A stretch of 56,937 nt of DNA from NCBI GenBank assembly GCA_038746285.1, contig JBCDKT010000024.1:1-56937 (forward strand), written 5' to 3'. Positions 1 to 56,937 of this stretch are shown in pieces. The translations under genes were made by a program, and so were the position numbers. The notes under the pieces are model-generated. The model worked only from the letters and a program-made list of their open reading frames with translations. It was not told where the DNA came from and made no database searches. The number at the start of each line of letters is the position of its first letter. Position 1 is the first letter of the stretch. The stretch comes from Bacteroidota bacterium. Lineage in GTDB: Bacteria > Bacteroidota > Rhodothermia > Rhodothermales > JANQRZ01.

Positions 1-84
1 CCGAACCCTTCCTTTCCTCCCGCTCCTCCCATTCCGCGCCGCAAGCGCACCCTCTCTCACGGGAGAAGCCCGGCGCAGACCCGC

Positions 85-663
85 TCAACTGCCCGGCAGG
101 CGCTCGCCGCGCGCGGCGAGGGCAGCGACGCGCTCAATCCGCTTGCGGCGCGTCTCGGGCTTCTTGGCGAGCTTGATCCACCGGAGCACGAAGCGCTGAC
201 TCGACGCCGGGAAGCCGTCGAAGTGCCTCGCCGCCTCGGAGTGGGTCGCCAGCGCCGCCTCCAGGTCGTCCGGCTTGACGAGGGCGTCGACGTCGTCCAT
301 GAAGGTCCAGAGACCGCTCGCCTTCGAGGCTTCGATGGCGGCCAGGCCCGGCGGGCGCATCCGGCCCTCGGCGATGAGGCGAGCCGCACGGTCCTTGTAG
401 CTCTTGGCCCAGTGCTGCGCCTGGCGCGGCGAGGCGAGCTGCATCGTCCGGTCCGCGTCCAGCTTGCGGCGGATGCCGTCGACCCAGCCGAAGCACAGCA
501 ACTCGTTGAGGACAGCCTCGCGCGAGACGTACGCCGCCCCGACGTGCTTCTTGAACGTCACGATCCAGACCGAGTCGGGCTGCCCGTGGTGCACCTCCAG
601 CCACGCCCGCAGGTCGTCCGCGGAGGCGACGGGCACCTGCTCGAAGTTCTCGGTCTTGAGCAT
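85..663 (-). CDS. YdeI/OmpD-associated family protein
   Basis: A 192-residue cytoplasmic protein. The start is set at the ATG before LKTENFEQVPV, because the residues further upstream in this frame are Arg-rich shadow sequence. The family features are visible: an N-terminal segment ending in VWIVTFKKH, then ELLCFGWVDGIRRKLD, then the RQAQHWAKSYKDRAARL block, and a C-terminal basic helix pair (LKLAKKPETRRKRIERV-like) with an Arg/Lys-rich stretch. YdeI/OmdA family members have been linked to resistance to cationic antimicrobial peptides or bacteriocins, but the biochemical activity is not established. No signal peptide or membrane segment is seen. It stands alone on the minus strand, 26 bp after a small membrane protein gene with which it may be co-transcribed. 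The family call is firm and the function is open. Confidence 0.85.
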   Translation of the reverse strand: MLKTENFEQVPVASADDLRAWLEVHHGQPDSVWIVTFKKHVGAAYVSREAVLNELLCFGWVDGIRRKLDADRTMQLASPRQAQHWAKSYKDRAARLIAEGRMRPPGLAAIEASKASGLWTFMDDVDALVKPDDLEAALATHSEAARHFDGFPASSQRFVLRWIKLAKKPETRRKRIERVAALAARGERLPGS

Positions 664-689
664 CGGATCGGCGCAGGCGGGCCGGTGGC

Positions 690-959
690 TCAGCGCTCGG
701 TCTTCATCTCGTAGAGCGCCCGGTGCTTGACCGCGTCGGCGAAGACGCTCAGGCTCGCGTTGAGGCAGAAGAGTGCGAACGTCCCGTGCCAGAAGTAGGG
801 TCGCCCGTCGGCCCACTTTACCGTAGCCCGGGCCACGGCGCTGGCGCCGAGCCCGACGCCGAGGAGCCCGGCGGGGGCCATCCACTGCCACTTACGGCGG
901 TGGTGGTCGGCGCGGACGGGGAGGTGGTGCTCGGAGGGGGTAGGGTGAGGCGTGGCCAT
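690..959 (-). CDS. small two-helix membrane protein, unknown function
   Basis: An 89-residue protein starting at MATPHPTPSEHH. The N-terminus is His/Pro-rich and polar (about residues 1-25, ending HHRRKWQW). It is followed by two hydrophobic stretches, one beginning MAPAGLLGVGLGASAV and one containing GTFALFCLNASLSVF, and a charged tail. This predicts a small inner-membrane protein with two transmembrane helices. I recognise no family. It lies directly upstream of the YdeI-like gene on the same strand with a 26-bp gap, so the two are probably one transcript. The upstream in-frame extension to base 1007 is less likely because it is Arg-rich and carries no family signal. That this is a real gene rests on the consistent hydrophobic pattern and the tight packing. 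Confidence 0.55.
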   Translation of the reverse strand: MATPHPTPSEHHLPVRADHHRRKWQWMAPAGLLGVGLGASAVARATVKWADGRPYFWHGTFALFCLNASLSVFADAVKHRALYEMKTER

Positions 960-1176
960 GGGATGAAGAGATAAGAGAGCGGGACGAAAGCGGCGACAAG
1001 GTACCACGCGCGTCCGTCACGGCGCACGGGCAGCGAGCACCCGTCGCGCGGAGCGCGCCGGCCTACCCGGAACCGGGTAGTGGGAGCCGCAAAATCCCCC
1101 GAACCGGCGATGGCGCGGCCTCCCCGCGAGCGGCTATTCTGGGCCTGTTCTCTCCAGTTCACCTTCCACTACGTCT

Positions 1177-1911
1177 ATGCTCCGCGCATTCCTGCTCACG
1201 CTCGTGCTCGTCGCAGCCCCGGCCGCGGCCCAGATCGCACCGCCCAGCGCTGTCAAGACCGTTTCCATCCCGTTCGTCATCCAGACCGGCTCCGTTGAGT
1301 ACGGCCCGGACGTGACGGCGGGCGGCTCCTCGTCCATCGTCCCCGGCTTCTCGTTCGACTCGATCTCGCGGAGCGGCAACCGCGCCCGGTACCTGCGGCT
1401 GGACGCATCGGGCGGTATGGCGGTCGTTGCCTGCCTCGTGTACGCCTGCTCCGGGCTGACCGAGGAGCGTAGCGGCGTCGAGACCGGCAGCGACGGTTGG
1501 GTCTACCTCGAAGGGGTCTTGATTCCGTCGGCTGAGGGCGGCGTGATGTTCAACACACCTGTCGGCAGCCTCGGCGGGGGCGTCGCGGCGGGCTCCGTCG
1601 GCATCACAGGCGGGGCCGACACCTTTGGCTACGGCATGGCCGGGCTTCAGGGGGCCTATGGCGCGCAGTTCGGTCCCGTGACGGTGCTGGCCCTCGGGAC
1701 ATACGGCGTCGGCTACGGCTACGCGACCGGCGAGGGCGGCCTGACCGGACGGATCACCAAGCTCCGCACCGACGCCTACTTCCCCGTTGGGGGTATCAAC
1801 CTCATCGGGACATTCTCCATCGTTCGGGCGACCGACACGCTCGGCACCGAGGACGTGAGCGACGACCTCGACGGCACGTTCGTCACCTTCGGTACCGGCA
1901 TCGGCTTCTAG
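1177..1911 (+). CDS. secreted/outer-membrane protein, unknown function
   Basis: A 244-residue protein with a clear Sec signal peptide (MLRAFLLTLVLVAAPAAAQ, cleavage after AAA-Q predicted). The mature part is Gly-, Ser- and aromatic-rich with alternating short strands (VTVLALGTYGVGYGYATG and a similar last third) and ends in FVTFGTGIGF. This terminal-aromatic ending resembles outer-membrane beta-barrels. No enzymatic motif is visible. The gene is monocistronic on the plus strand. Its stop codon lies only 15 bp before the left end of an IS3-family element, so its native terminator may have been displaced. The family is not recognised. Barrel membership is an inference from composition and the C-terminal residue. 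Confidence 0.6.
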   Translation: MLRAFLLTLVLVAAPAAAQIAPPSAVKTVSIPFVIQTGSVEYGPDVTAGGSSSIVPGFSFDSISRSGNRARYLRLDASGGMAVVACLVYACSGLTEERSGVETGSDGWVYLEGVLIPSAEGGVMFNTPVGSLGGGVAAGSVGITGGADTFGYGMAGLQGAYGAQFGPVTVLALGTYGVGYGYATGEGGLTGRITKLRTDAYFPVGGINLIGTFSIVRATDTLGTEDVSDDLDGTFVTFGTGIGF

Positions 1912-1953
1912 CTCTGGTGCTGAGCTTGGAGTGAACCCGCTTTGGTAGACAGT

Positions 1954-2877
1954 TCAGGAGTATAAGGCGGCGAGCGCCTCGTGGTGCTTTTGCTCGTGCG
2001 TGACGGGTGAGTCGTAGCCGAGCGCGGAGTGGCGGCACCGGAGGTTGTATCACCCCTCGATGAAGCGGAACACGGCCATCCGCACCTCTGCTTTCGTGGT
2101 GAACCGGCGACGCTCGATCAGCTCGCATTCCAGCGTGGCGAAGAAGCTCTCGCACAGCGCGTTGTCGTAGCAGTCACCGACTGAGCCAAGCGAGGGGCGC
2201 ACCCCAGCCTCCTTGCACCGGGCACCGAGTGTCCGCGCTACCGGGGTCAGGTCATACTGACTTCCGTGATCCGAGTGATGCACGACGCTGGCGGGCTGCC
2301 GCTGGGCCACGGCCATGTCGAGCGCGGCCAGCACCAACTCCGTGCGGAGGTGTCCGGCCATCGCCCAACCCACGACCCGGCGGCTGAAGGCGTCGAGTAC
2401 GACAGCGAGGTAGAGGAAGCCCGACCCCGTAGGCACATAGGTGATGTCGGCCACCCAGAGCGCGTCGGGACCTTCGGCCGTGAAGTCGCGCTCAACGAGA
2501 CCGGGGGCATGGCGAGCGCGTTTACTGCGGACGGTCGTCGTCGGCCCTCGTCGGCGGCTGACCCCGACGAGACGGGCCTCTCGCATCAGCCGCGCCACCC
2601 GCTTCTTGCCCACGCGGACGCCGTCGGCTTGGAGGTCGGCATGCACACGCGGAGCGCCGTAGATGCCGTCGGAGGCTGCGTGAGAGGCCCGGATTGCCTT
2701 GGTGAGTTCGGCGTCGCGCTCGGCCCGCGCTGACGGTGGGCGCGTCAGCCATGCGTAGTACCCCGCCCTGGAGACCCCGAGGACGTGGCACATGACGGCG
2801 ATAGGAAAGTGGGCTTGATGCGCTCTCATGAACTCGAAGGCTCTCTGGGCACGGAGTCGGTCTCCCGAGCGAACCAA
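1954..2877 (-). pseudogene. IS3-family transposase OrfB, interrupted by in-frame TGA
   Basis: The rve/DDE catalytic domain is recognisable, with the first Asp in WVADITYVPTGSGFLYLAVV, the second in HHSDHGSQYD and the Glu in YDNALCESFFATLECE. The N-terminal HTH_21-type region begins MCHVLGVSRAGYYAWL. Translation stops at a TGA (complement of 2050-2052) after FRFIEG. The same frame continues for 31 codons with the conserved IS3 tail (YN, R-HSALGYDSP, then a natural stop at 1954-1956). The position is normally Trp (WYN), so a TGG to TGA change explains it. The downstream residues are thus still in frame but lost. Expression would come by -1 frameshift from orfA at the A-AAA-G stretch near 2886-2890. 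Whether the truncated protein keeps activity is unknown; probably not. Confidence 0.8.
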
Positions 2878-3125
2878 GCCGCGGCTTTTGCCAGGATGTC
2901 GCGTTCTTGCTGGCGTCTACGTACCTCCTTGCGGAGCTGCTTCAGCTCCTCGGTCTCAGCGGCAGAAGCCCGTGCGGACGGGTCGGCCTGCTTGATCCAG
3001 ACACGGATGGTCTGCTGAGTCGGCTCGAACTCGCGGGCGAGCTCTGCCGGGGAGCGTCCGGCGCGGTGGAGCTCGACGATCTGCTCGCGGAACTCAGGCG
3101 GGTAGGCGGGGCGGTGTCGGGGCAT
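2826..3125 (-). CDS. IS3-family OrfA (HTH protein)
   Basis: A 99-residue protein with an N-terminal helix-turn-helix of the HTH_8/transposase IS3/IS911 type (YPPEFREQIVELHRAGRSP, then ELAREFEPTQQTIRVWI). It is followed by a leucine-rich coiled coil (AAETEELKQLRKEVRR, then ERDILAKAAAWF), which in this family mediates OrfA/OrfAB oligomerisation and inverted-repeat binding. It overlaps orfB, which lies in the -1 frame. The codons GCA AAA GCC at about 2891-2883 provide an A-AAA-G slippery site at the right place for making the OrfAB fusion. It starts at the ATG of MPRHRPAYPP, about 56 bp inside the right inverted repeat. Confidence 0.85.
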   Translation of the reverse strand: MPRHRPAYPPEFREQIVELHRAGRSPAELAREFEPTQQTIRVWIKQADPSARASAAETEELKQLRKEVRRRQQERDILAKAAAWFARETDSVPREPSSS

Positions 3126-3220
3126 GGAACCTCGGGTCTGGGGACGACTGGAAGATCGTCCACCGTACCGGGTTCACTCCAGAACCGCTTAGTGACTGGC
3201 GCTGCTACCGGGGTCAAACA

Positions 3221-3254
3221 GAAAAAGCCGCCCCGGATACCCTGGGGCGGCTTC
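3221..3254 (-). terminator. Rho-independent terminator of rplU-rpmA
   Basis: On the minus strand a perfect 10-bp stem (AAGCCGCCCC with GGGGCGGCTT, 9-nt loop) is followed by a T run (complement of the A run at 3222-3226). It lies 25 bp past the rpmA stop codon and ends that operon, shielding the IS3 element from read-through. Confidence 0.85.
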
Positions 3255-3278
3255 TGAGTGTGCGCTCGGATGGTCGAG

Positions 3279-3533
3279 CTAGGCCGGATCGACGTGGACC
3301 ACCTTGCGGTCCTGGCGACCCCGGGCAAAGCGGACGGTGCCGTTGACCTTCGCAAAGAGCGTGTCGTCGTTGCCGCGCCCGACGTTGAGGCCGGGGTGGA
3401 ACTTGGTCCCGCGCTGGCGGACGATGATCGAGCCGGCGGTGATGGCCTGGCTGCCGTAGACCTTCACGCCGAGCATCTGCGGGTTCGAGTCGCGGCCGTT
3501 CTTGGAGGAGCCTACGCCTTTCTTATGTGCCAT
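3279..3533 (-). CDS. rpmA: 50S ribosomal protein L27
   Basis: An 84-residue bL27, a component of the large subunit whose N-terminus reaches toward the peptidyl-transferase centre. The family hallmarks are all visible: [19 protein letters not shown], then [22 protein letters not shown], then the [18 protein letters not shown] block. The protein starts directly with MAHKKG, so there is no cleavable N-terminal extension of the Firmicutes type. It lies 27 bp after rplU on the same strand (the universal rplU-rpmA pair) and is followed by a strong terminator. The length is normal for the family. Confidence 0.98.
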
Positions 3534-3560
3534 GAGTCTGAGGGTCTGGAGTCGGTCGGA

Positions 3561-3881
3561 CTAGTTGTTGCTGTCGAGGTTGAGGGCGTCGATCGAGAGC
3601 TTCGTGTAGGGCTGGCGGTGGCCGTTCTTGACGCGGTAGCCCTTGCGGCGCTTTTTCTTGAAGACGATCACCTTGTCGCCCTTGACGTGGTCGAGGACGG
3701 TCGCCGTGACGGAGGCACCGGCGACGGTCGGGGCACCGATGTGGACGTCGTCTCCGGAGACGAGGAGGACCCGGTCGAGGGTAAGGGTGTCGCCGACGGC
3801 GGCCTTCTGGCGCGGGGCGTAGAGCGTGGTGTTCTCCTGGACCTTGAACTGCTTGCCGGAGATGTCAACGATGGCGTACAT
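3561..3881 (-). CDS. rplU: 50S ribosomal protein L21
   Basis: A 106-residue bL21 that binds 23S rRNA in the large subunit. The start is taken at MYAIVDISGKQFKVQE, the universal N-terminus of the family. A longer in-frame reading to 4034 adds 51 residues with no homology and is rejected. Conserved blocks include the LLVSGDDVHIGAPTV stretch and the basic VIVFKKKRRKGYRVKNGHRQ segment that contacts rRNA. It is the first gene of the rplU-rpmA operon. The 80-110 bp upstream hold a TAGTCTTTG stretch on the minus strand that is close to, but one base longer than, the Bacteroidota -7 consensus, so no promoter is called. Confidence 0.97.
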   Translation of the reverse strand: MYAIVDISGKQFKVQENTTLYAPRQKAAVGDTLTLDRVLLVSGDDVHIGAPTVAGASVTATVLDHVKGDKVIVFKKKRRKGYRVKNGHRQPYTKLSIDALNLDSNN

Positions 3882-4120
3882 GGGAGTGCGGGCTTGGGAG
3901 CCCTCGGCGCGGCGGGCCAGGTGCGGCAGGCCGTCCGAGGGGCGCGGGTGGCAAAGACTAGCTAAACTACGGCACGAGCGTACCGCCTGGCGAGTCCGAC
4001 GTTGCGCAGACCCTCCGGGCATGGGGGAATTCAAACAGGCTTGACGCAGGCCGGCCCGATTCGGAATCGCGGCCCGGCGTACTCTGGCCTTGCTGCCTCT
4101 CCCGCCTTCCCGCGCTGCCG

Positions 4121-4786
4121 ATGTTCATGCTCAGCTTGCCGCCCTCGGGCCCCACGCTCACCCCCGGCAAGGTGCTCTGCGTCGGCCGTAACTACGCCGA
4201 GCACGCCCGCGAGATGGGCTACGCGCCCGACCCACCGGCCGAGCCGGTGGTGTTCCTGAAACCGTCCACGGCGCTCGTCGCCTCCGGCGGCACGGTCTGC
4301 ATCCCTCCGCAGTCGGACGAGGTGCACCACGAGGTCGAACTCGTGGCGGTGATCGGGCGGGGCGGGAAGAACATCCCGGAGGAGAAGGCGCTCGGCCACG
4401 TCGGGGCCTACGCGCTCGGGCTCGACATGACGGCGCGCGACCTGCAGCGCCTGGCGAAGGCGGCCAACAAGCCCTGGGCCGTAGCGAAGGGCTTCGACAC
4501 GTTCGCTCCGCTCGGTCCGCTCACGGCCGCGTCCGAGGTCCCGGACCCGCAGGCGCTCGACCTCCAGCTCACCCTCAACGGAGAGGTCCGGCAGAGCGGC
4601 CGGGCGTCAGACATGATCTTTCCCGTCCGCGTCCTCGTGGCCTACCTCTCGCGCATCTTCACCCTGGAACCCGGCGACGTGGTCTACACCGGCACTCCCG
4701 AAGGCGTCGGCCCCGTCGCTCCCGGCGACGTGCTGGAGGCGACGAGTAGCGGCCTGGCTCCGCTCCGCATCACAGTCAACGGGTGA
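4121..4786 (+). CDS. fumarylacetoacetate hydrolase (FAH) family protein
   Basis: A 221-residue single-domain FAH-fold enzyme. Family signatures are visible: KVLCVGRNYAEHAREMG near the N-terminus, PVVFLKPSTALV, the metal-ligand region HHEVELVAVIGRGGKNI, LGLDMTARDLQ, KGFDTFAPLGP, and GDVVYTGTPEGVGPV near the C-terminus. Enzymes of this size hydrolyse or decarboxylate acylpyruvates or 2-oxo-dioic acids using a divalent metal. The exact substrate cannot be read from the sequence. It begins 240 bp from rplU, with which it is divergent, and about 100 bp before an MBL hydrolase on the same strand. An alternative start two codons later (MLSLPPSG) is possible. Confidence 0.9.
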   Translation: MFMLSLPPSGPTLTPGKVLCVGRNYAEHAREMGYAPDPPAEPVVFLKPSTALVASGGTVCIPPQSDEVHHEVELVAVIGRGGKNIPEEKALGHVGAYALGLDMTARDLQRLAKAANKPWAVAKGFDTFAPLGPLTAASEVPDPQALDLQLTLNGEVRQSGRASDMIFPVRVLVAYLSRIFTLEPGDVVYTGTPEGVGPVAPGDVLEATSSGLAPLRITVNG

Positions 4787-4891
4787 GTCGGCTGTCGGCT
4801 GTCGCAAGCAAAACCCACAAAGCTACCGAGGCTGCCGCACAACGCGCCTCCGTCTCACCGTCCACCGTCTCACCGTCCACTGTCTTCCGCT

Positions 4892-5743
4892 ATGAAAATC
4901 GGCGACTACACGCTGCACGAAATCCACGCCGGCCGGCTCGGCCTCGACGGCGGGGCGATGTTCGGCATCGTGCCGAAGCCGCTCTGGGAGCGCCGCATCC
5001 CGGCCGACGGCCGCAACCGGATCCCGCTCGCCATGCGGTGCCTCCTCCTCGAAGGCGACGGCCGGCTCGTCCTCATCGACAACGGGGTCGGCGATAAATA
5101 CGACGCCAAGTTCGGCGACATCTACGCCGTGGACCGCGAATCGTCGGAGCTGCACGGCTCGCTCGCGGCTGCCGGGTTCGGCGCGGACGAGGTCACCGAC
5201 GTCATCCTGACCCACCTCCACTTCGACCACTGCGGCGGCTCGACGGTCCGCGACGCTAGCGGCTCGCTCCGCGTGGCGTTTCCGAATGCCACGTTTCACG
5301 TCCAGCGTGACCACTGGGACTGGGCCCACCGCAGCCCGCGCGAAGGAGCCTCGTTTCTCCCCGAGAACCTCGACCCGCTGGAGGCCTCCGGCCAACTCCG
5401 GCTTGCTGACGGACCGGGCCCGGTGGTCCCCGGCATCGACGCGCTCGTGGTCAACGGGCACACCCGGGGACAGCAACTGCTCAAGCTCAGCGACGCCGAG
5501 CAGACGCTCGTTTTCGTGGCCGACCTCATCCCGACAGCGGCGCATCTTCCGCCGCTCTGGGTGATGGCCTACGACATCGCCCCGCTCGACACCCTTGCCG
5601 AAAAGACCTCGCTGCTGGAGCAGGCCGCTCAGGAAGAGTGGCTTCTCTTCTTCGAGCACGACACCGAAATCGCCACGGCACGCGTCCAGAAGGGAGCGCG
5701 CGGCTTCGAGGCAATAGGTGCGTCGGGCGCGCTTGCAGGGTGA
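4892..5743 (+). CDS. MBL-fold metallohydrolase
   Basis: A 283-residue metallo-beta-lactamase-fold hydrolase. The metal motif HxHxDH is intact in VILTHLHFDHCGG (His108, His110, Asp112, His113). A further His lies in VNGHTRGQQLL, an Asp in LVFVADLIPTAAHLP, and a late His in LLFFEHDTEIA. The arrangement resembles the AHL-lactonase/methyl-parathion-hydrolase-like branch, but the substrate cannot be assigned. No signal peptide is present, so the protein is probably cytoplasmic. The leader holds a pyrimidine-rich run with two copies of TCTCACCGTCCAC directly before the start (see findings). It may be co-transcribed with the FAH-family gene upstream. Confidence 0.9.
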   Translation: MKIGDYTLHEIHAGRLGLDGGAMFGIVPKPLWERRIPADGRNRIPLAMRCLLLEGDGRLVLIDNGVGDKYDAKFGDIYAVDRESSELHGSLAAAGFGADEVTDVILTHLHFDHCGGSTVRDASGSLRVAFPNATFHVQRDHWDWAHRSPREGASFLPENLDPLEASGQLRLADGPGPVVPGIDALVVNGHTRGQQLLKLSDAEQTLVFVADLIPTAAHLPPLWVMAYDIAPLDTLAEKTSLLEQAAQEEWLLFFEHDTEIATARVQKGARGFEAIGASGALAG

Positions 5744-5935
5744 CGTTCCGGCGGGACAGAGGTGCAGTCGGGCTCAGGGAGCCACCGGCGGCGCGCAGGC
5801 CGCGGGGGCTGGCACAGCCTTTGATCCTGGGCTCGAGCACCATCGCACGGTGCATGCAGCGGGCCGTGCGTGGGGTCCTCTGTCCGTGTTCGGAAAAAAT
5901 CCCCTCGCCGATATGCATGGTAACCTGAAAGCCCT

Positions 5936-5943
5936 TACATTTG
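5936..5943 (+). promoter_or_regulatory. candidate -7 promoter element (TACATTTG)
   Basis: TACATTTG matches the Bacteroidota sigma-A -7 consensus TAnnTTTG exactly. It lies in the otherwise empty 291-bp gap (5744-6034) about 100 bp before the first possible start of the orphan HisKA gene. No good TTG element is found about 20 bp upstream, so confidence is moderate. Confidence 0.45.
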
Positions 5944-6034
5944 CGACTGGCTCACAGGGTCGTAAAGCCGTCTGCCTCCACGGGCTCACCGGGGGCCTCT
6001 TCTCCCGACCCACCACTTCTCTCTGCATCTCTCT

Positions 6035-6403
6035 ATGACCGACCCCACCTCGCGGCTACACCCGCGCACCCCGCATTCGAACACGTCGGCGGATTCCCTC
6101 GCTCCTGGTCCTCTCCACCTCATGGTAGACAACCGCATGGTAGACAACCGGGACGCGCTCTACGAGAACCTGGTGACGAACCTGTCCCAGGTCGTGCACG
6201 GGATCAACAACCCGCTCGCGGTTGTCTCGGGCCACGCGCAGTTGCTGGTGGAACTGGCCGAGTCCAAAGGGCTCGACTCGGAGGTCGTGGGGTATCTTCA
6301 GAACATCGAAGAAGCCAGCCAGCGCCTGGCGTCCGAACTGGACCGGCTGCGGGACGTGCGGGGCGAAATCCGCCCCCGCAACGTGAGCGGAGACGGGATG
6401 TAG
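6035..6403 (+). CDS. orphan histidine-kinase dimerisation (HisKA-like) protein
   Basis: At most 122 residues. The segment NLSQVVHGINNPLAVVSGHA has the H-box pattern of histidine kinases (H-x-I-N-N-P-L, with His55 as candidate phosphoacceptor), and the following residues form the second helix of a four-helix dimerisation bundle. The protein stops there: no N-, G1- or G2-box ATPase domain follows, and none is found in other frames of the 190 bp downstream. It could serve as a phosphotransfer, dimerisation or decoy protein. Three starts are possible: 6035, or either of two ATGs inside a tandem duplication (ATGGTAGACAACCG, twice, at 6122 and 6137). The next gene is a TPR protein on the same strand. 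The domain call is good and the role is unknown. Confidence 0.6.
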   Translation: MTDPTSRLHPRTPHSNTSADSLAPGPLHLMVDNRMVDNRDALYENLVTNLSQVVHGINNPLAVVSGHAQLLVELAESKGLDSEVVGYLQNIEEASQRLASELDRLRDVRGEIRPRNVSGDGM

Positions 6404-6593
6404 AAAGGAGGCTGCCGCCGGTACAAACGAGCCGGCTTTGGCGCTGGATTTTTACGGCAACCTGTTTAAGGGGCCGCAGCGGAAATCCGATAATTAGGGT
6501 GTATTCCCTCGCGCGTGGCGCAGGCAGGATTGCGCACTCGCCGCACGTTCGAGGGTTGCTTGCCGTCCCATCCCCAAGCAATCCCTAACTGAT

Positions 6594-7604
6594 ATGCCCT
6601 CTGTACCCATGGTCCCCGCGCACGAGCGCGAGCACATCGAGATAGCCGGTGAATATCTCGGTGCGCACCTCTCGGACGCCTACCAGGACCGATGGAATCG
6701 TGCTGTTCGAGCAATGGAGGAGGCGCGGGTATATGATGCCTTTCTCGAGTTCAACGAACTCCTAAAGGAAGCCGACCTCGACGCCGTGGGCCGCACGCAC
6801 GTCCAGCTCCAGGCCGTCCGGTGCCTCCGCGACGCGCCGATCGAGCGCGTCAAGACCGAGCTCGCTTTCATCGAGCCCCACAGCGCCTACCAGACCGTCG
6901 TGCTGGACTACCGGCTCGGCTGGCTGATGCGCCACCGGCTGGGCTCCCCCGCTGCGGCGGAACAGTACTTCGACCGCGTCAAGGAGGAGGCCCGCCGCCT
7001 CGGCGTCCGGTCCTGGGAGATCGCGGTGCTGCTGCAGAAGGCGGACGCCGCAGCCGAGGAGGACGCCGTGGAGGACGCCGTCGAGGCGTACAACCGCGTC
7101 TACAACCTCAGCCGCCGCAACGGCTACGTCGAGTACATCCCGAAGGCGCTGCTCGGCAAGGGCGTGATCCAGATCAAGAACGGGCAGCGCGCCGAGGGCG
7201 AGGAGGACCTCCAGAAGGCCTACGAGCTCGCGTGCCGCAACAAGCTCGTCGGCGAGCAGGGCCTTGTGCTCCGCGCCCTGGCCAACGTCTACCACCGCGA
7301 GTTCAAGTTCTACGGCCTCGCGCTGGAGTACTACGAGCAGGCCCGCGTCATCTTCGCCTCGATCCCCGTGTGGAACTCGATCACTGAGGGCCTGGAGCGC
7401 GAGACGCACGCCTGCCAGACCGAACTGGAAGAGCTCGACATAGCGAAGATCCTCGGTCCGGTGCCGATCACGAAGCTGCGCCAGGAGTACCTCACGAGTC
7501 TCGTCAACGGCTTCGTCGGGATCCCCGGCATCGACAACCGCTCGCAGCTCGGGGAGCGGATCGGGCTGACGCGGCAGGCGATCCACCGGAACATCAACAG
7601 CTAG
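6594..7604 (+). CDS. TPR protein with C-terminal HTH-like tail
   Basis: 336 residues, cytoplasmic, with no signal peptide. Helical repeats of TPR type fill most of the chain (for example the blocks around WEIAVLLQKADAAAEEDAVE, ALLGKGVIQIKNGQRAEGEE and ALEYYEQARVIFASIP). The last 25 residues, SQLGERIGLTRQAIHRNI, read like a helix-turn-helix (L-G-x-x-I-G-L-T-R-Q-A-I-H-R), the only DNA-binding-like part. A TPR sensor coupled to a short HTH would be a regulator architecture, but this is inference. The gene follows the orphan HisKA gene on the same strand and is closed by a terminator at 7628-7658. An alternative start at codon 6 (MVPAHERE) exists. Confidence 0.65.
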   Translation: MPSVPMVPAHEREHIEIAGEYLGAHLSDAYQDRWNRAVRAMEEARVYDAFLEFNELLKEADLDAVGRTHVQLQAVRCLRDAPIERVKTELAFIEPHSAYQTVVLDYRLGWLMRHRLGSPAAAEQYFDRVKEEARRLGVRSWEIAVLLQKADAAAEEDAVEDAVEAYNRVYNLSRRNGYVEYIPKALLGKGVIQIKNGQRAEGEEDLQKAYELACRNKLVGEQGLVLRALANVYHREFKFYGLALEYYEQARVIFASIPVWNSITEGLERETHACQTELEELDIAKILGPVPITKLRQEYLTSLVNGFVGIPGIDNRSQLGERIGLTRQAIHRNINS

Positions 7605-7627
7605 CCGAGACGCCGCGCCTCCGCAGC

Positions 7628-7658
7628 GGAGTCGCTCCCTCGGGGGCGGCTCCGTTTT
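7628..7658 (+). terminator. Rho-independent terminator after TPR gene
   Basis: GGAGTCGCTCCC and GGGGGCGGCTCC form a 12-bp stem with a 2-nt top and two G-U pairs (the loop will open slightly), followed by GTTTT. It lies 24 bp beyond the stop codon of the TPR gene and separates it from the porU promoter. Confidence 0.7.
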
Positions 7659-7709
7659 GGTTAACCCTCGCGTGAGCAAAACGTGAACACTGGGGGAGCC
7701 GGTCTGCCC

Positions 7710-7740
7710 TTGTGCCCACCTCGCACTAGCCCTATATTTG
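7710..7740 (+). promoter_or_regulatory. porU promoter (TTG, 20 nt, TATATTTG)
   Basis: TTG at 7710-7712 and TATATTTG at 7733-7740 are 20 nt apart and match the Bacteroidota sigma-A promoter (TTTG, about 19-20 nt, TAnnTTTG). Transcription would begin near 7747, leaving a leader of about 135 nt before the porU GTG start, which has no strong Shine-Dalgarno sequence. Confidence 0.75.
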
Positions 7741-7883
7741 CAGCCCGCAACGGAAACGTCCGCTCACCTTTCCTCCGGACCCCGACCCGAGACCTGCCTA
7801 TCGAAGCAAGGTGCTACTCCCGGTAACCGGCACGCGCTGGTTGTCTCCTGCTGACGCTCTTTCTACCCTTGTAGGTTAGCACC

Positions 7884-10800
7884 GTGCGACTTTCCTGCTT
7901 TTCCGATAGGCCAGGCTTGCTGGCGCTCTCGCTCTGGATCGCCCTCTTCAGCGGCGCGGTGGGGGCGGGCGTGCCTCCGGTGCAGGCACAGGTAGCCTTT
8001 GCGCCGCAGCTTGGCAGCGCGTCGCAGCCCGAGCAGACGCCTGCGCTCCGCGTGGTGGAGCAGACCGATCAGCGCATCGTGTACGAGGTGCGCGTGGACT
8101 GGCCGGAGCCGCTGGCCGACGCCGTGCGCGCCTCGGACGATCTGGCGAGCGCCCGGCTCCGTGCCGCCCGAGGGGACGGAAGCGTCTCCGCGTTCCTGAG
8201 CCTGCCGTCGCTCGCCCAACCGGCCGTCGAGGTGCTCGCGGCAGACTACGACGAGGTGACCTACGCTGCGCCAAGCGACGATGCGGCGCTCGACGGGCTC
8301 GTCGGGCCGGTGGCGGAGGTGACGGCGCTCGGGATGGAACGGCGGCGGCCGGCCGGGACGTTTGTCGCCCGCCTCCTGCGCTACGACCCGGAGCGCGGCA
8401 CGCTACGCCGCTACCGGCGGATCCGGGCGGCGGTGCGCTTCCCGGCGGCGCGCTCAGCGCGTCCGTTCGCAGCGGCCAGCCGGCTTAGCCCGGTAGACAA
8501 CCCGCACCTCAACGTGGGCCAGAGCGCGCTGGCGTCGGGGACGTGGATCAAGGTGCCGGTGACGCAGGAAGGCATCTACCGGATCGACCGGGCCTTGCTC
8601 AGCGAGGCCGGGCTCTCGCCCGACGCCATCGACCCGAACAACGTGGCGGTCTTCGGCAACGGCGGCGCGCCTGTGCCGGCCCTCAACAGCGCCGCGCGCA
8701 TCGCCGACCTCGCCGAGAACGCCTCGTTCGTCGTCGGCGGAGGCGACGGGCGGTTCGATAGCGGCGACGGGGTGTACTTCTACGGGGCCGCCCCGAACGG
8801 CTGGCGCTGGAACCAGACGGCGGCGGACCGCGACGGCCTCGGCTGGGAGCACTGGATCAACCTCTTCTCGAACGAAAACGCCTATTTCATCCGCGTCGAC
8901 GGTGGCGGGCAGCGGGTCGGCAACCCTGGGTTCGCTGGGCTCGCGGGCGCGACGGTGCTCAGCCAGATCACGGGGCGCACCTTCGAGGAGCGCGACCTGC
9001 CCGACGGCATGATCGACCGCGACGGCGGCGGCTCCGGCCTGGACTGGCTGGGCGCGGAGGTGGCCTCGGCGCGGCCCTCGACGGTCGTGCTCGACACGCT
9101 ACCGGCGGGCATCGCGGCGGGCACGGTGGCGTACCGGACGCGCGTCGCCACGAGCAGCCGCTCGTCCTCGCTCGTCTTCCAGAGCGGCGGCCAAGAGCTG
9201 GGCACGATCACCGCCAACAGCATCGGCCTCCTGGCCGGCAGCCGGACCCGGACCTTCGAGCAGGTGGTGGCCGAGGGCGCGCGGCTGCGGCTGGAGATGC
9301 GGCTCGGCGCGAGCAGCACGCAGGGCTGGATCGACTACGTCGAGGCCTTCTACCCGAAGGCGCTCCGGGCCGAGCGCGACTACCTCCGCTTCCACACGCC
9401 GGGCGGTCAGGCCGGGGTGTTCGAGTTCGTCCTGGCCGGGTTCTCCGCCGAACCCCAGGTCTGGGACGTCACCGACCCCGAGGCCGTCCGCCGCCTCGGC
9501 GTGCGCTCCGACGGCGGGAGCTACCGCGTGCAGGTCGAGGCTACCGACTCCGAGCGCCCGCGCGAACTCGTCGCCTTCACGACCGCGAGCGCGGCGGTCC
9601 GCACCCTGGCCTCGCCCGAGGCCGTGCCGAACCAGAACCTCCACGCCGTCGGCGGCTTCCCCGACTACGTGATCGTCGCGCCGACCGCGTTCCGGGAGGC
9701 CGCCGACGAGATTGCAGCGTACCGGGCCCAGGACGGGCTGCGCCCCCTCGTCGTGGACGTCGCGCAGATCTACAACGAGTTCTCCGGCGGGCTCCAGGAC
9801 ATGCGGGCGATGCGGGACTACTTCCGCTTCCTCTACGACCGCGCCGAGACCGACGAACAGCTTCTCCGCTACGTGCTCCTCTTGGGCGACGGGCACTTCG
9901 ACTTCCGCGGCATCCGGCCCGGCGGCGACCAGAACAACTGGGTCCTGACCTACCAGACCGAGAACTCGTTCGACCGCATCCGGTCGTACACCAGCGACGA
10001 CTACTTCGGCCTCCTCGACGCCGAGGAGGGCCTCTGGAGCTCGACGAGCGAGCGGCTGGACATCGGGATCGGGCGCTTTCCTGTGCGCACGGCGACGGCG
10101 GCGATGCAGATGGTGGAAAAGGTCAAGCGCTACGAGGACCCGGCGACGCGCGGCGCGTGGCGCACCCGCGTCACCTTCGTGGCCGACGACCAGGAGCCGA
10201 ACGACTGGGACGACGACCTCCACGTCCAGAACGGCGAGCTCCTGGCGGACACGGTCAACGCCGTCGCGCCGGACCTGAACGTCCAGAAAATCTATGCGAT
10301 GACCTACCCGCGCGTGCAGACGGCTCTCGGCGCGCGCTACCCCGAGGCGCAGGCCGACATCCGGCGCAGCTTCGACGAGGGTACGCTCGTCTGGAACTAC
10401 AGCGGGCACGGCGGCTCCGGCGCCCTGGCCGACGAGAAGCTGCTCACCAAAGAAGAAATCATCGAGCTAGACAACGCCGACCGACTCCCAATTGCCGTGA
10501 CCGCGACGTGCTCGTTCGGGCGCTACGACGTGATCAGCGACCAGAGCGGGGGTGAGGAACTCCTCCTGAACGCTGGCGGCGGCGCGGCGGCCGTGCTCAC
10601 GACGACGCGTCTCGTCTTTACGGGCAGTGACCCCAACAACAACAACCTCGGGCTCAACCGCGTGCTGCTGGAGTTCATGCTGAGCCGGGAGGAGGACGGC
10701 ACCCCGCGGCGGCTGGGCGATGTCTATCGCCTGACCAAGCGCACCAACCCTGGGGCGACCGTCAACAGCCGCAAGTTCGTTTTCCTCGGCGATCCGGCGA

Positions 10801-12032
10801 TGCGAGTCCAACTGCCGGAGCGCCCCATCAGCGTCACGACCGTCAACGGGCAGCCCGTCGGTGAGCGCGGGCCGCGGGACACCGTCGCGCCTTCCGCAGC
10901 ACCGGCCGGCGCGCCCACCCTGGCGACGGCCGGCGACGCGGCACCTGCCACCCTCGCGCGGGGTGGGCTCCCCGAACTGCGCGCCCTCGAAGAGGCCGAG
11001 GTCACGGGCGAAGTGCTGGGCTTCGACGGCACCCGCGATACGGGCTACAACGGCGAGGTCGAGGTCGCCGTCTTCGACGCCGAGCGGACGGTGGCGCTGC
11101 CGGAGGACGCGGTCAACTACATCCCCAGCGGAACCGTGCAGGTCCGGAGCGACCTCATCTACCGGGGCCGGGCGACGGTCCGCGACGGGGCGTGGACTAT
11201 CCGCTTCGTCGTCCCCCGCGACATCTCGTACTCCGACGCGCCGGGCCGCATCTCAGTCTACGCCACCGACGGCTCGGGCCGCGACGGCTTCGGAGCCAGC
11301 GAAGGCTTCGTCGTTGGCGGGACGGCCGCCAACCCGATCCAGGACAACGAGCCGCCGCGCGTCGACCTGTTCATGAACGACACGACGTTCGTGCCCGGCG
11401 GCCTCGTCGGGACGACGCCGGTGCTGATCGCCAAGCTGTTCGACCAGAACGGGATCAACACCGTCGGGGCCGGCGTCGGCCACGACCTCCTGCTGACGAT
11501 CGACGGGGCCGAGCAGGACGCCGTCGACATCGGCCGCTTCTACCGCGGCGACCTCGACTCCTTCCAAAGCGGCACCGTCGAGTTCGAGCTGCCCGAGCAG
11601 GCCCCAGGGCCGCACACGCTCACGCTCCGCGCCTGGGACGTGGCCAACAACTCCGCCACGGTCAGCCTCGACTACTTCGTCGAGGCCGACGGCGAGCTCG
11701 TGCTCCGCAACGTCTACAACTACCCCAACCCGACGAACGGGCCGACGCGCTTCGTCTTCGAGCACAACCAGCCGCCGGGGACGGTGGCCCGCATCCAGCT
11801 TCGCATCTACACCCTGTCCGGCCGGCCGGTCCGCACGCTCGACGCCCAGGAGACGCTCGCCACCGGCGTGCTGAGCGGCTCCGTCGTACAGATTCCCTGG
11901 GACGGGCGCGACGAGGACTTCGACACGCTCGCCACCGGCATCTACCTCTACCGGGTCCGCGTGGAGGTGGAACGCCCGGACGGCGAGACGCAGGTCTCCG
12001 AGCGCATCGAGCGCCTCGCGGTGATACGATGA
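7884..12032 (+). CDS. porU: type IX secretion system sortase PorU
   Basis: A 1,382-residue cell-surface protein. The PorU cysteine protease removes the C-terminal sorting domain of T9SS cargo and attaches the mature protein to lipopolysaccharide. Order: signal peptide (about 1-35, ending VQAQ), an N-terminal domain with beta-rich repeats, and a gingipain-like C25 peptidase domain (about 590-970) with catalytic His842 in NYSGHGGSG and Cys876 in TATCSFGRYD. Supporting motifs are YVLLLGDGHFDFRG and TSDDYFGLLD. Ig-like regions follow, then a FlgD/CTD-like end (VYNYPNPTNGPTRFVF to the final Arg). The start is a GTG at the junction with a typical n-region (RLSCFS); no better ATG lies upstream. It has its own promoter, and porV follows 158 bp later. 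The length is normal or slightly long. Confidence 0.93.
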   Translation: MRLSCFSDRPGLLALSLWIALFSGAVGAGVPPVQAQVAFAPQLGSASQPEQTPALRVVEQTDQRIVYEVRVDWPEPLADAVRASDDLASARLRAARGDGSVSAFLSLPSLAQPAVEVLAADYDEVTYAAPSDDAALDGLVGPVAEVTALGMERRRPAGTFVARLLRYDPERGTLRRYRRIRAAVRFPAARSARPFAAASRLSPVDNPHLNVGQSALASGTWIKVPVTQEGIYRIDRALLSEAGLSPDAIDPNNVAVFGNGGAPVPALNSAARIADLAENASFVVGGGDGRFDSGDGVYFYGAAPNGWRWNQTAADRDGLGWEHWINLFSNENAYFIRVDGGGQRVGNPGFAGLAGATVLSQITGRTFEERDLPDGMIDRDGGGSGLDWLGAEVASARPSTVVLDTLPAGIAAGTVAYRTRVATSSRSSSLVFQSGGQELGTITANSIGLLAGSRTRTFEQVVAEGARLRLEMRLGASSTQGWIDYVEAFYPKALRAERDYLRFHTPGGQAGVFEFVLAGFSAEPQVWDVTDPEAVRRLGVRSDGGSYRVQVEATDSERPRELVAFTTASAAVRTLASPEAVPNQNLHAVGGFPDYVIVAPTAFREAADEIAAYRAQDGLRPLVVDVAQIYNEFSGGLQDMRAMRDYFRFLYDRAETDEQLLRYVLLLGDGHFDFRGIRPGGDQNNWVLTYQTENSFDRIRSYTSDDYFGLLDAEEGLWSSTSERLDIGIGRFPVRTATAAMQMVEKVKRYEDPATRGAWRTRVTFVADDQEPNDWDDDLHVQNGELLADTVNAVAPDLNVQKIYAMTYPRVQTALGARYPEAQADIRRSFDEGTLVWNYSGHGGSGALADEKLLTKEEIIELDNADRLPIAVTATCSFGRYDVISDQSGGEELLLNAGGGAAAVLTTTRLVFTGSDPNNNNLGLNRVLLEFMLSREEDGTPRRLGDVYRLTKRTNPGATVNSRKFVFLGDPAMRVQLPERPISVTTVNGQPVGERGPRDTVAPSAAPAGAPTLATAGDAAPATLARGGLPELRALEEAEVTGEVLGFDGTRDTGYNGEVEVAVFDAERTVALPEDAVNYIPSGTVQVRSDLIYRGRATVRDGAWTIRFVVPRDISYSDAPGRISVYATDGSGRDGFGASEGFVVGGTAANPIQDNEPPRVDLFMNDTTFVPGGLVGTTPVLIAKLFDQNGINTVGAGVGHDLLLTIDGAEQDAVDIGRFYRGDLDSFQSGTVEFELPEQAPGPHTLTLRAWDVANNSATVSLDYFVEADGELVLRNVYNYPNPTNGPTRFVFEHNQPPGTVARIQLRIYTLSGRPVRTLDAQETLATGVLSGSVVQIPWDGRDEDFDTLATGIYLYRVRVEVERPDGETQVSERIERLAVIR

Positions 12033-12190
12033 CCCCGGCCTCGCCCGTTTGACCTGGGCGGCCCGCCCGAGTGTGCAAAAACGTAGAACACATGGCCTCC
12101 CCGTCGCGCCCTCCGTACCCTAGAGCCCGCCCACTGCGCGCCCGCGTGCCCCGGCACGCCGTTTCCTTCTCTCGTCCGAAACCAGAACCT

Positions 12191-13456
12191 ATGACCACGC
12201 TATCCTTCCGCACGGCGCGCCGCGTCCTGCTCGCGCTCCTGCCTGCCCTGATCTTCGGGTCCGGCGTCCAGGCACAGGACGACGGAAACAACTCCATCGG
12301 CCAGGGAAGCAACATCGTCTACACGACGGCCGTGCCCTTCCTCATGATCGAGCCGGACAGCCGGGCGGCCGGCATGGGCAACGCCGGCGTCGGCCTCGCC
12401 GACAACGCGAGCGCCGTCTTCTGGAACCCGGCCGGTCTGGCCCGGCAGCGCGGGGCCGAGGTGTCGATCACGCACTCGAACTGGCTCCCGGCCATCACGT
12501 CGGACCTCTTCTACGAGTACCTCGCCGGCAAGTACCACCTCGAGGGCATTGGGACGTTCGGGGGTAACATCACCTTCTTCAACCTCGGCGAGCAGGAGTT
12601 CCGGGGACCGAACAACGAGGACCTCGGGACCTTCCGCTCGTACGAGCTGAACACCGGCCTCTCGTACGCCCGGCAGGTGACGCGCGGCCTCGCCCTCGGC
12701 ACGGGCCTGCGCCTGATCTACTCCAACCTCGCCGGCGGCGTCACGCTCGGGCAGGGCCAGCCGGGGGAGACCCAGACCAAAGCCGGCGTCTCCGTCGGCC
12801 TCGACCTCGCGGCGCTCTACACGTTCAAGCCGTTCGAACTCGGCAGCATCCCGGTCACGACTAACCTCGGCTTCAACCTCGCCAACATGGGGCCGAAGGT
12901 GAAGTACACCACCAACGAGTGCAACGAGCGCACGGGCGAAAGCTGCGGCGACCCGCTCCCGACCAACCTCCGCTTCGGCGGTGCCTTCAGCGCCCAACTC
13001 GACGAGTTCAACAAGCTGAACCTCGCCATCGACTTCAACAAGACCCTCGTCGACTACGAGCAGTTTCAGGTCCTCGACGAGAACGACGAGCCCGTGTTTG
13101 ACGAGAACGGCAACCCCGAGCTCGCTGCCCGGGCGAAGCCGTTCTACGAGGCCATCTTCTCGTCTTGGAAGTCCGTGCCGGTGCGCGACACGAACGGCGA
13201 CATCGAGGACGTGGGCGTGCTGCGCCAGATCACCGTCGGGACAGGACTAGAATACTGGTACAACGACCTCGTCGCCTTTCGGACGGGCTTCTTCTACGAG
13301 GACCCGTCCAACGGGAACCGCAAGTTCCTCACCTTCGGGGCCGGCATCCGGTACAACCTGATCGGCGTGGACTTCTCCTACATCTACCCGATCGAGGAGG
13401 AGTCGCCGCTGGCGAACACGCTGCGGTTCTCGCTCCTGCTCAACGTGCTGCGGTAG
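12191..13456 (+). CDS. porV: type IX secretion outer-membrane protein PorV
   Basis: 421 residues. PorV (LptO/FadL-like barrel) carries cargo from the T9SS translocon to the PorU sortase. The start is taken at MTTLSFRTARRVLLALL, which opens a signal peptide ending VQAQ; the upstream in-frame extension is Pro/Arg-rich shadow sequence. The diagnostic N-terminal segment is present: VPFLMIEPDSRAAGMGNAG, then GLADNASAVFWNPAGLA, followed by barrel strands. The C-terminus ends in NTLRFSLLLNVLR-type strands. It lies 158 bp downstream of porU, the usual porU-porV order in Bacteroidota, and is followed by a strong terminator. Confidence 0.93.
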   Translation: MTTLSFRTARRVLLALLPALIFGSGVQAQDDGNNSIGQGSNIVYTTAVPFLMIEPDSRAAGMGNAGVGLADNASAVFWNPAGLARQRGAEVSITHSNWLPAITSDLFYEYLAGKYHLEGIGTFGGNITFFNLGEQEFRGPNNEDLGTFRSYELNTGLSYARQVTRGLALGTGLRLIYSNLAGGVTLGQGQPGETQTKAGVSVGLDLAALYTFKPFELGSIPVTTNLGFNLANMGPKVKYTTNECNERTGESCGDPLPTNLRFGGAFSAQLDEFNKLNLAIDFNKTLVDYEQFQVLDENDEPVFDENGNPELAARAKPFYEAIFSSWKSVPVRDTNGDIEDVGVLRQITVGTGLEYWYNDLVAFRTGFFYEDPSNGNRKFLTFGAGIRYNLIGVDFSYIYPIEEESPLANTLRFSLLLNVLR

Positions 13457-13480
13457 CGGCCGACGCTTGAAGTGTGACGT

Positions 13481-13522
13481 GCGAGGGTGCCGGCGGCGAC
13501 GCTGCTGGCACCCTCGCTTTTT
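13481..13522 (+). terminator. Rho-independent terminator of porU-porV
   Basis: A perfect 11-bp stem (GCGAGGGTGCC with GGCACCCTCGC, 15-nt loop) is followed by TTTTT. It lies 24 bp after the porV stop codon. Confidence 0.9.
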
Positions 13523-13603
13523 ATGCTCTCGCTGTCCGACCTTGTCCGCGAGCGGACGACCGCGCAGCACTCCGCGAAGCACGCACCACGTTCCACGTTT
13601 TCC

Positions 13604-15076
13604 ATGGCCGACTTCACCGCGTTCGTGCTCTTCGGGCTGGGGCTGCTGGCGACGGTCGGGGTGGGGGAGGCGCTTCGGGCGAAGGCCGGGTGGCCTGCGG
13701 AGTCGTCGCGCCGCGTCGTGCACGCAGCAACGGGCGTGCTGGTCGGGCTGAGCCCGGGGTGGTTCGCGGAGCCGGCGTGGGTGTACGTGCTCGCGGGCTC
13801 GTTCGTGCTCGTTAACCTATGGGCCGTGCCGCGCCGCGTGTTTCCAGGGATGCACGCCATCCAGCGCCGAAGCTGGGGGACGGTCACGTTTCCGCTCGCG
13901 CTCCTCTTCGCGCTGTGGACCTGCTGGACGCTCGACGCCTCGCGGATCTACATCCTCCAGGCGGCCTTCTTCGTCCTCGCGGTTGCCGACCCCGTGGCCT
14001 CGCTCGTCGTGACACGCCTGGCGCGGCCAGGGCGGTTTCGGATCGGGGAGAACGCGAAATCGGTGGCCGGGTCCGCTGCGTTCTTCGTCACAGCATTTGG
14101 AGCAACAGTAGGGTCGCTCACTCTCGTCGGACCCGGTGCCGAGCCGGTCTCGCTGCTCACCGGTGCCCTCGTCGCCGCCGCGCTGGCGACGGGGGCCGAG
14201 CTGCTGGCGACGCGCGGGTGGGACAACTTCTTCATCGTCGTCGCGGTCGTGGTCGCGCTCACCGTGCTGCACGGCGATCCCGGTGCAGCGGCGCAGTTGG
14301 CGCTCGTGCTGCTGGTCGCGGCCGGGTTCGGGAGCGCGGCGTTCGCCGTGCGGTTCCTCGACGGGTCCGGGGCGCTCGCGGCGACGGGGCTCGCGGTCTC
14401 GGTGCTCGCGCTCGGCCCGGCGTGGGTGGTGCCGGGGGCTACGTTCTTCGTGCTCTCCAGCCTGCTCTCCAAGCTCGGCCGGCGGCGCAAGGCGCTCGCG
14501 GCGGCGGGCGACGACAAGGGCAGCCGCCGCGACGCTGGACAGGTCTACGCCAACGGCGGGGTCGCGTGGGCGCTGCTCGTGGCCCACGTCTTCGCGCCGA
14601 GTGACGCGCTCTACTGGGGCTACGTCGGGGCCTTCGCCGCCGCCGCCGCCGACACATGGGGGACCGAGATCGGCACGTTCGTCGGCGGTCCGACGCGGCT
14701 CCTGTGGAGCGGGCAGCGGGTGCCGCCGGGCCGGTCGGGCGGCGTCTCGGTCGCCGGCACGCTCGGGGCGCTCGCCGGCGCTGGGGTCGTGTTCCTCAGC
14801 GCGGTGCCGGTGGCGGGGGCCTACCTCGCCACCGTCGGCACCGGCGCGGCGGCGGCGGTCGTGGTCGGGGGTGGCCTCGCGGCGTCGCTCGTGGACAGCC
14901 TCATCGGGGCAACGGTGCAGGCGCTCTACCGCGCCCCCGACGGCAGTCTCACCGAGCGGGCGCAGGGGAACGGCCTCGTGCGCGGCTGGCGCTGGATCAC
15001 GAACGACCGGGTCAATCTCGCCTGCACGCTCGCCGGTGGCGCACTGGCGGCCTCGGGTGCTGCGTTGTTCGGATGA
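13604..15076 (+). CDS. polyprenol/phytol kinase-like domain fused to DUF92
   Basis: A 490-residue integral membrane protein with many hydrophobic segments throughout. The N-terminal half has the dolichol/phytol-kinase family pattern: RRVVHAATGVLVGL, WGTVTFPLALLFALW, FVLAVADPVASLVV and the GENAKSVAGSAAFF segment (KS-x-x-GS, the CTP-binding motif of that family). The C-terminal half (from about residue 260) is DUF92, with VYANGGVAWALLVAH, AAAAADTWGTEIGTFVGG, RSGGVSVAGTLGALAGA and DSLIGATVQALY. In plants the two activities are separate proteins: VTE5 (phytol kinase) and VTE6 (DUF92, phytyl-phosphate kinase). By analogy this protein could phosphorylate a prenyl alcohol twice. The start at MADFTAFVLF is chosen because earlier residues are unconserved and hydrophilic. 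Confidence 0.82.
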   Translation: MADFTAFVLFGLGLLATVGVGEALRAKAGWPAESSRRVVHAATGVLVGLSPGWFAEPAWVYVLAGSFVLVNLWAVPRRVFPGMHAIQRRSWGTVTFPLALLFALWTCWTLDASRIYILQAAFFVLAVADPVASLVVTRLARPGRFRIGENAKSVAGSAAFFVTAFGATVGSLTLVGPGAEPVSLLTGALVAAALATGAELLATRGWDNFFIVVAVVVALTVLHGDPGAAAQLALVLLVAAGFGSAAFAVRFLDGSGALAATGLAVSVLALGPAWVVPGATFFVLSSLLSKLGRRRKALAAAGDDKGSRRDAGQVYANGGVAWALLVAHVFAPSDALYWGYVGAFAAAAADTWGTEIGTFVGGPTRLLWSGQRVPPGRSGGVSVAGTLGALAGAGVVFLSAVPVAGAYLATVGTGAAAAVVVGGGLAASLVDSLIGATVQALYRAPDGSLTERAQGNGLVRGWRWITNDRVNLACTLAGGALAASGAALFG

Positions 15077-15101
15077 AGTCCGGCGACGGGTGCCACCGGC
15101 A

Positions 15102-15120
15102 GGGCGAACGCCGTTCGCCC
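15102..15120 (+). repeat. GTAGGG-type dispersed palindrome
   Basis: GGGCGAACG-C-CGTTCGCCC is a perfect 9-1-9 palindrome followed by CTAC, so that on the other strand it reads GTAGGGGCGAACG and so on. It belongs to the dispersed family also seen at 19834, 26927, 40695 and 50574. It lies in the gap between the DUF92 fusion gene and the symporter gene. Confidence 0.7.
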
Positions 15121-15239
15121 CTACGACAGGGGCACGATCGACAGGGGCACGATCTGTCCTCTGTCTTCCGTCCACCGTCCTCTGTCCCCCGCCCGTCGTC
15201 TTCCGTACTTTCTGGTTCTCGACCTTCAGCCTCAGACGT

Positions 15240-16574
15240 ATGCCCTGGTACAAAAAGCTCCACTGGCAGATCATCATCGGCCTCGTTCTGGGACTGATCT
15301 ACGGCGTCATCGCAGCAGCGCAGGGGTGGGGGGCCTTCACGGCCGACTGGATCGCGCCGTTCGGGACCATCTTCCTGAACGCGCTCAAACTGATCGCCGT
15401 GCCGCTCGTCCTCGCGTCGCTCATCCTGGGCGTGGCCTCGCTGAGCGACCTACGCAAGCTCTCCCGGATCGGCGGCAAGACGATTGGCATCTACCTCGGC
15501 ACGACGGCCGTCGCCGTCACGCTCGGGCTCGTGATCGTCAACCTCCTGGAGCCGGGCAGCGCCGTGCCCGAGGCGCTCCAGGCAGAACTCGGCGCGGCCT
15601 ACGCGGGTGATGCGGCGATGCGCTCGGAGGCTGCCGCGGCCGCCGCGCAGCGCGGGCCCCTCCAGTTCCTCGTGGACATCGTGCCGGGCAACCTGTTCAC
15701 GGCCATCTCGAACAACAGCAACATGCTCCAGGTGGTCTTCGTCGCGCTCTTCATCGGGATCGGGCTGATCCAGATTCCGCGCGAGAAGGCGGAGCCGGTG
15801 CTCGCTGTCGTGGAGGGCCTGAACGACCTCATCATCCGGCTCGTGGACGTGATCATGCTCATGGCTCCGGTCGGCGTCTTCGCGCTCCTGGCCGGGACGA
15901 TTACCCAGGTGGCGGGCGACGATGTGAACCGGATCATCGAACTCCTCGGCGCGCTCGGGTACTACTGCTTCGCGGTCGTGCTCGGCCTCGGGCTCCACAT
16001 GCTGATCACCTACGCGGTGCTGCTCAAGAGCCTCTCGCCGATGTCGCTGCGGACGTTCTACAGCGGGATCGGCCCGGCCCAGCTCGTCGCGTTCTCGACC
16101 TCGTCGAGCGGGGCGACGCTGCCGGTGACGATGGAGCGGTGCGAGGAGAAGCTCGGCGTCAGCGAAGAGGTCTCGTCGTTCGTGCTCCCGCTTGGGGCGA
16201 CGATCAACATGGACGGCACGGCGCTCTACCAGGCCGTGGCGGCGGTCTTCATCGCGCAGGCGCTCGGGATGGAGCTCGGCCTCGCGGCCCAGCTCACGAT
16301 TGTCCTCACGGCCGTCCTCGCCTCGATTGGGACGGCGGCGGTGCCGGGGGCGGGGATCATCATGCTCGTCATCATCCTCGAAGCCGTCGGCGTGCCGTCG
16401 GCCGGGATCGCCCTCGTCCTCGGCGTGGACCGCATCCTCGACATGCTGCGCACGGTCACGAACGTTACCGGCGACGCGACCGTGGCGACCGTCATCGCGG
16501 CCAGCGAGGGCCAGCTCGGCGTCCCCGATACCGACCCGGCGGCTGACCGCGTGCGCGTGGTTGCCGAAGGGTAA
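15240..16574 (+). CDS. dicarboxylate/amino acid:cation symporter (DAACS family)
   Basis: A 444-residue inner-membrane transporter of the GltP/GltT/DctA family, which imports glutamate, aspartate or C4-dicarboxylates with H+ or Na+. The start is set at MPWYKKLHWQIIIGLVLG, the usual N-terminus; the open frame continues far upstream as a shadow of the previous gene. Hallmarks are FLNALKLIAVPLVLASLILG, the HP1 serine-rich tip FSTSSSGATLPVTMER, LPLGATINMDGTALYQAV in TM7, and the HP2/TM8 region AVPGAGIIMLVIILEAVG, then GVDRILDMLRTVTNVTGD with the substrate-binding Asp/Asn/Thr. The substrate cannot be fixed. A GC-rich leader with CCGTCC/TCTGTC repeats precedes it. Confidence 0.95.
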   Translation: MPWYKKLHWQIIIGLVLGLIYGVIAAAQGWGAFTADWIAPFGTIFLNALKLIAVPLVLASLILGVASLSDLRKLSRIGGKTIGIYLGTTAVAVTLGLVIVNLLEPGSAVPEALQAELGAAYAGDAAMRSEAAAAAAQRGPLQFLVDIVPGNLFTAISNNSNMLQVVFVALFIGIGLIQIPREKAEPVLAVVEGLNDLIIRLVDVIMLMAPVGVFALLAGTITQVAGDDVNRIIELLGALGYYCFAVVLGLGLHMLITYAVLLKSLSPMSLRTFYSGIGPAQLVAFSTSSSGATLPVTMERCEEKLGVSEEVSSFVLPLGATINMDGTALYQAVAAVFIAQALGMELGLAAQLTIVLTAVLASIGTAAVPGAGIIMLVIILEAVGVPSAGIALVLGVDRILDMLRTVTNVTGDATVATVIAASEGQLGVPDTDPAADRVRVVAEG

Positions 16575-16640
16575 AGCCTGGACCCCGCGCACGGACTGAA
16601 ACTTGCAGACCGAGACGCCTATCCCCAGCCCGGTCTTCGT

Positions 16641-18164
16641 ATGCCTCCTCTGATCTTCCTGCTCGCCCTCGTTCTCGCTGCGCCCCTCGCCGAAGCGCGG
16701 CCGCTCCCGGACCAGGCCGATCCGGGCCCGATGCTGGTCGAGCGCCCCGAGAGCGTGGCTCTTCTCGAAGAAGGGCGCAGCCAGATGGTCACCTTCCGCC
16801 TCGACGACGCCGAGACGACCTTCGAGCGGCTCGACGCGGTGGAGACAGCGCGGCCGGCGGCGCGGCTGCACCTCGCCAAGATCGCCCTCTGGCGGGCGAT
16901 GATTCTGGAGCAGGACGACCTGTACGACGCCTTCTTCGACCGGAGCGACGCGCTGCTCGACGTGCTCAAGGAGACGCCCGACTCGCCGTGGCGGACCCAC
17001 TTCCGGGCCGAGACCGAACTGCACCGGGCCGTGATCCACGCCAAGAAAACGCAGTACGCCCGCGCCGCGCTCGCGCTCCGGCAGGCCTACAACCACTTCG
17101 AGAAGAACGCCAAGGAGCACCCGGCCTTCTACGAGTCGGCATGGGGCATGGGGCTGTGCCACGCGACGATCGGGCTGGTGCCGAAGTCGTTTCGCTGGGT
17201 GGTCAAGATGATGGGCTTCCGCGGGACCGTGCAGCAGGGGCTCGACGGGATGGCGGTCTCGGCCCGGCAGAGCGTCTACTACCGCGACGAGGCTGCGGCC
17301 TTCTTCGCCCTCACCGACCAGCTCGTGAACGAGTCCAAGCGCGGCGGGCTGGCGATGCTCCGGGAGGTCGCCGCGCGCTACCCGGAGAGCCCGGTCGTGA
17401 GCTACATCGTGGGCTACTCGCTGATCAACCAGCGCCGCGCCGCCGAGGCCGAGCGTGAGTTGCGCCGCGCCGAGCGCCTGCTCCAGCCCCCCGGTGTCTT
17501 CCCGATGCCGTACGTGGACTTCTCGCTCGGCCAGGCGCTGTTCCGGCAGGACGCGTTCGCGGAGGCCGCGGGCTACTTCCAGCGCTACGTGCGGACGTTC
17601 CCCGGCGAGGCGCTCCTGGCGCAGGCGAACCTCCACGCCGGGCTCGCCCTCGAACTCTCCGGCCGGCGCGCCGAGGCGGTGCCGTACTACGAGCGCGTCC
17701 GGGTCCGGGAGAACTTCGACAGCGACGCCGCCGCGCGGCGCGAGGCCGAGGCCCGCCTCGCCGCGCCGCTCTCGGACCGGGAGCGGACGCTCCTGCTCGG
17801 CGGCACCGCCTTCGACGGGGGCCGCTACGCGGAGGCCGTGCAGACGCTGCAGCCTGTCTTCGGCGACCGCGAGGCGTCGGAGGTCGAGCGGGCCGAGGCT
17901 GCCTACCGCAGCGGGCGGGCGTACCAGCTTCTCGGCACATGGCGCGAGGCGCTCCGGCACTACGGCTTCGCCGTCAGCAACCCCGGAGACCCGCTCGCGA
18001 AGTGGGGCCCCTGGTCGCAGTACTACACCGGCGAGGTGCACGAGGCGCAGGGGGAGCACGCCCGCGCCCGCGCTGCCTACGAGCGCGCCCTCGCCAACGA
18101 CGACCCTTTCGCCTATCACAAGGCGCTCGAACAGCGCGCCAAAGCCGCCCTCGACCGCCTCTAA
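16641..18164 (+). CDS. secreted TPR protein, Iml2/TTC39-like
   Basis: A 507-residue protein with an N-terminal signal peptide (MPPLIFLLALVLAAPLAEA), so it is probably periplasmic. It has numerous TPR-like helical pairs, best seen in the second half: AEAAGYFQRYVRTFPGEALL, LHAGLALELSGRRAEAVPYY and TYEVH-type repeats near the end (YTGEVHEAQGEHARARAAYE). The central stretch SAWGMGLCHATIGLVPKS followed by KMMGFRGTVQQGLDGM resembles the Iml2/TTC39 outer-membrane-type TPR family, whose function in bacteria is not established. It is followed after only 3 bp by the metalloprotease gene, indicating one transcript. The role is unknown. Confidence 0.75.
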   Translation: MPPLIFLLALVLAAPLAEARPLPDQADPGPMLVERPESVALLEEGRSQMVTFRLDDAETTFERLDAVETARPAARLHLAKIALWRAMILEQDDLYDAFFDRSDALLDVLKETPDSPWRTHFRAETELHRAVIHAKKTQYARAALALRQAYNHFEKNAKEHPAFYESAWGMGLCHATIGLVPKSFRWVVKMMGFRGTVQQGLDGMAVSARQSVYYRDEAAAFFALTDQLVNESKRGGLAMLREVAARYPESPVVSYIVGYSLINQRRAAEAERELRRAERLLQPPGVFPMPYVDFSLGQALFRQDAFAEAAGYFQRYVRTFPGEALLAQANLHAGLALELSGRRAEAVPYYERVRVRENFDSDAAARREAEARLAAPLSDRERTLLLGGTAFDGGRYAEAVQTLQPVFGDREASEVERAEAAYRSGRAYQLLGTWREALRHYGFAVSNPGDPLAKWGPWSQYYTGEVHEAQGEHARARAAYERALANDDPFAYHKALEQRAKAALDRL

Positions 18165-18167
18165 TCC

Positions 18168-19715
18168 ATGCACGGTTCCGCTCGTCTTCTTGGCCTGCTC
18201 GTTTGCGGCCTCGCTTCCCTCTCACTCGCCCAGCCCGCGCTCGCGCAGGGAGGCATCGTGTTCGGCTGGGCACCGGCCGATACGATCCGCGCCGACTTCG
18301 AGGCTCCCGTCGTTCACGGGCACGGACACGGGCGTGCGCGAGAGACCGTGCGTGAGCCGCAGCGCTCGGAGGCGCGCGCCACGTTCGAGGTCGAGTACGA
18401 GAACTTCCCGGCGGAGGCGCAGGCGGCGTTCCAGCTTGCCGTAGACATCTGGAGCGAGCGCGTCGAGTCGTCGGTGCCGATCCGCATTCTTGCGCAGTGG
18501 GAGCCTGCCGAGGAGGCTAGCATCCTCGGTACCGCCTCGCCCCGCATCATCGCCAACTTTGGCGGGGCACCGCAGGCCGACACCTGGTATGCGTCAGCCC
18601 TTGCCGAAGCCCTGGCGGGACGAAACCTGAGCGGCTCCACCCCTGACATCCGCGCCACCTTCAACAGCGAGTTCCCAAGCTGGTACTTCGGCCTCGACGC
18701 GGACCCGCCCGACAACGAGTTCGACCTCACGACGGTCGTCCTCCACGAACTCGGGCACGGGCTGGGCTTCATTGGTTCGATGGACGTGGCGGGCGAGGTC
18801 GGGAGCTGGGGGATCGAGACGACCGAAGGGCAACGTTTCCCGGTGGTTTACGAGCGCTTCGCCGAGCGCGGCGACGGCACGCCCCTGCTGAGCCTCGAGA
18901 ACTTCTCCGCCCCGCTCGCAGACGCGCTCACGAGCGGGTCCGTTTTTTTCGACGGCCCGACGGCGCGCGCACAGGGCACGGACCTGCCGGAGATTTTCGC
19001 GCCGCTCGTGTGGCAGCCCGGCTCCTCGTTCTCCCACCTCGACGAGCAGCTCTACCCCTCGGGCTCGATCAACGCGCTCATGACGCCGAGCTTCGCCCGC
19101 GGTGAGGCCATCCACGACCCCGGCCCGATCACCTGCGGCATGCTGCGCGACGTGGGCTGGACGCTCCGCCCGGCGTGCGAGGCTATTGCCTTCTCGGCCG
19201 GCGTGGACGGGCGAGATGTCGTGCTGACCTTCTTCTTGCCGAGCGAGTCCGGGTTCGTCTCCGGCACGGTCGAGCGCGAGGTCGACGGGCAGTTCGAGCC
19301 CGTCGCGGCCTCGGTGCCGGCCATCGACCCTGAGGAGGCGGCGACCTACACCGTGCGCGTGCCCGGCCTCGGCCCCGGCACCTTCACGTTCCGCCTCCGC
19401 CTGCTGGGCGAAGACGGCACCGAGGTCGTCCTCAACGCCGCCCCTGTCCAGGTCTTCGGCGCAGGCAATGCCCTGGCGGTCTTTCCCAACCCCATCGTCG
19501 GCGAAGCGACGGTGCAGGTGGATGTCCGCGAGGTCCAAGACGTGAGCGTCAGGGTCTACGATGTGCGTGGCCGGCTCGTCGCCACGCTGCTGGAGGGCGT
19601 ACCTGGACCCGCTACGGCAACCCTGAACGCCCGTGGCCTGGCGCGGGGGGTTTACTTCGTCCGCGTCGAGGGCGAGGACTTTGGCGCGACGCGCGGGGTG
19701 ACGGTTCTGCGCTAA
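18168..19715 (+). CDS. secreted zinc metalloprotease with T9SS sorting domain
   Basis: 515 residues. Signal peptide (about 1-27, ending ALAQ). A Zn-binding HExxH motif lies in VVLHELGHGLGFIGSM at residues 193-200. A metzincin would have a third His at 203, but Gly is found there, so the third ligand must lie elsewhere. The C-terminal domain (about residue 430 onward: AVFPNPIVGEATVQVDV, then VYDVRGRLVATLLEG, ending in a final Leu-Arg) is a type A T9SS sorting domain, so the protein should be exported via PorU/PorV and anchored. The mature length and substrate are unknown. It is 3 bp from the upstream TPR gene. The function is inferred from the motif only. Confidence 0.82.
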   Translation: MHGSARLLGLLVCGLASLSLAQPALAQGGIVFGWAPADTIRADFEAPVVHGHGHGRARETVREPQRSEARATFEVEYENFPAEAQAAFQLAVDIWSERVESSVPIRILAQWEPAEEASILGTASPRIIANFGGAPQADTWYASALAEALAGRNLSGSTPDIRATFNSEFPSWYFGLDADPPDNEFDLTTVVLHELGHGLGFIGSMDVAGEVGSWGIETTEGQRFPVVYERFAERGDGTPLLSLENFSAPLADALTSGSVFFDGPTARAQGTDLPEIFAPLVWQPGSSFSHLDEQLYPSGSINALMTPSFARGEAIHDPGPITCGMLRDVGWTLRPACEAIAFSAGVDGRDVVLTFFLPSESGFVSGTVEREVDGQFEPVAASVPAIDPEEAATYTVRVPGLGPGTFTFRLRLLGEDGTEVVLNAAPVQVFGAGNALAVFPNPIVGEATVQVDVREVQDVSVRVYDVRGRLVATLLEGVPGPATATLNARGLARGVYFVRVEGEDFGATRGVTVLR

Positions 19716-19720
19716 CCGCG

Positions 19721-19760
19721 CTAGCGCACCCGGACGACGGAGCGCGTGGCGCTGACCGCG
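19721..19760 (-). repeat. decayed copy of a T9SS cargo gene 3' end
   Basis: This 40-bp stretch matches 19877-19916, the coding 3' end (stop and last residues) of the next minus-strand gene, at 36 of 40 positions. It has the same orientation, and the stop codon is present in both. It appears to be a remnant of a duplicated C-terminal sorting domain in the 161-bp gap. Confidence 0.6.
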
Positions 19761-19833
19761 CCCTACCCGTTTGGTACTCTACCCGTCTGGTGCTAGGCAA
19801 AAGTCCTTTCGGGCCAGAACCTGAGGAGGTAGG

Positions 19834-19852
19834 GACGGCTCGCCGAGCCGTC
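19834..19852 (+). repeat. GTAGGG-type dispersed palindrome
   Basis: GACGGCTCG-C-CGAGCCGTC is a perfect 9-1-9 palindrome preceded by GGTAGG. Compared with the copy at 40695 the single base-pair difference in the stem is compensated on both sides. Confidence 0.7.
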
Positions 19853-19876
19853 TGCGGTGCTACCGAACGCGTGCCA

Positions 19877-21511
19877 CTACCGCACCCGCACGACGGAGCG
19901 CGTGGCGCTGACGCCGTCGCCGGAGGCGTGGACGACGTAGACTCCCGGCGCGAGGTCGCGCTCCTGAAGCGCGAACGTGTGCCGGCCAGCCGCGAGCGGT
20001 CCGTCGTGCAGCCCGGCCACCCGCCGGCCGAGCACGTCGAACACCTCGACGACTACCGGCGCGGGCCGGTCGAGCACGAGCGCGACCGTGGCCCGGGTCC
20101 GGAACGGGTTGGGGTAGGGAGCTTCGAGCCGGAGGCTGGCGTACTCGGCCGCCGGCTCGGTGCTGGAGGTGAACTCCGGCGTGAGGTAGACGGCGAAGAT
20201 GCGGTCGCTCGCGCTCGTCTCGGCAGCCGTCATGCCCATCCAGCCGGGGTTCGGCATCGTCGATAGGATGCCGCCGACGATGTAGCCCATCAGGGTGCGC
20301 TCGTCGAGGTCGCGCAGCCGGACGATCTCGAGGTCGGAGCGGGGGACAGAGGCCGGAATGAGCGCCGCGTTTGTGCCGAGCAGGCCCGGCATCTGAACCG
20401 GCATTACCGTCTCGTACGTGGTGCCGCCCTCGGCCACCTCGTGCGTCAGCGTCACGATGTCGTCGGTGAAGGGGATGAAGCGGTCCTCGACGACCTCCCC
20501 CGCGTCCTCGTCGAAATAGAACTGCGCCATCCCGCCGAAGAACGCGGTGTGCATCGTCTCGGTCACCTCGTCCCAGAGCGGGAGCGCCGGGGCGGTGTAG
20601 TGCGAGAATCGCTGCTCGAAGCTGCTCTCCTGAAACGCGAGCCCGTCCGAGAGCGTGGCGTGGATCTGCGTCCGGTACGGGAGGTTGCTCGGCTGGAAGA
20701 CCCCGGCGTACATCGTGTGGGCCTGGGTGATGCAGGGCGCACCGTCGCACTGCCCTCGGACGAAGCTCGGGGCCACGGTCAGGTCGCGCCGGTGCAGCGC
20801 GTCCTCGTCGGTCACGGTCTGCACGTCGTCGATGCCGAGCGTGCCCCCCTGGTCGATAAGGAGAAACGAGGCGATCTGGTTGGTGTAGGCCTGCGTGAAG
20901 CTGCCACCGCCGGGAGAATACGCGCCGTCGAAGCGGTGTCCGCCGAGGAGGAGGTAGCGGCCCTCGAGAGTGCGGAGTTCGCCGCCGGTCACGGCGAGGC
21001 GCTCGTCGGCCGACTGCCGGATGTGCGGCGCGAGCGCGCCCCCGTTGACCACCGCGCCGATCAGTCCTGGTACGTCGAGCGCCGTCAGCGTCGGGAACGT
21101 GATCTTGTCGCCAGTCGAAGAGTCGGTGCCGTAGCCGCCGACGACGTAGAGCGTCTCGCCCTCCTGGTGGTACTGCGGGTTCGACACCTTCAGCGGGTCG
21201 GCGACAGCGTCGCCCAGTTCGCTGAGCGAGCGCGACCACACCTGGTCACCGGCGAGGTCCACGACCCAGAGGGAGCCGTTGGCCTGCTCGGCAGCGAAGG
21301 CACCGGACTCGATGATGCCGTGGAGGCCGTCCACGCGGCCGGTGATGAACAGCCACCGCCCGCCGTGCTCGGCCCACGCGAAGGAGTGGAGGCCCGGCAT
21401 CCCCGTCACGTCGACCTCGACGAGTTCGAGTGAGAACGGAAGGGCTTCGGGGTCCTGCGCGGCGGCAGGGACCGTGAGCAGAGCAGCGAGCACAAGGAGG
21501 CAGCGGCGCAT
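19877..21511 (-). CDS. T9SS-exported beta-propeller-like protein, unknown function
   Basis: 544 residues. The start is set at MRRCLLVLAALLTVPAAAQ, a signal peptide; 11 extra residues upstream are ignored. The body has short repeating beta units with Kelch-like glycine pairs (RWLFITGRVDGLHG, ETLYVVGGYG, RYLLLGGHRFDG, RTLMGYIVGGILSTM), suggesting a propeller, although no strict family signature is seen. Two Cys in GQCDGAPCI may form a disulfide. The end (EAPYPNPFRTRATVALVL, then VFDVLGRRVAGLHDG, ending VVRVR) is a type A sorting domain for PorU/PorV export. A decayed copy of its last 40 bp lies just downstream (19721). It is convergent with the metalloprotease gene. Confidence 0.75.
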   Translation of the reverse strand: MRRCLLVLAALLTVPAAAQDPEALPFSLELVEVDVTGMPGLHSFAWAEHGGRWLFITGRVDGLHGIIESGAFAAEQANGSLWVVDLAGDQVWSRSLSELGDAVADPLKVSNPQYHQEGETLYVVGGYGTDSSTGDKITFPTLTALDVPGLIGAVVNGGALAPHIRQSADERLAVTGGELRTLEGRYLLLGGHRFDGAYSPGGGSFTQAYTNQIASFLLIDQGGTLGIDDVQTVTDEDALHRRDLTVAPSFVRGQCDGAPCITQAHTMYAGVFQPSNLPYRTQIHATLSDGLAFQESSFEQRFSHYTAPALPLWDEVTETMHTAFFGGMAQFYFDEDAGEVVEDRFIPFTDDIVTLTHEVAEGGTTYETVMPVQMPGLLGTNAALIPASVPRSDLEIVRLRDLDERTLMGYIVGGILSTMPNPGWMGMTAAETSASDRIFAVYLTPEFTSSTEPAAEYASLRLEAPYPNPFRTRATVALVLDRPAPVVVEVFDVLGRRVAGLHDGPLAAGRHTFALQERDLAPGVYVVHASGDGVSATRSVVRVR

Positions 21512-21650
21512 CAAAGGCGGACGGGTTAGGCACGGGCTGCCCAATGCTACGGCATATTCCCGCTGGGGGCAACCCCTATGCCTCTTTCATCATAGTCCCC
21601 ATCCGAATAGTCCCCATCCGACTTACCGGCCTGCGAGCCGGCCCTGCGCG

Positions 21651-22916
21651 TCAGGCGGCCTGCCCCTTCCGGCGCGCGTAGGCCGCCTCGGCGATGACCG
21701 TCAGCAGCGTACGGTCGGTGTCGGTGAGGGGCATGCCGCGGCGGGCCGTCACAGCCTCGGCCACGCGGAGTGCCTTCTCCAGCCGGTAGTTCACGAAGCC
21801 GTCGGCCCCGCCCCACGAGAAATCCGGGATGTAGCGCGGCGGAAAGCCCCCGCCGAAGAGGTTGCAGAAGACCCCGACGACGGTGCCGGTGTTGAACATG
21901 GTGTTGATCGAGCACTTCGAGTGGTCGCCCATGATGAGGCCGAGCCGCCCGCGCTCGGTGCCGACGAACGCCTCGGCGACGCAGTCCCACATGTTCACCT
22001 CGCCGTAGTCGTTCTTGAGGTTCGACGTGTTGGTGTCGGCCCCGAGGTTGCACCAGCGGCCGATGTAGGAGTTGCCCATGTAGCCGTCGTGGACCTTGTT
22101 CGAGTAGGACTGCACGATGCTCGCCTTGACCTCGCCGCCGATTTCGGCGTGGGTGCCTGCCGCGACGCCATCGACCCGGGCTCCGGCCCGCATGCTGGCG
22201 TTCGGCCCGAGGTAGAGCGGCCCGAAGACGATGGCACCTTCGCCGATGGCCGCACCCTCGTCGAGGTAGATCGGCCCGCCCTCGGCGTTGAGGATGGCCC
22301 CTGGCCGGACTTCGGCACCAGGAGCGAGGTAGATGTTGCCGGGCTCCAGCAGGATCGCACTTTCGTGTACCGTCGCGCCCTCGCGGCCGTGGCGGTCGAG
22401 GGCGGCAAAGTCATCTGCGATGCGCTCGCGCACATCGTCGAGGAGGTGCCACAGGCGGCTGATGAGCGTCGCGCCGTCGACCTGTTCCTCGGCGGTACCC
22501 TCGAAGTGAGACGGGCCGAGCGCGTCGGCCCCCAGCAGCCCGGCCTGCGGGGCCGGGTGCCACGCGGCGAGGAGCGTGTCGCCCTGGAGAAAGACGCGGG
22601 CCGGTTCGCCCGGCGCAGCGGCAGCGCGCACGCGCTCCAGCAGGTCGCCCGGCTGAACGAGCCACCGCTGATTGACGAAGAGGACGCCGCGGTGCTCATT
22701 GGGCAGCGCGTTGAAGGAAGCTCCAGCGTGGTCCTGGGCCGCCGCGCCTGCGACCAGCGCCCGCGTGTGGAGGACGAAACCGTCGTGCGGAAAGGCGCGC
22801 CGCTGACGCTCGCTCAGGGTCTGGATACCGACGCGCAGGTCGCCTGCGGCGCGGGTGGAGGCCAGCGGAGCGAGGTGGTGGACCGTCGCGTCTTCGAACA
22901 GGCAGAGGTGGGGCAT
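21651..22916 (-). CDS. GlmU-like sugar nucleotidyltransferase-related protein
   Basis: 421 residues starting at MPHLCLFEDATVHHLAPLAS. The N-terminal ARTRA-like opening (F-D-D/E, L-x-P-L, R-x-G-I) is that of the Bacteroidota GlmU-family putative nucleotidyltransferase. No intact GxGTRM-type nucleotide-binding loop is visible, so catalysis of the uridylyl transfer is doubtful. The C-terminal half is a left-handed beta-helix (hexapeptide repeats: GATVHESAILLEPGNIYLAP, GAILNAEGGPIYLDEGAAIG, VFGPLYLGPNASMRAGARVD), typical of acyltransferases. Members of this Bacteroidota family are annotated as GlmU, but their reaction has not been read here. It is divergently transcribed from the transaldolase gene. 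The long N-terminal extension to 23015 is rejected. Confidence 0.72.
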   Translation of the reverse strand: MPHLCLFEDATVHHLAPLASTRAAGDLRVGIQTLSERQRRAFPHDGFVLHTRALVAGAAAQDHAGASFNALPNEHRGVLFVNQRWLVQPGDLLERVRAAAAPGEPARVFLQGDTLLAAWHPAPQAGLLGADALGPSHFEGTAEEQVDGATLISRLWHLLDDVRERIADDFAALDRHGREGATVHESAILLEPGNIYLAPGAEVRPGAILNAEGGPIYLDEGAAIGEGAIVFGPLYLGPNASMRAGARVDGVAAGTHAEIGGEVKASIVQSYSNKVHDGYMGNSYIGRWCNLGADTNTSNLKNDYGEVNMWDCVAEAFVGTERGRLGLIMGDHSKCSINTMFNTGTVVGVFCNLFGGGFPPRYIPDFSWGGADGFVNYRLEKALRVAEAVTARRGMPLTDTDRTLLTVIAEAAYARRKGQAA

Positions 22917-23097
22917 GGAGAGGCCGTGGTCGGGGAGGGGAGCGCCCCAAACTACGCCACCGGTGTACGGCGCGGTGGCGTACGCCGAGCGACCGGCCCG
23001 GCGCAGCGTGCGCAAAAATGGAAGGTCCCGCGCGAACGACGATACCAGGTCTGCGTATAGAGACCTCCGCTGCCTCCCTTTCTAGCTCAACACCGCC

Positions 23098-23763
23098 ATG
23101 AAATTCTTCATCGACACCGCCGACCTCGACGAGATCCGCGAAGCCGCCGACATGGGCGTCCTCGACGGCGTCACCACGAACCCATCGCTCGCCATGAAGG
23201 CGGGGGCCTCGAACTTCGAGGAGCACATCTACAAAATCTGCGAACTCGCCTCCGACGTCTCCGCCGAGGTCGTGGCGACCGAGTACGGGGCGATGGTGGA
23301 GGAAGGCCGCAAGCTGGCCCAGATCCACGAGCACGTCACCGTCAAAGTCCCCATGATCCGCGAGGGCGTCAAGGCCATCGAGACGCTCTCCAACGAGGGC
23401 ATCCGCATCAACTGCACCCTCATCTTCTCGCCGACCCAGGCGCTCGTCGCGGCGAAGGCTGGGGCGACGTACGTGAGTCCCTTCATCGGACGCCTCGACG
23501 ACATCTCCTCCAACGGGATGGACCTCATCGCCTCGATCCGTACCATCTTCGACAACTACGCCTACGACACGCAGATCCTCGCGGCCAGCATCCGCCACCC
23601 CATGCACGTCGTCGACGCCGCCGAGCTCGGCGCGGACGTGGCGACGATGCCGTTCGACACGCTCGACAAGCTCATCAAGCACCCGCTGACCGACCGGGGG
23701 CTCGAGAAAGTCCTCGCGGACTGGGAGAAGCTCCAGGAGCAGAAGGACGGACAGCCTGCCTAG
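23098..23763 (+). CDS. fsa: fructose-6-phosphate aldolase/transaldolase
   Basis: A 221-residue short-form transaldolase/FSA that transfers or releases dihydroxyacetone units, linking glycolysis and the pentose-phosphate pathway. The protein starts [16 protein letters not shown], then [13 protein letters not shown]; the Schiff-base Lys83 lies in VTVKVPM, with later blocks [33 protein letters not shown] and [12 protein letters not shown]. The length matches the FSA/TalC group. The symbol is a subfamily assignment; transaldolase activity is equally possible. It is divergent from the GlmU-like gene across 181 bp and followed by a terminator at 23810-23844. Confidence 0.93.
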
Positions 23764-23772
23764 CCCGGCAGC

Positions 23773-23806
23773 GCAGAGACAGTCGCGCGGCAGAGACAGT
23801 CGCGCA
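23773..23806 (+). repeat. 17-bp tandem duplication
   Basis: GCAGAGACAGTCGCGCG and GCAGAGACAGTCGCGCA follow each other directly, differing only at the last base, just after the transaldolase stop codon. No function is evident. Confidence 0.7.
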
Positions 23807-23809
23807 GTA

Positions 23810-23844
23810 GGGAGCTCCCGCAGGCGTGGGGGCTCCCTCTTTTT
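23810..23844 (+). terminator. Rho-independent terminator of transaldolase
   Basis: GGGAGCTCCC and GGGGGCTCCC pair as a stem with one mismatch and an 8-nt loop (GCAGGCGT), followed by TCTTTTT. It lies 46 bp after the fsa stop codon. Confidence 0.8.
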
Positions 23845-24019
23845 ATGGTATGGGTATTGATATGTGTATTATAGAAGTTGCGATGTCACCTCGTATCCCT
23901 CTTTTTCGGTGTAGGGGTACAAACCTCACACAGATTCGCACTGGTCTCCAACCGGGCCTTGTCCTCGCGATGAGACAGCGCACCTCTCGATCCCAGACAC
24001 ACCTCCAATCCTCCACCAC

Positions 24020-25303
24020 ATGCTCCGCTACACGCTACTCACCGCCATAGCCCTGACGGCCACCGGCCTCGCAGCCCAGCACACCCAACCCTTCAGCATC
24101 CCTGCGCAGCCGTCCGTCCTGGAGGTACCGCGCGGCGGAGCCGAGGTGCTCTACGACCAGACGGGCGCTCCCAGCGAAAACAACTTCCCCTCGCAGCAAG
24201 CTGGGGGGAGCGAGGTCCAGTATGACGCGCAGGGCGCGGACGACTTCGTGGTGCCGGACACTGTGGCGTGGAGCATCACCGAACTCGCCGTGCTCGGGGC
24301 TTATGTCGAGAATGCCACTCCTATTGAGATTGCGGACATCTACTTCTACGCGAATGTGGACGGGCGGCCAGACTCGCTCATAGAGCGCCGCCTCAACGTG
24401 CCGGTCGACAGCATCGGGGACGGCGACCTGGCAGCGGCCCTGTCGCCTTCGGTGATTCTCACGGAGGGGACGTACTGGGCTAGCCTCGTGGTGGACGTGC
24501 CGCCATCGCTCTCGGGGCAGTGGCGCTGGAACAGGCAGGACACGGCCGAGCCCATCGGGTTCGAAATGCACTGGCGCAACCCGCGCGACGGCTTTAGAAC
24601 GGGGTGCACGGGGTGGCAGCCGCTCACGACCAACTGCGTAGGCGGCGGGATGGACGCCTCGTTCCGGCTCAGCGGCCGGGCCAGCGATGCGTTCGTCCGG
24701 TTCGACCCGGCGGTGCTGACGGACACGCTCTCCTTTGGGCCTGATTCGTTCGGTTCAGAGACCGTCATCCTGATGAACGACACCGACCAGTCCGTCGCTT
24801 TTTCATTCCCCGAGACCAGCGGCGGTTTTGTGGTAGGCTTCACCCCGGCCCAGGACACGATTCCGGCGAACGGGTCGGCCGAAGTGGTGGTGGACTTCGA
24901 CGCGACCGGGCTGGCGCCGAGCACGTACGAAGATTCCTTCTCCGTGGACACGGACCTCGGGCCGGAAGGCCTCGCCTTCGACCTGCCGGTCCGGCTCATC
25001 ATTCCGATGCCGGTTGCGCAGGAGGACGGCGCGGCTCGCCAGGCGTTCGCGCTTCGCCGGGGCTACCCCAACCCCTTCGCAGAGCAGACGACGGTCGAAT
25101 TGGTGCTGCCCGAGGCCGGCTCGGTCACCGTCGAGGTCTACGACGCACTCGGTCGCCGCGTGGCCGTGCTCGCCGACGGGGAGCGGGCGGCGGGCCTCCA
25201 CCGCCTGCGGTGGGACGCGCGCGAGGCATCGAGCGGAGCCTACTTCGTCCGCGCTCAGGCAGGGGCGAAGGTGAGTACTGTGCCGGTCGTCGTCGTCCGG
25301 TAG
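24020..25303 (+). CDS. secreted protein with T9SS sorting domain, unknown function
   Basis: 427 residues. Signal peptide (about 1-18, ending TGLAAQ). The middle part, about 45-235, is a jelly-roll/beta-sandwich-like domain (DDFVVPDTVAWSITELAVLG, then IEIADIYFYANVDGRPDS, and WYASLVVDVPP-type strands with CTGWQP and NCVGGG cysteines). Next is an Ig-like region of choice-of-anchor type (ETVILMNDTDQSVAFSFP, then GSAEVVVDFDATGLAPST). The end is a type A sorting domain (RRGYPNPFAEQTTVELVL, then VYDALGRRVAVLADG, ending VVVVR). No catalytic motif was found. The 175-bp leader after the fsa terminator is AT-richer than its surroundings, and no clear TAnnTTTG element was found in it. Confidence 0.75.
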   Translation: MLRYTLLTAIALTATGLAAQHTQPFSIPAQPSVLEVPRGGAEVLYDQTGAPSENNFPSQQAGGSEVQYDAQGADDFVVPDTVAWSITELAVLGAYVENATPIEIADIYFYANVDGRPDSLIERRLNVPVDSIGDGDLAAALSPSVILTEGTYWASLVVDVPPSLSGQWRWNRQDTAEPIGFEMHWRNPRDGFRTGCTGWQPLTTNCVGGGMDASFRLSGRASDAFVRFDPAVLTDTLSFGPDSFGSETVILMNDTDQSVAFSFPETSGGFVVGFTPAQDTIPANGSAEVVVDFDATGLAPSTYEDSFSVDTDLGPEGLAFDLPVRLIIPMPVAQEDGAARQAFALRRGYPNPFAEQTTVELVLPEAGSVTVEVYDALGRRVAVLADGERAAGLHRLRWDAREASSGAYFVRAQAGAKVSTVPVVVVR

Positions 25304-25423
25304 CGGACCCTGCGGCGTGGGCGTGAAGATTGGGGCAGGCCGGCCGGGCGCGGCGGCACGGGAGAACCTGCAACGCGCCGGGGGATTGAAGCGCGCTGAC
25401 CTCACGGACCGAACGACTTGCAG

Positions 25424-26821
25424 ATGCACTACCTCGCGCTGGGGAGCACGGACGACATCGGAGCGAGCTGCCACTACCTCAACCTCGCGGGCACGGGCCT
25501 CGTGCTCGACGCGGGCGTGGACCCCGAAGAAGACGGCGTAGACAGTCTGCCCGACCTCGCGCTGATCCGGGACCGGATGGAACGCCCGGTGGACCATGTC
25601 CTCGTCACCCACGCCCACCACGACCACCTCGGTGCCCTCCCCGTACTGGTCCAGCACTTCCCGACTGTCGGCGTCCACATGACCAAGCCGACCCAGATGC
25701 TGGCCGAGGTGCTGCTCCCGTCGTCGGCCCGGCTCCAGCGCCGCCGCCTGATGGAAGGCTCCACGACGGCGCGCCCGCTCTTCGACGCCGACACGGTTGA
25801 GGCACTCGGGTACATCTACGAGGGCCATAACCTGGACGCGACGTTCGACCTCACGGGGCGGCGAGGAGGGGAGCCGGTCAGGGGCCGGTTCTACCACGCT
25901 GGGCACGTTCTCGGCGCGGCGGGCGTGCTGCTCCGCGTCGGGGACGGCGAGCAGCGACGCCGCCTCTTCTACACGAGCGACACCCACCTCCGCTCGCAGA
26001 CGATCATCCCTGGCGGCGAGTACCCGGAGGAGCCTGTCGACGTCCTCCTCTTGGAGTCTACGATGGGGGCCGACGAGGAGGCCGAGCAGACCACGCGCCG
26101 CGAGCAGGAGAAACTCTTCGGCGAGGCCATCGCCCGGACGCTCGCGCGCGGCGGGACGGTCCTCGTGCCGGTCTTCGCGCTCGGCCGGGCGCAGGAGATC
26201 CTCGCGCTCATCGACCGCTACAAGCGGCGCGGCATCGTCCCCGACAGGACGCCGGTCTACACCAACGGCCAGATGCGCGCCGTGGCCGACCTCTACGACC
26301 GCACGCGCCTCGCCTCGCCCCGGCTGAACCCGGACTTCGAGGTCTTCGGCGTGGACCAGCAGCGCTTCCCGCGCAGCGACGAGCGCGCCCGGCAGGCCAT
26401 CGGCGAGCCGAGCATCCACGTCACCTCCAGCGGCATGCTCTTCGAGCGCACGCTCTCGAACAAGCTCGCCCAGCGCCTCGTCGAGGACGAGCGGCACGGC
26501 ATCTTCTTCGTCGGCTTCTCGAAAGAGGGTTCGCCTGGCGACCGGCTCCAGCGCGCCGCCGCCGAGGGCACCGAGGTCGTGCTCGACGAGGGGAACGGCC
26601 GAGCCCCGCAGCCCGTCCGCGCCGAGGTCGGCCGCTTTCGGTTCAGCGGACACTCGCACCGGCAGGACCTCATCGAACTCGTCGGCCGGCTCCGCCCTAA
26701 GAAGATCGTCCTCGTCCACGGCGAGACCGAGGCGAAGCGGTGGATGCGGGACACGATCCAGCGGCTCTACCCCGGCACCGAAGTCATCCTGCCGCAGCAG
26801 GGCGTCGAGATCGAGGTCTGA
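25424..26821 (+). CDS. beta-CASP metallo-hydrolase (RNA-processing type)
   Basis: 465 residues. MBL motif HAHHDHLG with His63, His65, Asp67 and His68. A later region (residues about 290-320: PVYTNGQMRAVADLYD) and the beta-CASP motifs (VTSSGML, then GIFFVGFSKEGSPGDRLQRA, VLDEGNGRAPQPVRAEVGRF, and FSGHSHRQDLIELVGRLRPK) place it with the CPSF/YkqC-like exonucleases or endonucleases that cut RNA. Final block KKIVLVHGETEAKRWM. The start is the ATG at 25424; an in-frame TTG two codons upstream is less likely. No signal peptide is present. It is probably cytoplasmic, and its RNA substrate is unknown. Confidence 0.88.
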   Translation: MHYLALGSTDDIGASCHYLNLAGTGLVLDAGVDPEEDGVDSLPDLALIRDRMERPVDHVLVTHAHHDHLGALPVLVQHFPTVGVHMTKPTQMLAEVLLPSSARLQRRRLMEGSTTARPLFDADTVEALGYIYEGHNLDATFDLTGRRGGEPVRGRFYHAGHVLGAAGVLLRVGDGEQRRRLFYTSDTHLRSQTIIPGGEYPEEPVDVLLLESTMGADEEAEQTTRREQEKLFGEAIARTLARGGTVLVPVFALGRAQEILALIDRYKRRGIVPDRTPVYTNGQMRAVADLYDRTRLASPRLNPDFEVFGVDQQRFPRSDERARQAIGEPSIHVTSSGMLFERTLSNKLAQRLVEDERHGIFFVGFSKEGSPGDRLQRAAAEGTEVVLDEGNGRAPQPVRAEVGRFRFSGHSHRQDLIELVGRLRPKKIVLVHGETEAKRWMRDTIQRLYPGTEVILPQQGVEIEV

Positions 26822-26926
26822 GCCATCGGAGGGCTCGGGGATTGAGGGATCGAGAGAATGGACGATATTCTATACGCCACCCGTAAGGGCATAGCAGTAT
26901 CGTGCCCAGAATCACCACGCGGTCGA

Positions 26927-26947
26927 GGGCGCAGCACCGCCGCGCCC
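26927..26947 (+). repeat. GTAGGG-type dispersed palindrome
   Basis: GGGCGCAGC-ACC-GCCGCGCCC has nine stem pairs, one a G-U wobble. On the minus strand it is preceded by GTAGGG. It is the most divergent member of the dispersed family. Confidence 0.5.
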
Positions 26948-26959
26948 CTACGATTTCAG

Positions 26960-27529
26960 ATGGAGGCGTACGATATTCCTGACGGCAGCGAGGACCGCAC
27001 GGCGTCTGTCGCGGCGGCGAATGCTTACGCGCTCGGGTTCATCCTCCCCGTGCTCGTCCTGCTCGTGGGCGGGTACGGGCTCCTCTGGGGCTGGAGTGTG
27101 CTGGGCGACGGGTTCAACGCGCTCGTCACGCCGCTGTGGCGGTTTCTGCTGATCTTCGCCGCGGGCATCGTGGTGCACGAGGCGCTGCACGGGATCGCAT
27201 GGCGGCTTGCCGGAGCCCCGGCGGGGACGGTGAGCTTCGGCTTCCAGGTCAAGACGCTGACGCCCTACGCGCACTGCTCGGCGGCGCTGCCGGCGCACGC
27301 CTACCGCACCGGTGCGGCGGCACCGGGCGTCGTGCTCGGGCTCGTCCCGGCGCTCGTCGGGCTCGCCTTCGGGATGGGGGCCGTGTTCTGGTTCGGGACC
27401 TTCTTTACGCTCGCAGCCGGGGGCGATGCGCTCATCCTGTGGCTCCTGCGCGGCGTCCCGAGCGGCCGCCTCGTCAAAGACCACCCCTCGAAGCCAGGCT
27501 GCTTGCTCTTGCCGGTGAGCACCAGCTAG
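26960..27529 (+). CDS. DUF3267 membrane protein (M50-like HExxH)
   Basis: 189 residues. The start is set at MEAYDIPDGS; the upstream frame contains a dispersed repeat. Two to four hydrophobic segments are visible (about 22-46, 60-72 and 105-165). HEALH (residues 73-77) sits at the end of a membrane segment with GIAWRLAG after it, as in DUF3267, a family related to site-2-type (M50) metalloproteases. A second conserved part (GFQVKTLTPYAHCSAALPAHAYRTGAAAPG) fits the family, whose substrates are not known. The protein ends without further domains. It follows the beta-CASP gene by 138 bp. Confidence 0.72.
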   Translation: MEAYDIPDGSEDRTASVAAANAYALGFILPVLVLLVGGYGLLWGWSVLGDGFNALVTPLWRFLLIFAAGIVVHEALHGIAWRLAGAPAGTVSFGFQVKTLTPYAHCSAALPAHAYRTGAAAPGVVLGLVPALVGLAFGMGAVFWFGTFFTLAAGGDALILWLLRGVPSGRLVKDHPSKPGCLLLPVSTS

Positions 27530-27563
27530 CTCTGCCCACGCCTTTCGTCACTGCAAGACTGGG

Positions 27564-28151
27564 TCAGCGCAGAAACACCGCCGCGCCGAGGCGGAGGCCG
27601 AAGCGGTTGGCCGTCGGGGTGTCCACGCCCTCGGCGGAGCCGTAGAAGGCGGACTGGAAGAACCCCTCGCCGGTCACGCCGACGCGGGAAGACACCAGGT
27701 AGAGCACGCCGAGCCCTGCCCCAAGTGCGAAGCCTGAGGCGCGGAACGCGAGCGGCGGGTCACCTGCGGGCGTAGCGAAGTCCGTGCTGGCGCGCGAGTA
27801 GCCCACGAGCGCGGTGACGAACGGGTAGAACGGCCGCGGCGGTCGCCCGAAGTAGTAGCTCAGGTTCGGGCCGACGGTCAGGATCGACGTGTCGGTGACG
27901 TTGCTCGACGTGGTCTCGTAGGCGAGCGTGGTGCCGAGCGCGAGGCGGTCGGCGAGGAAGAAGCCGAAGCGGGGGTCGAGGACGACGGCGCTCGTGCGGC
28001 TGCCGTCGGCGTTGGCCTGGAGGTCGCCCCCGAGCCGGGCGAAGCCGACGGTCCCGCCGAGCTGCACCGTGCCCCGGTCGAGCAGGCCACGCTGGGCGAG
28101 GGCACTGGGGGCGAGCAGGCTCACGGCGACGAGGAGGAGAAGCAGGGGCAT
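27564..28151 (-). CDS. outer-membrane beta-barrel protein
   Basis: 195 residues starting MPLLLLLVAVSLLAPSALAQ, a signal peptide. The barrel has about eight amphipathic strands of the OmpA/OprF-W type (VQLGGTVGFARLGGDLQ, RFGFFLADRLALGTTLAYE, LTVGPNLSYYFG, PFVTALVGYSRA, SGFALGAGLGVLYL, VGVTGEGFFQSAFYG) and ends RLGAAVFLR. No enzymatic motif is seen. It is convergent with the DUF3267 gene, 34 bp away. The start lies 4 bp from a tandem array of the 8-mer that reads ACTCTCCC on this strand (28156-28216), a candidate for expression switching. A weak -7 element (TAACTTTT, complement of 28230-28237) lies just upstream of the array. Confidence 0.78.
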   Translation of the reverse strand: MPLLLLLVAVSLLAPSALAQRGLLDRGTVQLGGTVGFARLGGDLQANADGSRTSAVVLDPRFGFFLADRLALGTTLAYETTSSNVTDTSILTVGPNLSYYFGRPPRPFYPFVTALVGYSRASTDFATPAGDPPLAFRASGFALGAGLGVLYLVSSRVGVTGEGFFQSAFYGSAEGVDTPTANRFGLRLGAAVFLR

Positions 28152-28160
28152 GGCCAGAGT

Positions 28161-28216
28161 GGGAGAGTGGGAGAGTGGGAGAGTGGGAGAGTGGGAGAGT
28201 GGGAGAGTGGGAGAGT
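28161..28216 (+). repeat. tandem repeat of 8-mer GGGAGAGT
   Basis: Seven perfect copies of GGGAGAGT, preceded by a partial AGAGT, lie in the 5' leader of the minus-strand barrel gene (start at 28151). Because 8 is not a multiple of 3, copy-number changes would shift any overlapping leader frame and change the spacing of promoter and start codon. Confidence 0.95.
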
Positions 28217-28454
28217 CAAGAAAAGGCATAAAAGTTACGAAGACCCTTGCGCTCCGCGCCGACCCATACTTCTTCCCACTCCAGCCATTCCTCCGATTCC
28301 TGGCATGCCTCCCCGCCGGACCACCCCTCCTAGCCCTCCACGCCGAACCGACCCTAACCCGCTCGGGCACCGAACGCGTCGTGGGTAGTATGTTGCAGCG
28401 GCGGTGACCTCCGGCGTGCCGCTCCTCTCTCTTTCAGACCAACTCTCCACTGTC

Positions 28455-29060
28455 ATGCGAAGCACCGGGGCCATCGTCATCCTTGTCATCGCGCTCGTAG
28501 TTGGCTTCGCCGGCTGCTCCGGGTGCGGGACCTACAACGCGCTCGTCTCGGCCGACGAGACCGTCGAGGCGGCGTGGGCCAATGTTGAGACGGCCTACCA
28601 GCGCCGCGCCGACCTCATCCCGAACCTCGTCGGCACCGTGCAGGGCGCGGCGGAGTTCGAGAGCAGCACGCTCCAGGAGGTCACCGAGGCCCGCACCCGC
28701 GCCGTCAACGTGACCCTCTCGGCCGAGGACCTCGACAACCCGGAGGCCCTCCAGCGCTTCCAGGAGGCGCAGTCGCAGCTCGGAGCCGCCACGGGCGCGC
28801 TCATCAACGCCGTCCGCGAGGACTACCCCGAACTCCGCGCCACCGAGGCGTTCCGCGACCTCCAGGTCCAGCTCGAAGGGACGGAGAACCGCATCAACAC
28901 GGCGCGGACGCGCTACAACGAGCAGGTGCGGGACTACAACACCTCGGTGCGGCGCTTCCCGACCTCGCTCTGGGCCGGGCTCTTCGGCTTCGACCGCCGC
29001 GTCCCGTTCGAGGCCGAGGCCGGGGCCGAGCAGGCACCGACCGTAGACTTCAGCAGCTAG
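28455..29060 (+). CDS. LemA family protein
   Basis: 201 residues. An N-terminal hydrophobic helix (ILVIALVVGFAGC) followed by the LemA domain: YNALVSADETVEAAWANVET, YQRRADLIPNLVGTVQG, the SSTLQEVTEARTRAVN block, then LQVQLEGTENRINTARTRYN and PTSLWAGLFGF at the end. The start is the ATG in MRSTGAIVILV, not the earlier MTSGVPL. GFAGC followed by SGC could be a lipobox. LemA proteins are membrane-anchored coiled bundles of uncertain function, frequently next to a TPM-domain (YgcG) gene, as here; the two are 34 bp apart. Confidence 0.92.
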   Translation: MRSTGAIVILVIALVVGFAGCSGCGTYNALVSADETVEAAWANVETAYQRRADLIPNLVGTVQGAAEFESSTLQEVTEARTRAVNVTLSAEDLDNPEALQRFQEAQSQLGAATGALINAVREDYPELRATEAFRDLQVQLEGTENRINTARTRYNEQVRDYNTSVRRFPTSLWAGLFGFDRRVPFEAEAGAEQAPTVDFSS

Positions 29061-29094
29061 CCGCCAGGGCGCGCCGCGCCCCCACGGGTCTCTC

Positions 29095-29877
29095 ATGCGC
29101 TTCCGCCTCTGGTTTGCCGCTCTCGCGCTCGCCGCCGGCGGGCCGGCCGAGGCGCAGCGCATCCCGCCGCGCCCGTCGCCGGCCGAGGGGCTCGTGATCG
29201 ACCGGGCGGACCTCCTCTCGCGCTCCGAGCGCCAGGCGCTCAACCAGCGCCTCGTCGCCTTCGACGACTCGACCTCGAACCAGATCGTCGTCGTCATCCT
29301 CCCGACGCTCGGCGGGGCCGAGCCGGGGCCGTTCGCCACCGAACTCGGGCAGCAGTGGGGCGTCGGCCAGGGCGGCAAGGACAACGGCGTCGTCTTCCTC
29401 GTCTCGACGGGCGACCGCGAGGTGTTCATCGCAACGGGCTACGGGCTGGAGGGAGCCATCCCCGACGTGGTTGCCGGGCGGATCGTGCGCTCGGTCGTCG
29501 TGCCGAGCTTCCGGCAGGGGCAGTTCTACGCCGGCATCTCGCGCGCCGTGGACGCGCTCGTGGCCGCCGCCGAGGGAGAGTACACCGCCGAGCCATCGCC
29601 GGGTGGCCCCGGCGACGGGGTGCCGTTCGCGCTCCTCGTGATCCTCGCTATCATCGTGATCGCGCTCCTGTCGTCCGGGCGGAGCGAGTCGGGCGGTGGT
29701 GGCCAGCGGCGGCGGCGCTCGGGGCTGCCGCCGGTGATCGTGTTTCCCGGCGGCTTCGGCGGCGGGCGCAGCAGCGGCGGCTTCGGAGGAGGCTTTGGCG
29801 GGGGCGGGTTCGGGGGCGGGTTCGGAGGCTTTGGCGGCGGCGGCTTTGGTGGTGGCGGAGCCGGAGGCGGGTGGTAA
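29095..29877 (+). CDS. TPM domain protein (YgcG family)
   Basis: 260 residues. Signal peptide (about 1-20, ending GPAEAQ). TPM (photosystem II Psb32/MOLO1-like) domain about 35-165 with VIDRADLLSRSERQALNQRL, VVILPTLGGAEPGPFATEL, NGVVFLVSTGDREVFIATGYGL and IVVPSFRQGQFY-like end blocks. A single C-terminal transmembrane helix follows (ALLVILAIIVIALLSS), then a tail of repeated Gly-Gly-Phe units (residues about 215-260) that is low complexity. TPM proteins are thought to act in the membrane near LemA; their activity is not defined. It is the second gene of a lemA-TPM unit. Confidence 0.88.
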   Translation: MRFRLWFAALALAAGGPAEAQRIPPRPSPAEGLVIDRADLLSRSERQALNQRLVAFDDSTSNQIVVVILPTLGGAEPGPFATELGQQWGVGQGGKDNGVVFLVSTGDREVFIATGYGLEGAIPDVVAGRIVRSVVVPSFRQGQFYAGISRAVDALVAAAEGEYTAEPSPGGPGDGVPFALLVILAIIVIALLSSGRSESGGGGQRRRRSGLPPVIVFPGGFGGGRSSGGFGGGFGGGGFGGGFGGFGGGGFGGGGAGGGW

Positions 29878-29916
29878 TTCTGATGCGCCTCGCGCGTTTG
29901 CACGGTTCGTCCGTGG

Positions 29917-29924
29917 TAGTTTTG
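29917..29924 (+). promoter_or_regulatory. candidate -7 promoter element (TAGTTTTG)
   Basis: TAGTTTTG fits TAnnTTTG perfectly. A TTTG lies only 16 nt upstream (shorter than the preferred 19-20 nt), so the element is tentative. It would drive the TPR and RlpA-like genes that follow. Confidence 0.4.
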
Positions 29925-29968
29925 CACGCCCCGACGCCAGACCGCCGCGCTGATTTCCGAGATCCCCC

Positions 29969-30286
29969 ATGAGCCGGTTCGAGCAGCTCCTCGACTTCCA
30001 CCGCCAGGACCCGGACGACGCCTTCGTCCGCTACGCCCTCGCGCAGGAGTACCTCCGGCTCGGCGAGACCGAGCAGGCGCTGGCCTACTTCGAAGGGCTC
30101 GTCGCCGACCAGCCGGACTATGTGGGCACCTACTACCACCTCGGCAAGCTCTACGAGGACTTGCACCGGAAAGACGACGCAGTCCGCACCTACCAGGCCG
30201 GGATTGGGGTAGCGGCGTCCGACCCCCACGCCCGCGCCGAGCTTCAGAGCGCCCTGCTCGAAGCGCAAGGCATCGGGTTCGACTAG
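29969..30286 (+). CDS. small TPR protein
   Basis: 105 residues. At least two TPR units (RYALAQEYLRLGETEQALAY, then GTYYHLGKLYEDLHRKDDAV) with the usual A/Y/L pattern. It is cytoplasmic, with no signal peptide, and probably a protein-interaction module. Eight bases separate its stop from the LysM/RlpA gene, so both are likely co-expressed from the promoter candidate at 29917. Function unknown; the domain call is strong. Confidence 0.8.
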   Translation: MSRFEQLLDFHRQDPDDAFVRYALAQEYLRLGETEQALAYFEGLVADQPDYVGTYYHLGKLYEDLHRKDDAVRTYQAGIGVAASDPHARAELQSALLEAQGIGFD

Positions 30287-30294
30287 CCACGACA

Positions 30295-31497
30295 ATGCGA
30301 ATGCTTTTGCAGACCGTTCCGCGCGTGCTCCGGCGCGCTGCCCTCGCGGCGGGCCTCGTGCTGGCTTCGGTGCCTGCGCTTGCGCAGAGCGAGGCAGTCT
30401 ACGTGGTGCAGTCCGGGGATACCCTCTTCAAGATCGCCCAGACGCACGGGCTGACCGTGGACCAGCTCAAGGCGTACAACGGGCTCACCTCGAACATCAT
30501 CAGCATCGGGCAGCCGCTCCGCGTGGCGGCGACTGACGGGGGACGCATCGGCTGGGAGGGCGAAGAAGTAGCCGAACTACCCGGCACTGCCGATCCGGTC
30601 ATACCGGAGCCACCCGACGCTCTCCCGCTGTCGGAGATCGAACCGCTGGAGGACCGACCCGTCGTGCTCGAAACGCCGGCCCCGATCCCGGCCGGTCCGC
30701 CTCCGCCTCCGCCCCCTCCGGCGGCGATGGCGCGCGTCCGCATCGGCCGAGGCGCGCGCGGCGAGGTCACCGCGCCGCCGCTTTCGGCCTCGGGCGGTGC
30801 GCTGGCGGTGCACGTCGTGCAGGCGGGGGAGACGCTCTACCTGATCTCGCGGCGCTACGGCATGACCGTCGACGGCCTCAAGGCGCGCAACGCGCTGGAG
30901 ACGAACCTGCTGTCGGTCGGGCAGGAGCTGATCGTCTCCGGCGAGGCGGCCCCGCCGCCCGCCGCGGCGGCCCCGCTGCCGAGCACGCCCTACGACCTAA
31001 CCGAGAGCACCGTCCCCGACGACCGGGTCCACGTCACCCGCCGAGGCGAAACGCTCTACGCCGTCGCGGCCCGCTACGGCACGACAGTCGCGGACCTGCT
31101 CGCGCTCAACACCCTCACCACGGCCCCGCTCCCGGCCGGGTCTGTCCTGGCGCTGCCCGACTCGTCCGCCGAGCGCTACTACCGCGCCCCGGCTCCGATC
31201 CCGCCGCCCGACGAGGCCGGCCTCGCGCTCGTCTACCCCGACTCCTACCGGGGCCGCGAGACCATCAGCGGCGAGGCTTACGACCCGGAGGCGCTCACGG
31301 CGAGCCACCGGACGCTCCCGTTCGGGACCGTCGTCCACGTCCTGCTGCCCGCCCGTGAGCGCGCCGTCCTCGTCCGCGTCAACGACCGGGGGCCGGTCAG
31401 CGAGGGGTTCCTCGTCGAACTCTCCGAGGCGGCGGCCGACGCGCTCGGGCAGGACCGCGGGGCCGCTGAGCGGGTCGAGTTGCGCGTGATCCGGTAG
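30295..31497 (+). CDS. LysM (x3) and RlpA-like double-psi-beta-barrel protein
   Basis: 400 residues. Signal peptide (ending ALAQ, residues 1-31). LysM repeats at about 35-78 (VYVVQSGDTLFKIAQTHG), 173-214 (HVVQAGETLYLISRRYG) and 246-287 (HVTRRGETLYAVAARYG) bind peptidoglycan and are separated by Pro-rich linkers. The C-terminus (about 306-400: ETISGEAYDPEALTASHRTL, then FGTVVHVLLPARERAVLVRV, NDRGPVSEGFLVELSEAAA) is an RlpA-type double-psi beta-barrel; RlpA members are lytic transglycosylases or septal ring proteins. The NDRGP motif is intact. A periplasmic cell-wall role is expected. It is the last gene of a two-gene unit with the TPR gene. Confidence 0.88.
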   Translation: MRMLLQTVPRVLRRAALAAGLVLASVPALAQSEAVYVVQSGDTLFKIAQTHGLTVDQLKAYNGLTSNIISIGQPLRVAATDGGRIGWEGEEVAELPGTADPVIPEPPDALPLSEIEPLEDRPVVLETPAPIPAGPPPPPPPPAAMARVRIGRGARGEVTAPPLSASGGALAVHVVQAGETLYLISRRYGMTVDGLKARNALETNLLSVGQELIVSGEAAPPPAAAAPLPSTPYDLTESTVPDDRVHVTRRGETLYAVAARYGTTVADLLALNTLTTAPLPAGSVLALPDSSAERYYRAPAPIPPPDEAGLALVYPDSYRGRETISGEAYDPEALTASHRTLPFGTVVHVLLPARERAVLVRVNDRGPVSEGFLVELSEAAADALGQDRGAAERVELRVIR

Positions 31498-31602
31498 CGG
31501 TGCCGTTCGCCCGGCAGTGTCTCGTGAATTTAGGCCGAACGGGAAGTCTGCTAGAGCGTATCATTTCTCTATTCGCCCGTCTTACACCCATCTCTTGCTG
31601 CC

Positions 31603-32316
31603 ATGGCCACGCTCACGCCCTCCGAAATGACCATCCTCGTCGTGGACGACGAGGAAGACGTCGTCGAGATCATCAGTCACTTTCTGCGCCAGGAAGGCTT
31701 CAACGTGCTCACGGCGTACGACGGCGAAGCGGCCCTCGAACAGGCGACCCAGAGCGTCGACCTCGTCGTGCTCGACGTGATGCTGCCCGGCCTCGACGGG
31801 TTCGAGGTGGCGCGGCGGCTGCGGGGCCGCGTCGAGACCGAGATGATCCCGATCCTCTTCCTCACTGCGAAGGTCGAGGAGTCTGACCAGATCGAAGGGC
31901 TTATGGCCGGGGGCGACGCCTACCTCACCAAGCCCGTCAGCCCGTCGGTAGTCCTCGCCAACGCCCGCGCCGTCCTCCGCCGGACGGGTACTGAGGAGAG
32001 CCATATCCTCACCGTCAACGACCTGATGATCTACGAGGACGAGTACCGCGCCACGCTCGGCGGCGAGGACCTCGGCCTGACACTGACGGAGTTCGAGCTG
32101 CTGCGCTACCTCGTCCGGCACCCGCGCAAGGCGTTCACCCGGCAGCAGCTCCTGGAGACGATCTGGAAGGACGCGATGATGGTCACCGAGCGCACCGTCG
32201 ACGCCCACATCAAGAACCTCCGCGAGAAGCTCAGCGACTTCGCCAAGCACATCCAGACCGTGCGCGGGGTCGGCTACCGCTTCGTCGAGGAAGAACCGGA
32301 GGAGGAAGAAGCGTGA
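31603..32316 (+). CDS. OmpR-family response regulator
   Basis: 237 residues. The receiver domain (about 8-125) has the acidic pair VVDDEED, phosphoacceptor Asp58 in VVLDVMLPGLDGF, the Thr of LFLTAKVEES and the Lys of AYLTKPVSP. The C-terminal winged-helix DNA-binding domain (about 140-230) reads LTLTEFELLRYLVRHPRKAF, then VTERTVDAHIKNLREKL and VRGVGYRF. It ends in an acidic tail. The histidine kinase gene follows after 71 bp, and a hairpin between the two could reduce kinase expression. The target genes are unknown. Confidence 0.94.
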   Translation: MATLTPSEMTILVVDDEEDVVEIISHFLRQEGFNVLTAYDGEAALEQATQSVDLVVLDVMLPGLDGFEVARRLRGRVETEMIPILFLTAKVEESDQIEGLMAGGDAYLTKPVSPSVVLANARAVLRRTGTEESHILTVNDLMIYEDEYRATLGGEDLGLTLTEFELLRYLVRHPRKAFTRQQLLETIWKDAMMVTERTVDAHIKNLREKLSDFAKHIQTVRGVGYRFVEEEPEEEEA

Positions 32317-32339
32317 TCCAGAAGGCGGCGAGCAGCGTA

Positions 32340-32376
32340 CAGACGGCAGACCTGCTACGCTGCCTTCTGCCGTCTG
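32340..32376 (+). promoter_or_regulatory. intercistronic hairpin between regulator and kinase genes
   Basis: CAGACGGCAGA and TCTGCCGTCTG form an 11-bp perfect stem with a 15-nt loop, in the 71-bp gap between the two genes. The second arm is followed by CCCTCTGACCC and then the kinase ATG, with no T run. It could act as a processing, stability or attenuation element. Confidence 0.6.
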
Positions 32377-32387
32377 CCCTCTGACCC

Positions 32388-33884
32388 ATGAGCCGTCTCA
32401 AAGACCTCCAGAGCCTGCTCCTCCCGCGCCGCGCCTCGACGCAGACGTGGATGATGCTGACGTTCGCCCTCTTCGTCGGGGCGGCGGTGGCGATCGTGGG
32501 GCTCTACGCCTTCCTCGTGCTGCGCGGCCAGGTGGAGGACGCCGCGCGCGAGACGCTCCGCGTCCAGGCCCGCTACCTCTCAGCCCAGCTAGAAACGGTC
32601 GAGGACCCGGAGGTGCTCTTCGAGACAATCCAGCGAACGAGCACCGCGACGCCCTACCGGATCGGGGTCGCCAAGAAGGACTCCCTCGTGTGGGAGATGG
32701 TCGACGGGCGCATCCTCACCGACCGGACGTTTCTCGACCAGCCTGAGGTCGAGCAGGCTGTCCGCACCGGCTTCGGCTACGACGAGCGGACGGGCAGCCT
32801 CGGGCCCGTGCTCTACGTGGCCCACTACAGCCCCGTCTCGGACTACGTTGTCCGCATCGGGCAGCCGGCCCCGCCGCTGCTGACCCTCGTCCAGAAGATG
32901 CAGGCGACGCTCATCATCGGGATGGCGCTCGCGCTCGTGCTGGCGCTCATCGGGGCGTGGATCGCGGCGCTCCAGGTGACGCGCCCGCTCAAGGCGATCT
33001 CGAAGAGCGCCCGCCGCGTCAACGAGGGCGACCTCGACCGCGAGATCGTGGTGCGCACGCGGGCGGCCGAGGTGCAGGACCTCGCCAGCAGCCTGAACTC
33101 CATGGCCGAGCGCTTCCGCGAGGACATCTACGAGCTCCAGCGTGTGGCGCGCGTCCAGAACGAGTTCATCGGCAACGTCAGCCACGAGGTCAAGAACCCT
33201 ATCTTCGCCGTCGGCGGCTACCTCGAAGCGCTTGACGCGGCGGGGCTCTCGGACGCGCAGCGGCAGAAGTATGTCGCCAAGGGGCTGCTGAACCTCCAGC
33301 GGCTCAACAACCTCTTCGGCGACCTCATCGAGATCGCCAAGCTGGAGTACCGCGAAGACCTCATCCGGCCCGAGGTCTTCGACCTCCAGGGGCTCCTCGG
33401 GGAGGTGGCCGAGATGCTAGAGCCGAAGGCCGAGGACAAAGGGCTCGCCCTCGTCTACCAAAACCAGCCCGTCGAGGTCTGGGCCGACCGCAGCCGCATC
33501 CGGCAGGTACTCACCAACCTCATCGACAACGCGATCTCGTACTCCGACGCCGGCACCGTGAAGTGCCGGATGCGCCGCCACCTGGACAAGGTCCGCATCG
33601 AGGTCGTCGACACCGGGCGCGGCATCGCCGAGGATCACCTCGAACGCATCTTCGAGCGGTTCTACCGCGTCGACAACGCCCGCAGCCGGGCGCAGGGCGG
33701 GACCGGCCTCGGCCTGGCCATCACCAAGCAGATCCTCCAGGCCCACGGCGAGCAGATCCACGTCGAGAGCACCGCCGGGCGCGGCACCCGGTTCTGGTTC
33801 GAGCTGCTCCTGGCCGAGTCCGTCCCCGAGTACCGCGCGGCGGCCAGCGACACCTTCGGCGAGGAGGTCGAGGTCGTGCTGTAG
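32388..33884 (+). CDS. membrane sensor histidine kinase (PhoR/BaeS type)
   Basis: 498 residues. TM1 about 19-42 (MMLTFALFVGAAVAIVGLY), an extracytoplasmic loop of about 125 residues, TM2 about 168-193 (LIIGMALALVLALIGAWI), HAMP to about 246, then HisKA with phosphoacceptor His266 in GNVSHEVKNPIFAVGGY. The HATPase domain has an N-box (VLTNLIDNAISYSDAG), G1 (VVDTGRGIAEDHL) and F/G2 boxes (FERFYRVDNARSRAQGGTGL). The partner regulator is directly upstream. The stimulus is unknown; the loop lacks a recognised sensory fold by eye. A short unstructured tail follows the ATPase. Confidence 0.93.
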   Translation: MSRLKDLQSLLLPRRASTQTWMMLTFALFVGAAVAIVGLYAFLVLRGQVEDAARETLRVQARYLSAQLETVEDPEVLFETIQRTSTATPYRIGVAKKDSLVWEMVDGRILTDRTFLDQPEVEQAVRTGFGYDERTGSLGPVLYVAHYSPVSDYVVRIGQPAPPLLTLVQKMQATLIIGMALALVLALIGAWIAALQVTRPLKAISKSARRVNEGDLDREIVVRTRAAEVQDLASSLNSMAERFREDIYELQRVARVQNEFIGNVSHEVKNPIFAVGGYLEALDAAGLSDAQRQKYVAKGLLNLQRLNNLFGDLIEIAKLEYREDLIRPEVFDLQGLLGEVAEMLEPKAEDKGLALVYQNQPVEVWADRSRIRQVLTNLIDNAISYSDAGTVKCRMRRHLDKVRIEVVDTGRGIAEDHLERIFERFYRVDNARSRAQGGTGLGLAITKQILQAHGEQIHVESTAGRGTRFWFELLLAESVPEYRAAASDTFGEEVEVVL

Positions 33885-34015
33885 CGTTTCGAGCAAGGTG
33901 CAGCAAGACGCACGCTGCGGCTGCATGATGGACCATACGTCGGGCACCGGAGAGTAGGACGCCGTCGGGTTAGAGGATGGATACCCGATGTTATTGCGTA
34001 GGTCTAACCTATGTG

Positions 34016-35410
34016 ATGCGCCGAAAGGGAACACGGGCGGAAAGGCCCTGTAGCTGGCCTCGCGCATCTCCAACTCTCTCTCCCCGCCTCCCGCAATGCC
34101 CTCCTTCTCTGGACGTACGCCCTTTTCCCCCCGATCCCTCATCGTCTCCCTCCCGCCGCCTCGGCCTCGCTATCGTCGGTGTCGGCGGAGCCGTCAGCAC
34201 GACCGCCGCAGCCGGCGTCGAACTGCTCCGGCAGGGACGCACCGAACCTCACGGCCTCCCGCTCGCCTCGCTCGACACCGACCTCATCTGCGACCTCGCA
34301 CCCTACGGTGACCTCGTCATCGGTGGGTGGGACGTGAGCGGCGACGACCTAGCGGCTGCGGCGCGTGGGCACGACGTGCTCTCGCTTCAGCAGTACGGTG
34401 CCGCCGAAGACGCCCTCGCGGCTGTCACGCCGTGGCCGGCTGTCGGCGACGAGCGCTTCTGCCGCGGCGTCACCGGTGCCCACGTCGCAAACTGCGACAG
34501 CCCGTCCGTGGCCGTCGACGCCGTCCGCGCCGACCTCCGCCGCTTCCGCGACGACGAAGGCCTCGACGGCGTCGTGATGATCAATCTCGCCTCGACCGAG
34601 GCCACGCCCGAGCGCGACGCGGCCCTCTTCCAGTCGGCCGACGCGTTCGAGGCGGCCGTCGAGGCGGGCGACGACCGGATCCCGCCGGCGATGCTCTACG
34701 CCTACGCCGCGATCCTCGAAGGCGTCCCCTACGGCAACTTCACGCCCTCGACCGGCGCTGATGTGCCCGCGCTCATCGAACTCGCGGAGCGCCACGGCGT
34801 CCCGCTCGCCGGCAAGGACGGCAAGACCGGGCAGACGTTCGTCAAGACGCTCGTCGCCCCCGGCCTCCGCGCCCGCGCGCTCGGCGTCGAGGGCTGGTTC
34901 TCGACTAACATCCTCGGCAACCGCGACGGCGAGGCGCTCCGCGAGGCCGACTCGCTCGCCTCGAAGATCGGGACCAAAGGCTCCGTCCTCGACCAGATCC
35001 TCGGCTACGAGGTCGAGGACCACGTCGTCAAGATCAACTACTACCGCCCGCGCGGCGACGCCAAAGAGGCGTGGGACAACGTCGACCTCGTCGGCTTCCT
35101 CGGCGAGCAGATGCAACTCAAGATCAACTTCCTCTGCAAGGACTCGATCCTCGCAGCCCCGCTCGTGATCGAGATCGCCCGCCTCCTCGACGCGGCTCAG
35201 CGCGACGGCGAGGGCGGCGTGATGGAGTGGATGGGGACGTTCTTCAAGGGCCCGATGACGGCCGACGGGCGCGAGCCCGAGCACGCGCTCCACGAGCAGC
35301 AGGCGGCGCTCCTCGGCTGGCTCGAAGCCCGCGCCGCGCGCCGCGCGCCGTCCGAAGGCGATGGGGCCGCCCTCGCCGCCGTGCCGACAGTCGAGCCCTC
35401 GGCGTCGTGA
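34016..35410 (+). CDS. ino1: myo-inositol-3-phosphate synthase
   Basis: About 464 residues from the GTG-ATG pair at 34013-34018. NAD-dependent synthase that makes inositol-3-phosphate from glucose-6-phosphate. Motifs: nucleotide-binding GLAIVGVGGAVSTTA, VANCDSPSVAVDAV, VVMINLASTEATPE, the PYGNFTPSTGADVPAL block, GKDGKTGQTFVKTL and FSTNILGNRDGEALREAD, then KINYYRPRGDAKEAWDN. The conserved domain begins near 34157. There is no in-frame ATG, GTG or TTG between 34019 and there. The best-looking ATG (34096) is in another frame and would need a shift at the T4C6 run at 34129-34138, so the first 50 residues are uncertain. First gene of the inositol/YcaO cluster. Confidence 0.85.
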   Translation: MRRKGTRAERPCSWPRASPTLSPRLPQCPPSLDVRPFPPDPSSSPSRRLGLAIVGVGGAVSTTAAAGVELLRQGRTEPHGLPLASLDTDLICDLAPYGDLVIGGWDVSGDDLAAAARGHDVLSLQQYGAAEDALAAVTPWPAVGDERFCRGVTGAHVANCDSPSVAVDAVRADLRRFRDDEGLDGVVMINLASTEATPERDAALFQSADAFEAAVEAGDDRIPPAMLYAYAAILEGVPYGNFTPSTGADVPALIELAERHGVPLAGKDGKTGQTFVKTLVAPGLRARALGVEGWFSTNILGNRDGEALREADSLASKIGTKGSVLDQILGYEVEDHVVKINYYRPRGDAKEAWDNVDLVGFLGEQMQLKINFLCKDSILAAPLVIEIARLLDAAQRDGEGGVMEWMGTFFKGPMTADGREPEHALHEQQAALLGWLEARAARRAPSEGDGAALAAVPTVEPSAS

Positions 35411-36375
35411 CCGCCGCAGCAACCGAAAATCTCGCGGGGGTCGGCGCGCTCGCCGGCCTCGCCCGCGAGGTCGTGGACCTCAAGCGGATGCGCGACGCGC
35501 GCTCGCCGCGGTCGCTGGCCGAGTGGCTGTTCGCCCGGTCGTGGACGCGGCTCGTGCGCGGCGATGCGTTGGGTGCGGTTGCGCTCGGCGAGACGGCGCA
35601 GGCGCTCGCCGCCGTCCGCCTTGCCGGGATCGACCGCGCCGTGATGCGCGACCACGGGCTGACCGACGCCGAGGCCGCAGCCGCGCTCGTCCAAGCCTTC
35701 GACGACGTAGCTGGACCGCTCGACGGTGCCCTGCGCGACCGGCTGCGCGAGGCGCTCGCGCAGGACCCGGCCCGCGTTGTCCCGCTCGGCGACGAGCCAG
35801 GCTTCGTCGAGGTGCTCGTCCGACAGCCGCGCGCCGGGGCGACGCACCCCGGCGTCCCGCGCCTCGTGCTCGACCCGGCCGAGAGCCACGCCGACCACTG
35901 CGCGAGCGTCGCGCTTCTCTCCGTCCTCCTCGCCCCGACCTTCGGGGCCGACCCGGCGCGTTCGTTCTTGACCGGCCTCGCCCACCACCTCTTCAACGTC
36001 ACCCTGCCCGACGCCGGCTTTGCGGGGGACCAGCTCCTGGGCGACGCGGCGGACCGGATGACAGCGGCCGCGTTCGAGCGTGCCCTCGTGGCGCTGCCCG
36101 GTGACCTGCGTGAGGAGACGAAGGCGGCGCTTGCTGCCACGCGCGAGGCGCAGTTCGACACGCCCGCCGCGCGCACCTTCCACGCCGCCGACGTGCTCGA
36201 CCGCGTGCTCGAAATGGAGAGGCACGCCCGCTCGGCGCGGTTCCGGCTCGCCGACGCGCTGGGGACAGATACCGAGGCGGGGCAGCGCAACATCGTCCAT
36301 GCCGGGTTCGAGCAGGACTTCCAGCGCGAGGTGCTGCACGCGGCCGGGCTGTGGCCGCCGGAGGGACTGCGATGA
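35407..36375 (+). CDS. HD-domain-like protein
   Basis: 322 residues starting with GTG, whose first three bases overlap the ino1 stop codon (GTGA). Helical throughout. The C-terminal half has an HD-superfamily pattern: PAESHADHCASVALLSVLL, then TGLAHHLFNVTLPDAG (His-His rather than the canonical His-Asp), and FHAADVLDRVLEMERHA. The first third is Ala-rich with no known family. If a metal site is present, HD proteins act as phosphohydrolases, and relatives act as diiron oxygenases (for example myo-inositol oxygenase); the altered pair argues for caution. It lies between ino1 and an oxidoreductase, with overlapping codons on both sides, so it is very likely part of the inositol pathway. Confidence 0.6.
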   Translation: MTAAATENLAGVGALAGLAREVVDLKRMRDARSPRSLAEWLFARSWTRLVRGDALGAVALGETAQALAAVRLAGIDRAVMRDHGLTDAEAAAALVQAFDDVAGPLDGALRDRLREALAQDPARVVPLGDEPGFVEVLVRQPRAGATHPGVPRLVLDPAESHADHCASVALLSVLLAPTFGADPARSFLTGLAHHLFNVTLPDAGFAGDQLLGDAADRMTAAAFERALVALPGDLREETKAALAATREAQFDTPAARTFHAADVLDRVLEMERHARSARFRLADALGTDTEAGQRNIVHAGFEQDFQREVLHAAGLWPPEGLR

Positions 36376-37406
36376 GCAGTGCTGACCAACCATTCGCGTG
36401 GGGCATCGTCGGCTGCGGCTGGGTGGTGCGGGACTACGTCGCCCCAGCCCTCGCCGCCACCGGCACCGTCGCCGCGCTCTGCGACCCCGACGCCGAGGCC
36501 CTCGCCGCGACCGCGCCCGGTGCCGCGCACTACGCCGACCTCGACGCCTTCCTCCGTCACCCCGGCCTCGACGCCGTCTACGTGGCCACGCCGAATCACC
36601 TCCACGCTGCGCACGTCGCCGCCGTTGCCGAGGCGGGATTGCCCGTCCTCTGCGAGAAGCCGATGGCGCGGACAGCGGTCGAAGCCGAAACCATGATCGA
36701 GGCGGTTCACCGGGCCGGGGTGCCGTACGCGACTGCGTTCGACCAGCGGTTCCACCCGGCGCACGTCGCGCTCCGCCGGCTCGTCGCGCACGGCGCGCTC
36801 GGGACGGTCACCTGCGTCCGCATCCACTACGCCTGCTGGACCCCGGCCGACTGGGCCCCCGACGCGCTCTACCGCGACAACTGGCGCGTCGACCCCGAGC
36901 GGGCCGGCGGCGGCGCCCTCATCGACCTCGCCCCGCACGGGCTCGACCTCACCCAGCTTCTCCTCGGCGAGCCGATTGTCGAGGTCGCCGCGCTCACGCA
37001 GGAGCGGGTGTTCGACTACCCGGTCGACGACGGCGCGGTGCTCGTCGGGCGGACGGCGTCGGGCGCGCTCCTCAGCCACACGGTCGCCTACAACTGCCCC
37101 GACGCGTTCCCACGCCGCCGGCTCGAAGTGATCGGGACGGAGGCGCGGGCGCTTGCCGTCAACACCATGGGGCAGACGCCCGGCGGGACGCTCACGCTCA
37201 CGCACGCCGACGGCCGGGAGGAGGCCGTCCCGTTCGACGCCGAGCGCTCGCCGTTCGAGGCACAGGCTGCTGCGTTCGTACATGCCGTGCGGTCGGGCGA
37301 GCCGTTCCCGTACGGCCCCGAGCGCGACCTCCACACGATGCGCCTCCTCGACGCCGCCGTCCAGAGCCGCCCCGTCCGCGTCGACCCCGAACCTGTCACC
37401 GCCTAG
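36372..37406 (+). CDS. Gfo/Idh/MocA family oxidoreductase
   Basis: 344 residues, start MSSADQPFAWG (ATGA overlap with the upstream stop codon). The Rossmann domain has GIVGCGWVVRDYVAPAL, LDAVYVATPNHLHAAHVA and the catalytic-region LCEKPMAR. The C-terminal alpha/beta domain has GGALIDLAPHGLDLTQLLLG (H in the active-site region) and later RRLEVIGTEAR. It resembles sugar/inositol dehydrogenases (IolG-like). Cofactor specificity and substrate are not readable. Neighbours make an inositol-derived substrate plausible. Gap of 2 bp to the next gene. Confidence 0.88.
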   Translation: MSSADQPFAWGIVGCGWVVRDYVAPALAATGTVAALCDPDAEALAATAPGAAHYADLDAFLRHPGLDAVYVATPNHLHAAHVAAVAEAGLPVLCEKPMARTAVEAETMIEAVHRAGVPYATAFDQRFHPAHVALRRLVAHGALGTVTCVRIHYACWTPADWAPDALYRDNWRVDPERAGGGALIDLAPHGLDLTQLLLGEPIVEVAALTQERVFDYPVDDGAVLVGRTASGALLSHTVAYNCPDAFPRRRLEVIGTEARALAVNTMGQTPGGTLTLTHADGREEAVPFDAERSPFEAQAAAFVHAVRSGEPFPYGPERDLHTMRLLDAAVQSRPVRVDPEPVTA

Positions 37407-37408
37407 CT

Positions 37409-38293
37409 ATGCCCGGCTCGACCCTGGACCTCCCCGCGTTCTGCTGCACGAACTGCGGCTTCTGGCAGCGCTACTTCGACGTGCCGCCCGACTGTCCCGT
37501 CTGCACCGACTACCGCCACCCGCTGCCGGCCGACGGGTGGAGTTTCTGGACCGCCGACGAGGTCGACCGCCGCGTCGAGGTGACGTGGTGCGAGGTGCTG
37601 CCCGACCTCTGGATGTTCACCGCGACCCCCGGCATCGGGATCGGCTCGTGCGGGTTTCTCGTCGTCCGCGAGGAGGGCAACATCGTCTTCGAGGGCTGCG
37701 GGTGGTACTCGGACGCGGCGCTCGACCAGGTCGAATCGCTCGGCGGGGTGCGGTGGCTGGCGTACTCGCACGCCCACGTCCAGGGCGCGCTCTGGCGCCT
37801 CGCCGAGCGGTTCCGGCCCGAAGTCGTCTGCCACACCGAGCAGCTTCCGACGGCGCAGGCGCTCCCCGTCGCCTGGCCCTTCGACGACCGCGCCGACCTC
37901 GGCGACGGAGCCGCGCTCCTCCACACCGGCGGCCACACGCCCGGTCACTCCGTGCTCTACCTCGCCGACCGCCGGATGCTCTTCTGCGGCGACGCGCTGA
38001 AGTACAAGCTCGACGCCGCGCCCGTCGGTCGCCCGCTCGCCGTCTCGACTCACAAGGCCTACGACGCCCACATCCCCCTCACGCACGACGACATGCGGCG
38101 CTACCGCGACCTCTTCGCTGGTCTCGATGTCGAGATGGTCGTTACGCCGTGGGAGGTCGTCCCCGAGGGCGGGCTGCCGCTCGCGCTCGCCATGCTCGAC
38201 GCGCAAGCCGCCCGCCGCCCGTCGGCCGACTGGTTCGCCGCCGACACCCACACCTTCGTCCCCGACGACCACTTCGACCCCGCCCATGTCTGA
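37409..38293 (+). CDS. zinc-ribbon MBL-fold protein with altered metal motif
   Basis: 294 residues. N-terminal rubredoxin-like knuckles CCTNCGFW and CPVCTDYRHPLP (residues about 12-38) can bind Zn or Fe. The MBL body has AYSHAHVQGALWRLA where the canonical HxHxDH is expected (HxH retained, Asp-His lost), yet HTGGHTPGHSVLYL and LFCGDALKY are kept. The active site is therefore probably altered, single-metal, or adapted to another reaction. Similar MBL proteins with a short zinc ribbon are not known to me as characterised enzymes. It overlaps the YcaO gene by 8 bp and follows the oxidoreductase after 2 bp. Confidence 0.75.
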   Translation: MPGSTLDLPAFCCTNCGFWQRYFDVPPDCPVCTDYRHPLPADGWSFWTADEVDRRVEVTWCEVLPDLWMFTATPGIGIGSCGFLVVREEGNIVFEGCGWYSDAALDQVESLGGVRWLAYSHAHVQGALWRLAERFRPEVVCHTEQLPTAQALPVAWPFDDRADLGDGAALLHTGGHTPGHSVLYLADRRMLFCGDALKYKLDAAPVGRPLAVSTHKAYDAHIPLTHDDMRRYRDLFAGLDVEMVVTPWEVVPEGGLPLALAMLDAQAARRPSADWFAADTHTFVPDDHFDPAHV

Positions 38294-39824
38294 CTTCCCG
38301 CCCGCGCCTGACTTTAGGGTGCCGCCCGACCCGCCCACCGTCGCCCGCTACCGCGCCGCCCTCAACCTCGACGAGGTCTACGAGTTCGCCCTCACGCCGC
38401 TCGACGTAACCGGCATCCCCGTCTGGACCGTCGCGACCTGGCTCGACGGCGAGTTCACGAGCGGGATCGGCTACGGTACCACCGACGACCGCGCCCGCAT
38501 CGGCGCGTGGGGCGAGTTGGCCGAGGGCGTCTTCGTCCACCGGCTCCGGGAGATGGCGACGCAGCGCGGGAGCTACCGCGACCTCGCGGAGGCCGGCGCG
38601 CGCGCCGTCGACCCGCTCCGGCTCCGCCTCCCGGTCGGGACGGACTACACCGAGGACACCGAGCGGCTCTGGGTCGAGGCGACGCGGTTCGTCCCAGGCA
38701 CGAGTGCCGACGAGGAATCAGCCTGGATGCTTCTCGATGAGGCGGCGGCGCACACCTATAACCTCCCGCCGGACTACACCCCGCTCTACACCCCGATCAC
38801 GAACGGCCTCGGCGCGGGCGACACGCCGGCGCGCGCCCTCGCGCACGGTCTCCTCGAACTCGTCCAGCGCGACGCCTCCTCGACCGGCTACCGCGCCTTC
38901 GACCGCGGCCTCGTGCTCGACCTCGGCGGCGTGCCCGACCCGGAGACGCGGCGGTGGATCGAGCAGATCGAGGACGCCGGGATCACACTCATGGCGAAGC
39001 TCGCCGGAACGCCGCTCGGGATCCCCGTGATCTACGTCGTCGGGCGCGAGCGCGACCTGGGCGCGATGCCGCACCCGCTCGTGCTGACGGGCTGCGGCGA
39101 GGGTGCCCACCCCGACCGCGAGCGGGCGCTCCAAAAAGCCGTCCTCGAGTACGGCGCGAGCCGCGTCCGCAAGCGCTTCGCCCACGGCCCGGTGGCCGAC
39201 CTCGAAGGCCGCGTTCCCGACGCCTACCTCCGCCGCGTACGCGAGATGGGCGTCGAGGGCGAAGAAGGCCGCGCCACCGACGCCGTCGCCGAGTGGGCCG
39301 GGCTGGACGGGCGTGAGCAGCTTCGCCGGCTCGAGAACCGCTGGTTCCGCGAGGCCGAGCGCCTCGCCTTCGCCGACCTCCCGACCGACCGCAGCCTGGA
39401 GACGCCCGAGGCCCTCGCCGCCGACGTCGCCCGCCGCTGCGCCGACGCTGGACTCGAAGCCTATTCCGTCGCACTCTCGCCGCCGGACGCCGACGTGTCG
39501 GTCGTCAAGACGATCGTGCCGGGGCTGGAGGTCGAGACGGTGACCTACGGCCGGATCGGGCCGCGCAACGTGCGCCGCCTGCTCGGACGAATCGAGGCCG
39601 GCGACGCGGTCGTCCATCCCGACCTCGTCGGGATCGGGCGGCCGCCGGCCGAGGCGCAACCAGTTCCGCTTGCGCCCGAAGGCGAGGCTGCGCTCGGCGG
39701 CTCCGCATGGGTCCACCTCGACCTGATGGAAGAGGCCGCCGGGCCGATCTACGCGATGTACCGCGAGCCGGCCGAGCACGTCGTCGGCCTTCGCGCCGAA
39801 GGCGCTGGGGCGGAGGCTGCGTGA
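38286..39824 (+). CDS. YcaO-like family protein
   Basis: 512 residues starting MSDFPPAPDFRVP (overlaps the MBL gene end). YcaO proteins use ATP to activate amide oxygen (azoline, thioamide or amidine formation). ATP-site patterns are visible: TSGIGYGTTDDRARIGAWGE, NGLGAGDTPARALAHGLLEL with VQRD, and HPDRERALQKAVLEYGASR. The usual partner proteins (Ocin-ThiF, E1-like, TfuA) and any short precursor peptide were not found here. Its C-terminus (about 420-512) is Pro/Glu-rich and lacks the PxPxP end. A non-RiPP, small-molecule role is thus possible. Coupled to the downstream TIM-barrel gene by a 1-base overlap. Confidence 0.85.
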   Translation: MSDFPPAPDFRVPPDPPTVARYRAALNLDEVYEFALTPLDVTGIPVWTVATWLDGEFTSGIGYGTTDDRARIGAWGELAEGVFVHRLREMATQRGSYRDLAEAGARAVDPLRLRLPVGTDYTEDTERLWVEATRFVPGTSADEESAWMLLDEAAAHTYNLPPDYTPLYTPITNGLGAGDTPARALAHGLLELVQRDASSTGYRAFDRGLVLDLGGVPDPETRRWIEQIEDAGITLMAKLAGTPLGIPVIYVVGRERDLGAMPHPLVLTGCGEGAHPDRERALQKAVLEYGASRVRKRFAHGPVADLEGRVPDAYLRRVREMGVEGEEGRATDAVAEWAGLDGREQLRRLENRWFREAERLAFADLPTDRSLETPEALAADVARRCADAGLEAYSVALSPPDADVSVVKTIVPGLEVETVTYGRIGPRNVRRLLGRIEAGDAVVHPDLVGIGRPPAEAQPVPLAPEGEAALGGSAWVHLDLMEEAAGPIYAMYREPAEHVVGLRAEGAGAEAA

Positions 39825-40693
39825 TGCTCCGCTACGCCTACAACACGAACGGCGCGGCCAACCACCGGCTGGACGACGCGCTCGCGCTCATCGCCGAGTG
39901 CGGCTACAACGGCGTCGCCCTCACGCTCGACCACCACCACCTCGACCCGTTCGCGCCCGACCTCGACCGCCGGGCGGCGCACCTCGACCGGCGGCTCCGC
40001 GAGCTCGGCCTCGGCCTCGTCGTCGAGACCGGGGCGCGGTTCCTCCTCGACTTCCGCCACAAGCACCGCCCGACGCTGCTCGACCCCGACCCGGCGGGCC
40101 GCACGCGCCGCCTCGACTTTCTGACCCGGGCGCTCGACGTGTGCGCCGCGTGCGGCGGCGAGACGGTCTCGTTCTGGTCCGGCCCGCTTCCCGATGGGAT
40201 GGACGAGGACAGGGCGTGGGGCTGGCTCGAAGAAGGGGTCGCAGCCGTCGCAGAGCGCGCCGCCGAGCGCGGGGTCGACGCCTCGTTCGAGCCCGAGCCG
40301 GGCCACCTCGTCGACACGCTCGCGGGCTACGACCAGCTCCGCCGCGCCGCGCCCGGCCTGCGGCTCGCCCTCGACACCGGACACCTGATCGTCACAAATG
40401 AGGCCGACCCCGCCGACACCGTCCGCGCTCGGGCCAGCCAACTCGGGACGGTCGCTGTCGAAGACATGGACCGCGGCGTCCACCTCCACAAACCGTTCGG
40501 GACGGGCGACATGGACGTGCCCGCCGTCCTCGCCGCGCTCATCGAGGTCGGGTTCGAGCGCCTCGTCACCGTCGAGCTGAGCCGCGAGAGCCCCCGCGCC
40601 CACGAGGCCATTCCTGAGTCCATCCGCTACCTGAAAGAGGCCGAACACAGCGGCGCGCTCGGCGACCGCGCCCAACCAGAGACAGCGGGGTAG
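39824..40693 (+). CDS. sugar phosphate isomerase/epimerase-like TIM barrel
   Basis: 289 residues, ATG overlapping the YcaO stop (TGATG). AP-endonuclease-2/xylose-isomerase-type barrel with likely metal ligands: Glu in SFEPEPGHLVDT, Asp/His in LALDTGHLI, His in HLHKPFGTGDMD and a last Glu in VTVELSRESPRA. The family includes IolE/IolI of inositol catabolism and EboE-like proteins. No signal peptide. It ends the coupled part of the cluster. A GTAGGG palindrome (40695) follows the stop codon. Substrate unknown; inositol or inosose derivatives fit the neighbours. Confidence 0.82.
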   Translation: MLRYAYNTNGAANHRLDDALALIAECGYNGVALTLDHHHLDPFAPDLDRRAAHLDRRLRELGLGLVVETGARFLLDFRHKHRPTLLDPDPAGRTRRLDFLTRALDVCAACGGETVSFWSGPLPDGMDEDRAWGWLEEGVAAVAERAAERGVDASFEPEPGHLVDTLAGYDQLRRAAPGLRLALDTGHLIVTNEADPADTVRARASQLGTVAVEDMDRGVHLHKPFGTGDMDVPAVLAALIEVGFERLVTVELSRESPRAHEAIPESIRYLKEAEHSGALGDRAQPETAG

Positions 40694-40694
40694 G

Positions 40695-40713
40695 GACGCC
40701 TCGCCGAGGCGTC
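40695..40713 (+). repeat. GTAGGG-type dispersed palindrome
   Basis: GACGCCTCG-C-CGAGGCGTC, a perfect 9-1-9 palindrome, directly after the TIM-barrel gene stop. Differs from the copy at 19834 by one compensated pair. Flanks (GGTAGG before, CGCTCTGCCGAAC after) are shared with that copy. Confidence 0.75.
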
Positions 40714-40762
40714 CGCTCTGCCGAACATCTCAGCAAAACACGCCAACCACGAACTGACCTTC

Positions 40763-41983
40763 ATGCGCATCTGCTTCATCTCCCGCCGCTTCTTCCCGAC
40801 AATCTCGGGGATGAGCGTCTACGCCCTCAACCTCCTCCGCCAGCTCGTCCGCCAGGGCCACGACGTGGTCATGGTCTCGCAGTACTACGGCGGCGAGGCG
40901 GCGACGGTCTACGGCGACGGCCCGCCGATGCCGGTCGAGGGCGTGGACATCGTCGGCCTGGAGTCGGTCGGCGAGCAGACCTCGGGCGACTACGAGGCGG
41001 ACATCGAGGAGATGGTGAGCGTCATTGAGGCGAAGCACGCCGAGGCTCCGTTCGACGTGGTCCACGCGCAGTACTGCTACCCGACGGGCCTCGCCGCCCT
41101 CGAAGCGAGCCGCCGGCTCGGGATCCCGAACGTCGTCTCGATCCAGGGCGGCGACGGGCACTGGGTGGGGAGCTGCTGCGGGACGCACCGCCAGGCGATG
41201 GAGGCCGTCCTCGGCCACGCCGGCGCGCTCCTGATCGGCTCGCGCTCGTTCGCCGAGGAGGTCCACGAGCGCCTCGGGACCCCGCTCGACCGGTTCACGA
41301 TCGTCCCGGGCGCGGTCAACGTCGAGCGCTTCCAGCCGCGCCCCGACCGCGCTGTCGGCGACGTAGCCAACCCGCCGGTGCTGCTCTACCACGGCCGCGT
41401 CGACCGCCGCAAGGGTGCGCTCGACCTCCTCGACGCCGTTGCGCTCCTGGACCGCCCGCTCCGGCTCGTCGTTTCCGGGATCGGGCCGGACGTGGAGGCC
41501 GTCGAGCAGCGCGTCGACGCGCTCGGGATCGGGGGCCGGGTCGAGATCGCGGGCCTCGCGCCGTACGAAGATGTCCCCGCCCGCTACCACGAAGGCGACG
41601 TGTTCGTCTCGCCGACCTGGATGGAGGGCTTCTCGAACACGATCCTGGAGGCGATGGCGAGCGGGCTGCCGATCGTCTCGTGCGAGGTCGTGGGCGTCGT
41701 CGACTGCCTCGCCGACGGGCGCGACGCGCTCCTCACTCCGCCCAAGCAGCCGGGTGACCTCGCCGCTGCCATCGAGCGCATCCTCGACGACCACGCCCTT
41801 CGCCACCGCCTCGCCGAGACCGCGCTGGACGAGGCGCGGACGCTCTACAGCTGGCAGGCCCGCGCCGAGCAGATCGCTGGCGTCTACCGCTCGCTCCTCG
41901 GGACGGTGCCGAGCGACGACTGGCACTACGACGGCTCCGACCCCGACCCGTGCCGGTTCCGCGAGGTCCCGCAGCTCCTCTAG
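40763..41983 (+). CDS. GT4-family glycosyltransferase
   Basis: 406 residues, GT-B fold. N-terminal FFPTISGMSVYALNLLRQL and VVHAQYCYPTGLAALEAS; the C-terminal donor domain has LLYHGRVDRRKGALDLLDA and the E-x7-E motif in WMEGFSNTILEAMASGLPIV, then VDCLADGRDALLTPP. No signal peptide or membrane segment. Donor and acceptor cannot be read. MshA of mycothiol synthesis and BshA of bacillithiol synthesis are in the same family, and both work with a PIG-L deacetylase, like the one downstream. Neither is identified here: the BshA N-terminal motif is not present. Gap of 69 bp from the TIM-barrel gene, 14 bp to the next. Confidence 0.9.
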   Translation: MRICFISRRFFPTISGMSVYALNLLRQLVRQGHDVVMVSQYYGGEAATVYGDGPPMPVEGVDIVGLESVGEQTSGDYEADIEEMVSVIEAKHAEAPFDVVHAQYCYPTGLAALEASRRLGIPNVVSIQGGDGHWVGSCCGTHRQAMEAVLGHAGALLIGSRSFAEEVHERLGTPLDRFTIVPGAVNVERFQPRPDRAVGDVANPPVLLYHGRVDRRKGALDLLDAVALLDRPLRLVVSGIGPDVEAVEQRVDALGIGGRVEIAGLAPYEDVPARYHEGDVFVSPTWMEGFSNTILEAMASGLPIVSCEVVGVVDCLADGRDALLTPPKQPGDLAAAIERILDDHALRHRLAETALDEARTLYSWQARAEQIAGVYRSLLGTVPSDDWHYDGSDPDPCRFREVPQLL

Positions 41984-41997
41984 CGGCAGCGTCTCCG

Positions 41998-42783
41998 ATG
42001 CCGACGGCCCTCTTCGTCTCGCCCCACCTCGACGACGCCGCGTTCTCCGTCGGGGGTACGGCGGTGCACCTCGCCCAGCGCGGCTGGCGCGTCGTCGTCG
42101 CCACCGTCTTCACCCGGTCGGTCCCCGACCCGACCGGCTTCGCGCTTGCCTGCCAGACCGACAAGGGGATCGACGCCTCGGTGGACTACATGGCGGTCCG
42201 ACGCGACGAGGACATCGCGTGCTGCGCCCGACTCGGAGCCGAGCCGGTGCACCTCGACCTTCCCGAAGCGCCACACCGCGGCTATGCCGATGCCCGGACG
42301 CTCTTCGCTGGCGTCCACACCTCGGACGAGCCGTACACCGACACCGTCCGCCACGCCCTCGCCGGCGCGCTCGACCGTGCGCGGCCCGACCTCGTGTTCG
42401 CGCCGCAGGGGATCGGCGGGCACGCGGACCACCGGCACGTCGTCCGCGCTGTCGCCGGTCTCGCCGTCGAACACCGAATCCAGGTGGCGTGGTACCGCGA
42501 CCTGCCCTACGCACTCCGCCACCCGGACGCCCCGGCGGACGAGTGCGTGCCCGATGGTTGTGCGCCTGCGGCTCTCGACATCGAGGCGACGCTCGGCGCG
42601 AAGGTCGAGGCATGTGCGGCCTACCGGACCCAGCTCCCGTTCCAGTTCGCCCGCGAGACGCCGGGGGCCGACCCCGAGACGGCGCTTGCCGCTGCGCTCA
42701 CGCTCGACGCCCGCGAGGCCGGGCGCCCGTTCGGGCTGCGTGCCGCCGAAGTCGTTCGCGCTGCCGGTCCGCTTCTGGTCTAG
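41998..42783 (+). CDS. PIG-L family deacetylase
   Basis: 261 residues, start MPTALFVSPHLDDAAFSVGG. The zinc motif PHxDD (PHLDD, a variant of PHPDDE) and HADHRHVVRAVAG (second metal-ligand His) are intact. PIG-L enzymes remove acetyl from N-acetylglucosamine glycoconjugates (MshB, BshB) or other substrates. 14 bp after the GT4 gene. Its TAG stop overlaps the TAG stop of aceK on the other strand (CTAG at 42780-42783), so the two operons end within each other. Confidence 0.88.
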   Translation: MPTALFVSPHLDDAAFSVGGTAVHLAQRGWRVVVATVFTRSVPDPTGFALACQTDKGIDASVDYMAVRRDEDIACCARLGAEPVHLDLPEAPHRGYADARTLFAGVHTSDEPYTDTVRHALAGALDRARPDLVFAPQGIGGHADHRHVVRAVAGLAVEHRIQVAWYRDLPYALRHPDAPADECVPDGCAPAALDIEATLGAKVEACAAYRTQLPFQFARETPGADPETALAAALTLDAREAGRPFGLRAAEVVRAAGPLLV

Positions 42784-44525
42784 CGCTGCGGGAAGCGCTG
42801 GCTCGGGGGGTAGGGGAAGATGTCGACAGGCTCGTCGTCGCGCTGCCACGCCTGCATCGCGTGCCAGAACGCGGGGTCGAGGAGGTCCCCGTGGTGCTGG
42901 AGGAAGAGCGGGCGCAGCCGGGCCGGTAGCCCGAGGAAGGTCCCGATCTCCTCGGGGAAAACGTCGCCCGGCGCGACGTGGAACCAGGCCTCGGCGCTCA
43001 TCCGCTCGACCTCGTCGCGGGCTTCGGGGAGGGCGCGGAAGGCGAACTCAGAGAGCAGCCCGAGTTCGTCGTAGTCGTAGAAGATCACCCGCCGCTGCCG
43101 CGTCACGCCGAAGTTCTTGACGAGCATGTCGCCGGGGAAGATGTTGGCCGCCGCGAGGTCCTTGATCGCGTACCCGCAGTCGACGACGGCCGAGTGCTGC
43201 GCCGCCTCGTCGACCTCGCGGAGGTAGAGGTTGAGCGGCGTCACGCGGCGCTCGGTGTAGAGGTGCTCGATCACCACGTCGTCGCCCCGGACGTGGACCG
43301 TCTGCCCGGCGACGGCCAGCAGCTCGTCGAGGAGGTCGGGGTCGAAGCGGTCGCGGGGGAACTCGAGGTGCTCGTAGGCCTGCACGTCGGCTAGGCGGCC
43401 GACGCGGTCGTGGAGCATCACGAACCGGTACTGCCGCATGACCTCGGCGCGCGTGGTCTGCTTCGGCGGGTCGAAGCGGTCCTTGATGATCTTGAAGACG
43501 ACGTCGAAGCCGGGGAGCGTGAAGACGCGCATCACCATCCCCGGCGTGCCGCGCGCGGTCTCGAAGCAGTCGTCGGTCTCCGCGAGGTGGGCGCAGAGGG
43601 CGCGGTAGAGTTCGGTCTTGCCGTGCTTGGTGTAGCCGAGCGAGATGTAGAGCTCGGCCGTCCGCTTCCTCGGCATGATCGTCTGGAGAAAGCGGACGAG
43701 CGCCCACGGCTGCGGGGAGACGACGTGGAAGTAGGACCGGGTGAACGAGAAGACGAGCGAGACGGCGTTCGAGGTCAGCAGCGCCGTGTCCACGCGGACG
43801 CCCTCGCCGTCGCCGTGGAGCACCGGCAGGACGAGCGGGACGACCGCCTCGCCCTCGGCCGTCGCCGCGACGATCCGCCCGATGAGGTAGGCCGCCTTGT
43901 TGCGGTAGAACACGGCCTCCAGCATCTCGACGCGGTCGATGCCGCCGGCTCCGGTCTCCGAGAGGCGCGCCTCGATGCGCTCAGCGACGCGGCGGGCGTC
44001 GCGCCCGATGTCCTCGAACGGGACGCCGAGGGCGTAGCCCCGGAGCACCGACTCGACCGTGCCGGCGGTGGTCGGCCCGAGCGGGACGCGGCTGGAGCAC
44101 GGCGAGGCCTCCATCGACTCCGGCACTGTCAGCCCGTCGGCCACGAACTCGATCAGCGGGTCCACGCCGACGGTTGCGAAGACGCGGCGGGTGATCGAGT
44201 TGTAGTAGGTCTCGGCCAGTTCGGCGTTGCGCTCGCCGCGGCGGCGCTCGGCGTAGGCGGCCCGCGCCTCGGCCCAGCGCTCGCGGCTCTCGGTCTCGGC
44301 CCCGAGGACACCGCGGACGCGGCGGAGCGTCTGCTGGACGGTCTTCTCGTAGAGCGCGAGGCGCTCGCGGTCGTCCTGCGCGCTCTCGGCCCAGGCCTGG
44401 CGCGCGAAGCAGCCGGTGGCGCGCCGGGTGAGGGCCTGGAACCGGTTGTGGTACGCCTCGAAGCCCTCGTCGATCAGGCGGGCCACGTCGGCGGCGGACG
44501 GGCCGGGGTTCGGAGAGTCAGTCAC
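42780..44525 (-). CDS. aceK: isocitrate dehydrogenase kinase/phosphatase
   Basis: 581 residues, the usual AceK length. It controls the branch between TCA cycle and glyoxylate bypass by phosphorylating and dephosphorylating ICDH. Recognised from EGFEAYHNRFQALTRRA, ETYYNSITRRVFATVGVDP, YRNKAAYLIGRIV, KHGKTELYRALCAHL, GMVMRVFTLPGFDVVFKIIK and DCGYAIKDLAAANIFPGDML with VKNFGVT. Start GTG, overlapping the hisIE stop (GTGA), so it is coupled to the histidine operon. No aceA/aceB in the window. Rare outside Proteobacteria, as far as I know; its place here is unusual. Confidence 0.95.
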   Translation of the reverse strand: MTDSPNPGPSAADVARLIDEGFEAYHNRFQALTRRATGCFARQAWAESAQDDRERLALYEKTVQQTLRRVRGVLGAETESRERWAEARAAYAERRRGERNAELAETYYNSITRRVFATVGVDPLIEFVADGLTVPESMEASPCSSRVPLGPTTAGTVESVLRGYALGVPFEDIGRDARRVAERIEARLSETGAGGIDRVEMLEAVFYRNKAAYLIGRIVAATAEGEAVVPLVLPVLHGDGEGVRVDTALLTSNAVSLVFSFTRSYFHVVSPQPWALVRFLQTIMPRKRTAELYISLGYTKHGKTELYRALCAHLAETDDCFETARGTPGMVMRVFTLPGFDVVFKIIKDRFDPPKQTTRAEVMRQYRFVMLHDRVGRLADVQAYEHLEFPRDRFDPDLLDELLAVAGQTVHVRGDDVVIEHLYTERRVTPLNLYLREVDEAAQHSAVVDCGYAIKDLAAANIFPGDMLVKNFGVTRQRRVIFYDYDELGLLSEFAFRALPEARDEVERMSAEAWFHVAPGDVFPEEIGTFLGLPARLRPLFLQHHGDLLDPAFWHAMQAWQRDDEPVDIFPYPPSQRFPQR

Positions 44526-45160
44526 GGATCGCTGGAATCGGGGTCGAGGTCGGGCCGTCGCCGCTTTGCGAGCACCGCCGTCACGTCGCCCAGCCCGAGC
44601 CCGCGCTGCCGGAGCAGCACGAGGAGGTGGAAGACGAGGTCGGCGGCCTCGCCGGCGAGCGCGTCGTCGTCCGCGTTCTTGGCCGCGATGACGACCTCGA
44701 CGGCTTCCTCGCCGACCTTCTGCGCGCAGCGGTCGAGGCCGGCGCTGGCGAGGCTCCGAACGTACGAGCCGGGACTGCCAGAAGCAAAGCGGTCGGCAAT
44801 CGTGCGCTCCAGGTCGCCGAGGAGGCCGAGGCCGGGGTCGGCGTCGAAGCACGAGACGGCACCGGTGTGGCAGGTCGGGCCGGCGGGCTCGGCGAGCGCG
44901 AGGAGGGCGTCGCTGTCGCAGTCGAGGTGGAGGCTGCGGAGGCGGAGCGTGTGGCCTGAGGTCTCACCTTTGGTCCAGAGCGTCTCCCGGCTTCGGCTCC
45001 AAAAGGTCACGAGGCCGGTCGCGAGCGTCTGCTGGGCGGCGGTGCGGTCCATGTAGCCCAGCATCAGCACGCGCCGCGTGGCGGCGTCCTGCACGATCGC
45101 GGGGACGAGGCCGTCACCTTTGGCGAAGTCAAGGCGGTCGAGGTCGGCGGCGGTCAGCAT
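44522..45160 (-). CDS. hisI: bifunctional phosphoribosyl-AMP cyclohydrolase/phosphoribosyl-ATP pyrophosphatase
   Basis: 212 residues (HisIE). The N-terminal cyclohydrolase (about 1-110) has VPAIVQDAATRRVLMLGYMD, WTKGETSGHTLRLRSLHLDCD and PTCHTGAVSCF (Zn Cys). The C-terminal pyrophosphatase (about 120-200) has SYVRSLASAGLDRCAQKVGE, EAVEVVIAAKNADDDALAGE. Steps 2 and 3 of histidine synthesis. Its start overlaps hisF closely (4-7 bp apart); aceK follows with a GTGA overlap. Confidence 0.97.
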   Translation of the reverse strand: MLTAADLDRLDFAKGDGLVPAIVQDAATRRVLMLGYMDRTAAQQTLATGLVTFWSRSRETLWTKGETSGHTLRLRSLHLDCDSDALLALAEPAGPTCHTGAVSCFDADPGLGLLGDLERTIADRFASGSPGSYVRSLASAGLDRCAQKVGEEAVEVVIAAKNADDDALAGEAADLVFHLLVLLRQRGLGLGDVTAVLAKRRRPDLDPDSSDP

Positions 45161-45921
45161 GGGCGGACGGGGATGGCGCGCGCGGCGAGGTAGGCTTTGA
45201 GGTCGGGGAGGGCGAGCGTGCCGTAGTGGAAGAGCGAGGCGGCGAGGGCGGCGTCGGCGAGGCCGGCGGCGAAGACCTCGGCGAAGTGCTCCGGCGATCC
45301 GGCCCCGCCGGAGGCGATGAGGGGGACGCGGACGCGGGGCCGCGCGGCGGCGAGAAGCGCGGTGTCGAACCCGGCCTGCGTCCCGTCGGCGTCGACGGAG
45401 GTGAGGAGGATTTCGCCCGCGCCCGCGTCCTGCGCCTCGGCGAGCCAGGCGAGCGCGTCGCGGCCCGTGTCGGTGCGCCCGCCGCGCGTCATGACCGTCC
45501 AGCCCGAGGCCGTGTGCCCGGTCCGCTTGGCATCGACCGACAGCACGACGGCCTGGCTCCCGAACGCCTCGGCCAGTTCGCGGACGAGCGCGGGCCGCGC
45601 CACGGCCGACGAGTTGACTGCCACCTTGTCGGCCCCGGCTCCGAGCACCGACGCCGCGTCCTCGACGCTCGCAATCCCGCCGCCGACGGTGAACGGGATG
45701 TCGAGCGCCCGCCCGACGCGGAGCGCGAGGTCGGTCACGGTCTGCCGCTTCTCGACCGTCGCCGTGATGTCGAGGAAAACCACTTCGTCGGCCCCCTCGG
45801 CGGCGTAGCGGACGGCGAGTTCGACCGGGTCGCCCGCGTCGCGGAGGCCGACGAAGTTGACCCCTTTGACGGTCCGGCCGTCGCGGATGTCGAGGCAGGG
45901 AATGAGGCGGCGGGCGAGCAT
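45154..45921 (-). CDS. hisF: imidazole glycerol phosphate synthase subunit HisF
   Basis: 255 residues. The cyclase subunit of the IGP synthase with HisH. Starts MLARRLIPCLDIRDGRTVKG (the catalytic Asp in CLDI), VVFLDITATVEKR, VGGGIASVEDA, VNSSAVARPALVRELAEAFG, MTRGGRTDTGRDALAW and LLTSVDADGTQAGFD. TIM barrel of normal length. The start is set by the 1-base overlap with the hisA stop; longer readings in this frame are shadow of hisA/hisH. Confidence 0.97.
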   Translation of the reverse strand: MLARRLIPCLDIRDGRTVKGVNFVGLRDAGDPVELAVRYAAEGADEVVFLDITATVEKRQTVTDLALRVGRALDIPFTVGGGIASVEDAASVLGAGADKVAVNSSAVARPALVRELAEAFGSQAVVLSVDAKRTGHTASGWTVMTRGGRTDTGRDALAWLAEAQDAGAGEILLTSVDADGTQAGFDTALLAAARPRVRVPLIASGGAGSPEHFAEVFAAGLADAALAASLFHYGTLALPDLKAYLAARAIPVRPC

Positions 45922-46661
45922 CAGGCTACGCCTCCGGCGCGGAACGCGGCGAGGTCGGCCGGGGCGAGCGCGCCCTCGATCCAGGCCCGCCCAAAAACGG
46001 CCCCGGCGGCTCCGGCGTCCCGGAGCGCTTCGAGATGAGCGACCGTGGCAATCCCGCCCGAGGCGATGACCGAGAAGGCCGGGAACGCGGCTGCGAGGCG
46101 TTCGATGAGCGCGGCGTTCGGACCAGTCATCATGCCGTCGGTCTGGATGTCCGTCACGATGACGGTCTGGACGCCGACGTAGGCGAGGCTCTCCAGCAGG
46201 ATCTCCGCTTCGACGTCGGCGGTACGCTTCCAGCCGTGCGTGGCAGGCCGCCCGTCGCGTACGTCGAGGCCGACGACGATGCGGCCGGCCCCGAAGGCTT
46301 CGATGCACTGCCGGGCGAAGTCCGGGTCGGCGGCTACGCGGGAGCCGAGGATGGCCCGCGCTGCGCCGCGCCCGAGCACGTCGCCGACCGCCTCGACGGT
46401 GCGCAGCCCGCCGCCGACCTCGACCGGGATCGTGCTCTCGCTCAGCACCGCATCCAGAAACGGCGAGGCCGTCGGCTTTCCGTCGCGCGCGCCGTCGAGG
46501 TCCACGAGGTGCAGTCCGTCGGCGAACGGCGCGACGGCGCCCAGGACCGAGGCGGGCGTGGCGTCGTAGGTCGTCACGTCGTCGTAGTCGCCGCGCCGGA
46601 GGCGGACGGCGCGGCCGCCGAGGAGGTCGAGGGCAGGCCAGAGTTGGAAGCGGGCAGCCAT
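45921..46661 (-). CDS. hisA: ProFAR isomerase HisA
   Basis: 246 residues. TIM-barrel isomerase for the fourth step. Motifs LWPALDLLGGRAVRLRRGDY, LHLVDLDGARDGKP, VEVGGGLRTVEAVGDVLGRG, ILGSRVAADPDFARQCIEA, VGLDVRDGRPATHGWK and VTDIQTDGMMTGPNAALIER, then VIASGGIATVAHLEALRDAG. Lies between hisH (3-bp gap) and hisF (1-base overlap). Confidence 0.97.
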   Translation of the reverse strand: MAARFQLWPALDLLGGRAVRLRRGDYDDVTTYDATPASVLGAVAPFADGLHLVDLDGARDGKPTASPFLDAVLSESTIPVEVGGGLRTVEAVGDVLGRGAARAILGSRVAADPDFARQCIEAFGAGRIVVGLDVRDGRPATHGWKRTADVEAEILLESLAYVGVQTVIVTDIQTDGMMTGPNAALIERLAAAFPAFSVIASGGIATVAHLEALRDAGAAGAVFGRAWIEGALAPADLAAFRAGGVA

Positions 46662-46664
46662 AGG

Positions 46665-47267
46665 TCAGCGGGCGAGGAAGTTGCGGAGGATCGCGGCCCC
46701 GGCGTCGGCCGACTTCTCCGGGTGAAACTGCGTCGCAGCGACGCGCCCGCGCTCGACGACGGCGCTGAACTCGACGCCGGCGTAGTGGCACGTCGCCCGC
46801 GTCTCGGGGCCGACGGGCGCGGCGAAGGCGTGGACAAAATAGAGGTGCGCGCCGTCCACCAGGTCGTCGAGGAGCGGCGTCGGGGCGGTGAGGCGGAGCG
46901 TATTCCAGCCCATGTGCGGGACGGGCACGCCCGCGTCGGGGAAGCGGCGGACCGTCCCCGGCAGCAGGCCGAGGCACTCGGTGTCGTTGCCGGACGCGTC
47001 GCGCTCCTCGGAGCGCTCGTAGAGGAGTTGCAGCCCGAGGCACACGCCGAGGAGCGGCTGCTCGGTCGCCCGCAGCCAGTCGACGAGCCCCCGGTCGCGG
47101 AGTGCCGCCATCGCGCTCGCCGCCGCCCCGACGCCCGGCAGGATCACCCGCTCGGCCCGGTCCAGTTCTGCCGGGCTAGAGGTCAGCGTCCACGCCGCGC
47201 CGAGCCGGTCGAGCGCGTTCCCGACCGAGCGCGTGTTGCCCGCCCCGTAGTCGATGAGCGCGGTCAC
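46665..47267 (-). CDS. hisH: imidazole glycerol phosphate synthase subunit HisH
   Basis: 200 residues. Glutamine amidotransferase (class I) that supplies ammonia to HisF. Start MTALIDYGAGNTRSVGNAL. The catalytic Cys is in LLGVCLGLQLLYERSEE. His/Glu in VAATQFHPEKSADAG; PHMGWNTLRL is the family hallmark. Overlaps the hisB stop by 4 bp. Confidence 0.97.
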   Translation of the reverse strand: MTALIDYGAGNTRSVGNALDRLGAAWTLTSSPAELDRAERVILPGVGAAASAMAALRDRGLVDWLRATEQPLLGVCLGLQLLYERSEERDASGNDTECLGLLPGTVRRFPDAGVPVPHMGWNTLRLTAPTPLLDDLVDGAHLYFVHAFAAPVGPETRATCHYAGVEFSAVVERGRVAATQFHPEKSADAGAAILRNFLAR

Positions 47268-48346
47268 AGGCTGCCTTTCGTCGAGGGGATGGACGACGCG
47301 GCGCGCGGGTCGGTCTCAGCGGCGGCGCGGAGGGCGCGGGCGAAGGCTTTCGTCATGGCTTCGATGCGGTGGTGCTCGTTCCGTCCCGGTGCCAGCAGCC
47401 GGAGGTGGAGGGCGAGCTTGGCCTCGACGGCGAGGCTCTGGAAGAAGTGCGGCACCATCTCGGTGCTGAGTGCGCCCACCATCTCGCGCTCGGGCGCGTA
47501 GTCGGTCTCGAACGCGAAGCGCCCGCCGAGGTCGACCGCGGCGGCGCAGAGGACCTCGTCCATCGGCACGAGGGCGTCGCCGTAGCGCCGGATGCCGCGC
47601 CGCTCGCCGAGCGCGTCGCGGAGCGCCTGCCCGAGGACGAGGCCGACGTCCTCGACGAGATGGTGGTCGTCCACGTCGTCACCCTCGGCCTCGACCGTGA
47701 GGTCTGTCAGGCTGTGCTTGGCGAGGAGGTGCAGCATGTGGTTCAGGAACCCGTTCGGGACCGCGCCCTCGTACTGCCCGGTGCCGTCGAGCCGGAGCGA
47801 GAGCCGGATGCGCGTCTCGGCCGTCGCCCGCTCTACCGACGCCGAGCGCCCGAGCACGTCGGCCACGACGGCCTCGGCGAGGGCGAGCCAGTCGGGGTAA
47901 TCGGTCACGCGGTACCCCCGCAGCCCGAGCGCGTCGGCGAACTGCACGTCGCTCTCGCGGTCCCCGACCATGATCGACTCGGCGTTGTAGGCGATGCCTT
48001 CGACGAGGCCGGTGCGCGGCTTGCGGCAGGCGCAGCCGTCCTCCGGGTGGTGCGAGCACACGAGCGTCTCCCCGAAGGCGACCCCCTCGCTCGCCAGAAT
48101 CTCGAACAGCTTGGCGTTGACGGCCTCGAACGTCGCGGTCGGGTTGGCATCCGTCCCGAGGCCATCCTGATTCGTCACCATGACGAGCTCGAAGCCGGCG
48201 TCCGTGAGGCGGCGCAGACCGGAGATCGTGCGCGGGAGTAGACGGAGGTCGCCCAGGCCGCCGACCTGGTAGGGCGTCGGGTGGTCCGGCCCCGGCTCCC
48301 AGACGAGGGTCCCGTCGCGGTCGATAAAGGCGATGCGGCGGCTCAT
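47264..48346 (-). CDS. hisB: bifunctional histidinol-phosphatase/IGP dehydratase
   Basis: 360 residues. N-terminal HAD phosphatase (about 1-165): FIDRDGTLVWEP (DxDGT), VMVTNQDGLGTDANP, the zinc-loop CSHHPEDGCACRKP and MVGDRESDVQFADALG. C-terminal IGP dehydratase (about 170-360): GFLNHMLHLLAKHSLTDLTV, DDHHLVEDVGLVLGQALRDALG and RNEHHRIEAMTKAFARAL (Mn His motifs). Bifunctional form. Overlaps hisD by 4 bp. Confidence 0.97.
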   Translation of the reverse strand: MSRRIAFIDRDGTLVWEPGPDHPTPYQVGGLGDLRLLPRTISGLRRLTDAGFELVMVTNQDGLGTDANPTATFEAVNAKLFEILASEGVAFGETLVCSHHPEDGCACRKPRTGLVEGIAYNAESIMVGDRESDVQFADALGLRGYRVTDYPDWLALAEAVVADVLGRSASVERATAETRIRLSLRLDGTGQYEGAVPNGFLNHMLHLLAKHSLTDLTVEAEGDDVDDHHLVEDVGLVLGQALRDALGERRGIRRYGDALVPMDEVLCAAAVDLGGRFAFETDYAPEREMVGALSTEMVPHFFQSLAVEAKLALHLRLLAPGRNEHHRIEAMTKAFARALRAAAETDPRAASSIPSTKGSL

Positions 48347-49626
48347 GAGTCGAGGCGGACAGTGACGGCGCGGGCGTGGGCCTCTAGTTCCTCGGCGCGG
48401 GCCAGCGTTGTGACGGCGGGGGCAAGGGCACCCAGCCCGGCGCGGTCGAGCGTCTGGAACGTGACCGTGCGCTGGAACGCCTCGACGCTCAGCCCGCTCG
48501 TGCTCCGGGCGAGGCCGGCCGTCGGGAGCGTGTGGTTCGTGCCCGAGGCGTAGTCGCCCACGCTCTCCGGCGTGAGCGGGCCGCAGAAGACCGAGCCCGC
48601 GTTCGTGATCGCCCGGGCCGTCGCCTCCCAGTCGTCGAGGTGGAGGATGAGGTGCTCCGGCGCGTACCGGTTCGAGAACCGGACGGCGGCTTCGACCGAG
48701 CCGGTGACGACGGCGAAGCTGTGGGCGAGGGCGGCTTCGGCCGTCTCGCGGCGGGGGAGGGTCTCAAGCTGCGCCTCGACTTCGCGCTCGACGGCCTCAA
48801 CGAGCGCCGCGTCGGTGGCGACGAGGACGACCTGGCTGTCGGTGCCGTGCTCGGCCTGGCTCAGCAGGTCGGCGGCGACGAAGGCCGGGTTTGCCTCCGC
48901 GCCTGCGATGACAAGGACCTCGCTCGGCCCGGCGACCATGTCGACGGCGCAGAACCGGCTCGCCCGCCACTTGGCGGCGGTGACGTAGGCGTTGCCCGGC
49001 CCGAAGATTTTGTCCACGCGCAGCACGCTCTCCGTCCCGAGCGCGAGCGCAAACACGCCCTGCGCGCCGCCGACCTGCACGACCTCCGTCAGCCCGAGGT
49101 AGCCCGCCACTGCGAGGATCGGCTCGGCGGCCGGCGGCGGCGTGGCGACGACAATGCGGGCACACCCTGCGATTTGTGCTGGGATCGCCGTCATCAGGAG
49201 CGTGCTGACGAGCGGAGCCGTCCCGCCCGGCACGTACAGCCCGACCCGCTCGATGGGCCGCGTCTCGCGCCAGCACCGCACGCCCGGCATCGTCTCGACC
49301 GCGTAGCCTGCGCTGCCCTGGGGTGCGTGGAACGCCCGGAGGTTCGCCGCGGCCGTCTCGACCGCCGCCCGGAACTCGGGCGCGGCGGCGTCCCACGCTT
49401 CGGCGAGCCTCGCCTCGGGCACGAGCAGGTCGTCCACCGCCGTGTCGAACTGCGTGTTGAAGACGCGCAGCGCCTCGTCGCCGCGCTCGCGCACGGCCGT
49501 TTCGATAGCGGTCACAACATCGAGCACGCGTCCGTCGAGCGCGGCCGGCCGGGCGCACAGCCGCTCAGTGTCGGCGTCCGAGAGGTCGGTCAGGTGGTAG
49601 ACTTGGAGGCGGTTTGTCGCGGTCAT
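48343..49626 (-). CDS. hisD: histidinol dehydrogenase
   Basis: 427 residues. NAD-dependent zinc enzyme for the last two oxidations. Motifs: RPIERVGLYVPGGTAPLVST, GGAQGVFALALGTESV, VDKIFGPGNAYVTAAKW, VDMVAGPSEVLVIA, DLLSQAEHGTDSQVVLVA (zinc site), NRYAPEHLILHLDDWE and GPLTPESVGDYASGTNHTLP. Standard length. Overlaps hisG by 4 bp. Confidence 0.97.
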   Translation of the reverse strand: MTATNRLQVYHLTDLSDADTERLCARPAALDGRVLDVVTAIETAVRERGDEALRVFNTQFDTAVDDLLVPEARLAEAWDAAAPEFRAAVETAAANLRAFHAPQGSAGYAVETMPGVRCWRETRPIERVGLYVPGGTAPLVSTLLMTAIPAQIAGCARIVVATPPPAAEPILAVAGYLGLTEVVQVGGAQGVFALALGTESVLRVDKIFGPGNAYVTAAKWRASRFCAVDMVAGPSEVLVIAGAEANPAFVAADLLSQAEHGTDSQVVLVATDAALVEAVEREVEAQLETLPRRETAEAALAHSFAVVTGSVEAAVRFSNRYAPEHLILHLDDWEATARAITNAGSVFCGPLTPESVGDYASGTNHTLPTAGLARSTSGLSVEAFQRTVTFQTLDRAGLGALAPAVTTLARAEELEAHARAVTVRLDS

Positions 49627-50459
49627 TGGACCAGTTGTTCGATGGGCATGACGAGGATACCGACGGCCCCGGCCTCTCTCAGCGCGTGCATGGTCTCCCA
49701 GAACACGTCGAGGCCGACGACCGTCGCGATGCTGACCCAGCCTTCGCTTGTCAGCGGCGAGATCGTCGGCGTCTTGAGGCCGGGGAGGAGGGCGCGGATG
49801 CGCTCGACCGCCTCGCGCGGGGCGTTCATCACGACGTAGCGCGTGCGCTCGGCAGCGAGGCGGGAGCGGATGCGGACGAGAAGCCGGTCGAGGAGGTCCT
49901 GCCCGTCCCCGTCCAGGGGGCGGCCGAAGAGTACGGCCTCGGAGCGGAGCACGGTCTCGAACTCCGTCAGCCCGTTCTGCGCGAGCGTCGAGCCGGTCGC
50001 CACGAGGTCGCAGACCGCGTCCGCAATCCCGAGCGACGGGGCGATCTCGACCGACCCACTGAGGTCGACGATTTTCGCCTCGACATCCCGTGCTTCCAGC
50101 CAGCGCCCGAGCGTGCGGGGGTACGAGGTCGCGATGCGCGCCCCGCCGAGGTCGATCTCAGCCGGTGCGGCCAGGCTCAGACGGCACCGCCCGAAGCCGA
50201 GGCGCTCGATTACGGTCAGCGCCCCGCACCCGCGCTCCGAGAGCACGTCCTCGCCGCAGAGCCCGAGGTCGGCCCCGCCGTCGGCGACGACCTCGGGGAT
50301 GTCCTTGCTGCGCAGGAAGAGGAGGTCGAGCGGGAAGCCCGTGCCGGTGGCGGTGAGGCCGTGGGCGCTCGTCTGGAACGAGAGGCCGCAGGCGCGGAGG
50401 AAGTCGAGGGTCTGGTCGGCGAGACGGCCGGACTTCTGGACGGCGAGGCGGAGGGTCAA
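49623..50459 (-). CDS. hisG: ATP phosphoribosyltransferase, long form
   Basis: 278 residues. First, feedback-controlled step of histidine synthesis. Starts with TTG (TLRLAVQKSGRLADQTLDF follows); no in-frame ATG is found before it. Motifs: DIPEVVADGGADLGLCGEDVL, ARIATSYPRTLGRWLEARD, GSVEIAPSLGIADAVCDLVATG. The C-terminal HisG_C/ACT-like regulatory part (YVVMNAPREAVERIRALLPG, TPTISPLTSEGWVSIATVV, GAVGILVMPIEQLVQ) marks the long form that is inhibited by histidine without HisZ. First gene of the operon. The leader is about 20 nt after the predicted transcription start. Confidence 0.95.
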   Translation of the reverse strand: MTLRLAVQKSGRLADQTLDFLRACGLSFQTSAHGLTATGTGFPLDLLFLRSKDIPEVVADGGADLGLCGEDVLSERGCGALTVIERLGFGRCRLSLAAPAEIDLGGARIATSYPRTLGRWLEARDVEAKIVDLSGSVEIAPSLGIADAVCDLVATGSTLAQNGLTEFETVLRSEAVLFGRPLDGDGQDLLDRLLVRIRSRLAAERTRYVVMNAPREAVERIRALLPGLKTPTISPLTSEGWVSIATVVGLDVFWETMHALREAGAVGILVMPIEQLVQ

Positions 50460-50472
50460 AACGTGTTATGTT

Positions 50473-50490
50473 GTTTTAGCACGTTAAAAC
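50473..50490 (-). promoter_or_regulatory. candidate operator of the his operon (GTTTTA-N6-TAAAAC)
   Basis: A perfect 6-bp inverted repeat with six bases between. It overlaps the -7 element and the expected transcription start of hisG. The core TAGCACG is shared with the palindrome in front of yerC (51199), so one TrpR-like protein may bind both. Confidence 0.55.
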
Positions 50491-50516
50491 GTACGGAGGC
50501 GATAGGTTCCCGTCAA
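50486..50516 (-). promoter_or_regulatory. hisG promoter (TTG, 20 nt, TACGTTTT)
   Basis: On the minus strand, TTG (complement of 50514-50516) and TACGTTTT (complement of 50486-50493) are 20 nt apart, one base from TAnnTTTG. The -7 element overlaps the inverted repeat. Confidence 0.6.
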
Positions 50517-50573
50517 CCCGCCGGTCCGTCAAGCCTCCACGAAGCCGGTCGATGCCCTGCGGCTATCAGGTAG

Positions 50574-50594
50574 GGCGTGCTCGCCGAGCGCGCC
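50574..50594 (+). repeat. GTAGGG-type dispersed palindrome
   Basis: GGCGTGCTCG-C-CGAGCGCGCC, ten pairs with one G-U, preceded by GTA. Same CTCGCCGAG core as the copies at 19834 and 40695. In the 435-bp gap between hisG and yerC. Confidence 0.6.
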
Positions 50595-50744
50595 GCCCTC
50601 GGCAGCCCCGGACGCCTCCCCGCGCCCCCACCCCAGATGCGAGGCACCCCCAAGCCGAGAGGCAGGCCTGTCGAGCAGGGGCTTACAGGCAGGACACGAC
50701 AGCTTTCGCTGGCGCGTGCGATCTCAAGCTCCGATCCATTATGC

Positions 50745-50845
50745 ACGTCATCCCCGCCCGTTCGACTGCGCTCAGGACAGGCTCCGGCGGGGACCCACAG
50801 GCGTGCTGGATGGTGGGCCCCGGATCGGAGTCCGGGGTGACTGCT
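50745..50845 (+). repeat. noncoding two-hairpin repeat-like element
   Basis: Two stems: CCCCGCC (50752-50758) with GGCGGGG (50786-50792), and CCCCGGA (50818-50824) with TCCGGGG (50831-50837). Between the first pair lies GTTCGACTGCGCTCAGGACA, a sequence type that I recall as a frequent dispersed repeat in environmental genomes. The rest of the gap 50460-50894 shows no gene. Confidence 0.5.
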
Positions 50846-50894
50846 GGATGGGGGCTGGAAGTCATCGAAAGTGGTGCCGGACCGTCGATCTGCC

Positions 50895-51185
50895 TCAGCC
50901 CTCGCCCAGCCGCTCCAGGGCGCGGTCGTAGCCGCCGCGTCCGTGCTGGAGCCAGTGCGCGACGCGCGTGACGGTCGCCGTGCTGACGCCGGTCTGCTCG
51001 GCGATCGTGCGGTAGGGGAGGCCCTCCTTGAGCTTGCGCACGACCTGCCATCGCTCGGTCAGCGCGTGGAGTTCGCTGAGCGTGCAGAGGTCGCGGAAGA
51101 AGTCCTCGCACTCGGCGACCGTCTCCACCGTCAGGATCGCGCGGAATAGGTCGTCGCTCGTGGGACCGAACTCGAAGTCACTCAT
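50895..51185 (-). CDS. TrpR-superfamily regulator, YerC/HisR-like
   Basis: 96 residues, start MSDFEFGPTSDDLFRAIL (21 earlier in-frame residues include the palindrome and are rejected). TrpR-like: FFRDLCTLSELHALTERWQV, then a helix-turn-helix GLPYRTIAEQTGVSTATVTR at about 55-79. Members of the YerC/YecD group have been proposed to control histidine genes (HisR), and this one lies upstream of the his operon on the same strand. A palindrome (51199-51211) just ahead of the start suggests autoregulation. The ligand is probably histidine or a charge state; not shown by the sequence. Confidence 0.85.
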   Translation of the reverse strand: MSDFEFGPTSDDLFRAILTVETVAECEDFFRDLCTLSELHALTERWQVVRKLKEGLPYRTIAEQTGVSTATVTRVAHWLQHGRGGYDRALERLGEG

Positions 51186-51198
51186 CGTCGCATTGTGG

Positions 51199-51211
51199 TA
51201 GCACGGTGCTA
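51199..51211 (-). promoter_or_regulatory. candidate operator upstream of yerC
   Basis: TAGCAC-G-GTGCTA is a perfect 6-1-6 palindrome, 14 bp before the yerC start. Next to it, GCTAT and ATAGC (51208-51223) form another inverted repeat sharing a half-site. TAGCACG is shared with the his operator. Confidence 0.55.
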
Positions 51212-51402
51212 TGATACGATAGCATCGTCTTTCCGTCCGTGACCCCACGCGGCGCTATGCCCGGTGAGGAGCGCACGTAGCCTCTTGTGGAGCGCCTGCG
51301 CTCGCCGACCGTCGAATTGGTACGTTTCGCAAGCGAGCGCGCCGTATGTTAGTCGTCACTCACACTCCTGAGGTCGCTATATAGTCTTTCAACCGTCGTG
51401 CC

Positions 51403-53685
51403 ATGTCCAGCTTATCGGAAGAAGAAGTCGAGGGAGGTATGTGGTTGATCTCGATACAATCGTCCTCCGCAACCTCGGCCCCTGTGAATGTCTACACCAC
51501 CTTCCCTTGGCGGAAGACCGTTATCGCTCTATCTGCCTCCTTTCTGTTGAGCATTGCTCTCTTTGGTTGCGCAGGTGTACAAGTCCCTTCCTTCCCGACA
51601 TCCAACCCGGATAACACGAAAATCATTCGGCTTCGTGACCTCGGCGACAACCTAGAGGTCTACGAAGTGTCCCCGCGCTACAACGCGCTCACAAACGGCG
51701 TTTCCTACGTCCAAATCGGCGTTGAAGATTACGACACATTGTTCAGGAGGTCTGCTGAGGTTGCAGCGTCTGTCCAGCAGTTGCGCTACACAGTCGACCA
51801 CTTCAACCAGAACGGCTTCTCGTTCTCGTCCCCTGGAGACGCTCTCTTCCTCCGCGACATGACAGCGTGGGGTATCCAAGCAATCCCCGACCTCGTTTCC
51901 GCCGTACCCGACCTCCTTCGATCAGGTACGAATGTCATTACTGCGCCGACCGAACTCCGGGACGTAGGCTTCACTAAGATACCGGCTATCATTCAGGGAG
52001 CACGCCTCGCCGTCACCAACCTCGAAGATGCCGAACGGCAAATCCAAGGCTTGGCTAATTCCCTAGGTGATGTGTCAGAAACTGTCCGCTCCGGGATTGA
52101 ACTCCCCGATGTGCAGCGTCTGATCAGTGGCTTCACACCAAACAATGTGGTTCAGTGGGCCTCGACTTACGTAACCAACATTGACCAACAGCCGCTCACG
52201 ACCAATCTAGATATGGCATACTCTGGCGATATCAAGTTGGACAACGACATACCCGGCGACCCTATCCCGCTCCTAGGACAGCCCCGAGACGCAAATGGTG
52301 TCTTCTTCCTGGTCTCCGGTATTTATGAGTACAACGCGCGGAGCTACTGCCTGAAGGCCGGAGCGCACGGGCAGAGCAGGGGACGAGGCTACCTACCTGC
52401 TGCCCTCACCGGTCCGAAGGCGAGCGTGATCGAAACAATCCTGCGCAATGCTGCGCAGTGGCACGGTGAGGTTTCACAGCGGGATGTGCAGGTCCTTTTG
52501 TGGGCCATCATTGCTCAGAAGGAGTACGACGATATGCCTCTGACTATGCAGCAGACGGCAAGCAGACTGCTACCCCCGGGCGAACTTGTCAAGCTGAACG
52601 GTGGTCCGCTCAGCCTCGTCGGCAGCGAGCGCCTCGACGCCTTCCGCGAGAGTGTAGACCGCCAGCTTGCTCCCCTCTCAGAACCGCTCCAGCAAGTCTT
52701 TCGCGCAGAGGCTCGCATTCGCCAACTCGCGTCTACTACGGCACTCGACCTACCCTCCAATAGAATTGACTTCGAGGCCTTTGAGCAACTCGCCGTCCAG
52801 CCTGGCGATGCCCCGCCGGATCCGGACGCGCCGGACGTCCCGTATGGTGCATGGCTCGCCCACCCCGACGGGTACTATGTCAGCTACCGTCCGAGCAGAT
52901 ACTCCCATATAAATGTACGTGTATATGTACCTCCATCAACCGAAGGTCGCGTAATGTTCGACCCTCCCGCTACCGTAGCTGTCCCCGGAAATCGGAATGC
53001 GCAGAGGCTCGGTACCGAATCGCTGCCGAGCGAAAGGCTCTGCGAAAGCGTGCGGGCATATATAGAAGGATTTGATTTAGAGGATCATGGGTATCTGTTT
53101 TCGGGCAATCCCGCCCGCGACTTTGGTAGCGACTACCATTGGTATCAACTCGCGCCTGGAGACCCCGGGTCCATCCCAATCTGTCAAACCTCTAATCCTT
53201 GCTGTACGAAGAAAAACGTGTACAAGGAGATGCTATCGAAGAGAATGTTTATGGCTCCAGTCCAACCACTCACAGGTGCAAACCTCAGGGTGCGCAACTG
53301 CAGTATATCTAATCTAGCTCCTCCCGAGTGGTGGCAGTACGTCACACAAGTCAGGTTTGATGATAAGGTTATGCATATTATTCCGCCAGGTCTCGATTCT
53401 AATACGCCTTCTTACATGGCAAGAAATTACACGCTCGATCCCTTAGGTCCTATCAACTCCCACATATTCCATCCTGGAAGGGTAACACGAACCGTAGAAG
53501 AGCATGAAAGTCAGATCTGGGTTCGAACTATTGGGGAAGGTACGTGTAGTTTCTCGGCTCTAGGTGATCTTATCACTCCGTATGAGAGCTGTAGAGAGTT
53601 CAATGAAAGAGAGGGGCCTGGCATATTTCGTATTATAGATACCTCGCTGAGAGACCACTTCAACTCCTTAGACTGTGGCCCATGA
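51403..53685 (+). CDS. large lipoprotein of unknown function
   Basis: 760 residues. N-terminal leader then hydrophobic stretch and lipobox (IALFGCAG, Cys about 56), so probably a lipoprotein; the leader before it is long, and a start at codon 13 (MWLISIQ) is possible. A middle segment (YCLKAGAHGQSRGRGYLPAA followed by ETILRNAAQWHGEVSQRDVQ and VLLWAIIAQKEYDDM) looks like a conserved domain I have seen in large hypothetical proteins but cannot name. The C-terminal third has several Cys (CQTSNPCC) and no known fold. The codon use and base composition, especially beyond 52.9 kb, are far AT-richer than the neighbours, suggesting transfer. A weak promoter (TATGTTAG) is near 51344. Confidence 0.7.
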   Translation: MSSLSEEEVEGGMWLISIQSSSATSAPVNVYTTFPWRKTVIALSASFLLSIALFGCAGVQVPSFPTSNPDNTKIIRLRDLGDNLEVYEVSPRYNALTNGVSYVQIGVEDYDTLFRRSAEVAASVQQLRYTVDHFNQNGFSFSSPGDALFLRDMTAWGIQAIPDLVSAVPDLLRSGTNVITAPTELRDVGFTKIPAIIQGARLAVTNLEDAERQIQGLANSLGDVSETVRSGIELPDVQRLISGFTPNNVVQWASTYVTNIDQQPLTTNLDMAYSGDIKLDNDIPGDPIPLLGQPRDANGVFFLVSGIYEYNARSYCLKAGAHGQSRGRGYLPAALTGPKASVIETILRNAAQWHGEVSQRDVQVLLWAIIAQKEYDDMPLTMQQTASRLLPPGELVKLNGGPLSLVGSERLDAFRESVDRQLAPLSEPLQQVFRAEARIRQLASTTALDLPSNRIDFEAFEQLAVQPGDAPPDPDAPDVPYGAWLAHPDGYYVSYRPSRYSHINVRVYVPPSTEGRVMFDPPATVAVPGNRNAQRLGTESLPSERLCESVRAYIEGFDLEDHGYLFSGNPARDFGSDYHWYQLAPGDPGSIPICQTSNPCCTKKNVYKEMLSKRMFMAPVQPLTGANLRVRNCSISNLAPPEWWQYVTQVRFDDKVMHIIPPGLDSNTPSYMARNYTLDPLGPINSHIFHPGRVTRTVEEHESQIWVRTIGEGTCSFSALGDLITPYESCREFNEREGPGIFRIIDTSLRDHFNSLDCGP

Positions 53686-53785
53686 TGGTTGTAGTTGATT
53701 TTAAGGACTGAATAGTCCCCACGACAAGGTAGGTTGCCAAGAGGAAGCTTTCGATTTCACAGCGGCGCACCGAACCAGGCATCAC

Positions 53786-54023
53786 GTGGGGCGTGACACC
53801 GAGGCTAAGAACGCAGCGGGTACGTTCCACAACCATGCGACTGCAAAGGAGGACCGCATCGTCGTGGAGCGGAACAGGCGGCCTATCGCGACCCTCGCTT
53901 CTCTCGACGACCTCGAAGCGCTCGAAGATGCCGCCCGACGCGCGAGCAGCGGACGAGGCAAAAGCCGAGGGCGGAGCTATCTCGCTCGCGGACTTTCTAA
54001 AGGAGCTAGAGTCGAAGAGATAA
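53786..54023 (+). pseudogene. frameshifted Phd/YefM-type antitoxin
   Basis: The first frame gives TEAKNAAGTFHNHATAKEDR, then IVVERNRRPIATLASLDDLE, typical of Phd/YefM N-terminal domains. The tail DEAKAEGGAISLADFLKELE is in the +1 frame and ends at a stop codon at 54021-54023. The frame changes near 53925-53955. No toxin gene (RelE/Doc/PIN) is seen beside it. The gene is probably decayed. The rest of the gap 53686-54104 contains no other gene. Confidence 0.65.
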
Positions 54024-54104
54024 CCCAGCGGCCCGCCACATCGCACCAGCGCCTGACCCACACGTGGAGGTCGGGCGCTGCGAGCGTGACGCAGGGTACG
54101 GGCG

Positions 54105-56937
54105 CTACTCGCCCAGGTCCACGACCGGGGCACCGGTGGCCGGTAGCCCGTCGGCGATCTGGGCGATCTCGGCTGTGATGGCGTCGAGCTCTTCGCGCGC
54201 CTGCCGCAACTCGCGCTCGGCGATGTCGACCGACGCGCGGTGCAGCGGCGTCGGGCCGTACTGCGTGCTCAGGCCGCGGTACCCGACGAACATGCGCGAC
54301 CGCATCGACGGCGGGGTGCGCTCGCGGAGCGACCGCTTGGTGGGCGAGCCGTAGAGCGCCACGTCGAGGTCGTAAAGCTGCGTCTGCACGGCATCGATGC
54401 GCGCGGCGAGGGCGTCGTCGGGGCGGCGCGCGCGGTCGTGGGCGGCTTCGAGCGCCTCGGTGCGGTCCTCGGCGCGCTCCACGGCGTTCGAGAACAGCGT
54501 CATCTCGGTCATCAGGCGCTCCATGCGCTCGCGGAACGCGGCTAGGTCGGCAACCGGGGCCGAGCGGAGGGCACCGTCGCGCAGCGGCACCACGTCGAAC
54601 GAGACCGGCCCGGAGAGCGTGCGCGCGTCCCCGTCGGCGATGCGCACGAGCGTGGCCGAGTAGGTGCCCGGCTCGACCTCGAAGCCGTTCACGCGATTCT
54701 CCTCGCCCGGCGTAACCGGTCCGAGCGCGTCGCGTTCGAGGTCCCACGCCACGCGGTGCAGGCCCTTCGACGTGCGGCCTTCGACGCGTGCGACCACGTC
54801 GCCCTGGGCGTCGCGGACGTGTAGCTCGACGCGGTCGGCCTCTTCACTACGTTCGGCGTCGAGGGCGTCCCAGCCGGGGAAGGGGATGTCGTCACCGTCC
54901 TCGATCTCGCCCTCGACCTCCTGGCGCTGGGCTTCGAGGCTCTGGTAGCCGTCGCGGAGGTAGTACGTGAAGACGGCCCCGTACTCGGGGTTGGGCGCGC
55001 GGTACTCGTCGTTGCCGACCGAGCCATTCGTCGCCCGGCGGTAGCGGAAGCGCTTGGCGTCGCGCAGGCCGAACAGGTGGCCCTCGCCCGCCAGCACGCG
55101 GTCGGTCACCTCGCGCAGCGGGCTGTAGTCGTCCAGCACGAGGAAGCCGCGCCCGAACGTCCCTGCGACGAGGTCGTGCTCGCGGCGCTGGATCACGAGG
55201 TCGCGCACCCCGATCGTCGGCATGTCGCCGCCGAGTTCGATCCACTGGCCGCCGCGGTCGGGCGAGAAGTAGACGCCGAACTCCGTCGCCGCGAAGAGCA
55301 GGTTCGGCTGGACGTGGTCCTGGACGAGCCGCCACACGAGCGTGCGCTCGGGGATGCCGTCAGTCGCCATCGCCCACGTCCGGCCGCGGTCGGTGCTCTT
55401 GACGAGGTAGGGCGCGAAGTCGCCGACCTTGTGGTTGTCGAGCGCAGCGTAGACGGTGTTGGCGTCGTGGAGGTCAGCGTAGACGTGGTTGACGAATGCC
55501 GTCTCCGGCACGCCCCGGATCGAGCCGACCTCGACTTCGCGCCACGAGCCGCCACCGTTCTCGGTGATCTGGATCAGCCCGTCGTCCGTCCCGGCGTAGA
55601 TCAGGTTCGGGTCCTGCGCCGAGACATCGACCGAGGTGATCGTGTTGTAGACCGACATCGCGTAGACGTCCCACGCGTTATCGATGGACTGGGTGCGGCC
55701 CATGATCGGAAGCTCGAAGCGCTCCTGGTCGCGCGTCAGGTCGCCCGAGAGAGCCGTCCAACTGTCGCCTCGGTCGGTCGACATCCAGACGCGCTGCGAG
55801 GCGAAGTAGAGCGTCGCCGGGTCGTGCGGGCTGACGAGGATCGGCGCGTCCCAGTTGTAGCGCTCCGGCCCCTCGCCCGCGCCTGGCTGGGGCTGGATGA
55901 ACGTCGGCTCGCCGGTCACGCGGTCGATGCGGTGCAGGTTGCCCTGCTGCGACTGCGCGTAGGTGATGCTCGGGTTGCCCGGCTCCGTCGCCGACTGGTG
56001 CCCGTCGCCGCCGAGCGTGAGGAACCAGTCGCCGTTGCCCGCGCCCTCGCGCGTGTCCGTCGCCGAGGGCCCGCCGTGCGAGCCGTTGTCCTGCGTGCCC
56101 CCGTAGACGTTGTAGAACGGCACCGCGTCGTCGACGGCGACCTTGTAGTACTGCGTCACCGGCAGGTTGTCGATGTAGCGCCAGCTCTCGGCCCCGTCGA
56201 ACGACTCGTACAGGCCGCCGTCGGTGCCTGCGAGCAGGTAGTCGGGGTCGGTCGGGTGGAAGGCGAGGGCGTGGTTGTCGACGTGCTTGCCGGCGGTGTT
56301 CTGGACGAAGAACGTCTCGCCGTGGTCGTTCGACTGCTGCACGCGCACGTCCATCAGGTAGAGGCGGCCCTCGTGGTGCGGCGAGGCGTAGAGCTCCTGG
56401 TAGTAGTGCGGGCCGGTCCCGCCCGCGACGGCGTCGGACATCTTCTTCCAACTCGCGCCGCGGTCCGCGCTCATCCACACGCCGCCCGTGCGCTGGTCCG
56501 TCTCGATGGCGGCGTAGACCACGTCCGGGTTCTGGGGCGAGACGGCGAGGCCGATCTAGCCCATGTTGCTCTTCGGCAATCCCTGCGTCAGTTCGGTCCA
56601 CGTGCGACCGCCGTCGGTGCTCTTGTGGAGGCCCGTCCCCGGGCCGCCGCCCATGTAGGCCGCGACCGTCCGGTGCCGGTCCCACGTGGCGGCGTACATC
56701 ACGTCGGGATCGCGCGGGTCGACGACGAGGTCGGTCGCGCCGGTCCAGTCGCCGCCGCCCAGCACCTGCGTCCACGTCTCGCCGCCGTCCTCCGTACGGT
56801 AGAGGCCGCGCTCGCCGCCGGGGCTCCACAGCGGGCCCTGCGCCGCGACGAGCACCACGTCCGAGTCGTCGGGGTGGATCCAGATCGTCGAGAGGCGCTC
56901 GCTCTCGGTGAGGCCGCGGTTCTCCCACGTCTGGCCG
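54105..56937 (-). pseudogene. sortilin/VPS10-like beta-propeller protein, in-frame stop, 5' end outside
   Basis: At least 943 codons, incomplete at the window edge. Repeated BNR/sortilin units: GLYRTEDGGETWTQVLGG, GLHKSTDGGRTWTEL, WMSADRGASWKKM, GLYESFDGAESWRYI, VWMSTDRGDSWTALSGDL, YLVKSTDRGRTWAMATDG, GVYFSPDRGGQWIELGG. The C-terminus (about the last 300) has a beta-rich domain and a helical tail (EDRTEALEAAHDRARRPDD). In frame from the window edge, a TAG (complement of 56556-56558) interrupts LPKSNMG and IGLAVSPQNPDVVYAA, where an Arg is expected. Either a nonsense mutation or a sequencing error. No signal peptide can be seen, because the start lies outside. Confidence 0.75.

Follow-up and report, generated by a model that had tools for sequence, protein, structure and literature searches.

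Which substrate does a YcaO enzyme act on when its gene lies among genes for cyclitol and sugar enzymes, with neither a precursor peptide nor a cyclodehydratase partner beside it? According to PMC13063428, YcaO enzymes activate the backbone amides of peptides and proteins, and stand-alone YcaOs keep the canonical ATP pocket (PMC4603692). The window analyzed here, a stretch of 56,937 nucleotides from a Bacteroidota bacterium of the order Rhodothermales, carries a YcaO gene for which an earlier note on this DNA had suggested a small molecule, or a protein encoded elsewhere, as the substrate. We will argue that the gene belongs to an operon that is rare, occurs in distantly related microbes, and looks built for an inositol-aminosugar compound.

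Locus and Operon

The YcaO gene is intact and is the only one of its kind in the 4.08-Mb genome to which the window belongs. It is the fifth of eight genes that lie on the same strand between 34067 and 42783, in the order given in Table 1. Between successive genes there is either an overlap of a few bases or a gap of at most about 72 nt; YcaO shares 8 nt with the MBL gene and 1 nt with the TIM-barrel gene. The start codon of the Ino1 gene is uncertain, with further in-frame starts at 33977 and 34016. The earlier note had coupled an MBL protein, a TIM barrel and an inositol synthase to the YcaO; all three are indeed present, while its list omitted the HD protein, the Gfo/Idh dehydrogenase, the GT4 enzyme and the PIG-L deacetylase. 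Models of anti-phage defence systems gave no match.

Table 1. Genes of the operon and other features of the window
Feature	Position	Strand	Evidence or remark
Transposase, IS3-like	2050-2829	-	rve and HTH_21 domains; about 31 kb upstream of the operon
1382-aa protein	7884-12032	+	Peptidase C25 (gingipain-type) domain
Inositol-3-phosphate synthase, Ino1 type	34067-35410	+	PF07994, 217 bits; PF01658, 101 bits
HD-domain protein, candidate phosphohydrolase	35407-36375	+	Pfam HD_3, 22.6 bits, just above cut-off
Gfo/Idh/MocA dehydrogenase	36372-37406	+	Best NCBIfam match inositol 2-dehydrogenase, below its cut-off
Metallo-beta-lactamase-fold protein (MBL)	37409-38293	+	N-terminal Cys pairs, zinc-ribbon-like
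YcaO protein	38286-39824	+	PF02624; 512 aa; ATP pocket altered
Gln194 codon (E202 of E. coli YcaO)	38865-38867	+	Sequence and alignments
Xylose-isomerase-like TIM barrel (isomerase, epimerase or dehydratase type)	39824-40693	+	PF01261, 121 bits
GT4 glycosyltransferase, MshA among its relatives	40763-41983	+	PDB 3c48 and 7qsg high in profile search
PIG-L deacetylase	41998-42783	+	Among solved structures, closest to glycopeptide GlcNAc-type deacetylases
AceK (isocitrate dehydrogenase kinase/phosphatase)	42780-44486	-	Convergent with the PIG-L gene, the last of the operon
Histidine biosynthesis genes	44522-50246	-	Include histidinol dehydrogenase and a fused HAD/imidazoleglycerol-phosphate dehydratase protein
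Segment of lower G+C	51400-53680		Few long high-GC3 ORFs compared with its surroundings; possible recent insertion

Conservation of the Cluster

Seven further loci carry the operon, three in genomes of the same order and four on plasmid records of Hymenobacter volaticus, Methylobacterium bullatum, M. aquaticum and Roseomonas haemaphysalidis, in which YcaO identity is 39-47%. The plasmid loci came from tblastn searches, and a two-pattern contig scan yielded only one additional copy, in a haloarchaeal metagenome-assembled genome (MAG), where the YcaO stands alone without the cluster. Searches of 114 genomes of the order detected the YcaO in four, the window genome among them, and the one other genome of the same genus gave no match. 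The gene order is kept in all eight loci, each of which contains the YcaO, and Ino1, HD and GT4 are likewise conserved in every cluster. MBL and YcaO form a single ORF in two of the cluster genomes, G195 (780 aa) and G336, and the MBL gene is missing from the cluster in both Methylobacterium records. A methyltransferase gene is added in Methylobacterium and Roseomonas.

The plasmid records that contain the HD protein are exactly the four that contain a YcaO of the cluster clade; a weak HD match in genome G373 was excluded because of internal stops. Pairwise divergence correlates with that of YcaO for Ino1, HD, Gfo/Idh, TIM and GT4 (r 0.74-0.83). For PIG-L the correlation is weak (r 0.38), which may mark it as less tightly tied to the set. 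Between the two Methylobacterium copies, dN/dS is 0.25 for YcaO and 0.17-0.36 for the neighbours tested (TIM excluded), and because these values are similar, decay does not explain the changes in the YcaO pocket described below. On the Hymenobacter plasmid, the Gfo/Idh (12081-13126) and GT4 (16350-17587) genes are each split into two overlapping frames, possibly through sequencing error or decay.

These patterns bear on the option that the YcaO modifies a protein encoded elsewhere and that the genes around it feed or control a different pathway. There are precedents for YcaOs that modify proteins and have no peptide gene close by: an archaeal YcaO thioamidates McrA (PMC5589413), and the E. coli enzyme thioamidates ribosomal protein uL16 with no peptide gene next to it (PMC13063428). 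The solitary haloarchaeal copy would also fit. The strict linkage to about seven metabolic genes across distant hosts and the fusion to MBL speak against this option, as does a spread too patchy for the modifier of a core protein, and the cluster YcaOs fall outside the E. coli and methanogen clades. We consider it rather unlikely. The constant gene order with YcaO always present, the MBL-YcaO fusion, the co-occurrence of HD and YcaO on the plasmids and the correlated divergence argue instead for a YcaO that works as a tailoring enzyme of the operon's own pathway.

Place among YcaOs and Search for a Peptide

We now turn our attention to the YcaO protein itself. Its only Pfam domain is YcaO (PF02624), which spans residues 62-415 and scores 178 bits (cut-off 25.7), and its best NCBIfam score, to the McrA-type model TIGR03266, is 103 bits against a cut-off of 365. 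A maximum-likelihood tree of 50 rows was calculated for cluster, archaeal, TfuA-linked, ThiF-fused TOMM and E. coli YcaOs, with references taken from plasmids, from E. coli and from two draws at phylum level. The nine cluster YcaOs, i.e. those of the eight clusters and the haloarchaeal copy, form one clade (100/100) with a long stem (1.8 changes per site). This clade lies outside the sampled E. coli-type, ThiF-fused and methanogen clades and probably outside the TfuA-linked one; the placement proposed in the earlier note thus gives a group of its own, apart from the sampled RiPP and E. coli-type YcaOs. It joins beside the TfuA-linked YcaOs with a weak attachment (86/68), and since the reference draws were limited, unsampled YcaO groups may be nearer. 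In the same tree, two Bacteroidota YcaOs of 612-665 aa (L054 and L057) join the E. coli YcaO via long branches, and that join may be false.

Small ORFs (20-150 aa) that do not belong to the cluster were searched for within 8 kb at the eight loci. Apart from one frame antisense to a histidine kinase, no small ORF within this distance is conserved between lineages, the remaining matches being between the two Methylobacterium records only. Neither TfuA nor a cyclodehydratase partner adjoins the YcaO, TfuA is absent from the whole genomes of the window organism and its three cluster-bearing relatives, and no E1-like/ThiF domain occurs in the YcaO protein or in the operon. The absence of a partner and of a short precursor peptide, both remarked on in the earlier note, is borne out. 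A proline-rich PxPxP C-terminus is a mark of the azoline-forming TOMM cyclodehydratase family; the protein ends in VGLRAEGAGAEAA, which is not of this type.

It is true that YcaOs are frequent in RiPP clusters and that short precursors are difficult to detect, such that a precursor peptide might be encoded far off or have been missed. The results of the ORF and TfuA searches count against a RiPP pathway of this kind, as do the YcaO protein without a ThiF or E1-like domain and the cyclitol and sugar enzymes, which would be unusual RiPP partners, and we regard it as improbable. The lack of a conserved peptide and of TfuA, the separate clade and the purifying selection on YcaO favor a small-molecule substrate.

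The ATP Pocket

In the following, pocket residues are numbered according to E. coli YcaO on the basis of alignments; in the E. coli structure they are located around the ATP/Mg site. All nine cluster-clade YcaOs retain E75, E78, E199, R203 and E290. On the other hand, K61 is replaced by Tyr, S71 by Gly, E202 by Gln and Q293 by Ala, Ser or Gly, again in nine out of nine, and further changes in the cluster YcaOs are R286 to Lys and the loss of E191 and N187. Of 62 comparison sequences, 61 have Glu at position 202; the remaining one (L032) is a wrong-frame ORF without a match to the YcaO profile. The canonical ATP/Mg pocket is thus only partly present in the window YcaO. The earlier note had reported ATP-binding patterns, which holds for the five kept residues; the normal ATP site that it assumed fails, because the Glu of the 61 comparison YcaOs is Gln in the entire clade. 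A figure legend of PMC13063428 names an E202A enzyme among the variants compared, which we do not take as proof that E202 is essential.

Several other haloarchaeal YcaOs (L070-L075 and L081) also lack the K61 and S71 residues and keep E202. By alignment, this appears to be a second, different pocket variant.

Judged from the residues alone, a pocket changed in this way could indicate that the YcaO has stopped activating carbonyls, and this counts against its assignment as a tailoring enzyme. Catalysis could have been lost altogether, leaving a binding or scaffold subunit, or the pocket could have been reused for another ligand, e.g. a nucleotide sugar. Both the invariant Gln at position 202, accompanied by the loss of K61, S71 and Q293, and the fusion to MBL are compatible with such a change of role. 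The five retained pocket residues and the purifying selection on YcaO are not what would be expected from it, and we consider it unlikely.

Partner Enzymes and Proposed Pathway

Invariant motifs, with catalytic roles in their families, are kept across the clusters in Ino1, Gfo/Idh, TIM, GT4 and PIG-L. In Gfo/Idh these are EKP and D-x3-H, and in the TIM barrel the segments EPEP, DTGH and GDMD are conserved. In the MBL protein, the HxHxDH motif is cut down to HxHxxG, with HxH and a later His and Asp kept, and the HD protein has HH in place of the usual HD.

The Ino1 profile matches inositol-3-phosphate synthase (PDB 7nwr) with 404 bits. The cluster Ino1 is the only inositol synthase found in G195 and G336 (the latter 56% complete), while a second one is encoded elsewhere in the window genome and in G327. 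This match, the sole copies, and the closeness of GT4 to MshA and of PIG-L to GlcNAc-type deacetylases all favor an inositol-aminosugar product. It is important to point out that GT4 scores 100.8 bits with the MshA model, for which the cut-off is 462.5, and its donor and acceptor are for this reason family-level guesses. This low score, the weak PIG-L correlation and the lone haloarchaeal YcaO, in whose genome no TIM barrel was found, count against the pathway proposed below. No copy of the YcaO clade was found in the other searched genomes of the haloarchaeal MAG's order. None of the eight conserved genes serves transport or resistance, a pattern that would be compatible with a product kept inside the cell.

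On this basis, we propose with about even confidence that the operon builds a small molecule from inositol and an amino sugar, and that the YcaO takes part in its tailoring. The Ino1-type synthase would convert glucose 6-phosphate into inositol phosphate, a step with good family support, and the HD protein would strip the phosphate. Judging from their families, Gfo/Idh would then oxidize a ring hydroxyl to give a keto-cyclitol, which the TIM barrel would isomerize, epimerize or dehydrate. GT4 may attach N-acetylglucosamine, to be deacetylated by PIG-L as in mycothiol synthesis, which would give an inositol-glucosamine pseudodisaccharide. YcaO and MBL, by analogy with the amidine and thioamide YcaOs, would then modify a carbonyl of this molecule, most plausibly by activation followed by exchange of its oxygen for nitrogen or sulfur, and in the Alphaproteobacteria the methyltransferase would decorate the product.

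Another option considered was a UV-absorbing or otherwise protective keto-cyclitol, mycosporine-like in function, in which the YcaO joins an amine to an inositol-derived enone. The enzyme types (inositol dehydrogenase-like, isomerase/dehydratase-like and, in some clusters, methyltransferase) permit such a product. The Hymenobacter comes from air, genes for spore photoproduct lyase are found close to the Roseomonas cluster, and UVA-absorbing compounds are reported from Methylobacterium (cited in PMC12573535). This support amounts to ecological coincidence, GT4 and PIG-L are left unexplained, and no known absorber was found linked to the cluster genes; we hold this option to be very improbable. 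For methylobamine, a known Methylobacterium UVA absorber, the papers that cite it gave neither a structure nor a gene link.

Of the two substrate types suggested in the earlier note, the operon content points to the small molecule, and the separate clade agrees with that suggestion; the inositol-aminosugar is a candidate substrate that we infer from the genes. Tentatively, and with somewhat more doubt than conviction, we suggest that the substrate of this YcaO-fold enzyme, with its remodelled ATP site, is an inositol-aminosugar intermediate, i.e. a non-peptide, in an unrecognized small-molecule pathway of distant bacteria that is often plasmid-borne. If true, this would widen the range of the YcaO family to small molecules or give its nucleotide site a different use. 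The open-access literature, which leaves most subscription papers outside, yielded no YcaO with a non-peptide substrate and no paper in which a YcaO and an inositol-3-phosphate synthase occur together, which is weak evidence of novelty. Culturable Methylobacterium, Roseomonas and Hymenobacter carry copies, which makes gene deletion combined with metabolite profiling practicable.

Comparison with Known Systems

The TfuA-linked and the archaeal McrA-thioamidating YcaOs share the YcaO domain with the cluster enzymes and are their nearest groups in the tree. The cluster YcaO differs from them in that it has no TfuA, in the replacement of E202, K61, S71 and Q293, and in being part of a metabolic operon. 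The E. coli YcaO is alike in its domain and in having no adjoining peptide gene, and differs in clade, neighbours and pocket residues.

With regard to the product class, kasugamycin is similar in that an inositol isomer is joined to an aminosugar with an amidine-type group (PMC8869731). Its cluster is different, as a glycine oxidase is proposed for the amidine and no deacetylase was found there (PMC8869731). Bacillithiol synthesis shares the pair of GT4 and PIG-L; in each of the four cluster genomes, BshC is encoded on a different contig or at a great distance, and none is in the operon, so that bacillithiol was rejected as the product.

The likeness to mycothiol lies in the joint presence of an Ino1-type synthase, GT4 and PIG-L, which probably form a GlcN-inositol front end. 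Neither MshC nor MshD is among the conserved cluster genes, GT4 and Ino1 score far below the cut-offs of the mycothiol models, and we do not claim membership in the mycothiol pathway. The front end resembles the logic of mycothiol synthesis, to which the cluster adds Gfo/Idh, TIM, MBL, HD and YcaO.
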